A DNA stretch of 51,863 bases, from contig JAGORQ010000001.1 of the NCBI GenBank assembly GCA_018062705.1, positions 85,624 through 137,486 of the forward strand, written 5' to 3'. Positions within the stretch are counted from its first letter, which is position 1. Every line of letters starts with the position of its first letter. The DNA comes from Candidatus Shapirobacteria bacterium. GTDB lineage: Bacteria; Patescibacteriota; Microgenomatia; UBA12405. The notes under the pieces were generated by a model. It ran no database searches. It was not told the DNA's origin and saw nothing but the letters and a program-made list of their open reading frames with translations. Made by a program: the position numbers and the translations under genes. Shown here in pieces: positions 1 to 51,863 of the stretch.

Positions 1-1
1 C

Positions 2-3000
2 GCTGTGTCCCACACATCAGGCACCACCACTCTTTCAGTTACATTACTCAACATAGTTATCGGCGGTGTTTACACCTTAACTTTCACTGTTTCTGGGATG
101 TCAGCCGGAACTGTGACGGCTACTTTGGGAGGTGTGGCAGGTACGGCTCGTAGCACTAATGGTACTTATATTCAGTCCTTTACGGCCACAACGACTGGCA
201 CCTTAATTTTTACACCAACAACTACATTTAATGGAACTATTGACGATGTGTATCTTGGAGTAACCCTCAGTTTTTTGCCGTTTACGGAATCACCAGAATT
301 TGCAGTTACTCCTCATGACTATACTAGTGCCACCAACCTTTGTTTACAGTCTCGCACCTTGGCTACCACTTGGGTTGCATCTGGTATCACTGCTACCAAC
401 GCTAACACCTATCAAGCTCCATCAGAACTGACCTATGCTACCCCAGGTACAGCCACCTCACTTCTTAGCACAGCAGGTCCTGGAACCGTGACACAGACAA
501 TTAATGGACTAACTATAGGGCAATATTATTCTGCCTCCATTTGGATTCGTGCCAACCAGACAGCAGCTCTCCCGAGTGGTGTCGCTGGTAATTTTACTTG
601 GGCTGGAACATCAATTGCCTTTACTGCCAATTACAAATGGCAAAAAATAAAAATTGAAAATGTTCAGGCGTCGAGCACCTCTCACACCATCATCATTAGC
701 ATAACCACCTCAGGTCAAACTATGTGGGCCACTGATGCTATGGTCAACCTTGGAACTACGGTAAATACGGGTAACATAGTCACAACTACTACTGCAGTAA
801 CTCTCAAACCTTGTGCTATTCCGATCACTACTTTGTATTCGTACACAAGGTCGGCTGATATGGTTGGTAGTACTGGACATCAGGGGATTGCCGTAACTTT
901 TGGTGCTGCGCCAACAGGTTCCTATTATCACGAGATTTATCTATCTACCACTTCTGGTTTTACGCCATCTGATTCCAGCCTTGTGGCTCGTACTTGGGCG
1001 GGTCACGACACCACTCCATTCCTAATTACCGGCAGTAATTACAATAATTTTTCCGATATTGAATTGTTACCACTTGGTGGATGCTCGACATCAGGTACTC
1101 TTGGAGTTTTTAATATAACCGCTTCGAGTTCAAATAATGCCTTTGTTAACGCTAATATTGACTACACCTATCAAAACACTACGGCTATTCCCGCTTTGCA
1201 TTTACTTTCACCGGCACAAAATAATGTTTTTCATAATATTAATTTTGGTAGAGTTGCTAATTATCTTGCTGTTTCAACTCTTTGGCATTCCACTGCAGTG
1301 AACTCGGTTACGGGCAATAGATTGCAAAATATTTTTGCCAAACACTACGACTACAACTTTAATGATCAAACTTTAGACTGTAAGTTCAAAGGCATTGCTG
1401 GCGGTAATTCATTTTCTGCGGGAAACTCAACAGCTTATACTTTTGGCTCAGGTGTTGATGATTTAACTTTGGTCAAAACAGCAAGCTATGGCTCAATGTT
1501 CAACGAACTTTATTTTTCCGATGTTCGAGGATGTCTCGTTGTCTCCATGGAGGATTCACAGGGGGTGAAACCTTATGCAACCACTGGTTCACCTAAGTTT
1601 AGTAATACCGGACGTCTTTACATGCCAACTATCAACGATTCGATTACCATTACTTGGCCATGGAAGATCAAAGGCGTCACAGGGTTCCGCGATGTCATGC
1701 CTCGTTTATCGGGATTAGACTATGGAAACAACAATATTTTTCTTGATTCACTCAAGCTTGAATACAAACTAAACACAGGTGCTTGGACTCTATTAACCGC
1801 CGACAATCTGTCTTCAGAGGGTACTCTCGATGCAACCAATGGTTTTGACTTTCAGCTTCGTATAACACCGCAGTATTTTATGAAGTTCTCAACTTTACCG
1901 ATTGGTACAATGACTACGTATACCATTGCCAATCCGGGAGTGATTACTACCAATGCTACTACCTGGAAAACTGGGTTAAAAGTCAAATACACCACTACGG
2001 GTGATCCATTTGGTGGTTTAACCAATGGTGCTACCTACTACTTAATCGTCGTCTCGACCACTACTTTTCAACTTTCACTTACCGATGGTGGGGCAGGTAT
2101 CGAACTTACGTCGGCTACTGGCTCTGGAGTTCATACATTTTACTCTCCATTTGAAGTAGGCGAGACTGTCATGGGGTCACTCTCTTTTGCCACAGCCGTA
2201 ATTACTGAAGTTTATTATGATACAACCACAACCGGGACCTTGGTTTTTAGTAATAATATTGTTGGTTCTTGGGTGGCAGGTGAAAGCATAAAAACTCCCG
2301 ACAACAAAGCCACTAAAGCACTTAATGTAGCCACAAACTTTTTTGCTCTTGGACCTCAATACACATCTTATATTAGTGCTATTCAAATCGGCACTCGGGT
2401 CGATCAGACCAAACTTTATGACGCCGCCATTGTGACTGTCACCTTAACCAACATTGTTCCCGGTTCAACCTACTATATTTTTAATACCGACACACTAACT
2501 CAAATTGCCACCGGTACAGCGACTGGCACACCTGCACCGGGTGAAACCACCATTGATTATCCAGTCAGTGTTGTTTATGAGGCCGATTTTAATATCACCG
2601 TAAATGTCCGTAAATCTTCGGCACCTGCTAAATATTTACCTTATGAAACAGGGTCGACAGTGACGAGTGTTGGAGCCAATGTCTTTATTGCTCAGGTTTT
2701 TGATTCGGTGGTGATTGATAGTTATGGATCAATAGCCAGTGATTGGACTATAAATACAACCTTGGAAACAATTAAACACACCAGTGGTACAACTGTGTAT
2801 TCAGTTAGAGAATTATATTCTTGGCTTCTGGACTATTTTGACGAACTAGGATATTTAGATGATCAGATTCCGATAGTCGCTTCAACTCCAACCGAATACA
2901 ACTTGACTAATGGTTGGTTTGTTGACGATGAATCGTTCAAATATCTGACTGGGGGAGCAGTAACGTCAGTAGGTCAATCTGGTGAAATTTATCTACTAAC

Positions 3001-4588
3001 TTTTCAATCAAGTGGTTATACTGGAGCAGTAGCTGGTGATATTGGCAAGTTGGTTCACAACTCCGGATCAACTCATACTGGTTCTTTGGTAGATTATGAC
3101 AATACGACGCGAAAATGGTGGGTTAAAAAAGTATTAGGGACAATTACTGCCGAAGTATTAACAATTACCTCGGGTACTGGAGCGGGGACGACTACAAGTG
3201 TTGCAACAGGGGAGTCAATTTGGTCAAATGTATTTACACTGGGATCATTGGTTTCAGCAACGACTATTGATATTTATCAAAACGACACCCAAATTTCTCC
3301 ATGGTGGTCAACGGGTCATATTGATATTTTGGTAAAAGTCAAAGAATCTGGCACTGAAAATGATGGCGGAAATTTGACAGTATTGGCGCGAACGTACGGA
3401 TCTTTATATGATCATTTCGTAATCGATGCTAGTGCAGGAAGAAATCCAATTCCTTTGGCAGCCTTCACTGATGGTAATAATCAAACTGCCGAAGGGACTG
3501 TATCCGCTTATACTGGCATAACTTTTACTTTTGGTCATACCTCCAAAGATTCTGGCAATGGTAATGGTCTTCGCCCCTATGATGTCATTATCGAATGCAA
3601 TAATCACTCCCTCCAACATATTTATGAATATTTAAAATATGTCACTCGCACCGGTTCCTCGACCACTCTCAATGGGGTTAATGGCGAATTTTATACCGCG
3701 GTTGGTGATGTTCGTTTTGATTATGACAATGAAGCTTCGGGGCCTTTTGTTGAAGGTGAAAGGATTAATGGCACTAGCGGAGCGTATGGCTATTTAGTTT
3801 CTTTAATTGATGGTGGCACGACTGGTACTCTGGTATTGCGAAATGTCCATGGAACATTTATCGATAACATGAATTTAAGTGGGGTCACCAGTGGTGCTAA
3901 TGCCCAGGTGTTCGGGGGAGTAACTTCAATTTCACCCCAAAAACAGGCACCTTTCGGTAGCTTTGCCGGTGGCCAATTTTTTGGTGCCCAAGGCGTTTGG
4001 CTGGACAACGTGGCCACTGCCGACACCAATAATTATCAGCTGATTGATTCAACCGGTACCACCCAAGCTCCTGCCACCGGCATTGTTCTCAAAGTTACAG
4101 GTCTGGCTATTGGCGATCGAGTGTCTATGTTCCGGACAACCGGTGACAACGAAATTGTCGACAAATCTGTTTACACTAGCCATGCCAGTAGTAATACTTC
4201 TGGATCGAGTACTTTTATTGTTCAAGAAACAATTGCGGCCGATACTCCCACTCTTGGTGGCACCATTCGAGTTGTCCATCGTGATGCCGCTGGGGCCATT
4301 TTAGAGGAACATACCTACACTTATACTAGTTGGACCGGCTCAACATTTACCCTTAGCGATACACTTAGTATTAGTTATTCTGCCGATGATACGGCATTTG
4401 TTCCTTACATCGACATTGAGGCTGTCAGTACCAGCACTCAAGTAGCCGTCACTTATCCCGGATCAAACCGATACGTCGTTACATCGGTTCGCAAGAAGGG
4501 GATCATTCCATTCACGGTCAAAGGTGTCGTTGAATCTACCGGTCTAACAGTTACCGCAATTAGAACCACCGACAGTATAGTCAGTTAA
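2..4588 (+). CDS. Phage-tail-like giant beta-rich protein, 5' end outside window
   Basis: The frame is open to the left edge, so the GTG at position 5 is probably not the true start; at least 1527 residues are visible. The sequence is rich in Thr, Ser, Gly and Asn, with no membrane segment, as in phage tail fibres and baseplate appendages. Two modules can be seen. The end of the first (about residues 800-905, with VRKSSAPAKYLPYET) matches the end of the protein at 8827-11628. The second (about 905-1527) matches the proteins at 6949-8823 and 11908-13890 throughout (NGWFVDDESFKYL, FGGQFFGAQGVW-type and SVFRTT-type motifs). It is therefore a fusion of what are two adjacent genes on the other strand further right. 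One base separates its stop from the histidine kinase start, implying co-expression. A virion or appendage role is inferred; no catalytic motif is seen. Confidence 0.7.
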   Translation, partial: AVSHTSGTTTLSVTLLNIVIGGVYTLTFTVSGMSAGTVTATLGGVAGTARSTNGTYIQSFTATTTGTLIFTPTTTFNGTIDDVYLGVTLSFLPFTESPEFAVTPHDYTSATNLCLQSRTLATTWVASGITATNANTYQAPSELTYATPGTATSLLSTAGPGTVTQTINGLTIGQYYSASIWIRANQTAALPSGVAGNFTWAGTSIAFTANYKWQKIKIENVQASSTSHTIIISITTSGQTMWATDAMVNLGTTVNTGNIVTTTTAVTLKPCAIPITTLYSYTRSADMVGSTGHQGIAVTFGAAPTGSYYHEIYLSTTSGFTPSDSSLVARTWAGHDTTPFLITGSNYNNFSDIELLPLGGCSTSGTLGVFNITASSSNNAFVNANIDYTYQNTTAIPALHLLSPAQNNVFHNINFGRVANYLAVSTLWHSTAVNSVTGNRLQNIFAKHYDYNFNDQTLDCKFKGIAGGNSFSAGNSTAYTFGSGVDDLTLVKTASYGSMFNELYFSDVRGCLVVSMEDSQGVKPYATTGSPKFSNTGRLYMPTINDSITITWPWKIKGVTGFRDVMPRLSGLDYGNNNIFLDSLKLEYKLNTGAWTLLTADNLSSEGTLDATNGFDFQLRITPQYFMKFSTLPIGTMTTYTIANPGVITTNATTWKTGLKVKYTTTGDPFGGLTNGATYYLIVVSTTTFQLSLTDGGAGIELTSATGSGVHTFYSPFEVGETVMGSLSFATAVITEVYYDTTTTGTLVFSNNIVGSWVAGESIKTPDNKATKALNVATNFFALGPQYTSYISAIQIGTRVDQTKLYDAAIVTVTLTNIVPGSTYYIFNTDTLTQIATGTATGTPAPGETTIDYPVSVVYEADFNITVNVRKSSAPAKYLPYETGSTVTSVGANVFIAQVFDSVVIDSYGSIASDWTINTTLETIKHTSGTTVYSVRELYSWLLDYFDELGYLDDQIPIVASTPTEYNLTNGWFVDDESFKYLTGGAVTSVGQSGEIYLLTFQSSGYTGAVAGDIGKLVHNSGSTHTGSLVDYDNTTRKWWVKKVLGTITAEVLTITSGTGAGTTTSVATGESIWSNVFTLGSLVSATTIDIYQNDTQISPWWSTGHIDILVKVKESGTENDGGNLTVLARTYGSLYDHFVIDASAGRNPIPLAAFTDGNNQTAEGTVSAYTGITFTFGHTSKDSGNGNGLRPYDVIIECNNHSLQHIYEYLKYVTRTGSSTTLNGVNGEFYTAVGDVRFDYDNEASGPFVEGERINGTSGAYGYLVSLIDGGTTGTLVLRNVHGTFIDNMNLSGVTSGANAQVFGGVTSISPQKQAPFGSFAGGQFFGAQGVWLDNVATADTNNYQLIDSTGTTQAPATGIVLKVTGLAIGDRVSMFRTTGDNEIVDKSVYTSHASSNTSGSSTFIVQETIAADTPTLGGTIRVVHRDAAGAILEEHTYTYTSWTGSTFTLSDTLSISYSADDTAFVPYIDIEAVSTSTQVAVTYPGSNRYVVTSVRKKGIIPFTVKGVVESTGLTVTAIRTTDSIVS

Positions 4589-4589
4589 T

Positions 4590-6194
4590 ATGATCAACAA
4601 TATTCATAAACGTTTCCTGTTTATTGTTGTATTGATTACACTACCTTTTATAATGTTTGTTATTTATCTTAATATTTCCGAAAAAAAACAGCTAACTGAT
4701 TTAAAAATTAAAGAAATAAAAAACACCACCAATCTGATTTCTACAGAATACTCCAACATAGTTGATAACGCTAAGCATTTGTTAATTGCTTTGGCTCAAA
4801 ATCCAACAATAAGTAATAAAAATAATCCCTATTGTGATGACTATTTAAAAAAGTTGTTAACTCAGTATCAGCGATATTATAATTTTGGAGTTGCCAACAA
4901 CCGAGGCGACATTACTTGCTCCGCACTAACTGTTGATCAAATAAGTTCAAATATCTCAGAATTATCAATATTTAAAAAAGTAATCAATAATCATTCGTTT
5001 TCTTTTGGAGAATACAGAGTCAGTCAGCTCAACAAACCAATCATCTCTTTTGGCTACCCCTTAGGAACGGGAATAATATTTTCATCGCTAGACTTATCTT
5101 GGTTGGGTCAATTTTCCAACTCTTCAGTCAAGGATGACCAGTTAATTGTCACCATAACTGATAACAATGGCACCATCATTGCACGCAACCCAGATACTGA
5201 AAACTGGGTAGGAAAACATTTTCCTGTCGACGAAATTATAAAAAAGGTCGAGTCATCCCAAGAAAAAGTCTCACTAAGTAATGGCATTGACGGAGTATTT
5301 CGATATTATTCCTATTCCAGATTAGGGGCAAACAACGAAGGGTTTTATGCTATCGTCGGCTATCCAAAAGACAAGATTTTTCAGTCATCAAATACTTCAT
5401 TTTTTCAGCGATTGTTATTAACTTTGTTTGTTTTTATCGTCACAATAATTTTTTCTCTATATATTGGCAATAAATTAATTATTCAACAGGTCGATGCCCT
5501 TACCAAAATAGACCAACTAAAAGATGATTTTATTTCTCTCGCCTCGCACCAAATTAGAACCCCACTTACTTCAATAAAATGGTTTGTCGAACTACTTTCA
5601 TCACCTAAAAGTGGAAACTTAAATCCAAAACAACAATCAATGTTAAACAATATCAACATTTCCACAATTAAAATAACTCAATTAATAAATATGCTGCTCG
5701 ATATTTCAAAAATTGAGAATAATAACTTAGTTATTAACCAAGTCTCAACAGATTTAGCTTCAATTATCAATACCAATATTGTTGAATATAAAACTGAAAT
5801 AGCTAGAAAAAAACTCAGAATAAAATTAACCAAAAAAAATAATCTACCGTTTATTATGGTTGATCAAAAATTAATAAGTCAGGTAATTAGTAATTTAATT
5901 GGCAATGCTATTAAATATTCTTTCCCCAAAACCACCATTAATTTGGCCTTAACTATCAAAAAAAATATGTTAGTCGTCTCAATCTCGGATAGAGGTTTGC
6001 ACATTCCCGAGACTGAAAAAAAACTTTTGTTTAAAAAATTTGGCAGAACCAGTAATTCGATTATGTCCAATCAAGAGGGTAGCGGTCTTGGAATATATTT
6101 TTCAAAATTAGTCATAAATGCACATCGTGGTCAAATCTGGTTTACAAGTTCTTTACGTAAGACCACTTTCTATTTCTCTTTGCCTCTTGTATGA
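4590..6194 (+). CDS. Membrane sensor histidine kinase with extracytoplasmic Cache-like domain
   Basis: This 534-residue protein senses an external signal and phosphorylates a receiver protein. A transmembrane segment at about residues 8-28 and a second at about 271-295 flank an extracytoplasmic region of about 240 residues. The membrane-near part of that region (TDNNGTIIARNPD, then a Tyr-rich stretch) resembles a Cache domain. The HisKA motif ASHQIRTPLTS holds the phosphoacceptor His320. The HATPase domain has an N box around Asn439 and a G2 box EGSGLGIYFSK. The G1 box reads DRGLHIP where DxGxGIP is usual, so its second glycine is His. The start lies one base after the stop of the giant beta-rich protein (TAATATG), so it probably relies on translational coupling. 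Two receiver genes follow. The ligand is unknown; coupling to a fibre-like gene suggests control of surface or virion-like structures. Confidence 0.9.
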   Translation: MINNIHKRFLFIVVLITLPFIMFVIYLNISEKKQLTDLKIKEIKNTTNLISTEYSNIVDNAKHLLIALAQNPTISNKNNPYCDDYLKKLLTQYQRYYNFGVANNRGDITCSALTVDQISSNISELSIFKKVINNHSFSFGEYRVSQLNKPIISFGYPLGTGIIFSSLDLSWLGQFSNSSVKDDQLIVTITDNNGTIIARNPDTENWVGKHFPVDEIIKKVESSQEKVSLSNGIDGVFRYYSYSRLGANNEGFYAIVGYPKDKIFQSSNTSFFQRLLLTLFVFIVTIIFSLYIGNKLIIQQVDALTKIDQLKDDFISLASHQIRTPLTSIKWFVELLSSPKSGNLNPKQQSMLNNINISTIKITQLINMLLDISKIENNNLVINQVSTDLASIINTNIVEYKTEIARKKLRIKLTKKNNLPFIMVDQKLISQVISNLIGNAIKYSFPKTTINLALTIKKNMLVVSISDRGLHIPETEKKLLFKKFGRTSNSIMSNQEGSGLGIYFSKLVINAHRGQIWFTSSLRKTTFYFSLPLV

Positions 6195-6207
6195 TCAAAC
6201 TAGGATT

Positions 6208-6585
6208 ATGACTGTACCTGCCAAAATTCTTATTATAGAAGATGACCAACTATTAACCAATGCTCTGGGTATTCATTTCTTGCAATCAAATTTTGAGGTA
6301 AAAACTGCCGCTAACATGAAAGAAACTTTATCAACCTTAAAAAGTTGGTTACCTGATTTAATTATTTTGGACATTATTTTACCAATCTACAGCGGTTTCG
6401 ATATATTAAAATCAATCAAAAGCAACCCCGATTTCAAATCTATTCCCGTCATTATTGCGTCGAATTTGAGTGATGAAAAAAGTATCCAAACAGGCAAAGA
6501 ACTTGGAGCCATTGACTATATTGTCAAAAATGATTTATCTTTACAAGATTTGACCTCACTTATTCAAAAAGTTTTAAATGTCTAA
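6208..6585 (+). CDS. Stand-alone response regulator receiver protein
   Basis: This 125-residue protein is a single CheY-like receiver with no output domain. The acidic pocket is Glu11-Asp12-Asp13, the phosphoacceptor is Asp55 in LIILDIILP, the switch Ser lies in VIIASNL, and the conserved Lys in DYIVKND. I chose the ATG at 6208 because the longer open frame upstream only repeats kinase sequence in another frame, and the receiver fold begins at KILIIEDD. It starts 13 bases after the kinase stop and overlaps the next receiver by 8 bases, so the three form one operon. With no DNA-binding domain, it would act by protein contact or phosphorelay. Confidence 0.88.
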   Translation: MTVPAKILIIEDDQLLTNALGIHFLQSNFEVKTAANMKETLSTLKSWLPDLIILDIILPIYSGFDILKSIKSNPDFKSIPVIIASNLSDEKSIQTGKELGAIDYIVKNDLSLQDLTSLIQKVLNV

Positions 6586-6952
6586 ATCAAAAATTCTGAT
6601 TGTCGAAGACGATCGATTATTACTTGAGGGTATGGTCTATACATTCGAACAATCAAATTTTGTCGTAAAAACAGCTACCACCACCAATAACGCATTTTTT
6701 ATCTTAAAAAAATTTATTCCCGAAATAATAATTCTTGACATACTTTTACCTCAAAAAGATGGTTTCCAATTTTTATCAGAATTAAAAAATAATTTAAAAT
6801 ATAAAAATATCCCTGTTCTTGTAGCCTCAAACCTTGATCAACCCAAAGACAAACAAACCGCCATGAAATTGGGCGCGATAGATTATATCGTCAAAAATAA
6901 TATCTCACTTCAAGATTTAACCAAAATAGTCATCAATTTATTATCGGTTTAA
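6578..6952 (+). CDS. Second stand-alone response regulator receiver protein
   Basis: This 124-residue CheY-like receiver is clearly a paralogue of its upstream neighbour: both end in GAIDYIVKN followed by SLQDLT. It has Glu10-Asp11-Asp12, phosphoacceptor Asp54 in IIILDILLP, Ser in VLVASNL and the conserved Lys. The start overlaps the preceding gene by 8 bases, which points to coupled translation. Its stop shares a TTAA with the stop of the convergent gene at 6949. Two near-identical receivers after one kinase suggest a branched relay or a phosphate sink; that is inference. Confidence 0.88.
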   Translation: MSKSKILIVEDDRLLLEGMVYTFEQSNFVVKTATTTNNAFFILKKFIPEIIILDILLPQKDGFQFLSELKNNLKYKNIPVLVASNLDQPKDKQTAMKLGAIDYIVKNNISLQDLTKIVINLLSV

Positions 6953-8823
6953 TTGGTTATTGTATCGACAGTTCTAACTGCCGTTACCGACATTCCTCCG
7001 CTTGTAATTTGACTATTTATTGTAAATGGAACGATACCCTGTTTTCTCACCCTTACAACCACATACCGGTTTGCGTTATAAGTAATACTAGCCGAAACAA
7101 TTGTACTATCCGCCACTTGATCAATATATGACACATAGGCAGTATCATACGAATCATAGTCCTCGTCCAAATTAGAATCCAAATTAAATACACTTACTGA
7201 AAATGAGTTGTATAAATATTCTTTTTCTCTCAATATATTTCCGACTATGTCCCGTTTTACAACTCTCAAAATTCCCGCAGACGGCGTGTCTGGTTCAATT
7301 GTTGTCGTTACTATAAATGTTCCTGACCCTGATGTGTTTGAACTTGCGTGCGAAACATAAATATTTTTATCAATTATTCCATTGTCACCCGTTGTTCTAA
7401 AAACACTTACCCTATCACCCTCACTTACTCCAGACACCGTAATAGGAATCGAAATTGCCGGAATCTGAGTCGTATTCGTTGAATCTGTTAATTGAAAATT
7501 ATTGGCATCACTGCCAATCATATTTGTTAAAAAAATTCCCCTGGCACCAAAAAATTTACCTCCTGCATAAGTTCCAAATGGAGCTTGTTTTGAAGTAGAA
7601 ATATCTTCAGGGATACCATTAATTATTGCCGTGGTTGACCCGCTAGTTATCGTATCGGTATCCAAAAATGTTCCATGAATATTTCGAATCAAAATTGTGC
7701 CAGTGGTTCCATAATCAATCAGTGAAACAATATAACCCTGACCACCCGAGCTACTGGTAATCAAATTTGTTTCCCCAAATGGTCCACTATCTTCACTCGT
7801 ATAATTCAGCCGAATACTTCCAACACCAACATAATATTCTCCATTTACTTCATTTATTGTATCCAATGATCCTGTTTTACAAACATACTTCAAATATTCA
7901 TAAGTTTGTTTTAAAGTTCTGCCTGCACAGTTTATTTCACAATCATAGGGTTGAAATCCATTTCCATTACCCAAGTCTCTAGAAATGTAACCAAAAGAAA
8001 TTGTAATATCGTTATATCCCGCCACAGTTGCCTCCACAGTTTGATTGTTTGTATCAGTAAATGCGGCGATTGGTACTGGGTTTCTTCCACTTGATGCATC
8101 GATCACATAATGGTCGTAAAGAGTCCCATATTTTCGTGCCAAAATTGTTAATTTTCCCGAATCTATCAGTATTCCCGCCTCTTTTACTTTTATCAAAACA
8201 TCAATATGTCCATCACTCCACCATGGTGTAATTTGACTATCATTTTGATACACATCCAAAGTTGTTCCAGTAACTATTGAGCCTAGTGTAAAAATGCATG
8301 AGTACTGCATTTCTCCCGTAACAGCCCCACTATTTGCCAACAACGTTCCCGCACCAGCTCCTGTCGTTATTGTAAGCGCATCCGAATTTGCAAATGTTCC
8401 TGTCACTTTTCGTACCCACCATTTCCGTAATGTATTGTCATAATCCAGTAAAATTCCTGTGTGGGTTGATCCACCATCATGAATTGTTAGCCCAACATCT
8501 CCGCTATTGGCTTCAACATAACCAGTCGAGTCAAAGTTTAAGATATAGATGACGCCATCCCAGCCAGTTCCACCACTTGGCGTATTAATTGCCCCTGTCT
8601 TTAGGTATTTAAAAGAGTTTTCATCAATAAACCATCCATTAATTAGTGTATAAATTGTTGGTGTCTGTGCGGCAATTGGTATATCAAATTTTATTGTTGA
8701 TTCTTCATCAAAATAATCCAATAAATAGGTATAAAAAGCGTTAACAGTATATATTGTTGTCCCTGCAGTGTGACTAATCGTTTTGTTTGTAGTATTAATT
8801 GTAAAATCGTTTGTAATAGCCAT
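6949..8823 (-). CDS. Phage-tail-like beta-rich protein, 624 residues
   Basis: It begins MAITNDFTINTTNKTISHTAGTT with no signal peptide and no membrane segment. Along its whole length it matches the second half of the protein at the left edge and the 660-residue protein at 11908-13890. Shared landmarks are NGWFIDENSFKYL, DYDNTLRKWWVRK, GHIDVLIKVKEAG, SSGRNPVPIAAF, APFGTYAGGKFFGARGIF and SVFRTTGDNG. The family is likely a structural subunit of a phage-like particle or fibre, judged from composition and the lack of an export signal. It is translated from an AGGA site three bases after the 933-residue protein, so the pair is an operon. The order of the two genes is the order of the two halves of the left-edge fusion. 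I recognise no named domain. Confidence 0.65.
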   Translation of the reverse strand: MAITNDFTINTTNKTISHTAGTTIYTVNAFYTYLLDYFDEESTIKFDIPIAAQTPTIYTLINGWFIDENSFKYLKTGAINTPSGGTGWDGVIYILNFDSTGYVEANSGDVGLTIHDGGSTHTGILLDYDNTLRKWWVRKVTGTFANSDALTITTGAGAGTLLANSGAVTGEMQYSCIFTLGSIVTGTTLDVYQNDSQITPWWSDGHIDVLIKVKEAGILIDSGKLTILARKYGTLYDHYVIDASSGRNPVPIAAFTDTNNQTVEATVAGYNDITISFGYISRDLGNGNGFQPYDCEINCAGRTLKQTYEYLKYVCKTGSLDTINEVNGEYYVGVGSIRLNYTSEDSGPFGETNLITSSSGGQGYIVSLIDYGTTGTILIRNIHGTFLDTDTITSGSTTAIINGIPEDISTSKQAPFGTYAGGKFFGARGIFLTNMIGSDANNFQLTDSTNTTQIPAISIPITVSGVSEGDRVSVFRTTGDNGIIDKNIYVSHASSNTSGSGTFIVTTTIEPDTPSAGILRVVKRDIVGNILREKEYLYNSFSVSVFNLDSNLDEDYDSYDTAYVSYIDQVADSTIVSASITYNANRYVVVRVRKQGIVPFTINSQITSGGMSVTAVRTVDTITN

Positions 8824-8826
8824 AAA

Positions 8827-11628
8827 TTATCCTATTAATGCATCTAATGTTTGACTAACATAAACCGTAGTCGCTTGATTTGAAATAGTTGCATTGGTTT
8901 CAAATGGTTCATATTTATTAGATGCGCTTGATTTTCTCACTCGAATTCTTAACACATCACCATCATTTGCCGAGGCAGATATTATTTGGTCAACATTTTG
9001 TGCTGTCGCTTTTGTTCCTGTTGATAAAGTTGTCAAAGTCGTTAAATTATATACTTCATATACCGATCCGGTCACAATATTTTGTAATGTAATTGTTGCC
9101 GTATCCAAAGGGAATAAGTTATCTATTTGGGCTGCATAAGTGCTATTTGTATTACATTGAATATATGAAACCAAGTTTGTATTGGCAGCAATTTTACATG
9201 TCACTTTAAATTTAAGCATGTAACCAACATTAGGGGACACCGTTTCATAATTTAGATTATTAGAAAAAAACACAGGAAGATTTGTCGCTAAAGTGACAAG
9301 TATATTGTCACTTAATGTAATTGTCGTTCCGACAATATTTGTGACAGTGCACCCTTCTGCAAATTGAGTTCCGAGTTGTGCTGTCACAAAATCACCGATT
9401 TGTGGTTCTCGTGATCCTGTTACTGTAGCAATTGTAAAAGTATTTGTTCCTGCTGTGCCACCACCTGCTCTTAATCGACAAGTTGTCAGCTGTTTCCAAT
9501 CGCTCCATGTTGTGCCTGTATGAATTTGATAATCATAGTCATGATTTTGTGGATTAGTTCCGATAACCCATGGAGTCGCACCTACAAATCCAGTTATTTG
9601 TAACCTTGCTTCCTGCATCGAACACGAAAAATAATCATCTACCGTTGCCAAGGAAAGTCCTCCAGCCGAAGTAAAGCCGCTCCCTGTAGTAAAATTTTTA
9701 TCGGTATATTGCAATGTTTCTGCACTTGGTTCATTTAATGCCAACCACATCGCACCCCAAGTGTCACTCATAAAAGCCCCGCCAAAATGTGTTCCATAAA
9801 CCGAAGTTTGTCCTGTAGTAGTCATTTTTCCACTTCCACCCCTTTCGATGGCATTTAATCCAGCCATTGTTACGGTATCAAGCCAATCACCATAACAGTC
9901 TTCAAAAAGCATATTTTTTGAAGAATTTTGCGAGCTGTGTGCTGCTGTTCGGGTTGGTTGCAAATAACACCTTTGAACTTTTACATTAATATTGTTTCCA
10001 CCATCTGCAAATATATAAGCCGGAAAATTTGCCGACCCTCCATTTAAAAATGATGAACGAGATCCAAAATTTCTAAACCTAACATTGGATGATGCCAAAC
10101 AGCTTATTATCCCATTATATGGATGAACATTACTAATTATTCCTCCAATACCAAAAGTAATTCCATCAATTTTTATGGTGTCACATGAAGCGGTTACAAT
10201 CCAAGAATATAGTCCGGTTGTTGTATTTGTTGCTCCCGCATATCTATCACAATAATCAAAATTATTGACTTCACAATTAAATGAAGTTAATAATTCGTTT
10301 GTACAATTCAGAGTTTGACAATTATTAAATTGGATATCAGTTGATTGCGAAGTATAAAATCCAAAAGATTTTGTGGCCGATCTTGCATATGTCCAACATC
10401 CAGACTTACAATTTACCACTCTTTGTCCAATACAATAAGCAAACGAACACATCCCCCCAGTTAGACCATTTGAATATCCCGAAAACACCCAATTCTGAAT
10501 GGTTCCTCCTCCAAAACATGAAGTAAAATATCCACCTGCCAAAGCTAGTCCAGCCGATGATCCTGCTCCTCCATCATCAATTTCAAGTGGTGAAGCACAT
10601 TCCGAAACATTGATACCGTCCATGGTTGCACAATGTTTAATTTTTACATAAAAAGCTTGAGCAAATAACAAATACCAATCGCCATAGGTATATTCAATAT
10701 CGATGTATCCTGCGGAAGTTGTTGTAAAGTCTGGTCGTGTCGCTACTGTTGCATGTGGAATCGCATTAGTTGCTCGAGCGGCACTAGTACATTGTCTTAA
10801 AAAAATATTTGGAATTCGTGTTTTACATCCGCTTGGTGGAACATACCCTACATCAGTTGTACCATTATTACCAATTCTCATTTGACCGTTAGTTTCCATG
10901 CAAACAACTTTAGATCTTTCGTCAGTACCAAAATTAGTTGTACTCATTCCGACAGCATAAATTGCCGAATAAAATTCATAATTATCGGAACCTACGGCGG
11001 TTTCAATCCATACACCGGGGGAATATGTTGTCGTACTCCCGTTAGTTGGAACAGTCAAAAGTTGATTTGCACTTCCAGTCGTATCGTCCAAATAAAACCA
11101 ATCACCCCTCGTCGTAAAATTGCCCAATCGTGGCACATTAAAATTTCCCGACTGTTGGACTACAACTTCCAACCACCCTGTTACATCGGCACCAGTTGCT
11201 GTAGCTGCTCCAGCACCACTAAAAGTTAAGGCTCCCGATCCAAAGTTACCCCCTGCCACTTCTCTAAATTTAATAAATCCTGTTGTTCCAATTGTAGCCG
11301 ATGGAGCGTCTGTTAAACTTGCCCAAAATCCCAAATAATATCCGCTTACTCCACCCTGGCTGACTATATCTCCAATTGCTGGAGTTCCACTTCCTCCAGT
11401 TATTGCCAACCACCTTACCTTTGTGCCATCAATCACAAAACCTCCACCCAAAGTTGCCGAAATTACCGTATTTCCGGCATAACAACCCGTCATAGATGCC
11501 GGGGCTCCGTTAAACCATCGAGTATCAGTTCGTTGAGTGTATATTGCTCCGTTGATAGCTAATGTTTCGCCTGCCGTTCGTGCAGTTGTCCCATCATCGT
11601 TATATTGATTTACTGTTATTGTTGCCAC
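8827..11628 (-). CDS. Phage-tail-like beta-rich protein, 933 residues, possible beta-helix centre
   Basis: The GTG at 11628 starts MATITVNQYNDDGTTARTAG; a TAAAAT hexamer ends 6 bases before it, so the mRNA may be leaderless. There is no signal peptide. The first 300 residues are Gly/Thr-rich. The centre (about 300-650) has irregular short repeats with many Asn, Cys, Ser and Phe (for example SCFGGGTIQNW, NNFDYCDRY), like stacked beta-helix rungs in phage fibres. The last 110 residues (LQNIVTGSVYEVYN, VRKSSASNKYEPFET) match the end of the first module of the left-edge protein. A structural, fibre-like role is inferred. It forms an operon with the 624-residue gene and is divergent from the small zinc-ribbon gene at 11664. 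Confidence 0.65.
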   Translation of the reverse strand: MATITVNQYNDDGTTARTAGETLAINGAIYTQRTDTRWFNGAPASMTGCYAGNTVISATLGGGFVIDGTKVRWLAITGGSGTPAIGDIVSQGGVSGYYLGFWASLTDAPSATIGTTGFIKFREVAGGNFGSGALTFSGAGAATATGADVTGWLEVVVQQSGNFNVPRLGNFTTRGDWFYLDDTTGSANQLLTVPTNGSTTTYSPGVWIETAVGSDNYEFYSAIYAVGMSTTNFGTDERSKVVCMETNGQMRIGNNGTTDVGYVPPSGCKTRIPNIFLRQCTSAARATNAIPHATVATRPDFTTTSAGYIDIEYTYGDWYLLFAQAFYVKIKHCATMDGINVSECASPLEIDDGGAGSSAGLALAGGYFTSCFGGGTIQNWVFSGYSNGLTGGMCSFAYCIGQRVVNCKSGCWTYARSATKSFGFYTSQSTDIQFNNCQTLNCTNELLTSFNCEVNNFDYCDRYAGATNTTTGLYSWIVTASCDTIKIDGITFGIGGIISNVHPYNGIISCLASSNVRFRNFGSRSSFLNGGSANFPAYIFADGGNNINVKVQRCYLQPTRTAAHSSQNSSKNMLFEDCYGDWLDTVTMAGLNAIERGGSGKMTTTGQTSVYGTHFGGAFMSDTWGAMWLALNEPSAETLQYTDKNFTTGSGFTSAGGLSLATVDDYFSCSMQEARLQITGFVGATPWVIGTNPQNHDYDYQIHTGTTWSDWKQLTTCRLRAGGGTAGTNTFTIATVTGSREPQIGDFVTAQLGTQFAEGCTVTNIVGTTITLSDNILVTLATNLPVFFSNNLNYETVSPNVGYMLKFKVTCKIAANTNLVSYIQCNTNSTYAAQIDNLFPLDTATITLQNIVTGSVYEVYNLTTLTTLSTGTKATAQNVDQIISASANDGDVLRIRVRKSSASNKYEPFETNATISNQATTVYVSQTLDALIG

Positions 11629-11634
11629 AATTCA

Positions 11635-11640
11635 ATTTTA
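11635..11640 (-). promoter_or_regulatory. -10 hexamer of leaderless promoter for the 933-residue gene
   Basis: TAAAAT on the minus strand ends 6 bases before the GTG at 11628. No canonical -35 is seen. It faces the divergent TACAAT of the 11664 gene, 11 bases away. Confidence 0.4.
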
Positions 11641-11651
11641 ACAAAATACGC

Positions 11652-11657
11652 TACAAT
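11652..11657 (+). promoter_or_regulatory. -10 hexamer of leaderless promoter for the 11664 gene
   Basis: TACAAT is followed by 6 bases and then the ATG at 11664. That spacing would put the transcription start at or next to the start codon and leaves no room for a ribosome binding site. Confidence 0.45.
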
Positions 11658-11663
11658 AGGTTT

Positions 11664-11855
11664 ATGAAGGTAATCAAAACCAAAAAAATTCTCGCCCCCC
11701 ATTATGTTTGCACTGGAGGCTGTGGTCAAGTTTCCGATGTTTACACAAAATGTACCACCCGCGGCTGCATTAGAAATCGCAATCCACTTACTTTATGTAA
11801 CTGTAAAAACGGTAAACACGGCAAATTACCCACTTTAAATGTTCCTCGTGATTAA
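11664..11855 (+). CDS. Small Cys-rich zinc-ribbon-like protein
   Basis: The 63-residue product MKVIKTKKILAPHYVCTGG... has cysteines at 16, 20, 30, 35, 45 and 47 plus His13 and His52. This pattern fits a small zinc-binding protein of unknown partner. The frame is open further upstream, but the ATG at 11664 is preferred: the -10 hexamer lies 6 bases before it, and the upstream residues overlap the divergent gene and look non-coding. It lies between the two fibre-like operons, in the zone where the base skew of the top strand appears to change. Confidence 0.6.
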   Translation: MKVIKTKKILAPHYVCTGGCGQVSDVYTKCTTRGCIRNRNPLTLCNCKNGKHGKLPTLNVPRD

Positions 11856-11862
11856 TGTCTTA

Positions 11863-11892
11863 TTGACAGTTATATCAAAAAATCCTTATACT
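11863..11892 (+). promoter_or_regulatory. Sigma70-type promoter for the 11908 operon
   Basis: TTGACA (11863-11868), an 18-base spacer and TATACT (11887-11892) form the best canonical promoter in the left half of the window. Transcription would start near 11899, giving a leader of only about 9 bases that begins inside the AAGG ribosome site (11897-11900). A TGTC-N5-GACA inverted repeat overlaps the -35 and could be an operator. Confidence 0.6.
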
Positions 11893-11907
11893 CTTTAAGG
11901 AAAAAAT

Positions 11908-13890
11908 ATGGCAATACAAGATGATTTCACAATAGATTACGTCAATAAACGACTTTATCATTCTTCTGGTACTACTGTCTATTCTTCGAACGCGCTTTAT
12001 ACCTACATCATGGACACTTTTGATGAGTTAGCCCAGATGGATGATACTGTGCCAATGTCAGCCCAGACACCGACGGACTACACACTGATAAATGGCTGGT
12101 TTGTGGATGATGAATCGTTTAAATACCTAAAAGGGGGTGCGGTCAAAACTGACGGACAGTTAAACGAAGTTAGAATTCTTACATTAGTTAGCGGTGGCTA
12201 TACCAGTGCAATTTCGGGAGATATCGGTAAAACGGTGACAGGCGGAACCACAGGAGATACGGGTAAATTGCTCAGCTATGATAATACCCTGAGAAAATGG
12301 TGGGTAAGAATGGACGATGCGGGAGACTTGTTTGATAATGCGAGTGAGGCCATCACGATTGCTTCGGGAACTGGTGAGGGTGATATGTCGGCGATCTCGG
12401 TGTCGGGAGAAAATTTGTGGGCAAACATTTACACTCTAGGTACAATTGAACAACATTCAAACGAGGAACAAATATATGTGATCCAGAATGGAACTTCGTT
12501 GGTTGAATGGTGGCCAGACTCGGCTACACCAGCCGTCAGACACATCGATGTGTTATTGAAGGTCAAAGAGGCCGGCACGGAAATTGATAGTGGCAAGGTA
12601 ACAGTTTTTTTGAGAAATTACCCTTCGGCGGGAAACGCTGATTTGTATGACAACTTCGAAATTGATCTGACTTCGGGAGGTAGAAACGCTGTGCCTTTGG
12701 CGACTAGCCCTGATTTGAACAACACAACAGCCCACGCGACTATTTCAACTTATACCGATATTTCGGTGGTATTTGTAAACGCCACAATTACTCATGGGTC
12801 GATTAGTTCTGGACCTTATACTGAGTTTGAAACTGTTACTGGAAGTTTATCGGGGGCGACTGGTAAATTTATAAAAGAGTCGGCGGGGACAATGACTTTG
12901 GGCAATGTGGATGGCACTTTTGAAAATAATGATGTGTTAACTGGTGGGACATCGGGAGCTACCAGTACCGCCTCAGCCGGAATGACGGTGGCTCGAACGA
13001 CAACCAAAAACTTTGAACAAGGTAGTAGTTATAACTATTCAGTAATTGTTGATTGCGCCACCAGAGCTTTGTCACAAGTCTATGAATATCTAAAATATTT
13101 GACGAGGGAAAATTCTTCGGCCTACTATACTTACGGCACAAAATATTTATCGTCGACTTTGAGTATAAATAAGCTAGCGGGTGAGCAATACATTACGCCA
13201 TTTATTGACTTTGATACGCCGACTAATACCTATTCACCAACGAAAGCGGCCCCGTTTGGGACTTTTGCCGGAGGTAAGTTTTTCGGTGCTAGAGGGGTGT
13301 GGATTCAGGACATGGCTGAGGCAGATATTCAGAATTTTCAATTGATTGATTCTGATAATAGTACTCGAACACCACCAAACAAACAAAGTATTACGATTGG
13401 AAACTTACTGTCAGGTGATAGAGTGTCAGTATTTAGAACTACTGCTGGGACAACAATTAACAAAGCGATGTATACGGCGGCGGCTGGAAATTCGTCCGGT
13501 AATGCTACTTTTGTGGTAAATGAGGCAATAACTGCCGACACGCCATCAACTGGGGTGATTAGAATAGTTGATACTTCAGACACAAGCTCGGCTCGAGAAA
13601 CACGGTACACTTATACCAGCTGGTCAGTATCGACTTTTTCAGGAGTATCACCAGTTTTGGATAGGACGTATACAGCAACCGACGATACGGCCTATGTACC
13701 TTTTATTGACGAAACTGCCAGTAGCTCGAGCGCCTCGGTAACAGTTATCTACACAACCGACAGATCGGTATTACTCCGGGTGCGTCGTTATACAGCGACT
13801 GCCATTCTGCCTTTTGAAACGACAGGGACTTTTACCTCAACTGGTTACTCAACTTCGGCAATTAGGACAACCGACACTATCGTGTCGTAA
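11908..13890 (+). CDS. Phage-tail-like beta-rich protein, 660 residues
   Basis: This is the third copy of the family shared with 6949-8823 and the second half of the left-edge protein. It starts MAIQDDFTIDYVNKRLYHSSGTT and keeps NGWFVDDESFKYL, SYDNTLRKWWVRM, RHIDVLLKVKEAG, APFGTFAGGKFFGARGVW and SVFRTT. It differs by an insert of about 60 residues (about 290-350) rich in Gly, Thr and Ser (VTGSLSGATGKF, VLTGGTSGATS), a repeat style common in phage structural proteins. It has no signal peptide or membrane segment. The start is supported by AAGG seven bases upstream and the TTGACA/TATACT promoter. Eight bases separate it from the beta-helix protein that follows. It is probably a structural subunit. 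Confidence 0.68.
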   Translation: MAIQDDFTIDYVNKRLYHSSGTTVYSSNALYTYIMDTFDELAQMDDTVPMSAQTPTDYTLINGWFVDDESFKYLKGGAVKTDGQLNEVRILTLVSGGYTSAISGDIGKTVTGGTTGDTGKLLSYDNTLRKWWVRMDDAGDLFDNASEAITIASGTGEGDMSAISVSGENLWANIYTLGTIEQHSNEEQIYVIQNGTSLVEWWPDSATPAVRHIDVLLKVKEAGTEIDSGKVTVFLRNYPSAGNADLYDNFEIDLTSGGRNAVPLATSPDLNNTTAHATISTYTDISVVFVNATITHGSISSGPYTEFETVTGSLSGATGKFIKESAGTMTLGNVDGTFENNDVLTGGTSGATSTASAGMTVARTTTKNFEQGSSYNYSVIVDCATRALSQVYEYLKYLTRENSSAYYTYGTKYLSSTLSINKLAGEQYITPFIDFDTPTNTYSPTKAAPFGTFAGGKFFGARGVWIQDMAEADIQNFQLIDSDNSTRTPPNKQSITIGNLLSGDRVSVFRTTAGTTINKAMYTAAAGNSSGNATFVVNEAITADTPSTGVIRIVDTSDTSSARETRYTYTSWSVSTFSGVSPVLDRTYTATDDTAYVPFIDETASSSSASVTVIYTTDRSVLLRVRRYTATAILPFETTGTFTSTGYSTSAIRTTDTIVS

Positions 13891-13898
13891 AATAGGTC

Positions 13899-15200
13899 AT
13901 GGCGCTAAGCTTTGATTTTTATAACAGTGTAATTACGGTATTGTCGCCGGACACGAGCGTAACTATCCAGCAACTAATAAACGGCATTCGCGACACTGAA
14001 GATGAGTTGGTGCCGGCGATGTCCTACGGACATATTGCTGACGCCTATGGAAAACAAGATTTGGGTGGCGGAGTGCAAGTGGGTATAACCCTAGTACTTC
14101 AATCTCCCTGGAGAGTGGCCTTTGAAGCCAGAAGTGGACCAGAGACAGTATCCTGCAGAATTGATGGAGGAAATTTGGTGGGAGGACTGGATAATAATCC
14201 AATTGCACCCACGGCTTTTACTCAGGTAACCATGGCAAATTCGTCATCGGCAACCCTGGCTACGCCAAATGATACGGCAAATTTGAAATATTTAATCGAA
14301 TCGATGGCAAATTCTCATATGGGTGTGGGGAGTACTTATTATTGGGACCCAACCAACGGTAATGATTCCAATAACGGTGTTCAGCCAAGCACGGCAGTAA
14401 AAACTTTTGCCCGACTGGACCAATTATTGGTGGATAATCACTATGATACGGTCTATTGTATTTCGGCTGATCCGTCGGGTTTGACGACAGTGACTGAAAC
14501 ACTGGCAATAACTAAGAGTACCGTCAAACTGCGAGGCCCAGGTTATAGCTTTCAACTTAAACCAACCGGGACTAGTGCCGACACAATTAGTATTAGTGGC
14601 CACTCAGTGCAAATTAGTGGACTGTATATTGAAACAGCTGTTACAGGAAACAGAAAAGGTGTCAGTATAAGTGGCAACAATAATCAAATTAGAGATTGCT
14701 GGATAAAAAATTGCCGAAGTGATGGAATTAATATTGCCACTTCGACAATGAGTAAGGTTAATAATTGTGTAATTGAAAACTGCGGGGGAAGTGGAACAGG
14801 TAATGGAGTTAGTATTGGTAGTTCAACGATTCAATTATCAATGGTAAAAAATGTAATTTTGGGAAATGTGAACGGTGTAGCCATGGCCGGGACCGGAGTA
14901 CTAGATAATTTATTGGAAAATAACCTGATATACAATAATAGTGGTTTAGGATTGCAAATTGGCGCTGGAGTGGTGAGAACCACAGTCAGGTCGGGTAATA
15001 CAATTATCAACAATAGTGGGGGAAATACTCAAGACCTGGGAACCGATAGTTATATTGAAACACCAGCCGGCGGTGCTTCGGCCTCGGAAATTGCCGATGC
15101 TGTCTGGGATGAACTATTGGCGTCGCACACCGTGTCTAATTCGGCTGGTAAAACACTCAAGGATGCTAAGAGCAAGGCAACACTGGCATCGTTGAAATAG
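13899..15200 (+). CDS. Phage-like protein with N-terminal attachment domain and right-handed beta-helix
   Basis: Of 433 residues, 1-125 form a compact domain (IRDTEDELVPAMSYGHIADAYGK, GITLVLQSPWRVAFEARSGP, TAFTQVTMANSSSAT). From memory this resembles N-terminal regions of phage tail or neck appendage proteins. Residues 146-390 begin STYYWDPTNGNDSNNG, an opening typical of DUF1565/pectate-lyase-like beta-helices, and continue in Asn/Gly/Ile-rich rungs. The last 39 residues contain IADAVWDELL and GKTLKDA, a helical motif I associate with phage fibre ends. There is no signal peptide. It lies 8 bases after the 660-residue gene and upstream of the Tat operon. A receptor-binding or surface-attachment role is inferred. 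Confidence 0.7.
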   Translation: MALSFDFYNSVITVLSPDTSVTIQQLINGIRDTEDELVPAMSYGHIADAYGKQDLGGGVQVGITLVLQSPWRVAFEARSGPETVSCRIDGGNLVGGLDNNPIAPTAFTQVTMANSSSATLATPNDTANLKYLIESMANSHMGVGSTYYWDPTNGNDSNNGVQPSTAVKTFARLDQLLVDNHYDTVYCISADPSGLTTVTETLAITKSTVKLRGPGYSFQLKPTGTSADTISISGHSVQISGLYIETAVTGNRKGVSISGNNNQIRDCWIKNCRSDGINIATSTMSKVNNCVIENCGGSGTGNGVSIGSSTIQLSMVKNVILGNVNGVAMAGTGVLDNLLENNLIYNNSGLGLQIGAGVVRTTVRSGNTIINNSGGNTQDLGTDSYIETPAGGASASEIADAVWDELLASHTVSNSAGKTLKDAKSKATLASLK

Positions 15201-15206
15201 TTGGTG

Positions 15207-15212
15207 TATATT
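15207..15212 (+). promoter_or_regulatory. Possible -10 of the Tat operon
   Basis: TATATT lies 7 bases before the ATG at 15220, in the 19-base gap after the beta-helix gene. The operon may therefore start as a leaderless mRNA; no clear -35 is seen. Confidence 0.3.
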
Positions 15213-15219
15213 TGTCTAT

Positions 15220-15450
15220 ATGTTTCAAAATTTGGGTGCAGGTGAATTATTAATAATTGTGTTGGTGCTGGTAGTGCTGTTTGGTGGAAATAAAATTACC
15301 GAACTGGCTAAAGGGGCAGGAATTGCCGGTAGAGAATTAAAAAAAGCTAAAAAGGAATTATCGGCAGCTAAGGAAGATTTGATGAAAGACCTACCTCCAG
15401 AAACTGAAGCAAAACCAAAACTCAAGAAGAAAAAGAAAACATCTGCTTGA
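15220..15450 (+). CDS. tatA: Twin-arginine translocase subunit TatA-like (first copy)
   Basis: This 76-residue protein has the TatA/B/E layout: a short outside N-terminus, one membrane helix (about residues 8-20, LLIIVLVLVVLFGG), the hinge FGGNKITELAKG, an amphipathic helix, and a charged Lys-rich tail. TatA oligomers form the pore for folded proteins bearing an RR signal. It is the longest of three TatA-like genes ahead of tatC, so it could serve as the TatB-like partner; sequence alone does not decide. A candidate substrate in the window is the RRDFLK protein at 38692-40941. Confidence 0.9.
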   Translation: MFQNLGAGELLIIVLVLVVLFGGNKITELAKGAGIAGRELKKAKKELSAAKEDLMKDLPPETEAKPKLKKKKKTSA

Positions 15451-15481
15451 GAATTTGGTAATTCTTATCTATTATTACCTT

Positions 15482-15487
15482 AAGGAG
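15482..15487 (+). promoter_or_regulatory. Strong Shine-Dalgarno site for the second tatA
   Basis: AAGGAG lies 7 bases before the ATG at 15495. It is the clearest ribosome site in the window and shows that genes inside operons here can use Shine-Dalgarno initiation. Confidence 0.8.
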
Positions 15488-15494
15488 AAAAATT

Positions 15495-15641
15495 ATGAAT
15501 ATAGGCACAACTGAACTCGTACTAGTCGGTATTATCTTATTAATTCTTTTTGGGGGCAAAAAACTACCAGAAATGATGAAAGGTTTGACCGGAGCGGTAA
15601 CTGAGTTTAAAAAAGCAGTTAAAGAAGACAATAAAAAGTAA
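15495..15641 (+). CDS. tatA: Twin-arginine translocase subunit TatA-like (second copy, 48 residues)
   Basis: This short gene encodes MNIGTTELVLVGIILLILFG followed by GKKLPEMMKGLTGAVTEFKKAV and a charged tail. That is the full TatA/E plan: N-terminal Glu7, one membrane helix, the FGGKKLPE hinge and one amphipathic helix. At 48 residues it is near the minimum for the family and has almost no C-terminal tail. A strong AAGGAG site precedes it. It lies 44 bases after the first tatA stop and 21 bases before the third. Confidence 0.92.
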   Translation: MNIGTTELVLVGIILLILFGGKKLPEMMKGLTGAVTEFKKAVKEDNKK

Positions 15642-15662
15642 TTTAATAATTTTTATATAAAT

Positions 15663-15821
15663 ATGTTCAAAAGTATTGGAACAACTGAATTAATTGTATT
15701 AGCGGTTATTTTGTTGGTTTTATTTGGTGGCAAGAAGCTACCAGAATTGGGTAGAGGTGGAGGAGAAGCGATTAAAGAGTTTCGCAAAGCTTTTTCAGGA
15801 AAAGACGAAGATAAAAAATAA
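15663..15821 (+). CDS. tatA: Twin-arginine translocase subunit TatA-like (third copy, 52 residues)
   Basis: The product MFKSIGTTELIVLAVILLVL continues FGGKKLPELGRGGGEAIKEF and ends in a short Lys/Asp tail. It is the most canonical TatA of the three (Glu9, FGGKKLPELGR). Its close likeness to the second copy (GTTEL and FGGKKLPE shared) suggests local duplication. It lies 5 bases before tatC, so the two are surely co-transcribed. Confidence 0.92.
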   Translation: MFKSIGTTELIVLAVILLVLFGGKKLPELGRGGGEAIKEFRKAFSGKDEDKK

Positions 15822-15826
15822 ATTTA

Positions 15827-16525
15827 ATGGTTGAAGAAAAGCCAGTTGATTTTTTAGCCTATTGGGCGGAAATTAGACGGAGGTTGTTGTCGGTGCTGGT
15901 TAGTTTTGGAGTGGGGGTGGCCACGGGAGTGGTAAACTATGAGCGAATAGTGAAGTGGTTGATGCAAGGATTCAATTTGCAAAATGTTAATGTAGTGTTG
16001 ACCTCGCCCTATCAATTTTTTAATGTAGCCGTGAGCATAAGTTTGGCCTGTGGTATTGCGGTAGCTACGCCTTTTTTGGTGTATCAACTAATCCAGTTTG
16101 TTAAACCGGCACTGAGAAATAAAGAATATTTACTGTTGGTGCGATTGTTGCCATTAAGTATGTTTTTGTTTGTGGCAGGGTTTTTGTTTGGTGGTTGGGT
16201 GCTCCAGATGGTAATTAATATATATTCACAAACAACTAAGGATTTTAATATTGGAAATTTGTGGGATATTGAGGGTTTCTTGACTCAAATTGTGATAATG
16301 GGAATATCGATGAGCATTGTATTTCAACTGCCAATTGTATTGACAGGATTGATAAAGTTGAAAGTTTTGAATCGAAGACAATTGGAGGAAAAAAGACGGT
16401 ATGTGTATGCAGTTTTGATAATTTTTGATGTGCTGTTGCCACCGACGGATATCCTATCGATGGCGATAATATTTGTCCCCCTTTTAATGCTATTTGAAGG
16501 TACGCTATTATTAAATAGGGAATAA
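15827..16525 (+). CDS. tatC: Twin-arginine translocase receptor subunit TatC
   Basis: TatC is the polytopic receptor that binds RR signal peptides. The 232-residue sequence has six hydrophobic segments. Its N-terminal motif FLAYWAEIRRRLL corresponds to the HLxELRxRL motif with its essential Glu, and TSPYQFFNVAVSIS corresponds to the P-x-E/Q-x-F region of the first periplasmic loop. Length is close to the usual 240-260. It closes the tatA-tatA-tatA-tatC operon; an inverted repeat begins within its last codons. Confidence 0.93.
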   Translation: MVEEKPVDFLAYWAEIRRRLLSVLVSFGVGVATGVVNYERIVKWLMQGFNLQNVNVVLTSPYQFFNVAVSISLACGIAVATPFLVYQLIQFVKPALRNKEYLLLVRLLPLSMFLFVAGFLFGGWVLQMVINIYSQTTKDFNIGNLWDIEGFLTQIVIMGISMSIVFQLPIVLTGLIKLKVLNRRQLEEKRRYVYAVLIIFDVLLPPTDILSMAIIFVPLLMLFEGTLLLNRE

Positions 16526-16542
16526 AATATTCCCCTATTTAA
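16511..16542 (+). repeat. Imperfect 14-bp inverted repeat overlapping the tatC stop
   Basis: TTAAATAGGGAATA (16511-16524) pairs with TATTCCCCTATTTAA (16528-16542) around a 3-base loop, with one unpaired C. It covers the tatC stop codon and ends 8 bases before the TTG start of the next gene. No T-run follows, so it is not a classic terminator. Control of mRNA ends or of the next start are both possible. Confidence 0.6.
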
Positions 16543-16550
16543 TCAGGAAA

Positions 16551-19031
16551 TTGAAACTAAAAATTTGGTCTTATTTTGGGTGTTTTTTGTTATGTTTGGG
16601 GCTTTTTGCGGATAAGGTGTTGGCTGGAAACGGTGAATATAAAAAATGTGTGGTTAATAGTAACTGCCAAGTCGGAGAATTTTTGTATGATGATGATTAT
16701 GTGCCAATCGCTGGAGCAACCTGCACTTTATCAACTCGGGACGTGGGAGGGAGTTTGTGGCTAAATTCGGTAGCAATGACTGGGACGGCTGATGGTTGGT
16801 ATTCATATGCGGTAGGCACTTCGGGAAAAGAAGAAGGGTTGTACCGAGGACAAATGTGCTGTACCTCGGGTGCAGAGTACATGTGCTTGGATAAAACTTT
16901 TGAGATAGCCAAAGGGGTGGGAGAAGCAGTCTGGAGCTATGAAAATCGAAATCTAACTAGTTTTGGAACTTTGGTGGCTGATGTGTGGAACTACTCGGAT
17001 AGATCACTGTCGACATTCACTAGTTTGGTGAGTAGTATCTGGGGAAGCAACGATCGATCATTAACTACAGCCAGTATTGGCAGTAGTGGAGAATTGGCGA
17101 CCAGGACGTTTGTTCAAGGTGTTGGTGACAGTTTGGCGATGGATATTGGAACATCACTACTAAGTATTAACAATAAGGTTGATTTGTTAACCACCCAAGT
17201 GGGGACAATTAACACCAATGTGGCTACTATTTTGACTAAGTGGGGAGCAAGCTCGATGAGTGATGTGCTGTCGGCGGTTAGTGGGGTGCAGGGAACGGTG
17301 GGAAGTATTAGTGACGCATGTGGAGTCAATGATACAGTCATGGGAAATATCCAGTGCATTCAGGACAAATGGGGGGCAAGGACAGCGACTGAACTTTATA
17401 ACGCGGCCAATGGGGCGCTGACTACAGCCAATTCGATTAGATCAGAGTTGGCCTACAATGGCAAATCGACGACGGCATATGAGGATTTACAATCTTTAAA
17501 AAATTATGTGGATAGTTTGGAAACACTGCTGGGTAATTCGAGTGACTCGTCGGCCACCGCAACTGTTTTTGGGAGGCTAAAACTTAACAAAGAAACAATT
17601 GAAAATATTAGTACAGCTTCAGTTGATTTGTCGTCACTATTGGCAAAATGGGGAACTCTGGATGCTAGTTCAATTTACGATAAAGTGAAAGATCTAAGTG
17701 GACAAGTGACCGAAATTAATACAGTAAGTGATGTAGATGAAATATTAAATGGGGTAAAAGCAAATTCAACTGATTTAAAAGATCTAAAGAATCAAGTGTT
17801 GGCTCTAAAGGCCCTACTTCAGGTGAATAGAATTCAGCTGGAAAAAATCACCAGTAAACCGATTGTTCAGACATGGCTGGAAGAAGGAAGTATTATTTTT
17901 AAAACACTGATCACTAACCCGTCAACGGTAACCAAACAAACAGTTCCTTTTAAATACTATCTACCAAAAGAAACCAAAAAAGATGATGTCATAAAAATGG
18001 ATGCTGATTTGAAAATTGAATATGACTCGACAGTCGAAGCCTATTATTTTACGGGTGAATTTGAATTGCCACCGAGGGGGACAAAAATTGTGTCGATAGA
18101 AGTTAAGGATGTGTGGCAAATTTCGCCAGATAAAGTGGCTTCGGTGAGAAAACAGGTGGAAGAGTTGGTAAAACCATTACAAAAAACTTCATATTATGCC
18201 CAAGGGGTAACACTAAAAACTGATGTAGAAACATCTTTGGACAAAATTGAATCACGTCAAAAAGAAGGTGGGTTGCCAGACGTGAGGATAAAAGCTTATC
18301 GTGAATCAGAGATTGAAATGGCCGGGGTGGATAAAAAAGTTGATAGCTTAAAAAGCTTGGTGACTATGGCTGGATCAACTGGTACCATGTTTGGTTTTAT
18401 TGGTGGGGTGCAGGTAGTGGCGGTATGGGGATTAATAATTGTACTAGTATCAGGATTTGTGTTTTTGGCACTGTACATGAAAACAATTGTGGGCAGTCAA
18501 CCGATAACAAAAATTGAAACTAAGGATACCGTAAAGTCCCCGGCACAGAAAAACAGCAATAAACAAATAATTAGTTTGGGGTTGATGGTGATGTTGGGGT
18601 TGGGGGTAGGCTCGGCAGGAGGGTTGTGGCTAAATGGTCTCAATAAAAAGACTGGAGTGGTTTTGTCGGCAAGAACCGGTCCGATCGAATCGACTACGAT
18701 ACCAACTAAAATACCAGTTCCAACTGAATCTGTAGAATTACCGGAACCAACTGAAATATTGGTAACACCAACCATAATTTTATTGCCAACGATAACAACC
18801 AGTCCAAAGTTGGCGCCAAGTACCATACCGACAAAAGGAAGCAGTTTGATTGTGCCAAAAAATGATGAGCTGTATGTATATCAAGCACCGGAAATTAGCT
18901 CAAAAGTGGTGGCGAAGGTTAAGGAAAATCAGTCAATTGAATTGCTGACAGAAACTCTGAAGTGGGTAAAAATTTTGATTCCAAAACTTAAAATAGAAGG
19001 CTGGGTGTCTCAGGAATTTGTAAAAAGATAA
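16551..19031 (+). CDS. Secreted, membrane-anchored protein with AVW repeats, coiled coil and C-terminal SH3 domain
   Basis: A TTG start gives a good signal peptide (1-25, cut after VLA). Residues 27-120 form a Cys-containing domain. Three short repeats follow (GEAVWSYENRNLT, ADVWNYSDRSLS, SSIWGSNDRSLT; about 122-172), then a long helical region and a beta domain around 430-510. Two membrane segments lie at about 621-643 and 673-694, with a positively charged loop between them. A Pro/Thr-rich linker (about 700-760) leads to an SH3b-like domain (about 764-826, ending GWVSQEFVKR). The predicted topology leaves both ends outside. The AVW repeats recall the tail of the beta-helix protein at 13899. 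An AGGA lies only 2 bases before the TTG, and no better start preserves the signal peptide. It is probably an envelope protein of unknown task. Confidence 0.75.
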   Translation: MKLKIWSYFGCFLLCLGLFADKVLAGNGEYKKCVVNSNCQVGEFLYDDDYVPIAGATCTLSTRDVGGSLWLNSVAMTGTADGWYSYAVGTSGKEEGLYRGQMCCTSGAEYMCLDKTFEIAKGVGEAVWSYENRNLTSFGTLVADVWNYSDRSLSTFTSLVSSIWGSNDRSLTTASIGSSGELATRTFVQGVGDSLAMDIGTSLLSINNKVDLLTTQVGTINTNVATILTKWGASSMSDVLSAVSGVQGTVGSISDACGVNDTVMGNIQCIQDKWGARTATELYNAANGALTTANSIRSELAYNGKSTTAYEDLQSLKNYVDSLETLLGNSSDSSATATVFGRLKLNKETIENISTASVDLSSLLAKWGTLDASSIYDKVKDLSGQVTEINTVSDVDEILNGVKANSTDLKDLKNQVLALKALLQVNRIQLEKITSKPIVQTWLEEGSIIFKTLITNPSTVTKQTVPFKYYLPKETKKDDVIKMDADLKIEYDSTVEAYYFTGEFELPPRGTKIVSIEVKDVWQISPDKVASVRKQVEELVKPLQKTSYYAQGVTLKTDVETSLDKIESRQKEGGLPDVRIKAYRESEIEMAGVDKKVDSLKSLVTMAGSTGTMFGFIGGVQVVAVWGLIIVLVSGFVFLALYMKTIVGSQPITKIETKDTVKSPAQKNSNKQIISLGLMVMLGLGVGSAGGLWLNGLNKKTGVVLSARTGPIESTTIPTKIPVPTESVELPEPTEILVTPTIILLPTITTSPKLAPSTIPTKGSSLIVPKNDELYVYQAPEISSKVVAKVKENQSIELLTETLKWVKILIPKLKIEGWVSQEFVKR

Positions 19032-19417
19032 TGGATAAAGCGATTGGATTGATATTGGCACTGGCATCACCGCTATTGCTCTGGCCAGTGGAATCAATAA
19101 TCCCTTTGCCGGCAATAATCGAAGAATTGTATAAAGGAGTTATTAGTTGGAAGTTGAGACAAGAGAAAATCGGCTGGACAATTATTGCGGGAATCGTGCT
19201 GGCCACGTCAGAAACTGTGTTTTACTTGGTAAATTTTTTGGCACTGGGTAACTTTGAAAACCTACCAAAAAGATTGTTGGTGACGACAGTTTTGCATACT
19301 AGCACAATGGTGATTAGTGGAATGGGCGCCAGAAGCAACAAGTTTGGGTGGACAATTTCGTTATTAATATCGATGGCGGTTCACAGTTTATTCAACCTAT
19401 TTGTGGGCTATTTTTAG
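19031..19417 (+). CDS. PrsW-like small intramembrane metalloprotease
   Basis: The 128-residue membrane protein has about four hydrophobic segments and the ordered residues of the PrsW/CPBP-type fold: IIEELYK (paired Glu), ETVFYL (Glu), VLHTSTM (His) and AVHSLFNLF (His plus Asn). These could form the metal site of a glutamic/His intramembrane protease. It is shorter than typical PrsW proteins (about 200 residues), so it may be a minimal version. Its ATG overlaps the stop of the SH3 protein by one base (TAATG). Co-expression suggests it may process that protein or a partner; that is inference. Confidence 0.65.
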   Translation: MDKAIGLILALASPLLLWPVESIIPLPAIIEELYKGVISWKLRQEKIGWTIIAGIVLATSETVFYLVNFLALGNFENLPKRLLVTTVLHTSTMVISGMGARSNKFGWTISLLISMAVHSLFNLFVGYF

Positions 19418-19832
19418 CATTATACTGACGTTTAAATAGGTGTAAAATGTCGCGAGCAACATAGTCGAGTTCGGGATGGCTTAATAGCTCCTTAAGTGAA
19501 AAGACAACCAACTTAACATCTTCTTTGATTTGAGAAAAAAGGAGATTTGGAGTGATTGGAGAGACAAATAGATGCATCAGATAATGATCCCCTTCGCGCG
19601 GACCGGGGGTTTTGAGGGTAAATTCATAATCGGTCCAATATTTTAAATTTCCAGGTCGATAGTTGAGTTCCAATTCAAGAATTCGTTTGATTGCTTGAAG
19701 GGGGGTTTCGCCTGTTTTGAGACGATCACCCCAAAAATCATAGGTTGAAGGGGCGGAGTGAATTTTCCCCTGACGCAAAACAACTTTGTCTTTGTTGTAA
19801 AAAATGACAATGGAAATTTCATGCTCAGCCAT
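19392..19832 (-). CDS. Nudix-like hydrolase with degenerate Nudix box
   Basis: The 146-residue product starts MAEHEISIVIFYNKDKVVLRQG and has a WGDRLKTGETPLQAIKRILELEL stretch that aligns with the Nudix box Gx5Ex7REUxEExGU. The box is damaged: Ile replaces the Glu of RE, Leu replaces the first Glu of the EE pair, and Asn replaces the final Gly. Metal binding and hydrolysis are therefore doubtful. It may be a non-catalytic Nudix protein or act on an unusual substrate. The start is supported by TAATAT 6 bases upstream. Its 3' end overlaps the PrsW-like gene by 26 bases. Confidence 0.65.
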   Translation of the reverse strand: MAEHEISIVIFYNKDKVVLRQGKIHSAPSTYDFWGDRLKTGETPLQAIKRILELELNYRPGNLKYWTDYEFTLKTPGPREGDHYLMHLFVSPITPNLLFSQIKEDVKLVVFSLKELLSHPELDYVARDILHLFKRQYNAKNSPQIG

Positions 19833-19838
19833 AGATGT

Positions 19839-19844
19839 ATATTA
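19839..19844 (-). promoter_or_regulatory. -10 hexamer of leaderless promoter for the Nudix-like gene
   Basis: TAATAT on the minus strand ends 6 bases before the ATG at 19832. It is divergent from the -10 of the ferric-reductase-like gene, 13 bases away. Confidence 0.45.
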
Positions 19845-19857
19845 CCAGAGTGGATGA

Positions 19858-19863
19858 TAAAAT
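19858..19863 (+). promoter_or_regulatory. -10 hexamer of leaderless promoter for the redox/metal operon
   Basis: TAAAAT is followed by 6 bases and the ATG at 19870. No Shine-Dalgarno site fits in that space. This is the only promoter I see for the four-gene operon that follows. Confidence 0.45.
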
Positions 19864-19869
19864 TTTCTA

Positions 19870-21174
19870 ATGAAAATTGTTCCAAAAATTGGAATTTTGT
19901 TGATAATTTTGACGAATCTAATTACTGTGGGTTTGTGGTTGTCAGGGATGGGGCTTTGGGATAGATTTGGTGGAGTAGTGATTTCTCTTGTTAGTGTCGG
20001 CCAAATATCTGGTTTGCTGGGAATGGTGATGTATGCCCAAAGTATTATATTGAGTGCCAGAGTGAAATGGATGGAGAAGTTGTTTGGAGGGATGGATAAA
20101 ATTTACGTGACTCACCATATACTGGGCGGTTTATCTTTTATCTTACTGTTAATTCATCCGTTGGTTTTAGCTCTGTCTTATTTACCTGAATCATTGAAAG
20201 CGGCCGGATTGTTTTTTGTACCTCCGGCGGAAAATTGGCCGGTATATTTTGGAATTAGTTCGCTATTGTTTATGATGACGTTTTTGGTAGTGACGTTTTT
20301 TGTCAAACTCCCCTACCAACTCTGGAAACAAACTCACAAATTATTGGGGGTAGCATTTTTTTTGGGAGGACTACACTCGTTTTTTATAAGTAGCGATATT
20401 AGTTATTATCCAATGCTGAGATATTACATGATGTCGATTTCAGTCTTGGCTATGGGAGTGTGGGTGTACCGGTCGGTTTTGGGATTCCTTCTGGTCAGAA
20501 AATATGGTTATGTAATAACCAAGGTGGAGGCTTTAAATGAAACAGTTACGGCAATAACCATGACAGCTACAGGCAAAAAGATGCCTTATAATCCAGGGCA
20601 ATTTATTTTTGTAAGTTTTGACAATCGGGAAACCGGCAGAGAATATCATCCGTTTTCACTATCATCGGCACCACAAGAGGAAACAATCCAGATATTGATA
20701 AAAAGCTTGGGTGATTTTACTCGAAAAGTAGCTGGATTACCGATAGGAACAAAAGTAAAAGTTGAGGGTGCCTACGGCAAGTTTTACACCCAATTTAAAC
20801 CCGAGTTTGACCAAATATGGATTGCTGGCGGAATTGGAATTGCACCCTTTGCAGGTATGGCTAAAAGCTTGGACATTCGTAACAATTCTAAAATAGATTT
20901 GTATTACTGTGCCACCAAGCAAGAAGAGATGGTGGCAATGGCTGAATTTGAAAAAATAAGTGATAGCAACCCCAATTTTAGGATATTTCCTTTTTTGTCG
21001 GAGAGATATGGTAGAGTTGATTTTAAATTTATTTCGGGATTGACTGGTAATATGAGAGATAAAGAAATTTATATTTGTGGACCACCAGCAATGATGAAAA
21101 GTCTAAAAAAACAATTTAAAATTAATGGAATTAAGAAAACTATGATTCATTCCGAAGAATTCAATTTTCTATGA
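19870..21174 (+). CDS. Ferric-reductase-like membrane flavocytochrome
   Basis: This 434-residue protein combines a ferric-reductase-type membrane domain with a ferredoxin-NADP reductase-like module. It would carry electrons from NAD(P)H through FAD and two b hemes across the membrane. Heme ligands are visible as two His pairs, each 13 apart: His83/His96 and His156/His169. The FAD motif is YHPFSLSSAP, the nucleotide motif is GGIGIAPFAG, and CGPPAMM starts at Cys403, with a final EEF-type ending. The electron acceptor outside (Fe3+, Cu2+, O2 or a protein) is not shown. Its stop overlaps the start of a 25-residue membrane peptide by four bases (ATGA), the first of three overlapping joints in this operon. 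Confidence 0.88.
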   Translation: MKIVPKIGILLIILTNLITVGLWLSGMGLWDRFGGVVISLVSVGQISGLLGMVMYAQSIILSARVKWMEKLFGGMDKIYVTHHILGGLSFILLLIHPLVLALSYLPESLKAAGLFFVPPAENWPVYFGISSLLFMMTFLVVTFFVKLPYQLWKQTHKLLGVAFFLGGLHSFFISSDISYYPMLRYYMMSISVLAMGVWVYRSVLGFLLVRKYGYVITKVEALNETVTAITMTATGKKMPYNPGQFIFVSFDNRETGREYHPFSLSSAPQEETIQILIKSLGDFTRKVAGLPIGTKVKVEGAYGKFYTQFKPEFDQIWIAGGIGIAPFAGMAKSLDIRNNSKIDLYYCATKQEEMVAMAEFEKISDSNPNFRIFPFLSERYGRVDFKFISGLTGNMRDKEIYICGPPAMMKSLKKQFKINGIKKTMIHSEEFNFL

Positions 21175-21248
21175 AAAAGGCAGTCGGGATCACACTAACA
21201 ATATTTTGGATTATGGTAATTATTATGCTTCTAGCGACTGTTAAATGA
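21171..21248 (+). CDS. 25-residue single-span membrane peptide
   Basis: MKKAVGITLTIFWIMVIIML plus LATVK forms one hydrophobic helix after two lysines. ATGA overlaps at both ends join it to the flavocytochrome upstream and the Pro/Thr-rich protein downstream, which is a strong sign of translation by reinitiation. It may be a small stabilising subunit of the reductase or of the next membrane protein, as small subunits are for other respiratory complexes; this is inference. It could instead be only a ribosome relay between its neighbours. Confidence 0.6.
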   Translation: MKKAVGITLTIFWIMVIIMLLATVK

Positions 21249-22396
21249 AAAAGATTAAGCCGTTAGGTATCCAAATAATTGCGGTGATATTTTTGGCAAA
21301 CCTCAGTGCCACATATTACTGGATAAAAACTCAGACAATGGCATCGAGTTGTATGACAGTAGCGCAAGTGAATGCCGATACTAGCCGGTGTCTATATATA
21401 TTTGCCAGTAAAGTGTATGAAAAAGGAACTCAAGCAAGCCCACACCGGGGACACGCTTGCGGAAGTGAGGTGACGAGTGTAATGCCTTCGAATCATATTA
21501 GTAATGTAATTAAATATTTGGATCCAAACTACCGAACTGATATCTGTCCGGCAGTTGTACCCACGCCGACAGCTTCGCAGTCTGGCGGGCAGGCAACAAA
21601 CACACCAGTCCCCCAACCAACAGCGACAAATATACCTCTACCAACAGCCACTAATAAACCGGTGCCAACGAATACACCTCGACCCTCGCCGACAGCGTTG
21701 CAGTCAGGCGGTCAGGCAAACCAACCGACACCAACTGCTACAGTGAAACCAGTAGCAACTAATACGCCACTCCCAACAAACACACCAACGATTGGTCCGA
21801 CACCAACATTAGATGGAATTCCTGCATCAATTGCCTACAGATTGTCGATTACACCCACGCCAGAACCAACAATTTTTATTACTGAAACACCGGGTGAACC
21901 AACACCGACACCAACCACCTTTATCACTACAGAAGTACCGGTAGAAATTACTACACCGGAGCTGGCTGGGGTGCCGAGAAGTAACTTTTGGGCAAGCTTG
22001 AGTTTTGGAGCTTGGTGGGGAGTAGTACTGACAATTGCTTCCTTGGGAACATTGGGCTCAACCTTGGTGATTGGGTTGGCCAAATTGGGCTCAGACACAA
22101 TTACGGCTAATTTAGCAAAAATAAAATTTAATCCTGATAAACCACAAACAGTAAACAGCCAAGGACTGGCTAGAGGCGAAATATTTGAAAAATTAATTTA
22201 TGTGACTCATTTTGGATCGATTGATGAAAACAACTCTTGGGTAAGTTTGGTCAGCGACACTGGGCAAATTTTGGGTAAACTAGGTCAACAAAAAGTAGTT
22301 GAAGGATTTTATAAAGTAACTGGTAAAAAAATAAATCAGGAAAATAACATGTATGTTGCTATAGAAAAAATTGTTCCTTTAGAAAAAAATGGTTAA
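21245..22396 (+). CDS. Membrane protein with external Cys/His domain and Pro/Thr-rich stalk
   Basis: The 383-residue protein starts with a membrane segment (about 8-26). An external domain (about 35-101) follows with Cys36, Cys49, Cys72, Cys101 and His67, His70, His84 (SPHRGHACG). A Pro/Thr-rich stalk (about 105-240) contains an internal repeat (QSGGQATNTP at 112, QSGGQANQPT at 153). A second membrane segment lies at about 256-279, and a cytoplasmic domain of about 100 residues follows. The Cys/His cluster could bind metal or heme. Flanked by a ferric-reductase-like gene and an Nramp-related transporter, it may present a metal ion or receive electrons. It overlaps the transporter start by 8 bases. 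Confidence 0.6.
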   Translation: MKKIKPLGIQIIAVIFLANLSATYYWIKTQTMASSCMTVAQVNADTSRCLYIFASKVYEKGTQASPHRGHACGSEVTSVMPSNHISNVIKYLDPNYRTDICPAVVPTPTASQSGGQATNTPVPQPTATNIPLPTATNKPVPTNTPRPSPTALQSGGQANQPTPTATVKPVATNTPLPTNTPTIGPTPTLDGIPASIAYRLSITPTPEPTIFITETPGEPTPTPTTFITTEVPVEITTPELAGVPRSNFWASLSFGAWWGVVLTIASLGTLGSTLVIGLAKLGSDTITANLAKIKFNPDKPQTVNSQGLARGEIFEKLIYVTHFGSIDENNSWVSLVSDTGQILGKLGQQKVVEGFYKVTGKKINQENNMYVAIEKIVPLEKNG

Positions 22397-23651
22397 TAAA
22401 ATTAAAAAATGGTTGAAAGTTTTGGGGCCGGGGTTGATAACCGGAGCGGCCGATGATGATCCGTCAGGAATTGCCACCTATTCACAAACCGGAGCTCAGT
22501 TTGGATACGGCCAACTATGGACAGCGGTGTTTATGTTGCCATTTCAGATTGCGGTGCAGGAGGCCTGTGCCCGAATAGGGGCAGTTAAAGGGAAAGGGTT
22601 GATGGCAGTAATTAAAGAAAACTACTCGAAAAAAGTGGTATATCTGGTGGGAATTTTGATTCTAATTGCCAATACTATTAATATAGGAGCAGATATTGGA
22701 GCAATGGTAGCAGCGACTCAGCTGATATTTCCAGTAAACTTTGCCTTGCTGGCGATTGATTTTACTTTTTTGATATTGGCATTAGAAATTTTTACTACAT
22801 ACAAAACCTATTCCAAAATTCTTAAGTGGCTGGCGGTTACTTTAATTGCCTATCCGATAACGGTGTTCATGGTGCAACAACCTTGGGGAGAGATTTTGAT
22901 GAGGACTTTTATTCCGCACTTTGAATTGAGTTTTCAATTTTTATTTGTAATTACCGGAGTGCTGGGGACAACAATTTCACCTTATATGTTTTTTTGGCAG
23001 GCAAGTGAGGAGGTTGAAGAAGAAAAGGAAAAACACTTAAAAAAAGTTACTTTTGGATTTTTGAAAAATTTGAGAATTGATACAGCGATAGGAATGCTGT
23101 TTTCCGAATTGGCTACTTGGTCGATAATTGTGGTGGGGGCCACAGTATTAAATCAAAATGGAATTAGTGACATTAAGACTTCGGCGGATGCTGCCAGAGC
23201 ACTGGAACCGTTGGTGCAAACTTTTCCGAATGCTGGTTTGTGGGCAAAAATAATTTTTGCAACCGGAATAGTTGGATTAGGCATGTTGTCGATTCCTGTA
23301 CTTTCCGGATCGGCATCATACGCAATTGCTGAGACTTTTGGTTGGAAAGAAGGACTCAATTTGAAACTGAAAAGCGCCAAAGGATTTTATGGGGTAATTA
23401 TTGCATCGACTTTAATTGGGCTACTAATTAACTTTGTTGGTATCGACCCGGTCAAAGCTTTGATCTATACAGCAGTAATAAATGGAGTGGTAGCAGTACC
23501 GCTAATTTTTTTGGTGGCAAAAATTGCTCAGGACGAAAAAATCATGAAAGAAAATAAGAGTGGAATACTATCCAAAGTTTTTGTATGGTTAACATTTGGA
23601 GGAATGGCTACAGCGGCAATAGCCATGATAGCTACTTTTTTCCACGGTTAA
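22389..23651 (+). CDS. Nramp-family divalent metal transporter with altered binding motif
   Basis: The 420-residue protein has about eleven hydrophobic segments and the Nramp/SLC11 fold signature around GLITGAADDDPSGIATYSQ. In classical Nramp the first helix carries DPGN and the sixth a metal-binding Met in an A-x-x-M-P-H context. Here helix 1 has Asp24-Pro-Ser-Gly27, and the matching sixth-helix segment reads TTISPYMFFW, so the usual Asn, Met and His are absent. This points to a divergent clade, possibly one moving Mg2+ or another hard cation rather than Mn2+/Fe2+; that is inference from family knowledge. It is the last gene of the operon and overlaps the convergent DedA gene by 20 bases. 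Confidence 0.85.
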   Translation: MVNKIKKWLKVLGPGLITGAADDDPSGIATYSQTGAQFGYGQLWTAVFMLPFQIAVQEACARIGAVKGKGLMAVIKENYSKKVVYLVGILILIANTINIGADIGAMVAATQLIFPVNFALLAIDFTFLILALEIFTTYKTYSKILKWLAVTLIAYPITVFMVQQPWGEILMRTFIPHFELSFQFLFVITGVLGTTISPYMFFWQASEEVEEEKEKHLKKVTFGFLKNLRIDTAIGMLFSELATWSIIVVGATVLNQNGISDIKTSADAARALEPLVQTFPNAGLWAKIIFATGIVGLGMLSIPVLSGSASYAIAETFGWKEGLNLKLKSAKGFYGVIIASTLIGLLINFVGIDPVKALIYTAVINGVVAVPLIFLVAKIAQDEKIMKENKSGILSKVFVWLTFGGMATAAIAMIATFFHG

Positions 23652-24261
23652 AGGGGTTGAAAAGATAGAGTAAAAATAGAGCTAGCAACAATATTGCTCC
23701 AATAATAGTCGAGGTAAAATCAAATTGATCGGTTCCAAGAGAATCGACAGAATTAGCTCCGGTAAAACCAAGATAAATAAATATAAAACAACGGATAAAG
23801 TAGCCGATGAAGGTTGATCGGACAAAAGAAGACTGATCAAGCTTGATAAAACCAGCCACTAAAGAAACAGTGGTAGTGGGCACAACAGGAATGGCTCTGG
23901 CAAGAATAATGATGAAATCGTCTTTCCAGCCACCGTTAAAATAAGCACCAATTTTCTCTACATCCTCATGCTTGACTGCCAGGAATTTACCAAATTTTTT
24001 AAAAATAAAATCTTCAGTTTTATCTGAGAGAAGGTAAAATAGCCAACTAACCAAAGTTTTGGCGGTGGTAGCAATAAGTGTCAAGATTATAATGTAAAGA
24101 AAGTGGCGACCTTGGGTATGTGCAAGTGAACCGGCAGCGCCCAAAATTAAAGGAGCGGGAATTGGGGAAACAATTTCTTCAAGAATAGTGCCGATAAAAA
24201 TAAATGCCTCGAGCGGTAAAGTTTGGGCCAACAAACGAAGAGAAGGTATAAATTGATACAT
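23632..24261 (-). CDS. DedA/VTT-family membrane protein
   Basis: From the ATG at 24261 the product is 209 residues (MYQFIPSLRLLAQTL...). A longer frame to 24327 would overlap the mscL end by 64 bases and adds no plausible sequence; the chosen ATG lies two bases after the mscL stop. DedA-family motifs are the first re-entrant loop EEIVSPIPAPLILGAAG and the second ARAIPVVPTTTVSLVAG, with later membrane helices. The family moves lipids or keeps membrane homeostasis; substrate is unknown here. It is co-transcribed with mscL. Confidence 0.85.
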   Translation of the reverse strand: MYQFIPSLRLLAQTLPLEAFIFIGTILEEIVSPIPAPLILGAAGSLAHTQGRHFLYIIILTLIATTAKTLVSWLFYLLSDKTEDFIFKKFGKFLAVKHEDVEKIGAYFNGGWKDDFIIILARAIPVVPTTTVSLVAGFIKLDQSSFVRSTFIGYFIRCFIFIYLGFTGANSVDSLGTDQFDFTSTIIGAILLLALFLLYLFNPFNRGKK

Positions 24262-24263
24262 GA

Positions 24264-24659
24264 TTATTTTTGGATGGAAGTGCAAAAGGCACAACGGTGA
24301 GCCTTGACTGGAATTGTGCTCAGACACTCAGAACATTTTTTGGTTGTAGGGTCTGATGGTTTTTTGGTAAACGAGGTAAGTTTATTAATTGGTAGTACAA
24401 CGAAAAAATAGATGACTGAGGCATTGATAAGAAAAGCGATTAGAGTATTGATAAAGTCCCCTACCATAAATTTACTGTTGTTGATGGTAAAGAAAATGGT
24501 GGAAAAATCAGGACGACCACCTAGTGCGGCGATCAATGGAGTAATCAAGTCTTTAACTAGGGCAGTCACCACAGCACTAAAAGAGGCACCGATAACCACA
24601 CCAACAGCCAGGTCGACTACGTTGCCTTTGAGAATAAACTGTTTGAAGCCCTTGAGCAT
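24264..24659 (-). CDS. mscL: Large-conductance mechanosensitive channel MscL with C-terminal zinc ribbon
   Basis: The 131-residue protein opens under membrane tension to release solutes. The first helix is [24 protein letters not shown] and continues to the conserved [16 protein letters not shown]. The second helix is [23 protein letters not shown]. The tail carries [18 protein letters not shown], a four-Cys ribbon seen in some bacterial MscL proteins in place of the plain helical bundle. TATACT lies 6 bases before the ATG. It is divergent from the SurA-like gene. Confidence 0.94.
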
Positions 24660-24665
24660 GGTTTT

Positions 24666-24671
24666 AGTATA
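24666..24671 (-). promoter_or_regulatory. -10 hexamer of leaderless promoter for mscL
   Basis: TATACT on the minus strand ends 6 bases before the mscL ATG at 24659. No good -35 is seen at 16-18 bases. Confidence 0.45.
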
Positions 24672-24675
24672 ACAT

Positions 24676-24706
24676 TTGAGTTAACTAAAACTGGAGGTGT
24701 TATAAT
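24676..24706 (+). promoter_or_regulatory. Promoter of the SurA-like gene, leaderless
   Basis: TATAAT (24701-24706) ends 6 bases before the ATG at 24713. TTGAGT (24676-24681) is a possible -35 with a long 19-base spacer. A GGAGG at 24693-24697 lies upstream of the expected transcription start, so it cannot serve as a ribosome site if this promoter is used. Confidence 0.55.
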
Positions 24707-24712
24707 GGGAAA

Positions 24713-25297
24713 ATGAATAAAGAAACAAAAATCGAACTGATGGCATACTTTAAAGCATTGCTAATTATTGTGGTTTTAGTAGCCTACGGTTTTTATCGTT
24801 TTGGGGTAGTTGCTACAGTTAATGGTCAAGTGGTTGATCGGTTTAGTTATTGGTTAAATTTGGAAAAACAAGATGGCAAACAGGTACTAGAGACAATGAT
24901 TCAGGAAAAAATGATTTTGGGAGAAGCTGACAAAAAAGGTATCAAGATTGACCAAAAGGCAATAGATGAGGAAATTTCCAAGATAGAAGAACAACTGAAA
25001 GAGAAGAACCAAACATTGGCTCAAGTGCTGGAAAGTCGAGCTATGACTAAAGCTGACTTACTTAAACAAATTAGGATTCAAAAAATAGTTGAGGCTTTGG
25101 CAAAACCAAAAACAGAGGTGGACCAAAAAGAGATTGATGCTTTTATTGAAAAAAATAAAGCACAATTTCCAAAAAATACTTCTAAGGATGACATGCAAAA
25201 AATGGCCAAAGAGCAACTTATAGCCCAAGAGAGGGAAACATCCATTGGAACTTGGTTTGATAATTTGAAAAAAGAATCAAAGGTAGTTTATAAATAG
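24713..25297 (+). CDS. Membrane-anchored SurA/PrsA-N-like chaperone
   Basis: The 194-residue protein has one N-terminal membrane segment (about 12-30), then VATVNGQVVDRFSYWLNLEK, the strand-helix opening of SurA N-terminal domains. A helical bundle follows (EEQLKEKNQTLAQVLESRAM, KADLLKQIRIQKIVEAL, ERETSIGTWFDNLKKES). There is no parvulin isomerase domain, so it should hold or guide unfolded exported proteins rather than isomerise proline. It lies 20 bases ahead of the zinc-ribbon gene. Confidence 0.75.
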   Translation: MNKETKIELMAYFKALLIIVVLVAYGFYRFGVVATVNGQVVDRFSYWLNLEKQDGKQVLETMIQEKMILGEADKKGIKIDQKAIDEEISKIEEQLKEKNQTLAQVLESRAMTKADLLKQIRIQKIVEALAKPKTEVDQKEIDAFIEKNKAQFPKNTSKDDMQKMAKEQLIAQERETSIGTWFDNLKKESKVVYK

Positions 25298-25317
25298 TTT
25301 AGGAGTAGAATAAAAAT

Positions 25318-25845
25318 ATGATTGATCCAAATGATGTATGTCCAAAATGTGGGGCGGAGTTAGCTGAGGTAACCAAAACGGCTACCGGAAGAGAACTTCA
25401 ACGTTGCTCCAAAGGCAGTTGGAATCCCCAAAGCCACAAAAATGAAGGGTGCGATTATGTGAAATGGCTGGAAGTGAAGCCGGTAGAACTGGAAGAAAAA
25501 TGCCCCAAGTGTGGAGCACAATTGATTTTGCAAACCACTCGCTTTGGTAAAAAAATGAAAAAGTGTAGTGCTGGGGGTTGGGATAAGGAAGCCAAAAAAG
25601 CGACCGGATGTGATTATGTAGAATGGATTAATGGTAGTACCGAAAAACTAGATGAAAAATGCCCGAAGTGTGGTGAGGCGTTGGTTCTGTTTACTACTGC
25701 CAACGGTAAAAGAATGAAAAAATGTTCAACTTCAGGCTGGGACAGAGAGGCTAAGAAAGCCACCGGTTGTGACTATGTATTGTGGCTAAAGGCTGGGGAG
25801 ACAGTGTCGGATAATGGAGAAGAGTTTTTGCCACCAGAGGAATAA
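25318..25845 (+). CDS. Triple topoisomerase-type zinc-ribbon protein
   Basis: The 175-residue protein is three tandem copies of one ribbon. Each copy has CPKCGAxL, a basic KKCS or QRCS stretch, a Trp and a closing GCDYVxW (starts near residues 8, 61 and 114). This resembles the C4 ribbons at the C-terminus of topoisomerase I, which bind single-stranded DNA, but no topoisomerase core is present. It may bind nucleic acid by itself. Its stop overlaps the methyltransferase start by one base (TAATG), so they are translated together. Confidence 0.75.
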   Translation: MIDPNDVCPKCGAELAEVTKTATGRELQRCSKGSWNPQSHKNEGCDYVKWLEVKPVELEEKCPKCGAQLILQTTRFGKKMKKCSAGGWDKEAKKATGCDYVEWINGSTEKLDEKCPKCGEALVLFTTANGKRMKKCSTSGWDREAKKATGCDYVLWLKAGETVSDNGEEFLPPEE

Positions 25846-26654
25846 TGGTCTACCATCAAAAAAATTCGTTGGGGCAGAATTTTATTAAATTTCCGAGCTT
25901 GGTCAGGGAATTGTTGGAGGCAACCGATATAGGTAATAATGATTTGGTGATTGAGATTGGACCGGGGAAAGGAGTGATTACTCGAGAATTGACAGAGAAG
26001 GCGGGAGAGGTGTGGGGAATAGAAAAGGACGCCGACCTCTACAAAGAACTTGAGATTAAATTTAAAAATTTAGAATTTAAGAATTTAAAAACATACAATC
26101 AAGACTTTTTGGAATTTAAATTACCAAAGAAACCGTACAAGGTTTTTTCGAATATTCCTTTCTCGATTACCTCAGAAATTATGAACAAGTTTCTGACCGA
26201 GGTAAATATGCCGGATGCGATGTATTTGATAATGCAATTAGAGGTGGCGGAAAAGTTTAAGGGTGGAGTGGTGGAAACTATGAGTTCAGTGTTGACTAAA
26301 CCCTGGTATGAGGTGGAGATATTGGGAGAAATTGATCGGACAAATTTTACACTAAAACCTCAAGTAAAGATTGTGTTTGTCAAATTTGTTAAAAGAAAAA
26401 TAGCTTATATTAAAGAAGAAGATAAAAGTATATTTAGAAAGTTTGTGAGCTATGGATTTTCTAAATGGAAGCCAACAGTGTTGGAAGCATTTAAAGAAGT
26501 GATGACTTATGAACAGGCCAAACATATTCGTAAAGCGCTGGATATTGGGGATATAAAACCAAGCGAACTAACCTTCGATAAATGGCTTTTGATGTTTAAG
26601 ATGTGGATTAAAGTGGCTAGTGAGGAGCAGAAGAGGATAATTAAACGGGGATAA
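25845..26654 (+). CDS. rRNA adenine N6-methyltransferase, Erm/KsgA family
   Basis: The 269-residue protein opens with NSLGQNFI, which matches the QNFL-type start of this family. The SAM-binding motif is EIGPGKG (37-43), an acidic motif lies at Asp87, and the target-adenine motif is NIPF (Asn103-Phe106) in SNIPFSIT. KsgA usually has NLPYNIS, and Erm proteins have NIPYxxST, so this one leans toward the Erm side. It may act on 23S or on 16S rRNA; the sequence does not settle it. If Erm-like it could protect against macrolides. It is coupled to the zinc-ribbon gene, itself possibly an RNA binder. Confidence 0.8.
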   Translation: MVYHQKNSLGQNFIKFPSLVRELLEATDIGNNDLVIEIGPGKGVITRELTEKAGEVWGIEKDADLYKELEIKFKNLEFKNLKTYNQDFLEFKLPKKPYKVFSNIPFSITSEIMNKFLTEVNMPDAMYLIMQLEVAEKFKGGVVETMSSVLTKPWYEVEILGEIDRTNFTLKPQVKIVFVKFVKRKIAYIKEEDKSIFRKFVSYGFSKWKPTVLEAFKEVMTYEQAKHIRKALDIGDIKPSELTFDKWLLMFKMWIKVASEEQKRIIKRG

Positions 26655-26667
26655 CTAGGTAGAGAAT

Positions 26668-26710
26668 TGTCAAACTGTGTCAAGATAGGCGGTAATTCAT
26701 AGGTTATTAT
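26668..26710 (+). promoter_or_regulatory. OmpR-type operator A and -10 of the 26717 gene
   Basis: TGTCAA at 26668-26673 and again at 26678-26683 (10 bases apart), then GATA. Exactly 21 bases after the second box comes TATTAT (26705-26710), and 6 bases later the ATG. No canonical -35 is present, as expected for an activator-dependent promoter. Confidence 0.65.
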
Positions 26711-26716
26711 AGGTCT

Positions 26717-27097
26717 ATGGACAAACAAAAAAAGAGTATTCCAGAAAAAGTTGTTGATGTTGGTTTACCAAAAGAATTAACAGCAATGTTGACTAAGTTG
26801 GCAAACGAAAATATTCCTAATTTAATGGATTATGCTGGCTTCATGATGGCTAGAGGGAGAGACATGGCATTACATGAAAGTATTGTCGAGCTTGTCGATT
26901 TTGGTATCGGTCAATTTGAACCTAGAAATATTAAAGGACAAGAGTTTTTACAAAAAGCCAGAGAGCAGTTACACCAAGAAGGTTTGAAATTAACCATTGA
27001 AACAATTGCTAAATTGAAACAGCCGAACACTTTTGATTTTGTAGGTCAGGTAAGGCAAATATTCGCAAGAAAGATTTCGACTGTGGAAAGTAAATAG
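26717..27097 (+). CDS. Unknown small protein, operator-controlled cargo 1
   Basis: I do not recognise this 126-residue protein. It is predicted soluble and mostly helical (PKELTAMLTKLANENIPNL, EFLQKAREQLHQEGLKLTIE), with no signal peptide, membrane segment or Cys cluster. The ATG is fixed by TATTAT 6 bases upstream. Its promoter carries the double TGTCAA operator, and a decayed copy of the regulator 3' end follows its stop at once. It is thus the first member of the cargo array; its function is unknown. Confidence 0.6.
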   Translation: MDKQKKSIPEKVVDVGLPKELTAMLTKLANENIPNLMDYAGFMMARGRDMALHESIVELVDFGIGQFEPRNIKGQEFLQKAREQLHQEGLKLTIETIAKLKQPNTFDFVGQVRQIFARKISTVESK

Positions 27098-27130
27098 TTA
27101 TTCAACATATAACCTTTACCTCGAAACAGC
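27098..27130 (-). repeat. Decayed relic of the regulator 3' end (copy 0)
   Basis: Read on the minus strand this encodes RGKGYMLN and then a stop, matching the end of the intact regulator (RGKGYMLKN). It is diverged from the two perfect 44-bp copies and begins directly after the TAG of the 26717 gene. Confidence 0.6.
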
Positions 27131-27171
27131 AAAAAAATTGATGCACAATTATTAATGTTTTATTTGGGACT

Positions 27172-27507
27172 ATGATAGTGGAACAAAAAATAATACCTCC
27201 AAAACAATGGTATGGAGAGGATATGAGTCAAAGAAAAGCTAGAGCAATAACGGTAAGTTTTGATTCTAACGCGGTGGGTATAACAGAGCTCGAACTTCGA
27301 CTTATTAGAGATGAGCATCTGACAATTCCTCAACTATGCATCGAAAGATTTGACATTGCTGAGGCGGTTGAATTATTAAACGGCACAAATTCTCCGACTC
27401 ATATTAAGGCAAAGGAAGATGCTGAACAGCTGAGAACAAACTTAATAAATGTTTTAGGTGAACAATATGTTTTTGGAATGCTGGAGCGAACCGAATCACA
27501 GCTTTAA
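27172..27507 (+). CDS. Unknown small protein, cargo 2
   Basis: I do not recognise this 111-residue protein. It is soluble with mixed strand and helix prediction (RARAITVSFDSNAVGITELE, then helical segments). The ATG at 27172 is used, with a weak TTATTT 6 bases upstream and TTGATG 16 bases before that; an internal ATG at codon 18 is the alternative. No TGTCAA box was found here, so it differs from its neighbours. Its TAA lies inside the first 44-bp repeat and shares TTAA with the relic stop on the other strand. Confidence 0.55.
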   Translation: MIVEQKIIPPKQWYGEDMSQRKARAITVSFDSNAVGITELELRLIRDEHLTIPQLCIERFDIAEAVELLNGTNSPTHIKAKEDAEQLRTNLINVLGEQYVFGMLERTESQL

Positions 27508-27547
27508 TTCTTCAACATATACCCTTTACCCCTAAGGGTTTGGATAT
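27504..27547 (-). repeat. 44-bp perfect copy of the regulator 3' end (relic, copy 1)
   Basis: It is identical to 27848-27891, which is the true 3' end of the regulator gene. Read on the minus strand it encodes IQTLRGKGYMLKN and stop, with nothing of the regulator upstream. It includes a small hairpin, ACCCTT / AAGGGT (27521-27526 with 27534-27539). The distance to the second copy is 344 bases and encloses one promoter and one cargo gene. Confidence 0.85.
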
Positions 27548-27556
27548 GGCAATAAA

Positions 27557-27600
27557 TGTCAAAGTGATGTCAAGATAAGTAAATATATTTGGCCTATAAT
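27557..27600 (+). promoter_or_regulatory. OmpR-type operator B and -10 of the 27627 gene
   Basis: TGTCAA at 27557-27562 and 27568-27573 (11 bases apart), then GATA, 21 bases, then TATAAT (27595-27600). The ATG is 26 bases further on, so this mRNA has a leader of about 20 bases, unlike the other sites. Confidence 0.65.
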
Positions 27601-27626
27601 TTGGTTAATTATTAATTAATATTATT

Positions 27627-27851
27627 ATGTGCGAAATGGATATATTAGAAACTGGAATTTGCGTAAGCCCATTGTCACCGGAAGATCTGGCAAGGATCGA
27701 TGGACTATTACTTCATACAAGGAATATTACTCGCGATTTTAATTTAAAATTTTATGGATTTGATATATATCCTGATTTTGAACGAAGAATATATGGGCGA
27801 TTGAACACCCCCCAATCAGGATCAGTTTCTAAAACACTAGAGAATAGTTAA
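27627..27851 (+). CDS. Unknown small protein, operator-controlled cargo 3
   Basis: This 74-residue soluble protein is not recognised. It has SPLSPEDLARIDGLLLHTRN, a predicted helix, and an aromatic stretch FYGFDIYPDFERRIYG. Its promoter carries the double TGTCAA operator. Its TAA overlaps the regulator stop on the other strand within TTAA, and the unit of relic, promoter and gene lies exactly between the two 44-bp repeats. Confidence 0.55.
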   Translation: MCEMDILETGICVSPLSPEDLARIDGLLLHTRNITRDFNLKFYGFDIYPDFERRIYGRLNTPQSGSVSKTLENS

Positions 27852-27891
27852 TTCTTCAACATATACCCTTTACCCCTAAGGGTTTGGATAT
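27848..27891 (-). repeat. 44-bp repeat, copy 2 (3' end of the intact regulator)
   Basis: It is identical to 27504-27547. It includes the stop codons of both convergent genes in one TTAA, and the ACCCTT/AAGGGT hairpin, which could end transcription from either side. Confidence 0.85.
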
Positions 27892-28873
27892 AGGAGCCGG
27901 AGATACCGTTGGCTTCGAACTTGTCGCGCAAACGCTGAATAGTTTTGGAAATGGCGTAGAGACTAAAATCATCTTCGGATTTGAAAATGGCGTTGCCAAG
28001 CGAATCAAAATCAACAATTTGATTGGAATTTTTGATGAGAGCGAGAGCTAGACTTTTTTCGGTATCAGTCAGATTCTCTATTGGCTTATCAAAGATTTTG
28101 GGCGTTGATTCAACATGACTAAAGGGCTTGTCAAAACTAGGAATACCTAATTTTTGATAAAATTTGTCAGATTCTTGGTTTAATTTAACTAAATCCTTGG
28201 TACGGATACCCTTGAGGGTGGGGATGTAGGCCGAGGCCGATTCGTATTTTTGGAGAACTGTAGCAATAGAGGTCTCGGTAACTAAATAGTCGGTAATAAT
28301 TTCCGATTCGGACCACATACCTTTTAGTTTTTTGAAGACATCGTCTCTGGTTAAAAAGGTAATTATGGCTTCGGCAATCGCATGAATCCCCTGGTCTTCA
28401 CGAAGGTACATAATAACTTCATCTGATGTTTCGATGCCATTAAAACTACAGCTAGTGCCAAAACTAGTGGGATAGATGATTATTTTTTTTATACTATTTG
28501 CTCGTGAAGGAATTATTTTATAGATTTCAGCAATTACTGCAGACTCAGCTTGCTCCCAAAGATCTTTTGTTTTAACAAAGTTTGGAGTTTTTAAGCTACA
28601 TTGTTCAAGTAGGCCAACAGTAGAATTGAGTGTTTTTGAATCAATGGTGATAGGTAAAGAGTTGACATCAACTTTTTTCACCTGATCCCAGAAGCGAGGG
28701 ATAGTGTTGTAGGGCAAGTCGGAAAAGGTGACAGTGTGGGCGTTGTTGATGTTGGGATTGGTAGGTAGAACGGTAAAACCGTTGGATTTGTAGAAGCCAA
28801 CAATCATTTGGTGAGCACAGTGAATTAAACGCTCGGCTTCTGATTTGACTGAATATTCCCAGGTGGTAAGCAT
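27848..28873 (-). CDS. One-component regulator with C-terminal OmpR/PhoB-type winged helix
   Basis: The 341-residue protein ends in an OmpR-type winged helix (about 267-341: NLTDTEKSLALAL, YAISKTIQRLRDKF, IQTLRGKGYMLKN). The recognition helix and the wing sequence of that family are visible. There is no receiver domain; residues 1-260 are a domain I do not recognise, shared with the gene at 48554. It should bind direct repeats near promoters. The promoter is TTGACA-N18-TATAAT with the ATG only 5 bases after the -10. That TTGACA is the reverse complement of box 1 of the divergent operator at 28903, so the protein may repress itself while activating the 28954 gene. Its last 44 bases are duplicated upstream of the cargo genes. 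Confidence 0.78.
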   Translation of the reverse strand: MLTTWEYSVKSEAERLIHCAHQMIVGFYKSNGFTVLPTNPNINNAHTVTFSDLPYNTIPRFWDQVKKVDVNSLPITIDSKTLNSTVGLLEQCSLKTPNFVKTKDLWEQAESAVIAEIYKIIPSRANSIKKIIIYPTSFGTSCSFNGIETSDEVIMYLREDQGIHAIAEAIITFLTRDDVFKKLKGMWSESEIITDYLVTETSIATVLQKYESASAYIPTLKGIRTKDLVKLNQESDKFYQKLGIPSFDKPFSHVESTPKIFDKPIENLTDTEKSLALALIKNSNQIVDFDSLGNAIFKSEDDFSLYAISKTIQRLRDKFEANGISGSYIQTLRGKGYMLKN

Positions 28874-28878
28874 GGGAT

Positions 28879-28908
28879 ATTATAGCATGTATCTTATAAT
28901 ATTGTCAA
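28879..28908 (-). promoter_or_regulatory. Regulator promoter overlapping the divergent operator
   Basis: On the minus strand TTGACA (28908-28903), 18 bases, TATAAT (28884-28879), then 5 bases to the ATG. The -35 coincides with box 1 of the operator for the divergent gene. Confidence 0.7.
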
Positions 28909-28945
28909 AGTGGGTCAAGATCGGATTTGTCTATTGAATTAAAAT
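28903..28945 (+). promoter_or_regulatory. OmpR-type operator D and -10 of the 28954 gene
   Basis: TGTCAA at 28903-28908 and GGTCAA at 28913-28918, then GATC, 21 bases after box 2, then TAAAAT (28940-28945). The ATG at 28954 is 8 bases after the hexamer. Confidence 0.62.
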
Positions 28946-28953
28946 TGGCAATT

Positions 28954-29292
28954 ATGATTAAGACATTTGATACAACATTGTCTGCCAGACAATTTATTGA
29001 AGCGAATTTAAAGACCGAAGAAAGTGAATTGGCGTTTTTGTTGCACTTTGTGGGTAAGACATTGGAAAGAACACACGTTGTTGGGGAAAATGAAATATTG
29101 GTGGGGTTTGGGATGTTGCAGGTAAGAAAAGACATTTCAACGATGATAAAGATACCGCTTTATGCTGGGGTGTACGGAGAAATGCTGGCTGACGCAGTAA
29201 TTAGTTATAGAAACGGTAGAAGACCTGAAGAGTTGGACAATGTCACTATTGACGGTTTCTTAGAACAGATTAAGCCAAGGGAAAAAAATTAA
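28954..29292 (+). CDS. Unknown small protein divergent from the regulator, cargo 4
   Basis: The ATG at 28954 gives 112 residues ([20 protein letters not shown]...). A TTG at 28927 in frame is rejected because it would overlap the operator and the -10. The protein is soluble and helical with a Gly/Tyr-rich centre ([20 protein letters not shown]), and it matches nothing I know. Being divergent from the regulator and sharing its operator, it is the likeliest functional partner of the regulator. Its stop shares TTAA with the copper ATPase stop. Confidence 0.62.
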
Positions 29293-32200
29293 TTCTTTTG
29301 GGTTTTTAGGTAATTTTCTTTAAACTCTCTTGGGACAAAGTGCATCATATCGAGACTAGTTAATGTTCTTTTGGGTAGACCAGTGATAATGACGTTGTTG
29401 CCAAAAAAATCTTTGAGAATGTCGGACTTTTGACTGATTAACTTTTCGCTTATCATCATTTTGGCCTCATCATATCCAATGACAGTAGACAGATAGTTAA
29501 TTCCGTCGATAGTGTAAATAGTTTTGAGAGGGTCAATTACGTTCTTCAACTGTTCGGGAATATTTGAAGCATCATAAAGATAAAACAGCTTTAGATCACC
29601 TGATGGAGTTGCGGTTACCAATAAGTCATCTAAGGCTACTGAAAGACCTCTGAAAGTAGACTGACTAAACAGATGAAAGTGGTCAATAGGGGTGCCTGTT
29701 TGAGTGAGAATACCAACCACCTTGACGGTAGGAAGACCAAAGAAATTGGGAATTTCTGAGCCAATACCCTTGATCAAACCGTTTTCGATCATCATACCAG
29801 CTTCGGCTGAACCAAGAACAACTGTATTGGGAGCAGATAGGTCGGCTGTACCTTGGGATAGTTTTATTTGGGCAGGCAGACTATCGATACCGATAAATAG
29901 TTTGGGTGAGGTTTCGAGAAAAACTTTTGTAGAATTGTTGGTTAAAAGTTGACTAATAGCTGTTTTGACTGAGGGGTTATTTACCAAGTATGATTTGATG
30001 GAAGCATCGCTACCCATGGCAGAAGAGAATCTAGCAAATTGAATAAAGACGAATAAAAAGATGGTTACCATGGCGTAAGGTGCCAATTTGGAAATCCAAT
30101 TGAACTTGCCGGGCTTAAAGAACTTGAGGGTTAGGGAATTAGTGACCACAGAGACAGAAGATAATGCCATGGCTAGGCCAGCGAGTTCTGGCTTGAGAAC
30201 TAGACCGATTCCGGCTAAAGCACGGGCGGCGATGGGGATACCTAAGACATTGTAGATGAGGGCAAAAAATAAATTTTGGCGAATTTTACCGACTGTCTCT
30301 CGAGACAAGCTGATAGCGGTTAAAACACCCTTTAAGTCGTTGGTCATAATAATAATATTGCCCGATTCCATGGCCACATCAGCGCCTGAGGCCATAGCAA
30401 TTCCTAGGTCTGCCTGAACTAAGGCTGGGGCATCGTTGATACCATCGCCAACAAAACAAACATAATTATGATTAGATTTAAGGTTTAAGAAGTAAGATTT
30501 AAGAATAGGGCGGGATTGGAGTTGCTTAACATGATTGGCTTTGTCGGCGGGGAGGACTTCGGAAAAAATATTTTCTGATTTGATGCCAACTTGCTTGGCA
30601 ATAGCTTCGGCGGTACGGCGGTTATCGCCAGTAATCATGTAAACGGCGATGCCCATACTGGAAAGCTTTTGGACGACTGAGGCAGACGAGTCTTTGACTT
30701 GGTCGGCCACAGCAATCAGGGCTAGGGTTTTTTTGCTTGATGACAAAAGCATGACAGTTTTGCCTTCGGACTGTAATTTTTCAATGTCTGTTTGATGAAT
30801 CGATTTTGTGGGTTTGGTTATTAAATATTTTTTGCCAGATATAGTGGCGGAGACACCGGTACCGGGAAGTGCAAGAAAATTACTAATTACTAATGACAAA
30901 TTACTAATTACAAATTTAGACTTAAAATAACTCACTATAGATTCGGCGAGGGGGTGTTCGGATTTGGATTCGATGGAATAAAAAATTGAGCCAATCTTTT
31001 GATCGGATAATTTTGAATAATTGATAAAGTCGGTGACTTCTGGTTTACCTTTGGTTAAGGTACCGGTTTTGTCAAAAACAATAGTATTAACTTTTTCAGC
31101 CATTTCCAATGGTTCTCCACCCTTAATTAAAACCCCATACTCAGCACCCTTACCTGTCCCAACCATAATAGAAGTAGGGGTGGCTAGTCCGAGAGCACAC
31201 GGACAGGCAATGACTAAGACTGAAACAAAAGCCAAAAGACTAAACTCTAAACTCGAATGAAAAACAAAGAACCAAATAGCAAAAGTTAAGAGGGCAATAA
31301 TGATAACAATGGGAACAAAAAATGATGAAATCCGATCAGCGACCGCCTGGATTGGGGCCTTTGACCCCTGAGCATCTTCCATTAGTTTGACGATTTGGCT
31401 AAGGGCGGTATCAGTTCCGATTTTGGTAGCTTTAAATTCAAAAGAGCCGGTCTTATTAATTGAAGCAGTGTAAACCTTGGAACCAATTTGTTTTTCGACA
31501 GGTAATGATTCGCCAGTCAAAATTGATTCGTCAACCGCTGAATAACCACTAATAACTTCACCGTCAACCGGAATACGCTCACCAGGACGAACAATAACTA
31601 TGTCATTAACTAACACCTGTTCTATGGGAATATCAATAGTTTGACCAAGGCGCATCACCCGGGCGGTTTTGGGTGCCAAACCAATTAGCTTTTCAACAGC
31701 CTCCGAAGTCTTACCCTTGGCTTTGGCCTCTAAGAATTTTCCTAAAGCAACAAAAGTAACTAAGAAAGTAGCCACTTCAAAATAGAGATTGGGGATCTTG
31801 GTGCCGTTGAGCCCAATAACCGATCCGGTCTCAACAGAGTACTTTATAAGTTCATAGAGACTGTAGAAAAAAGCGGTGCTAGTACCGATAGCAATCAATG
31901 AATCCATAGAGAAGGTTTTTAGCCTTAGGGCAGACCAAAATCCTTTGAAAAAATTTGACCCGATAAAGAAAAGTACAGGGATGGTCAGAATAAATGAGAT
32001 AATGCCGGAATAGGGTAAAACTGTACTTTCGAATGGGATAGCGTTGGTAAAGTCATAGACCATAAACAAAATCATTGGTATCCCCAACAGAAGTCCAAAT
32101 ATAAATTTGGAAAACCAGTATTTGATCTCTTTGACTTGATAATTTTTTTGGTTTTGAGAGTCGAGGCTGGTAAGTGTTGCCTGGTAGCCAGCCTTGACAA

Positions 32201-32384
32201 CACTTTGAATTAGATTATCAACATTTGCCACAGGGCTATGGATAATTCTGGCCTTAGATGTGGCATAATTTACATTGACTTTGGAGACTCCGGGTGTATC
32301 GAGGAGGGACATTTCAATAAGTCGGGCACAACTAGTGCAGTGCATTCCTTGGATACTGAGACTGGTAGATTTTTGAGTAGACAT
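29289..32384 (-). CDS. copA: Copper-exporting P1B-type ATPase with C-terminal extracytoplasmic extension
   Basis: The 1031-residue pump uses ATP to export Cu(I). An N-terminal metal-binding domain has MHCTSC (Cys16, Cys19). The actuator motif TGES is at 290-293, the membrane metal site CPC is at 394-396, the phosphorylation site DKTGT is at Asp438, and GDGINDAP starts at 646. The usual family length is 750-800. After the normal last helices an extra membrane segment (about 768-786) and about 240 more residues follow, placed outside by topology and not recognised. The ATP-binding half holds short in-frame repeats ([12 protein letters not shown]) near 30890. The start overlaps the previous gene by one base. 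Confidence 0.9.
30886..30922 (-). repeat. In-frame mini-repeat inside copA
   Basis: The unit AATTACTAATTAC or close variants occurs twice, giving [11 protein letters not shown] in the nucleotide-binding domain. Its low complexity is unlike the flanking sequence, so it looks like a small inserted repeat tolerated in a loop. Confidence 0.4.
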
Positions 32385-33739
32385 TAGTTAACTACTTCGA
32401 CGGTGCCGGAGATCATGCCCATCCAACAACTAAAACGATAACTACCGGCTACTGGTGTGGTGAATTCTTTGACTGACGTGGTGCCGTTGACCAAATCAAT
32501 TCGACCATCAAATAAGCTTCGGGAGATTATGGCGTTGGTACAACCAGAAACATTGGTGGCGGTAACTTCCCAGCGGGTGGGGGTAAGGGCCCGAAGAACA
32601 ATATTACTGGGCAGATAACCAGTGGCGGTGGCAGAAATTTTGACAACCTGGCGACCATTGACCATTGGGGGTAAAGCACTGTTCGTAGTTGTGGTTGGGG
32701 TAAAGTTGCCTAGATTGGTTAGCCCGAGAACCGACAGTTGAGAATTGATGTTGAAAAAGGCAAAAAATAAAACTAAAAGCCCGGCTGTGAGGGAAAATTG
32801 TTTGGCTAATTTGGGGTTGCTGGATAACTTGACACTACCTAAACCAATAGCCAACAAACCAGGAACAGTGCCCAGGGCAAATAACGCCATAATCATTGAG
32901 CCTTGAAACGGACTACCAGAGGCAAGGGCTAGCGCTTGGGCGGTAATAGTAAAACCGCAAGGCAGGAAAAAGGTTAGGGCTCCCATTAAAAGTGGAGCAA
33001 AACGACTAGTGAAATTGGCCTCGTCAGCAATTTTTGAGGTGAATGATTTGGGAAGCCTGATTTGAAAATTCTGCAAAGCGCGGACGCCAATCATTTGTAA
33101 ACCGAGAGCGATCATAAACATGGAAACACCAATAACCAGACTGGCCGAGACTAGTGGTGAGAGCCGAAAAAAGTTGCCGACTTGACCAAGGATGGCCCCA
33201 AAAAAACCATAGCCAACTACCCGACCAAGATTGAAAAGAAAATGAGGTTCGGATTTTTTGATAACTGAATCGGTAGAATTGTAGGCAGATAACCACTGCT
33301 GGCTGAGAGATAAAATAATACCGCCAACTAGAGCGGCGCAACTACTAAATCCGGCCAACAAACCAAACAAGAAAAAGGTGGGGAGGGATGATTGGGCACC
33401 GACTGAAACCAGAGAAGAAAAACCAGTTTGGGAAAGAATAAAAAAAGCGATGATAAAAAGGAGAACGATGGCAAGTGAGGTAAACGGGTCATTTTTGACG
33501 GAATCTTGAGTTGTATTATTAGACTGGTTGACTGAAAAACTGTAGCCGTCAGTGGAAAAAAGTTGATTGAGAAAATTTGCAGAAATTTTTGAAGAAGATT
33601 TTGATGTTAGGGTAACTAAATTGTGTGAACGAGAGACATTGACTGACTTAATTCCAGGAATTTTAGAAAGTTTTTTGTGAATTAAGACTTCACAAGCAGA
33701 GCAATGCATGCCGGCGACAGTGAAGCTTCTGGTGGTCAT
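32384..33739 (-). CDS. HMA - DsbD/TauE-like membrane - cupredoxin fusion protein (copper handling)
   Basis: The 451-residue protein has three parts. Residues 1-70 form a heavy-metal-associated domain with MHCSAC. Residues 90-345 carry about six membrane helices of the DsbD/TauE-like type seen in copper-linked sulfite-exporter-like proteins ([34 protein letters not shown], each with Cys). Residues 360-451 form a cupredoxin-like beta domain with SGCTNAI and FSCWMGM as likely copper ligands. It probably moves copper or electrons across the membrane to the external cupredoxin. It heads the operon with copA; TATAAT lies 6 bases before the ATG, inside the end of the ATP-grasp gene. Confidence 0.8.
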
Positions 33740-33745
33740 ATTACC

Positions 33746-33751
33746 ATTATA
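33746..33751 (-). promoter_or_regulatory. -10 hexamer of leaderless promoter for the copper operon
   Basis: TATAAT on the minus strand is followed by 6 bases and the ATG at 33739. It overlaps the stop codon of the upstream ATP-grasp gene. Confidence 0.5.
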
Positions 33752-34823
33752 CTACTACTCGTGTAGTATGTTGGATAGTGGCAACTTGGGTACGTTTACA
33801 AAGCTCGGTAGCAACCAGACTGATAAGTCGTTTGGCTTCAAATTCGTTTTGGGGCAGTGATTCATTCCAATCCAGCCCCGGGCCGGTATTGCCCTCGAGA
33901 AAAAAAATGTGGCCATTATGACTAACAATAAAATCGAGAGTATAAAGGGAACACTGATTGTTTAATAATTTAGCAATTTCATTTGACTTGGCAATTACTT
34001 TGGGTGGGATGGATGAAAGGGGTAAATAGGTGAGCAATCCGCCACTATGTTCGTTGCAGCGAAAATCAGTGGATTTGGCCTGACGAATATATGCCTGAAC
34101 AATTTGACCACCAAGATAAATTAGTCGAAAATCGGTTGAGGTGAAATTAACAAAAGGCTGAAGAATAAAGGAAACTTTTTGGTGGCGTTGGAGAACACTG
34201 CTAATTTTGTCGGTATTGTTGGCGGTTATTTTGTAGATATTTAATCCGCCGGAACCAAAACGATCCTTGAGAACATAGTCGATTGCAAAATCTTGGTGAT
34301 AGGGATGCTTATCAATTTGGGCCGATAAATTATCAATGTTGGATTGAATATCCGAAGTAGAACGATCGAGAAAAATGGTGGGGATGCTGTGAAGCGGGAG
34401 CTTGTTAAAAGTACTAAGTTTGTCAAAAAATAAGTTGTACAGAGCTGGCTGGTTAAAGGGTTTGATGTGGGGTTGAGAAAATAAAAGGGTACGACGCCTT
34501 TTGATAGCAACAGTAGTGGGTGAGAATTTATCAAATATTAAAGTGGAGTAACAAGGTGAGTTGTGATGAGACCATTTATCATCTTTAAATTCCCAGTAAC
34601 TACAGCAAAAACCAGGGCCGACAATATCGGCGGAAGTGGTAAAAGCGGCAGTCAGACCTAGTTCGTGACAACTTTTGAGAAAATAACTGTAGACAGTGTT
34701 GTAGTTTTGGTTTTTGGAACCAAGACGAAACGGACCGACCGAGTCTTTGGTGGCGCGGGTGGCACTGGTAGCCAATCTTTCGGAATAAACAATAAGAACG
34801 TCGAACTGAGTCAATTTTGTCAT
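33747..34823 (-). CDS. RimK-type ATP-grasp ligase
   Basis: The 358-residue protein has ATP-grasp features: VLKDRFGSGGLNIYK (nucleotide-binding loop), FILQPFVNFTSTDFRLIYLG, a basic loop around AYIRQAKSTDFRCNEHSGG, and the metal-binding end YTLDFIVSHNGHIFFLEGN. Such enzymes join a carboxylate to an amine or thiol through an acyl phosphate. The substrate is unknown; peptide or amino-acid ligases are the nearest kind. No promoter sits directly at the ATG; a TATAAT about 60 bases upstream (34883-34888, minus strand) would give a normal leader. It precedes the copper operon on the same strand, probably by chance. Confidence 0.78.
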   Translation of the reverse strand: MTKLTQFDVLIVYSERLATSATRATKDSVGPFRLGSKNQNYNTVYSYFLKSCHELGLTAAFTTSADIVGPGFCCSYWEFKDDKWSHHNSPCYSTLIFDKFSPTTVAIKRRRTLLFSQPHIKPFNQPALYNLFFDKLSTFNKLPLHSIPTIFLDRSTSDIQSNIDNLSAQIDKHPYHQDFAIDYVLKDRFGSGGLNIYKITANNTDKISSVLQRHQKVSFILQPFVNFTSTDFRLIYLGGQIVQAYIRQAKSTDFRCNEHSGGLLTYLPLSSIPPKVIAKSNEIAKLLNNQCSLYTLDFIVSHNGHIFFLEGNTGPGLDWNESLPQNEFEAKRLISLVATELCKRTQVATIQHTTRVVV

Positions 34824-34931
34824 AAAAAATCGGTCACCAAATCTAGATCACTAAACGAAGGGTGAGAATAAAAGTATCCTGTATTATAGCAGGTTTAATG
34901 CGCAAACATTGGTTTTATTTATGATTGAAAT

Positions 34932-34975
34932 TGTCAAAGTCGTGTCAAGATAGTTCTAATATTATGGGGTAATAT
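34932..34975 (+). promoter_or_regulatory. OmpR-type operator C and -10 of the 34982 gene
   Basis: TGTCAA at 34932-34937 and 34943-34948 (11 bases apart), then GATA, 21 bases after box 2, then TAATAT (34970-34975), then 6 bases and the ATG. Relative to that ATG box 1 is at -50 to -45 and box 2 at -39 to -34. Confidence 0.68.
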
Positions 34976-34981
34976 TTGCCC

Positions 34982-36145
34982 ATGAACAGTAAATATGATA
35001 GCTACAAAATTGGTATGAATCTGCTGGGCTCACTTTATGGAACGTCTAATAAAAATGAACCAGAAACAACTTTAGCTGAAACAAATGCAACTTCAGTTAA
35101 AGAGTTGGAAGTTTATGGTGAAAAAGAGATGAACCTAAAACATGCGCGATATGGAAAAGTTTTGGGCTTGAGGGGTTCTACAGACTTTCAAGGTGCGCAA
35201 CCATTGGCTTTTTACGATAATGATCCGATGGATTGGCGAGGAGCATCGGGAGTTCCGACAACTCAATTGAACAGAAAATTTTCAAATGATTTCCATACTC
35301 TGTTAGATGATAAAGAGTTATTTGACGCACCAATTTCCTTTACACCAGTTATAACCGGGGCCTACCGGTTTCACATTGGTGCACACTATCCAATAACTGA
35401 AAATTTACTTTCCTATTTTCATAACAACTCACAAAATAGTCTAATGAGACGAACTACTTATAACTGCGAGGAGTTTAATATTGGTGGAAAAATTGGTGAT
35501 CCGTATCCACATACTGGATATGATGTGATGGAATGTGTTAAACATCCATTTTTTTGGACAAACAAACCAGACGAAGTAGCTAATGAATTAATAAGTCCTC
35601 GATTTCCAGTGTCACAACTAAATTCGGACAAGGAAGCCATCATTACCGAAAACGTAGTCGTAAATGAGACCTGGGGTTTTCCAAAAACTAATCAAGATGC
35701 AAAAGATTACTTTCCTTTAGTCGCTAAAATTATGGGTTTAATGCACAATAAACCCTATGATTGGGATAATGTGATTGCAATTACGAGTGGGTTTAACACA
35801 TCGGAATCAAAATATGAAAATGCAGTAAAGAAGTTGGATTTTATGAGGTTTTTACATGATTTACATGGCAAATGGATAATGTTTAGCACTTCACCTGATG
35901 TGGGAAAGGATATGTCAATACTAGGAATCACCTTTGCTGATCCGGAATATTTTCAAAACGGAGCAGGATGGAAAGGGCGAAGAAAGTTAATAAAAATTGA
36001 TATGAATGAGCTGATACTTAGTGAACAGGAAACTAAAATTGTCGAACTTTTAAGTCAACGATTTGGAGAGTTTGTTGGTAGACCAACAGAAACTTATCTG
36101 CAGTTGCAAAAGGAGATAGACACTTTACTTACCACAATAAATTGA
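34982..36145 (+). CDS. Unknown 387-residue protein under the OmpR-type operator
   Basis: The ATG at 34982 is chosen over the TTG at 34976 because the TAATAT hexamer ends exactly 6 bases before it, as at other operator sites. The protein is soluble with no signal peptide. It is rich in aromatic residues and His (YRFHIGAHYPITENLLSYFH, GYDVMECVKHPFFW) and ends in a helical segment (ETKIVELLSQRFGEFVGRP). I cannot assign a family. It is by far the largest gene under this operator and lies 6 kb from the regulator. It overlaps the PIG-L gene by 17 bases at the 3' end. Confidence 0.65.
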   Translation: MNSKYDSYKIGMNLLGSLYGTSNKNEPETTLAETNATSVKELEVYGEKEMNLKHARYGKVLGLRGSTDFQGAQPLAFYDNDPMDWRGASGVPTTQLNRKFSNDFHTLLDDKELFDAPISFTPVITGAYRFHIGAHYPITENLLSYFHNNSQNSLMRRTTYNCEEFNIGGKIGDPYPHTGYDVMECVKHPFFWTNKPDEVANELISPRFPVSQLNSDKEAIITENVVVNETWGFPKTNQDAKDYFPLVAKIMGLMHNKPYDWDNVIAITSGFNTSESKYENAVKKLDFMRFLHDLHGKWIMFSTSPDVGKDMSILGITFADPEYFQNGAGWKGRRKLIKIDMNELILSEQETKIVELLSQRFGEFVGRPTETYLQLQKEIDTLLTTIN

Positions 36146-36854
36146 CGTAGAAATACTTTTCGAGATAATGATTGTCTGATTTAACAGCATCAACTATTTC
36201 AGTGGCACCACCTACATCCAACTGGCTTTTATAACAGAGCAGAGCTTGCTTTTTTGTATCGACAGCATCTGTATAAACCAGCTCGAAGTTTGATTGGATT
36301 TCATCGGTTAACAATAATTCAGTGACGGTGTGCGGCTCAATCCCCTCCTTAAAATGCTCGGGGAAAAAGGAACGATCGCGAGAAAAGGGATAGGCCGAAT
36401 CCATGACAGCTTCGGCGGTTTTCCGATGATCACGATGTTGAACAAAAAAGCCACTTTTGTCGTAAGTAGGACCATAAATAAAAGTAGGTTCATGGGTGCA
36501 GACAATATCGGCTTTGGATTTGCGCACATGATAGGAAATCTCGCCGATCAATTTATAGTCACTGTTTATTTCGCCGTCTAGATAATTAAGATTTGTATAG
36601 TTTGATTCTGGGACGCCAAGAAATTTTAATGCAGAGAGATCTTCGTTAATCCGAATTTTGGCCAGTTCAGTTTCGGAAACAGAATCATCACGACTGCCAC
36701 GAGCGCCATTGCTAACGGTGACGACAAAAATATTTTTATGGTCTGAAACTAATTTTGAAATAAGGGCGCCGTAAAAAACAACTACATCGTCGGGGTGGGC
36801 TACAACAAATAAAATATTTTTTTTGGTTTCAAAGATTGAGGAATATGAATTCAT
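36129..36854 (-). CDS. PIG-L family deacetylase
   Basis: The 241-residue protein carries AHPDD near residue 20, the zinc-binding signature of PIG-L/LmbE enzymes, though the usual AHPDDE is AHPDDV here. A second His motif is FVQHRDHRKTA. The family removes acetyl groups from N-acetylglucosamine-containing lipids, mycothiol or bacillithiol precursors, or antibiotics. The substrate is unknown; an envelope sugar is plausible beside an ABC exporter. The REP-like hairpin upstream would lie in its mRNA leader. Confidence 0.85.
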   Translation of the reverse strand: MNSYSSIFETKKNILFVVAHPDDVVVFYGALISKLVSDHKNIFVVTVSNGARGSRDDSVSETELAKIRINEDLSALKFLGVPESNYTNLNYLDGEINSDYKLIGEISYHVRKSKADIVCTHEPTFIYGPTYDKSGFFVQHRDHRKTAEAVMDSAYPFSRDRSFFPEHFKEGIEPHTVTELLLTDEIQSNFELVYTDAVDTKKQALLCYKSQLDVGGATEIVDAVKSDNHYLEKYFYVNLLW

Positions 36855-36862
36855 TTTTATAG

Positions 36863-36882
36863 ATTCCCGCCTTCGCGGGAAT
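36863..36882. repeat. REP-like palindromic hairpin
   Basis: ATTCCCGC, loop CTTC, GCGGGAAT. It is GC-rich in an AT-rich gap between the ABC exporter and the PIG-L gene. This kind of element is often dispersed between genes; only one copy is in the window. It could act as an mRNA end or processing site. Confidence 0.6.
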
Positions 36883-36894
36883 GACCTTTAATTA

Positions 36895-38664
36895 TTAATA
36901 GATTTCGTATTTGCTGAGGAGTTTTTTGTTGCCGGCGATTTGATACTGGAGCAACTCGGAATAGAGGCCGGGGCGACGAGACAACTCTGCGGGAGTGCCG
37001 GAGTCTACAATAGTCCCCTGGTCTAACACAATTATTCGGTCGACATTTTGAATAGTCGAAAAACGGTGAGCGATAATAATTGTTAGATGATTTTTGAATA
37101 ATTTCTCGAGGGCGTCTTGGACCAAATGCTCGGAGCGGGAATCAAGAGAGCTCGTCGCCTCGTCTAAAATTAAAATTGGTTTGTTGTGAAGGATGGCTCG
37201 AGCAATTTGGATACGCTGTTTTTGACCGCCGGACAATTTGACTCCCCTCTCTCCAATTTGGGAATCCAAACCATCCTTGAACTTGGTGACAAACTCAAAA
37301 GCATTGGCATCTTTGAGAGCTTTGATTATTTGATCGTCGGTGGCACCATTGACACCATAAGCTACATTTTCTCGGATAGTGGAACTAAACAATTCGTTGT
37401 CTTGAAACACTAGAGCCATATGCTCGCGGACCCAGGAATGATTGACATGGGCATAAGATTTGCCAGATAGTTTGATCCGGCCTGAAGCGGGTTCGTAAAG
37501 TTTGAGAATTAGATTGATTAGGGTGGTTTTGCCACCACCGGAATGACCGACCAGGGCGACAGTTTCGTTTTTGTCAAAGCTTAAACTAACGTCGGTGAGA
37601 ACCGGATTGGCCTTATCATAGGCAAAACTGATATGCTCAAAAGTAATTTGAGGAGTTTTGGATAATTTTTTGAGAGGCTTTATTTGAAAAGCTTCGGTGC
37701 CCGATAAATCGAGGACTTCAAAAAAAGCTTTTGAGTCGGCCTCGGCCTGGCGAATGCGCTCCAGAATCATACTCATGGCATACAATGGCCAACGGAGCAT
37801 ATTTAATACTTGGATTATCAAGACCATTTCACCTAGAGTCAGCACGCCAATAAAAGTGTTTTTAAAGATAAGATATAAAATGGAAACAAAAGCAATTTCG
37901 AGGACAAAGCCGCGGGCAAAATTGTAGAGATGATATTGAGTCGACTGACGATCGTAGATTTTATTAATTGTCTGGTATTGATCACTGGTGTATCGCCATT
38001 CCCGGACTTGGGTATTGTAGGTTTTGACTAATTTGATATTACTAATTACCTCGGCAATGCGACCACGAGTGGCATCTTCGTGAAGATTTTTTTCTTTTTG
38101 TAATAGTCCCCAGCGATAGGTGGAAAAACTGGAAATGGCGATGTAAACTGGAAATACTGAGAAGGCCAAAAGGCCGATAGTTAGGTTGTAATAGCTAAGC
38201 AGAATGACTCCAAAGGTGGCCTGGAGCAGGGATGGGCCAATAAAATTGGTGGTCATGCCAACAAAATCCTTGATCGAGGTGATGCCCCGACTAAGTTGAT
38301 TGACCATTTTGCCAGAGACTTCGGAGTCAAAATAATGTTGAGGTAGAGTAAAAATTTTGCGATAATAAACCTCGGTCAAATAGCGACCCAGTCGGGAGGC
38401 AATAAAATCACCCAGGCGTTGACCAAAAGAACTAAAAATAAGAACGACTAAGTTGATGACTAAAATGAGAGTGAATTGGGAAAATAGTTGAGAATAATCG
38501 CCGGTTTTTTGGCTAATTTGAACAGATAATTCATCGACCACATTTTTGAGAACCACCGGAATACTTAATTGAAGAATTGATTGGAGGACTATGAGGATGG
38601 CGGCAGTGATTATCCAGCCATGGAGAGGGCGGGATAATTTAATTATTTTGTAGATATGATTCAT
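36895..38664 (-). CDS. ABC exporter (fused membrane and ATPase, MsbA-like)
   Basis: The 589-residue half-transporter works as a dimer. Six membrane helices lie in residues 1-320, including the coupling region. The ATPase has Walker A GHSGGGKTT (373-381, Lys379), Q-loop VFQDNELF, signature LSGGQKQRIQIARAI, Walker B ILILDEATSS, and the switch His in IIIAHRFST. It exports lipids, peptides or drugs; nothing here decides which. TAAAAT ends 6 bases before the ATG, and the Tat-exported protein gene ends 27 bases upstream. Confidence 0.93.
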   Translation of the reverse strand: MNHIYKIIKLSRPLHGWIITAAILIVLQSILQLSIPVVLKNVVDELSVQISQKTGDYSQLFSQFTLILVINLVVLIFSSFGQRLGDFIASRLGRYLTEVYYRKIFTLPQHYFDSEVSGKMVNQLSRGITSIKDFVGMTTNFIGPSLLQATFGVILLSYYNLTIGLLAFSVFPVYIAISSFSTYRWGLLQKEKNLHEDATRGRIAEVISNIKLVKTYNTQVREWRYTSDQYQTINKIYDRQSTQYHLYNFARGFVLEIAFVSILYLIFKNTFIGVLTLGEMVLIIQVLNMLRWPLYAMSMILERIRQAEADSKAFFEVLDLSGTEAFQIKPLKKLSKTPQITFEHISFAYDKANPVLTDVSLSFDKNETVALVGHSGGGKTTLINLILKLYEPASGRIKLSGKSYAHVNHSWVREHMALVFQDNELFSSTIRENVAYGVNGATDDQIIKALKDANAFEFVTKFKDGLDSQIGERGVKLSGGQKQRIQIARAILHNKPILILDEATSSLDSRSEHLVQDALEKLFKNHLTIIIAHRFSTIQNVDRIIVLDQGTIVDSGTPAELSRRPGLYSELLQYQIAGNKKLLSKYEIY

Positions 38665-38670
38665 GAAGTG

Positions 38671-38676
38671 ATTTTA
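38671..38676 (-). promoter_or_regulatory. -10 hexamer of leaderless promoter for the ABC exporter
   Basis: TAAAAT on the minus strand ends 6 bases before the ATG at 38664, in the short gap after the Tat-substrate gene. Confidence 0.4.
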
Positions 38677-38691
38677 ACAGAAATTAATTTT

Positions 38692-40941
38692 CTATAACTT
38701 TCCATCAAATTTGGGCTCGAAGTGTCTTAGAGGAATTTTATATGAAAACAAGATTCCAGTGTTAAAATCAAATTTTGTATTCCAGGTTTGAGTCTGAGCA
38801 GGACCTCTTGGACCGTAGTAATATCCAGGATTGTCAAAATGATAGATATTTCTAGGGTAGATGCCCAAGAAGTTTCCGGAGGCCTTGGAGAAGACGGGGA
38901 TAACTTCGCCGTTTTTGCCAGGCATACCATAGATAATCCAGGTGTCACCGATATCATGCCAACTACCACCACCCGGCTGTACATATTCGGCACCATACAT
39001 GATGTCTCCAGCCGCCAATCTGGCGATCCTATACTCACGAGGTTTACGGGTGACATCTTCAAAACCATATTCTTCTCCATATTTATTTAACCAAACACTC
39101 ATGGCTGCCGATCCAATATTTCTGCCAGTACCAAAAGTAGGCTTTCCATTATCGTCAATCCAGGTATTTAAATGTTTCCAGCCGTCTTTGACGATAGCCT
39201 GAAAAGCAGTTCTGGAATAATCAACACATTTCCATGTTTCGTTTTCACTCCATCTAGTCCCAGTATTGAACTCAGCATAATCAGAAGTTTCAACTCCAAT
39301 ATTGGCTAAAATTAGTCGGATGGCGTTGGCTCGGGCGGCTAGGTCGGGGGCATTTATAACCTCATTTTGGAGATTGGCAAACAAGGGAATAGCTGAGAAA
39401 TCAATCATACTGCCCGGAGAGCTATGAGTTATTTCCGGCGGTAAATCGGAGTATTTTAATTTTGTTGGTTCAACAGCAGCTCGTATATCTTTTATGTGAT
39501 GTTCGTATCTGGTTCGTAAAACGACAATTTCATTTTTGTGCTTAGTTATAATCTCAGTTAGAGATAAATGATCTATTTCCCGGGAAATACCGTCACCATC
39601 ATGATTAAAAAACATTGTAGTTAGCTGGGGTTTATCCTCGGTGACTATACCAACCCGAGGTTTGGCATCAATTTTGGAAGGACTAACAAAAACTAAATCT
39701 GCCAAGGAGACATCTTCAATACCAGTGGGTCTGACCAATACTAAATCATCTGGGACCTCTACATTTGTGGGTGTATCAATAACACTTTCAATTCTTAAGT
39801 TACCACTAGATTGTTGTTCAATAAATTCATACAGACTTAAGGGTGATACGCGAATCAGAGGTTCTCCATTATCACTTCTCCTGCCATAAATATATAAGCA
39901 AAATAATAGATCATTGACACCATATAAATTCTGATCGTATGGTTGACTGAAGCACCATTTCGCAATTGAATCATTTAGTTCAAAGAATGTACTTTTTATT
40001 TGGGATGTTATATATCCATTCCGATCTGAGGTAGGTTTTGATAATTGATCGGCAGTACATCTAAGACTGGCAATAAATTGTGACTTTGTAAGGTTTGGAA
40101 TATGATTATAATCATCGGTAGTAGAAGTAGTTTGTAGTTCTGGATATGTTTTCAACCAATGATCTATGGTCTTTTTTTTATGAAATGCTTCCTGAGAGCG
40201 AATAGCTGCAAACCTGATGTAAGGGGAAGTACGCTTTAATTGATCGAGTGATTGATTATCTCGCCAGGAGATGGAAACATTGTCACCATTTTGTTCCATA
40301 ATTAGGGCTAAATGTTCTCCTGTCTGACTGGAATGTGATCTGGCCAAAACCACCATTTGACCGGCGCGGGTGACCCCATCTAATTCATGGGATTGTGAGT
40401 AGAGGACATCGCCAGGCATTAGATCGACAACAGCCGGGAAATCACGATTGAATCTGACAACTTTGCCATCACTTTGGGGAGTGACATTACCATCTACTTG
40501 AGATAAAAGATAAGTGGAAACAACCAAGGGATCAGCTGATTGTTCTGACAAAGATACTGGAGCCCCAAATAATTTATGTTCAGCTAATCCCAATAGATTA
40601 ACCACACTGGGTGAAGCCGAGGCTAGTTCCAATTGGCGACCGGTAGCTAATTGGCCATGACCTAATTGTCGAAGTCGATCTTGGAGAACATGAGGTCTGG
40701 CAGTGATAGAGGGATCTGAGGCTAGAGCGGAGACATCAAAAGCATAGCGCAATAAGGGGGTGCTAGGAGAGGTACCGAGTTGTAACTCGGTACCGAATTC
40801 GACTTGTTCTATTTTTTGGATTGGATAATTAATTTTGTCAAAATCGGGTCCAAACACATTTAAACTGGGAGCAAAGGCTAGAGACCCAAGTGATAAACCA
40901 CCAAGTTTTAGAAAATCACGACGAGAAAATACTGTTGACAT
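38692..40941 (-). CDS. Tat-exported protein with NlpC/P60- or CHAP-like repeats
   Basis: The N-terminus SRRDFLKLGGLSLGSLAFAP is a textbook twin-arginine signal (Arg7, Arg8), so the protein should cross folded through the Tat system at 15.2-16.5 kb. The 749-residue body seems to hold three related domains, each with a GD-type strand followed by a conserved turn: LMPGDVLYSQSHE, LADLVFVSPSK with PRVGIVTED, and LAAGDIMYGAEY. Only the last keeps plausible catalytic residues, Cys572 (WKCVDYSRTAF) and His662 (SWHDIGDTWIIYG), as in cysteine peptidases of the NlpC/CHAP type. This is inference from pattern. A wall-modifying role fits. The gene is preceded by a short upstream reading frame. Confidence 0.65.
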   Translation of the reverse strand: MSTVFSRRDFLKLGGLSLGSLAFAPSLNVFGPDFDKINYPIQKIEQVEFGTELQLGTSPSTPLLRYAFDVSALASDPSITARPHVLQDRLRQLGHGQLATGRQLELASASPSVVNLLGLAEHKLFGAPVSLSEQSADPLVVSTYLLSQVDGNVTPQSDGKVVRFNRDFPAVVDLMPGDVLYSQSHELDGVTRAGQMVVLARSHSSQTGEHLALIMEQNGDNVSISWRDNQSLDQLKRTSPYIRFAAIRSQEAFHKKKTIDHWLKTYPELQTTSTTDDYNHIPNLTKSQFIASLRCTADQLSKPTSDRNGYITSQIKSTFFELNDSIAKWCFSQPYDQNLYGVNDLLFCLYIYGRRSDNGEPLIRVSPLSLYEFIEQQSSGNLRIESVIDTPTNVEVPDDLVLVRPTGIEDVSLADLVFVSPSKIDAKPRVGIVTEDKPQLTTMFFNHDGDGISREIDHLSLTEIITKHKNEIVVLRTRYEHHIKDIRAAVEPTKLKYSDLPPEITHSSPGSMIDFSAIPLFANLQNEVINAPDLAARANAIRLILANIGVETSDYAEFNTGTRWSENETWKCVDYSRTAFQAIVKDGWKHLNTWIDDNGKPTFGTGRNIGSAAMSVWLNKYGEEYGFEDVTRKPREYRIARLAAGDIMYGAEYVQPGGGSWHDIGDTWIIYGMPGKNGEVIPVFSKASGNFLGIYPRNIYHFDNPGYYYGPRGPAQTQTWNTKFDFNTGILFSYKIPLRHFEPKFDGKL
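40771..40794. repeat. Perfect 11-bp inverted repeat inside the Tat-substrate gene
   Basis: GGTACCGAGTT, two bases, AACTCGGTACC. It encodes part of the region just after the signal peptide (EFGTELQLGTS). Perfect palindromy in coding sequence is unusual and could be a protein site, an inserted element or chance. Confidence 0.6.
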
Positions 40942-40944
40942 TGA

Positions 40945-40980
40945 TTATCCAAATATACCATTGAGTTCACTCAAAAACAT
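40945..40980 (-). other. Possible upstream leader reading frame (11 codons)
   Basis: On the minus strand ATG TTT TTG ... GGA TAA encodes MFLSELNGIFG and stops 3 bases before the ATG of the Tat substrate. A TATAAT (41006-41011, minus strand) would include it in the mRNA. No ribosome site precedes it, so translation is uncertain. Confidence 0.3.
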
Positions 40981-40984
40981 ACCG

Positions 40985-41013
40985 TTGAGAAAAAAACTAA
41001 TTAACATTATACT
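40985..41013 (+). promoter_or_regulatory. Sigma70-type promoter of the MFS gene
   Basis: TTGAGA (40985-40990), 17 bases, TATACT (41008-41013). It is followed by a leader of about 26 bases with AAGG 6 bases before the ATG at 41046. The divergent -10 of the Tat substrate overlaps it. Confidence 0.6.
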
Positions 41014-41045
41014 CGGACTACTTTTGGAGTAATTAAAGGTAATTT

Positions 41046-42230
41046 ATGTTGAAAACAAATAGAACTATTTTTGTGGTGGCGCTGGTGGCGGTGGTCAACA
41101 TGCTGGGATATGGAATTGTAATTCCAGTGCTATATGCCTATTCCAAAAAATTTGGTTTAAGTGATTTTGACAATGGATTATTGTTTGCGGCGTTTTCAGT
41201 GTGCCAGTTTATCTCAACACCAATCATCGGGAGATTATCAGATAAATACGGCCGGAGACCAATGCTACTGGTGTCGATAGCTGGAACAGCAGTGTCGTTT
41301 TTTGTAATGGCCTTTGCACCCAACGTGGCATTTTTATATTTGGCGAGGATGCTAGATGGCCTAACTGCCGGTAATGTGCCAGTAATTTTTGCAGTAATTT
41401 CTGACTCGACTGAACCGAGAGAGAGACCCAAAGCGTTTGGAATTGTAGGGTCAGCATTTAGTTTAGGCTTTGTGTTTGGACCAGCGATTTCTTCACTGAC
41501 AGTTGGTTTTGGTGAGGGTATACCATTTATTATTGCTGGCATAGTGACAGTGATTGCCACGATAATTGCGGCAATATATTTGCCGGAAACTAATACACAT
41601 CAGGCCGAAGTGCCAAAAGAAAAATTGTTTGATTTCAAAAAAATGTGGCAGACACTTTTTGACCCAAATGTGGGGGTAACATTTTTGATTACTTTGATCT
41701 TTTTCTTCGCTTTTGCCTGCTCAATTATGTATGGTTTTCAGCCCTACACCATGAATGTATTAAAACTTAGCCCGTCGCAAAATGCGATGTTGTTTACTTT
41801 GTTTGGGGTGGTGGGATTTTTGACTCAAAACTTGGCGGTGGAAAGAGTGACCAAAGCCTGGGGAGTAAAAAAGGCGTTTAAAAATAGTCTGTTTTTTACT
41901 GCCGTGGCATTTTTGTTGATTTTTGCCACTAGCTCTTTGCCGATATTTATTTTTGCTTCAATATTAATGGGATTTTTTAATAGTATTTCGCAAACAATGA
42001 TACCGACCATATTGTCGCAAGAAACTGATGCCAAATCGCAGGGGTCAATCATGGGACTAAACTCGTCATACCAAAGTATTGGGACAATTTTTGGACCAAT
42101 TGTGGGTGGACTGGTGGCCACAATTTCAACACCGTTTCCCTTTTTACTCGGCGGACTATTGATATTGGTGTGCTATTTTCTAGCGTCGGGAGTGATGCGA
42201 CCAGGAGTAGCTAAAGAATCGGCGTACTAA
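41046..42230 (+). CDS. MFS transporter, drug-efflux type
   Basis: The 394-residue protein has twelve hydrophobic segments and the MFS motif A GRLSDKYGRRPML between helices 2 and 3, with a long middle loop (about 185-215). The opening NRTIFVVALVAVVNMLGYGI and the motif FGPAISSLTVGFG in helix 5 resemble TetA/Bcr-type proton-driven exporters. The substrate is unknown. Unlike most genes here it has a normal leader with an AAGG site. Confidence 0.88.
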   Translation: MLKTNRTIFVVALVAVVNMLGYGIVIPVLYAYSKKFGLSDFDNGLLFAAFSVCQFISTPIIGRLSDKYGRRPMLLVSIAGTAVSFFVMAFAPNVAFLYLARMLDGLTAGNVPVIFAVISDSTEPRERPKAFGIVGSAFSLGFVFGPAISSLTVGFGEGIPFIIAGIVTVIATIIAAIYLPETNTHQAEVPKEKLFDFKKMWQTLFDPNVGVTFLITLIFFFAFACSIMYGFQPYTMNVLKLSPSQNAMLFTLFGVVGFLTQNLAVERVTKAWGVKKAFKNSLFFTAVAFLLIFATSSLPIFIFASILMGFFNSISQTMIPTILSQETDAKSQGSIMGLNSSYQSIGTIFGPIVGGLVATISTPFPFLLGGLLILVCYFLASGVMRPGVAKESAY

Positions 42231-42241
42231 AACCTAATTAT

Positions 42242-42466
42242 CTATTCACCTCTTCTTAACACCTGGGTAATTTCAGCGCCGGTACCATCCTTGGTTTTTT
42301 TCTTTTTTCTTCTTAGATGTTTTGGGAAAATACCATCTGGGTTTGGATTAACAACTCTGGCTCCTGGAAGAGCTGGGCTTTTGGCAATTTCTTGTTCGAC
42401 GCGAGGGGCACCGTATTTTTCCAAACTATCTTTTTCTAATTCTAGCTGACTATAATCCATTGGCAT
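42242..42466 (-). CDS. Unknown small basic protein
   Basis: This 74-residue soluble protein (or 72 from the second ATG at 42460) has an acidic first half (ELEKDSLEKYGAPRVEQE) and a strongly basic stretch LRRKKKKTKDG. It may bind nucleic acid or ribosomes, but no family is recognised. It shares an intergenic region with a divergent gene that holds a perfect 12-bp palindrome. Confidence 0.5.
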   Translation of the reverse strand: MPMDYSQLELEKDSLEKYGAPRVEQEIAKSPALPGARVVNPNPDGIFPKHLRRKKKKTKDGTGAEITQVLRRGE

Positions 42467-42492
42467 ATTCCGGTAATTTTAATTTATATGTA

Positions 42493-42504
42493 TTGATATA
42501 TCAA
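42493..42504. promoter_or_regulatory. Perfect palindrome, possible operator
   Basis: TTGATATATCAA lies between divergent genes at 42466 and 42547, with a related imperfect copy CTTGATATTTAAG at 42515-42527. It could be bound by a dimeric regulator. Confidence 0.4.
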
Positions 42505-42532
42505 GTGATAACGGCTTGATATTTAAGTTTGT

Positions 42533-42538
42533 TATAAT
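42533..42538 (+). promoter_or_regulatory. -10 hexamer of the 42547 gene
   Basis: A perfect TATAAT ends 8 bases before the ATG at 42547, so the leader would be zero to one base. No -35 is seen at 16-18 bases. Confidence 0.5.
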
Positions 42539-42546
42539 ACCAAACT

Positions 42547-42837
42547 ATGTCAGAAGTTCAGTTTAAAGAAATATTTGTGAGAGATGGAGTGGTGGTAAAA
42601 GGTTGGATAATTAATCTAAGTGGGCGAGGTGATATTGGAGCTGTTGGTGAATTGGGTTTACCTTTGGTCAGGTCATTAAAGATGCGAAAACCGGGGATAA
42701 TAAAATACATTCAGGTTGACATGGCGGTGGTTAAACGTGTTGATACAACGACTTTAGAGCCTTTTGATGAGGCTGGTGCAAATAACACACTATCGACAAT
42801 CCAAACCAGAACAAGGGAAATTAAGCAAAGAACTTAA
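42547..42837 (+). CDS. Unknown small protein
   Basis: This 96-residue soluble protein is predicted as beta in its first half (FKEIFVRDGVVVKGWIINLS) and helical at the end (NNTLSTIQTRTREIKQRT). I recognise no family. The start is set by the perfect TATAAT 8 bases upstream. It converges on the SdrD-like gene with a 2-base gap. Confidence 0.55.
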   Translation: MSEVQFKEIFVRDGVVVKGWIINLSGRGDIGAVGELGLPLVRSLKMRKPGIIKYIQVDMAVVKRVDTTTLEPFDEAGANNTLSTIQTRTREIKQRT

Positions 42838-42839
42838 TT

Positions 42840-44831
42840 TTAGTGTCGAGAGTCGCGCTCGTAGTCTCGATGGCCACGGCCGGGAGAATACTCGCCTCTT
42901 TCATCATCGCGATCGTCGTCGCGATTGTCATCCTCTTTTTCGAAGCGATACTTTTGAGCATTACCAAAGTTAATACTAGTGACTACCGAACCAGAAGTAA
43001 TAACTATGGGTTTGGGATTCTTGCTTATACGCTTCCAACCTTTTTGATGAGTTTCGCGAAGAGTATATTTGCCAGGAATTAAGTTGATAAAACTATATTT
43101 ACCGTCTGCATCAGTGGTGGCAGTAAAGGTGGTTTTGCCGACTTTTAGGCGAATCACCCATCCTGGCAAACCAGGTTCATTGGTATCTTTTTTACCATTG
43201 CGATTGAGATCGTTGTATTTTTGGCCACTGATACTACTAGCTTCGGGGCAGTGAGAATTGTCGACAATGATGTATCTGTCAGTAGTGATGCCAGTGAAGA
43301 CTGGAGCAATGGCCAATAACGGATTTAGAGCAGCATCGGCAAAACTTAGGGCGCTGGTGCGGTAACCGTTGAGTAGATATTTGCCAGGAGTGCAGGAATT
43401 TTTATCTGCAACAACAGCACTAGTCACATTAGTTAATTCAGAAGTAGTGTAATCGGCGGGAGCATTCATAATTGCGGTATCGGCACCGTACAAATCGACG
43501 GCTCCACCAAAATTGTTGCCGAGGACATAATTACCTGAGGCAGATAATCCCCCGTTTAAATTTGAGGCTAGCCAGGTGGCAGTCATAGGGAAAAGATAAT
43601 TGTTGGCAGATAGGGCAGAAGCCTTTGTACCATCAAGATATTTGAGGATGTGAACCTTGAGGGTAGAAACTGGCGGACAGAGATGGTTTTTGACAATAAT
43701 ATATTTGTCGCCAGTTAGATTGGTGAATGTGGGGACAGTGGTGGTAGTCTCTGAAAGCTCGGCTTCAGATAATGAATTACCAGTTGAGTAACCCGTTAGA
43801 GAATATTGGTGGGCTCCATCGCAAGTGGTACCAACCAGAGGAGTGTCGAGCTTTTCTTCGGCACTATAGGCAGAACCTACCGACATTGGCCCGGTGGAGG
43901 CTTCATAAGGGAGGTCGCCAGTGGTCCAACCAGCTGGACCGAGGATAAATGGTGCATTATAAGTGGAGGTAAACATGGGGAAATCGACACTGTTGGCTGA
44001 TTGGGTAGTAGCCTGGACACCATCGATATATTTGAAAATGTGAACAGCGACACTCGAAGGCTCATTAACTAAATCAAAGTCAAAGGTTTTGATACTTGAT
44101 ACTGTTCCGAATTTAAAAGCATCGATATTTTCAGTATAACCATCTGCGTACGGTTCACCAACTCTTACTCCAAGCCACGAGTCAGTAACTCTGATTCTTA
44201 CTCCAGGATAATCAGATTTTATATCCGACCAAGATCTCAGGGTGTCACCTGTTTCGGATAAGTTGGCATCTGGCCCAACAATGGTTGCTGGCCAATTAGC
44301 TCCTGAATATGCCCATAGTGCGTTTCCACCACTAATTGCATCCCACTCCTGCCAGCTATTTTGGACAACAGTCCCATTTTGTGAAGGAACAAAAACTAAC
44401 CTTCTTTGCCAAGTATCAGACCCATTAAAATCTACATTAAAATTTAAATAACCTGATCTATTTGCACTTCCGCCATTACCGACGGAGGGATTATAAGTGC
44501 TGAATTTAAGGGTGGTGATATCGGAAAGAGGTGTGCCACTGAACTGATAGGTTGCCAGGTTGCGTCTTTGGGTTCCGGTAACATTAATTTGGATACTATC
44601 GGATCCTAATGGTGGAGTTGAAGGACCCGCAACAAATGAGCCTAGGGAATTGTCAATCGTATCATTTTCATCATTGTAAAAAAACCATTTTAGAGGGTTG
44701 GAAATTACGTCGGAAATACTGGTGGCCATATCGCCAGGCGTGACTACTGTTGTGGAGTCAGTGGCGAGGGTGGTGGTTTTATAAACAAAAAATAAGACAA
44801 CTAAAAAAAGGCTAGTTAAATATTTTTTCAT
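42840..44831 (-). CDS. Secreted SdrD-like surface protein with acidic/Arg tail
   Basis: A signal peptide (about 1-23, MKKYLTSLFLVVLFFVYKTT) leads a 663-residue exported protein. Residues 60-260 form a beta domain. Two tandem repeats follow, at about 265-400 and 400-535; they share HIFKYIDG/HILKYLDG, YSLTGYST/YLLNGYRT and DKYIIVKNHLCP/DRYIIVDNSHCP. Residues 536-626 form an SdrD B-like domain with the Ca-binding motif KYNDLNRNGKKDTNEPGLPG. The tail (627-663) is rich in Asp and Arg with no sorting motif. It is likely surface-exposed or released. A long 12-base gap separates an AGGAG from the ATG. Confidence 0.78.
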   Translation of the reverse strand: MKKYLTSLFLVVLFFVYKTTTLATDSTTVVTPGDMATSISDVISNPLKWFFYNDENDTIDNSLGSFVAGPSTPPLGSDSIQINVTGTQRRNLATYQFSGTPLSDITTLKFSTYNPSVGNGGSANRSGYLNFNVDFNGSDTWQRRLVFVPSQNGTVVQNSWQEWDAISGGNALWAYSGANWPATIVGPDANLSETGDTLRSWSDIKSDYPGVRIRVTDSWLGVRVGEPYADGYTENIDAFKFGTVSSIKTFDFDLVNEPSSVAVHIFKYIDGVQATTQSANSVDFPMFTSTYNAPFILGPAGWTTGDLPYEASTGPMSVGSAYSAEEKLDTPLVGTTCDGAHQYSLTGYSTGNSLSEAELSETTTTVPTFTNLTGDKYIIVKNHLCPPVSTLKVHILKYLDGTKASALSANNYLFPMTATWLASNLNGGLSASGNYVLGNNFGGAVDLYGADTAIMNAPADYTTSELTNVTSAVVADKNSCTPGKYLLNGYRTSALSFADAALNPLLAIAPVFTGITTDRYIIVDNSHCPEASSISGQKYNDLNRNGKKDTNEPGLPGWVIRLKVGKTTFTATTDADGKYSFINLIPGKYTLRETHQKGWKRISKNPKPIVITSGSVVTSINFGNAQKYRFEKEDDNRDDDRDDERGEYSPGRGHRDYERDSRH

Positions 44832-44892
44832 TAAATAAGGTTACTCCTGTGTGATATTATTATCTACTACTTAGTTAATATTAGTTAAACTT

Positions 44893-45312
44893 ATGGGAAA
44901 AATTACTGTTGAGGTAAGCCTTAAATCAAATATTAGTAATGTCTGGAAAAATTGGACCGACCCGGTCGGAATTACAAATTGGAATCATGCTAGCGATGAT
45001 TGGTGCTGTCCGAGAGCAACGAGCGATTTGCGGGTTGGTGGAAAATTTAACTATCGGATGGAGTCAGTAAATGACAAGAGTGTGGGTTTTGATTTTGAAG
45101 GTGAATACACAAGAGTCGAACCAGAGAATACATTGGCCTATTTTATGACTGATGGCAGAAAGGTGGAAATAAAATTTGAAAAAATCGATAATATGAGAAC
45201 TAAGCTAATCGAGACGTTTGATGCTGAGACTCAAAACAGTGAAGAATTACAACGGAATGGCTGGCAGGCGATATTGGAAAATTTTAAAAAATATTGCGAA
45301 ACGGTTAAATAG
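44893..45312 (+). CDS. SRPBCC / AHSA1-type protein
   Basis: The 139-residue protein starts ITVEVSLKSNISNVWKNWTD and continues WNHASDDWCCPRATSDLRVGG, FEGEYTRVEPENTLAYFM and NGWQAILENFKKYC. These are the usual landmarks of Aha1-like SRPBCC proteins, which have a hydrophobic ligand cavity. Such proteins bind lipids or other hydrophobic ligands; the ligand here is unknown. Full length for the family. It overlaps the convergent membrane protein by 8 bases. Confidence 0.85.
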   Translation: MGKITVEVSLKSNISNVWKNWTDPVGITNWNHASDDWCCPRATSDLRVGGKFNYRMESVNDKSVGFDFEGEYTRVEPENTLAYFMTDGRKVEIKFEKIDNMRTKLIETFDAETQNSEELQRNGWQAILENFKKYCETVK

Positions 45313-45607
45313 TTTTGGTAAGCAACAATAAAAATATTACCAGGGTAATAATGGCAAAAATGCCAATGGTTTGGAGAAAAAGTTTGACGGCATCTTTTTT
45401 GTGACCATCAAGATACATTAAGATTGGTTGTAAACAAAATAAATAGGCCATGGTAACAACTGACAAACTAAGGAGTGACAAAAAAAGAATTGGGGCAAAA
45501 GGAGAATCTTTGGGGGCAAAAAAATTGCTCGCCCAATTCATGGTAAAGGTGATTAGGAAAATGTAGGCTGATGATGCCAGGGCGTTGAGGAGGGGGTTTT
45601 GGGACAT
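45305..45607 (-). CDS. Small membrane protein with three helices
   Basis: From the ATG at 45607 the protein has 100 residues (MSQNPLLNALASSAYIFLIT...). A TTG at 45613 is rejected because it would lie against the TATAAT hexamer, which ends 5 bases before the ATG. Three membrane helices are seen: about 9-29, 43-63 and 77-97. I know no specific family. The final MYLDGHKKDAVKLFLQT loop is likely cytoplasmic. Confidence 0.7.
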   Translation of the reverse strand: MSQNPLLNALASSAYIFLITFTMNWASNFFAPKDSPFAPILFLSLLSLSVVTMAYLFCLQPILMYLDGHKKDAVKLFLQTIGIFAIITLVIFLLLLTKTI

Positions 45608-45612
45608 ATACA

Positions 45613-45618
45613 ATTATA
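45613..45618 (-). promoter_or_regulatory. -10 hexamer of leaderless promoter for the 45607 gene
   Basis: TATAAT on the minus strand, 5 bases before the ATG at 45607. Confidence 0.5.
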
Positions 45619-45655
45619 CTCCAATGAAAACTCAGGACTGTTAAAATAGTGGAGG

Positions 45656-47899
45656 ATGAAGCCCAACGAGATACAAGCACAAATTAACATTTTGAAAGTA
45701 GCGATACCTCGCGAGGTAGAAATGGAAGCAGTGCGGCAATTGATGCAGGATTTGGCAAATCCTCATTACTTAGTAGACAATAGAACCTCAATCGTTGATG
45801 GGACAGAATCAACAACGACTTTTTTTCAAGTTTGTGATCATATGGAAGTTAGAACTGTGACAGATGAGGACCTGTGGCCTGGGCAAAGACTAGAGATTGT
45901 GGAGGAAACTGTTGAAGATAATGGTGGAGGTTTGAATCCTAATAATATTTTTGGTCAAAAGGCAGGTGAAAAAATAGTAGTTATAAAGATTAGAGAAAAC
46001 ATGTCGATGGTTGATTTGGTGACACTTATCGACACCATAAAATCGCTTGGCGAGACAAGTCTAAAGTCATCCAAAGATATAGAACAAATTAAGGAGTGGT
46101 CAGACAAGGTGAATAGTCATAGTAAGAATTTAAACTTGGCGGCGTTAGCAATGGAAAGAATAATTAACTTGGCTGACAAAGAAGGTGGAGCACCTCACAT
46201 GAGAGGATTCTTGAGTCAGGTAGCAGAGTTGACATACAATCTAGGGGAGGCAATAAACCTGGACTCTAGAAATGATCACAAGAAGAGTTTGCCTTGGGAA
46301 TACTCGGCAACTGTAAACCAGTTAAAAACAGAAAATGCGATAAACGCTTACTTGGCTGAAGGTTTAAAGTATGCAAGATTTGGAGACAAAGAAAGAGTAA
46401 TTGATCACGATCCAGAGGTGGCTTTTGGCAAAATGGTTCGACTATATAGACGTCTGTTTAATACAGCCGAAAAAACTGACAATGAAACTGAAGTGTGTCG
46501 GGAAATTATGACTAGAGTTGTAACCAATACAATCCCTAAGCACCTTGAGATTGTAAAAAAGGAAAATGAAGAAAGCCGACAGATGGCACCCGAACTACCA
46601 ATGATGGTGGTTGAGCAAACAGTGTTGAGGGGAATTGAAAAGACTTATGAAGAACTTACATTACCACCACCTATTAAGGAATTACTGGCGACTGATGTGA
46701 AAAATATAGACAGAGAAGAGCTGATTGCAATGCTAATTCAGTTTAGATTAGAAATGGGTGATGAACTATTGAGGAGTATTTATTATAAATATTGTCCAGA
46801 ATCATATATTTTGTATATAGAAAAAACCGGAAATGAAGGCATTGCTAATAGACTTGTAGAGGCGATGTTCGAACCTGAAAGTGAGGGACAGTTGAGAGTG
46901 GCATTTGTTGCCTGGAGAGATGATTTACAGACACTAGGATTGGGTAAGGAAAATATTCATAGTTTTTGTGAATGGTTTGAAGATCCCAATTTTTTTGATG
47001 ATGACAAAGTCAAGCAGTTGAAGAAATACCACCAACAAAACCGACTGTCTTGGGAAGATTCCGCCATTAAAAAATTTTATATTAAGACTATTGGTAGTGA
47101 ATCAAAACCAAAAAGCGTTAGTGAGGTGGTCAAATTTTACCAAGATAAAATAATAAATGGAGAGATTAACCTTGATGAATACACCAACTTCCAACATTCA
47201 ATGTTGATACTGGTGGCCGATCAAATGAGGACTGTTTTTGGTGGCTGGGATGAAAGAACAAAACTGGTGGCGTTGCATGAATCCTCGCCTAGTAAAATTA
47301 TCGAAAGTAGATTATTAAACTGCGTGGGTAGATCAAATTTACTTCAAGTTGTGGGCGAGAAACTAGGTTGTCGAGGAAGTGGTGCAACAAGTTTATTACA
47401 TGTAGCAACTTTTTTTGAATTTCCAAATGGTGTATGCCGTGTAGTCGATCCCTCTCAAAATCTTGGGAGTTTATCACTAGAAGTTGAGGAGATAACCGAT
47501 ACTAGGGGTTTACTAATCGATGGGGAGAGGTTGTTTGCGGACAAAGATAATAATCAAGATAGATATTTAATTGGTAATAATACAAAGGTGGCAACACAGG
47601 CAGTATTAGATAATTTCTTGGGATACATAAGGGAGCTTTTGCCAATAAAAAAGTCGGCATATGATTATCAATTGGATTCCACAAACATCATTAATTACCT
47701 TGGTAGAGTCGAGGTTAATTATTCTTCGGTTAACAAACTGGAGGATATGGCAAAAACAAAAGGAGAACCAATTGAAAAGATCATTTACGTATTAAAAAAA
47801 TTAAGGTTAATCTGTCCAAATTTTGATGTAGAAGCTGACTTATCTGATGATTTCAAAGGGATGATAAGAAGGCTGAACTCTGACTTAAATCTTGGGTGA
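45656..47899 (+). CDS. Unknown 747-residue protein with transglutaminase-like catalytic triad
   Basis: The protein is soluble and mostly helical in residues 1-530. Residues 545-610 look like a transglutaminase/papain-type core: Cys556 in LLNCVGRSNLL, His582 in SLLHVATFFEF and Asp598 in VVDPSQNLGS, in the order and spacing of that superfamily. A DEDLWPGQRLEI segment lies near 80. It could be a cysteine peptidase or cross-linker acting inside the cell; substrates are unknown. A TAAAAT ends 8 bases before the ATG; the GGAGG touching the ATG is too close to act as a ribosome site. Confidence 0.55.
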   Translation: MKPNEIQAQINILKVAIPREVEMEAVRQLMQDLANPHYLVDNRTSIVDGTESTTTFFQVCDHMEVRTVTDEDLWPGQRLEIVEETVEDNGGGLNPNNIFGQKAGEKIVVIKIRENMSMVDLVTLIDTIKSLGETSLKSSKDIEQIKEWSDKVNSHSKNLNLAALAMERIINLADKEGGAPHMRGFLSQVAELTYNLGEAINLDSRNDHKKSLPWEYSATVNQLKTENAINAYLAEGLKYARFGDKERVIDHDPEVAFGKMVRLYRRLFNTAEKTDNETEVCREIMTRVVTNTIPKHLEIVKKENEESRQMAPELPMMVVEQTVLRGIEKTYEELTLPPPIKELLATDVKNIDREELIAMLIQFRLEMGDELLRSIYYKYCPESYILYIEKTGNEGIANRLVEAMFEPESEGQLRVAFVAWRDDLQTLGLGKENIHSFCEWFEDPNFFDDDKVKQLKKYHQQNRLSWEDSAIKKFYIKTIGSESKPKSVSEVVKFYQDKIINGEINLDEYTNFQHSMLILVADQMRTVFGGWDERTKLVALHESSPSKIIESRLLNCVGRSNLLQVVGEKLGCRGSGATSLLHVATFFEFPNGVCRVVDPSQNLGSLSLEVEEITDTRGLLIDGERLFADKDNNQDRYLIGNNTKVATQAVLDNFLGYIRELLPIKKSAYDYQLDSTNIINYLGRVEVNYSSVNKLEDMAKTKGEPIEKIIYVLKKLRLICPNFDVEADLSDDFKGMIRRLNSDLNLG

Positions 47900-47907
47900 T
47901 GAGATAA

Positions 47908-48228
47908 TTATCGCCAATCGCTTCTAACTTTTTGTATCCGTCTTGATGGAGTTAGGGCTTGAACTACTTCGACATATCTTTCGTCATCACCATGAAATGT
48001 GCAGTTGTCCTGACAAAAGGGGTGTAGTGATAAAGTTCTGCCACCCATATCCCGTGGTGGTGCGGGTGGTTGGGCGCCTATCTCGATGCTGACCTGAGAG
48101 TTTCCGTCAACTATTATTCTGTCAACATAAAGACAATTTCTTTTGGGACAACCTCGAGGAACTAAGCCGTTTTCTTTAAGAAAGGCAATGGTACGACGAA
48201 GTGTTTCTTTTTGGTCATACTCAAACAA
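47908..48228 (-). CDS. Unknown Cys-rich protein with possible frameshift at its start
   Basis: From a TTG at 48228 the product has 106 residues (MFEYDQKETLRRTIAFLKENG...) with GCPKRNC and HPFCQDNCTFH, perhaps a metal site. The TTG has an AGGA with zero spacing, so it is a poor start. An ATG at 48259 in another frame gives MDKNIESKK up to a run of seven A; with one A fewer the two frames join as MDKNIESKKGLFEYDQK. A sequence error, a real frameshift or slippage in the A run are all possible. It follows the 48497 gene by 16 bases if the ATG is right. It contains no known domain. Confidence 0.5.
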   Translation of the reverse strand: MFEYDQKETLRRTIAFLKENGLVPRGCPKRNCLYVDRIIVDGNSQVSIEIGAQPPAPPRDMGGRTLSLHPFCQDNCTFHGDDERYVEVVQALTPSRRIQKVRSDWR

Positions 48229-48275
48229 TCCTTTTTTTACTTTCTATATTTTTATCCATGCTATTGGGGTAAATT

Positions 48276-48497
48276 TTATTCGGGCTTATTTTTTTGTTCG
48301 CGATACTCTCGCCAATAATAGCTGACTAACTTACGCAGGTCATCGTCAGATAAAAACAGACCTAATCGAGGGCGTAATTCCCAGACATTACCTCTACTTT
48401 CAATATGTTTACCAACAAAATTGGTGACCTCGGCATCATGAGCGGTTATCTCATCCAAATTAAGAGGAGATTCTGAAATATTTAAATTGCTTGGCAT
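48276..48497 (-). CDS. Unknown small protein under an OmpR-type half operator
   Basis: This 73-residue soluble protein starts MPSNLNISESPLNLDEITAH and ends SDDDLRKLVSYYWREYREQK, so it is likely helical. Its promoter has TGTCAAGATA, 21 bases, TAAAAT and then 7 bases to the ATG, the same plan as the cargo genes at 26.7-29 kb. It is divergent from a second, broken copy of the regulator, as the 28954 gene is from the intact one. Function is unknown. Confidence 0.58.
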   Translation of the reverse strand: MPSNLNISESPLNLDEITAHDAEVTNFVGKHIESRGNVWELRPRLGLFLSDDDLRKLVSYYWREYREQKNKPE

Positions 48498-48504
48498 GTC
48501 GGTG

Positions 48505-48537
48505 ATTTTATTAAACTAGTGCTACAATATCTTGACA
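48505..48537 (-). promoter_or_regulatory. OmpR-type half operator E and -10 of the 48497 gene
   Basis: On the minus strand TGTCAA (48537-48532) then GATA, 21 bases after the box, then TAAAAT (48510-48505), then 7 bases to the ATG. The upstream box is not recognisable. Confidence 0.55.
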
Positions 48538-48553
48538 TTTTTAAATTTGGTCT

Positions 48554-49141
48554 ATGATTGAGTGGAAATTTGATATTGATAAACAAAAGACAGAGTACGA
48601 CTTGATTAAAAGCAAGGTGATTAACGGTGCCTATGATGAGCTAAAGTTTTACGTACTCCCAACCCTACCTCAGATGTTTAGAAACCGAGTGGTATTTTTG
48701 CCGAAATTTTTTGATCCAGAAAAGATTTATCTAAAGCAAAAATATAGAATGTTAAAAGTCGGGGAAAAATGGAACCAAGAATGTGAGTGGTTTGAGTCGG
48801 AGTTAATAAAATATTTCCCTGATAGAGATAAAGTGGTGATTGAAGTGTCGCCGGTATTGTATGGTCCAATTGGAACGTTTGAAGTAGAGGGAAAAAAGAT
48901 AATTGTAAAACCAAGATACGATCGAAATGTAATTGCTATCCAAAGATTGGTGATTAATGCCCTGACAAATTATTTTTTTTTGACTAGTTCAAAATTAAGC
49001 TGGGAAGAGAAACAAGAGTTGATAAGTTTTTATCAGCATAAAATTTTCTGGAAAAATTTGACAATGAAAAGAGTAATTGAAAATAGTCATGCGGGAGAAT
49101 TGGCAGAAAAAAGTAGTTTGTATAAAAAGGAATTAGGATAA
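48554..49141 (+). CDS. Regulator paralogue, N-terminal part (split by frameshift)
   Basis: The 195 residues match the unrecognised N-terminal domain of the regulator at 27848-28873. Examples are FYVLPTLPQ against FTVLPTNPN, the acidic helix WNQECEWFESELIKYFPDR against LWEQAESAVIAEIYKIIPSR, and SSLYKKELG against KFYQKLGI. The stop at 49139 comes just where the linker to the winged helix should follow, and that winged helix is present in the -1 frame. One extra A in the A5 run at 49124-49128 would join them as LYKKGIRIIKKIEIKP. It is divergent from the 48497 gene across operator E. Confidence 0.6.
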   Translation: MIEWKFDIDKQKTEYDLIKSKVINGAYDELKFYVLPTLPQMFRNRVVFLPKFFDPEKIYLKQKYRMLKVGEKWNQECEWFESELIKYFPDRDKVVIEVSPVLYGPIGTFEVEGKKIIVKPRYDRNVIAIQRLVINALTNYFFLTSSKLSWEEKQELISFYQHKIFWKNLTMKRVIENSHAGELAEKSSLYKKELG

Positions 49142-49194
49142 TCAAAAAAATAGAAATAAAACCAGTTGGAAAACTGACAAAACAAGAGAAAAAA

Positions 49195-49386
49195 GTGTTT
49201 GACGTTCTGAAAAAATATATTGGCCAACTAGTAAGCTTTGATAGAATTGCTACTGAATTGTGGCAAGAGAGTGAGGAAAAATATTCGGAATATGCAATTA
49301 CAAAACTGATTGAAAGATTGAAGAAAAAATTGCCGAAGTATTCTATTCACTCACAGAGAGGTGTGGGGTATATTTTGGTAAAATAA
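49195..49386 (+). CDS. Regulator paralogue, OmpR-type winged helix (C-terminal part)
   Basis: From a GTG at 49195 there are 63 residues, but the frame is open from 49126. The extra codons (GIRIIKKIEIKPVGKLTKQE) still align with the intact regulator (KIFDKPIENLTDTEK), so the GTG is unlikely to be the real start. The winged helix shows YAITKLIERLKKKL and ends HSQRGVGYILVK, as OmpR-family domains do. It is either the second half of a frameshifted gene, a product of slippage at the A run, or a free DNA-binding domain made by reinitiation after the 49139 stop. Confidence 0.6.
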   Translation: MFDVLKKYIGQLVSFDRIATELWQESEEKYSEYAITKLIERLKKKLPKYSIHSQRGVGYILVK

Positions 49387-49390
49387 GCTA

Positions 49391-50125
49391 ATGAAACTAC
49401 TGTTAGAAGAGGTAGGTGTAAAATCTCCAGTGCCAGAACTCGCTAGAGATTCTCTGAAGTTAAGCGAAGCTGCTGGAGTGTCTTTTGGACAAGGTGCAAT
49501 GGTTGTCCAGGTAAACCACGATGGTAAAAACTATGCTTTTAAATGGTTTGCTAAGTTCCATGGTGAATCCGCAGACCAGTTGCTCGCACGAGCAAGGTCG
49601 ATAAAAAACGAAGAAGAGTATTATTTTGATGCTGGACTAACAGAGGAACAGGTGCCAAAAAACAATTTTTTTATTGGTGAAGGGGTACTTGGCGATCCCG
49701 AGTTGTTCTCCCTCCAAACTTGGTGCGATGGGACCATGTTGAAAAATGTCCGATTAAGAAACATCATTGGCAACCGCGAACTTAGGCTGAGTTTGGCAAA
49801 TTTGTTTAATAGATGCTCATCGATTTATGAGGATCATGGGGTGTTCCCTGATTTAATTAGCGGTGATAAAGTTACCGTCTTGGGTAAAAAAATACCTGAT
49901 CCGAGAAAAATCGTTTGGCCTTTTTGGACTTCCAATATTATGATTTGTGATGATGTTGCTGTGTTGTGTGATACTGAGTCGCAAGATCCTCGACAGGGAT
50001 CTTTTACTGAAAAATTGATTTTGTTGCACAGGGAGTTGACCATTTTTACAGCCAAATTATTGACTCTTGATGTAGATAGGCCAAAAGAAAAAGTGAGTTT
50101 GAAGGATAATACTCATTCATTGTGA
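49391..50125 (+). CDS. Atypical protein-kinase-like protein
   Basis: The 244-residue protein follows the winged-helix stop by 4 bases. It has kinase-fold landmarks: a Gly-containing start SFGQGAMVVQV, the strand NYAFKWFAKF with Lys51 as the ATP lysine, Glu in NEEEYYFD, a hinge-like LQTWCDGTML, a DHGVFPDLISGD stretch in the place of the catalytic loop, and SNIMICDDVAVLCDTE with Asn182 and Asp194 as possible metal ligands. The match is to the general small-molecule or protein kinase-like fold, not to a named family, and activity is uncertain. Being in the regulator operon it may be its partner. Confidence 0.5.
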   Translation: MKLLLEEVGVKSPVPELARDSLKLSEAAGVSFGQGAMVVQVNHDGKNYAFKWFAKFHGESADQLLARARSIKNEEEYYFDAGLTEEQVPKNNFFIGEGVLGDPELFSLQTWCDGTMLKNVRLRNIIGNRELRLSLANLFNRCSSIYEDHGVFPDLISGDKVTVLGKKIPDPRKIVWPFWTSNIMICDDVAVLCDTESQDPRQGSFTEKLILLHRELTIFTAKLLTLDVDRPKEKVSLKDNTHSL

Positions 50126-50140
50126 CCCCTGGGGAATGTT

Positions 50141-50656
50141 TTAGTTTGGTAGATTCATCTTTATCCAATTATCGATAGAAATGGACTGGTCATAGATGAG
50201 AATTTTTTCATCAGCGGTGGGCTCTTCAAAGTCTTTGATGTAATTTTCAAATTCTCCCTCGGGCCAATGGAAACGTTTTTTGAGGTGCATATTTTCTTCC
50301 CATCTTTTCTTGACTGTTTCTATAGGTAATTTTATATAAATAACTTTTGTCTCAAATCCTAGGTCGGTGGCGATTTTGCGGGCACGATTGCGCCAGTCAC
50401 GAGTGACCCAAGCATATTCGTTGGCAACACTTCTCCCTTCTTTTAAATATTTTGCAATTAAATTATCTGCATCAGTAAAAATTTCTTCCCAGACACTGTC
50501 CGGGACGTCGTCATCACCAGCATCTTTATAGCCTTTGGCAAATTTTAATTCATCGATGTTGATGTGGGCAAAACCAAAAGTGTCTTTTAGCGCGGAAGCC
50601 AGGGTGGATTTGCCAGAATAAGGCAGACCGACGAGAAGATATTGGATAGGTGCCAT
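50141..50656 (-). CDS. Small P-loop kinase/ATPase (AAA_33-like)
   Basis: The 171-residue protein starts with Walker A GLPYSGKST (about residues 9-17), then INIDELKF, a second Asp-containing strand typical of zeta-toxin and polynucleotide-kinase-like enzymes, and RSVANEYAWVTRDWRNRARK, followed by IYIKLPIETVKKRW. It likely phosphorylates a small molecule or nucleic-acid end. It lies 3 bases after the stop of the 50660 gene, in the same operon. Confidence 0.75.
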   Translation of the reverse strand: MAPIQYLLVGLPYSGKSTLASALKDTFGFAHINIDELKFAKGYKDAGDDDVPDSVWEEIFTDADNLIAKYLKEGRSVANEYAWVTRDWRNRARKIATDLGFETKVIYIKLPIETVKKRWEENMHLKKRFHWPEGEFENYIKDFEEPTADEKILIYDQSISIDNWIKMNLPN

Positions 50657-50659
50657 AGA

Positions 50660-51223
50660 CTACCGACCTGTGGAAATAATAGTTTTAATAGTTGAGCGAT
50701 ATTTACTGATATTGGCTTCGGCATTGGATTTTTTTTGTTGGGCCTCGGCACAAGAATTTTTGAAAAATTCACACTCTTGGGCGACTCGACAATTACAAGT
50801 GATGTTGATGGTGCCTTGAGCCGACTGAAGGTCGAAATTGGCTGAATCAAATCTTTGAAGATAGTAGCTGAGATTGTCATAATTTGTTTTGGAATAGCAT
50901 TTATTACTGGCAAACTCGCCCTCGCGGATATTGATTCGATAACAAGTGGCTACTGACTTTTTAATCGTGGGAGTAATGATAATTGTGGGGATGGAGGTGG
51001 GAAAATTCGAAGGTGTTTTGGAGACTGATGGTTTGGCTAATTCCTCTGATTGCGAAAAATTGTTGTCAAAATATTTTATTAGAGGTTTTATAAATTGCTG
51101 GTTGAGACGAACGGAGGAAAAATATAAGTAGGCAGAGATAGAAGTGATGATGAGAAAGATGAGCCAAATAATAGGTAAAATTTTGGCAGTTGAATTGACT
51201 GGAAGTTCTGGTGTGCGAGACAT
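50660..51223 (-). CDS. Unknown membrane-anchored extracytoplasmic protein
   Basis: The 187-residue protein has one membrane segment (about 15-35), a Ser/Thr/Pro-rich linker (about 65-88) and an external domain with several cysteines (CYRINI, NKCYSK, TCNCRVAQECEF, NSCAEAQ). The Cys pairs may form disulfides. No family is recognised. TATAAT 5 bases upstream supports the start. Confidence 0.6.
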   Translation of the reverse strand: MSRTPELPVNSTAKILPIIWLIFLIITSISAYLYFSSVRLNQQFIKPLIKYFDNNFSQSEELAKPSVSKTPSNFPTSIPTIIITPTIKKSVATCYRINIREGEFASNKCYSKTNYDNLSYYLQRFDSANFDLQSAQGTINITCNCRVAQECEFFKNSCAEAQQKKSNAEANISKYRSTIKTIISTGR

Positions 51224-51228
51224 AACAA

Positions 51229-51234
51229 ATTATA
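51229..51234 (-). promoter_or_regulatory. -10 hexamer of leaderless promoter for the 50660 operon
   Basis: TATAAT on the minus strand, 5 bases before the ATG at 51223. Confidence 0.5.
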
Positions 51235-51239
51235 TCAAG

Positions 51240-51245
51240 TATAAT
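51240..51245 (+). promoter_or_regulatory. -10 hexamer of leaderless promoter for the aldo-keto-reductase-like gene
   Basis: TATAAT is followed by 7 bases and a GTG at 51253. The two divergent hexamers are only 5 bases apart. Confidence 0.45.
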
Positions 51246-51252
51246 ATTGATT

Positions 51253-51863
51253 GTGTTTTTAAAAACTATTTCGGGAAAAGAATTATCAAAAATTGGAATT
51301 GGGACATATGGGATTGGCGGTCTAAGCCACCGTTTTAATGAAAGTTTGACTAGCTTACCTGACGTAAAATATGTCGAAGCTTTGGTAACTCAACTAAATT
51401 TGGGAATGAACTTTACAGAGATTTCAGTAGCCTTGGCACAGGGAAAATCAGCCAAACTATTGGCTGAAGCAATAATAAAATCTAATGTAAAACGAGATGA
51501 TATTTTTATAACCCACTCCCTCTGGCCCAAAGATTTGAATATATTTGAGGACATTTTAAGAGATATAGAAGTGGCTCATAAATTGTTTGAGACTAATACT
51601 TTTGACTCAACCCTAGTAACTTTGTCGCTATTGGCAAAGTTTGGGAAAAAAGAGGTTGTAAGTTTATTACATAAATTAATTGACAATGGTAAAACAAGAT
51701 TTGTGAGCTTGTCAAACTCCAACAGAGCGACGATAAAATATTTTTCGGAGGAATTTGGCGACAAGTTTGTGGCACATGAGGCACACTTGAGTTTTGAAAT
51801 TAGAGAAAATGAAGATGAAGGAATTTTTGAGTTTTGCAAAGAATTAGGGGTGCGAAATAATAT
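51253..51863 (+). CDS. Aldo-keto-reductase-like protein lacking catalytic residues, 3' end outside window
   Basis: The frame runs from a GTG to the right edge (about 203 residues). The opening TISGKELSKIGIGTYGIGG is the aldo-keto reductase first strand and turn. The region that usually reads NFIDTAxxYGxGxSE is NFTEISVALAQGKSA, so the usual Asp and catalytic Tyr are replaced. The Lys strand reads IFITHSLWP and the His strand FDSTLVTLSLL, so neither Lys nor His is seen. The fold may be kept without oxidoreductase activity. The C-terminus is missing and the cofactor site cannot be judged. Confidence 0.65.
   Translation, partial: MFLKTISGKELSKIGIGTYGIGGLSHRFNESLTSLPDVKYVEALVTQLNLGMNFTEISVALAQGKSAKLLAEAIIKSNVKRDDIFITHSLWPKDLNIFEDILRDIEVAHKLFETNTFDSTLVTLSLLAKFGKKEVVSLLHKLIDNGKTRFVSLSNSNRATIKYFSEEFGDKFVAHEAHLSFEIRENEDEGIFEFCKELGVRNN

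Follow-up and report, generated by a model that had tools for sequence, protein, structure and literature searches.

The locus surrounding a transcription regulator gene, here called R, in the 51,863-nucleotide stretch of DNA that we analysed (the window, to whose positions the coordinates below refer unless another locus is named) is best read as a turnover site for modules that each combine a regulator, an operator and cargo, a reading that we regard as likely. There is good reason to think that turnover of such modules left relics of regulator genes behind, and we lean slightly towards homologous or illegitimate recombination, not a dedicated recombinase, as the process responsible. An earlier note on this DNA had proposed repeated insertion or exchange of cargo genes at the regulator's end. 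The relic tails and the gain and exchange of cargo described below agree with that proposal, but the natural unit appears to be the regulator-operator-cargo module and not a lone small-gene cassette. The gene order in the window is ksgA - operator 1-c1 - relic 1 - c2 - relic 2 - operator 2-c3 - R - operator 3-divergent cargo, where c1, c2 and c3 are small cargo genes and the relics are copies of the 3' tail of a regulator gene.

The intact R gene (27848-28873, minus strand; Pfam match) encodes a 341 amino acid protein that consists of an N-terminal domain and an OmpR-type winged helix. The winged helix comprises residues 267-339 and matches Trans_reg_C (PF00486) with 47.4 bits, above the curated cut-off of 26.2. 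R is like the OmpR/PhoB winged-helix regulators (PF00486) in this C-terminal part and in the direct-repeat sites near the -10 element (the sites here are conserved and their binding is predicted; below), but it differs from them in having an N-terminal domain of ~250 amino acids and no receiver. The Pfam scan found no receiver domain in R, and the NCBIfam matches are confined to its C-terminal part; the domain that stands in the receiver's place was assigned to no known family. Structure prediction from a shallow alignment of the window protein and related loci gave a moderate model (pLDDT 64), whose best fold matches outside the winged helix, to zincin peptidases (thermolysin, M61 and SPRTN), are weak. 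A zincin-like N-terminal domain was considered on this basis and rejected, as the fold support is weak and comes from a moderate model. The HExxH motif is absent in 33 of 33 cases. Searches of viral contigs and phage records gave no match to R. A second, diverged R homologue that is split by a frameshift or stop (48554-49141 plus about 49147-49383) is present at window positions 48276-49383, together with a small divergent gene (48276-48497, minus strand) and, between the two, one operator half-site (GTCAAGAT, 48529-48536, minus strand).

The last 44 bp of the R gene (27848-27891) recur without mismatch at 27504-27547 (relic 2, minus strand), exactly as had been claimed, and a scan of the window for the 44-bp repeat with three or fewer mismatches gave no further match (shuffled sequences give 0). 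A third, imperfect tail copy, relic 1, is best placed at 27095-27125 on the minus strand (31 nt, 84%). With three or fewer mismatches allowed, a 20-bp core of the repeat is found in the 1.07-Mb genome at these three sites and at one weak, 3-mismatch site on another contig. The earlier note had listed relic 1 as a decayed copy at 27098-27130; the copy is there, but its position is shifted and random decay does not describe it. Relic 1 still encodes R-G-K-G-Y-M-L, the codon changes (AGG>CGA and GGG>GGT) being synonymous, and so resembles a tail from a different regulator allele. Every tail copy is placed where a small plus-strand gene ends, at the stop codon: relic 1 lacks a stop codon of its own and is abutted by the TAG stop of c1 (27095-27097), and the stops of c2 and of c3 each have TTAA in common with a perfect copy, as previously noted. 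The perfect copies are spaced 344 bp apart, the length given before for a unit of relic, operator and cargo gene. That composition holds for relic 2 and c3, where 9-10 bp separate relic 2 from operator 2, but not for the interval between relic 1 and c2, which has no recognisable operator.

Convergent 4-nt stop overlaps (TTAA/CTAG) were tried as an insertion signature and found unconvincing (10/41 module ends vs 3/33 elsewhere). A TTAA overlap is also seen between the divergent cargo gene and a copper-type P-ATPase gene (29289-32384, minus strand; overlap in window 29286-29297), and the end of the P-ATPase gene has 9 nt (TTAATTCTT) in common with the regulator tail, which may be chance or may be recombination micro-homology.

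Each repeat had also been said to hold a small hairpin (ACCCTT/AAGGGT) that could be a terminator or a recombination site. The palindrome is present in the two perfect copies only; it is absent from relic 1 and from the closest orthologue (in genome G017), the fold z-scores of -0.38 and -0.85 are no better than those of shuffled sequence, and no T run scored as a terminator. Both roles were rejected on these grounds, and the palindrome is a by-product of the TLRGKGY codons. By the same values and distribution there is no attC-like structured recombination site between the cassettes.

What connects the genes of the locus is a direct-repeat operator, TGTCAAA-N3/4-[T/G]GTCAAGAT, whose four genomic copies are confined to this locus and to its plus strand, each followed by N18, a -10-like element and a plus-strand gene. 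Motif search places operator 1 (TGTCAAACTGTGTCAAGAT, then TATTAT) at 26668-26686 ahead of c1, operator 2 (TGTCAAAGTGATGTCAAGAT, then TATAAT) at 27557-27576 ahead of c3, operator 3 (TGTCAAAGTGGGTCAAGAT, then TAAAAT) at 28903-28921 ahead of the divergent cargo gene, and operator 4 (TGTCAAAGTCGTGTCAAGAT, then TAATAT) at 34932-34951 ahead of an outlying cargo gene. The cargo genes, all on the plus strand, are c1 (26717-27097, 126 aa), c2 (27172-27507, 111 aa), c3 (27627-27851, 74 aa, convergent with R), the divergent cargo gene (28954-29292, 112 aa) and the outlying gene (34982-36145, 387 aa). None of them was assigned to a family by Pfam, NCBIfam or PADLOC, toxin, immunity and secretion families included, and c1, c2, c3 and the divergent cargo gene are not copies of each other. 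Operator 3 read in reverse supplies the TTGACA of the R promoter (28879-28908, minus strand), TTGACA-18-TATAAT, which matches the consensus at 12/12 positions and so has its -35 element within the operator; the cargo promoters have no clear -35 element. Because of the known behaviour of PhoB/OmpR proteins, R probably binds the TGTCA direct repeats in their manner and would repress its own consensus promoter, and by the same analogy it could be an activator of the cargo, with a repressor an equally fair guess.

The operator and the variety of its cargo are not peculiar to this genome. When 374 genomes from the class Microgenomates were searched with a profile, and family searches were added, 34 regulator loci were obtained. 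Their flanks contain 29 operator occurrences, every one on the opposite strand to R, where shuffled flanks (both strands together) would be expected to give 2.8; the motif was written after many sites had been viewed, which makes the count of 29 a descriptive one, although nothing in the motif's design favoured one strand or a low number in the genome as a whole. Of these matches, 22 are directly divergent or convergent to R. The cargo is mostly unrelated from one R locus to another. STAND-type ATPases recur at three loci, radical SAM enzymes at two (with small Cys-containing ORFs adjoining), and one cargo gene is sigma-factor-like. Known defence families were considered for the cargo and gave nothing convincing (one weak Druantia-like match, the G183 cargo). 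These operator and cargo results have stronger counts behind them than the relics have. In two of the relatives discussed next, G020 and G030 (regions L031 3080-6162 and L029 4700-6878), an R-family gene is divergent both to a small Cys-containing ORF and to a gene for a radical SAM enzyme akin to peptide maturases; these are possible RiPP-like clusters.

Four named relatives (Candidatus Shapirobacteria and one Amesbacteria) came from a contig scan with alignment, a first scan having given none. Orthologues of R are present in G017 (62%), G020 (47%) and G030 (partial), and in all three the same operator precedes different small genes. Different small genes in relatives were what the earlier note had advised looking for, and they were found: the orthologous loci keep R and the operator, and the cargo differs. 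The same genes in the same order with no length variation, the outcome named as speaking against the proposal, was not obtained. G017 shares the window's neighbours (the zinc-ribbon gene, ksgA and the ABC transporter), and its convergent and divergent cargo genes have no significant similarity to the window cargo in the same positions (77/1000 and 200/1000 shuffles, respectively). Its divergent cargo gene is instead a distant homologue of c1 (Smith-Waterman score 65, 0/2000 shuffles; phmmer E 3e-4), so c1 probably once adjoined a regulator that has since been lost. A ksgA match was found in 14 genomes of the family, and R adjoins ksgA in G000 and G017 only. In G020 R is beside secF, and ksgA abuts an apparent homologue (by eye) of the gene beyond the G017 ABC transporter; in G030 two additional small genes separate R from that same secF gene, which is still nearby. 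At the corresponding chromosomal site, relatives either carry other cargo or lack R.

Relics are found in other genera as well. A same-strand copy of the R 3' tail is present at 4/34 loci and at 4/290 control genes, a modest enrichment. At three loci from three other genera (G183, G229 and G057b) the order is tail, cargo (leftward), R (rightward), so that the relic lies on the 5' side of R beyond the cargo, whereas in the window it lies on the 3' side. Tail identity at these loci is concentrated near the stop codon; in the G183 relic 87/90 positions are identical in the last 90 nt and 25/30 just past the stop, falling to 40-70% further upstream, the pattern expected if two diverged regulators had recombined at the 3' end. 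Of the four control matches, two (adk and ruvB) themselves sit at regulator loci. The adk tail copy in G057b directly follows the R tail relic (L091, G057:C3, where 4148-4314 contains an R-tail relic with a 3' palindrome and then the tail copy of an adenylate-kinase-like gene at 2374-3435). The ruvB tail is duplicated around a 400-aa ATPase gene with no regulator between (L032, G017:C3, G017b; normalised 9248-9362 and 10799-10914). Given these two matches, R may be no special case, and 3' ends in these genomes may become duplicated around insertions as a general rule. A winged-helix fragment at G057a, in the expected place beyond the cargo, is suggestive; it is only 32% identical and was left out of the relic count. 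Winged-helix pieces near G143, G332b and G000b were rejected as relics, being parts of other intact proteins.

These observations can be joined in the following scheme. A module would pair a regulator gene with divergent cargo, either one gene or a small operon, and the operator that both use would lie between the two. A new module would recombine with the locus at the resident regulator's 3' end or close beside it, giving a tandem array. Since all modules use one operator, the additional regulators would be redundant, and their bodies could be deleted with the 3' tails left in place; the orphaned cargo would keep its operator and remain under common control. The window array would then have lost all but one R body. 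Natural transformation is a plausible route of entry; it has been shown in Saccharibacteria, and com genes are conserved across CPR phyla (PMC10633639). Counting against the scheme are c2, which has no operator, and the opposite side of the relics in other genera; no genome examined shows the intermediate stage, in which two such regulators would stand intact in tandem.

A simpler history would be a one-step illegitimate insertion, in which a donor fragment of operator, cargo and regulator 3' end recombined with the resident regulator at one end and was joined at the other end without homology; operator 2 and c3 would thereby have been inserted and the 44-bp tail duplicated, and a second regulator body would never have been in the array. 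A single event of this kind is enough for relic 2, with its short distance to operator 2, and accounts for it equally as well as an array does; the ruvB tail duplicated around an insertion in G017b is a parallel with no regulator involved. It leaves unexplained, however, the relics of G183, G229 and G057b, which have the tail on the far side of the divergent cargo and have lost a regulator 5' part, and the homology of c1 to the G017 divergent cargo suggests a lost partner regulator. We consider this history unlikely as an account of the locus. An improbable alternative is a site-specific cassette system in which the 3' end of R is the attachment site, the perfect repeats are attL and attR, and a recombinase acts in trans. 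A perfect direct repeat at a gene's 3' end and the peak of identity around the stop codon in other genera are what such a system might show, and the genome has two genes of the tyrosine recombinase family (PF00589). These genes are on other contigs (C28 and C8), no integrase gene is near the locus, and nothing positive supports a trans-acting recombinase; moreover, the repeats are not uniform in sequence or in length (44, 31 and about 80 nt), the palindrome is neither conserved nor better folded than shuffles, and relic 1 and the G183 relic resemble the tails of diverged regulator alleles.

The assembly is a metagenome-style draft of 50 contigs, and assembly with short k-mers could misjoin at a repeat of 44 bp, so an assembly artefact, or a chimaera of two strains that have the repeat in common, was also weighed. 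We judge it very improbable: relic 1 is diverged, relic 2 is continuous with operator-c3 sequence that is unique, and relics also occur in other genera, in assemblies made independently. Finally, direct repeats that each lie between or at the end of convergent genes could come from local tandem duplication of one gene unit or be kept as bidirectional terminators, to which we give almost no weight since the four cargo genes are not copies of one another, the hairpin has neither a T run scored as a terminator nor a better fold than shuffles, and the cargo of relatives differs.

Among known systems, the locus works like the arrays of orphan cdiA-CT/cdiI and rhs modules, in which fragments of the main gene head the displaced modules (PMC3150448), but it is not a member of that class. 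The likeness lies in the tandem displaced modules with a main-gene fragment at the head of each (here the two window tails and those of G183, G229 and G057b), in the strain-variable cargo exchanged beside a conserved gene, and in the varying lengths of homology that the fragments keep. The repeated gene here, however, encodes a transcription regulator instead of a secreted toxin or toxin-delivery protein, and the window cargo stays under a common operator and has no toxin, immunity or secretion families. Rap-Phr receptor-signal pairs (PMC5199041) resemble the modules in that a regulator and its small partner gene spread jointly by duplication and horizontal transfer; the protein families are unrelated, regulator remnants are left here, and nothing marks the cargo as signal peptides. 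As in integron cassette arrays, small and mostly unrelated genes are gained and lost at one place, but each gene here has its own operator-promoter, and the locus has no linked integrase and no conserved recombination-site structure; it is not an integron array. Integrative elements that use gene 3' ends, with a constant att core and a recombinase of their own, are a further comparison; at the R loci identity peaks around the stop codon, the lengths vary and no recombinase is linked. The literature that we searched contains no description of such a system, which may exist elsewhere.

More tentatively, an exchange system may operate across the Microgenomates class, with R and its operator as a plug-in platform and the R 3' end as the preferred recombination point; unrelated cargo swapped in would be controlled at once by the resident R, and the deleted regulators would be a fossil record of the exchanges. 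If so, a single regulator family and its operator lead to a large set of exchanged, function-unassigned genes of Patescibacteria, and reduced genomes could take in a gene and regulate it at once with no visible mobile-element machinery. From the tail relics, the order of past events at a locus could be worked out. Apart from this locus, window positions 5-15200 contain very long repetitive ORFs (e.g. 5-4588, 6949-8823, 8827-11628 and 11908-13890) that are partly alike and, judged by eye, resemble surface or phage-structural proteins.
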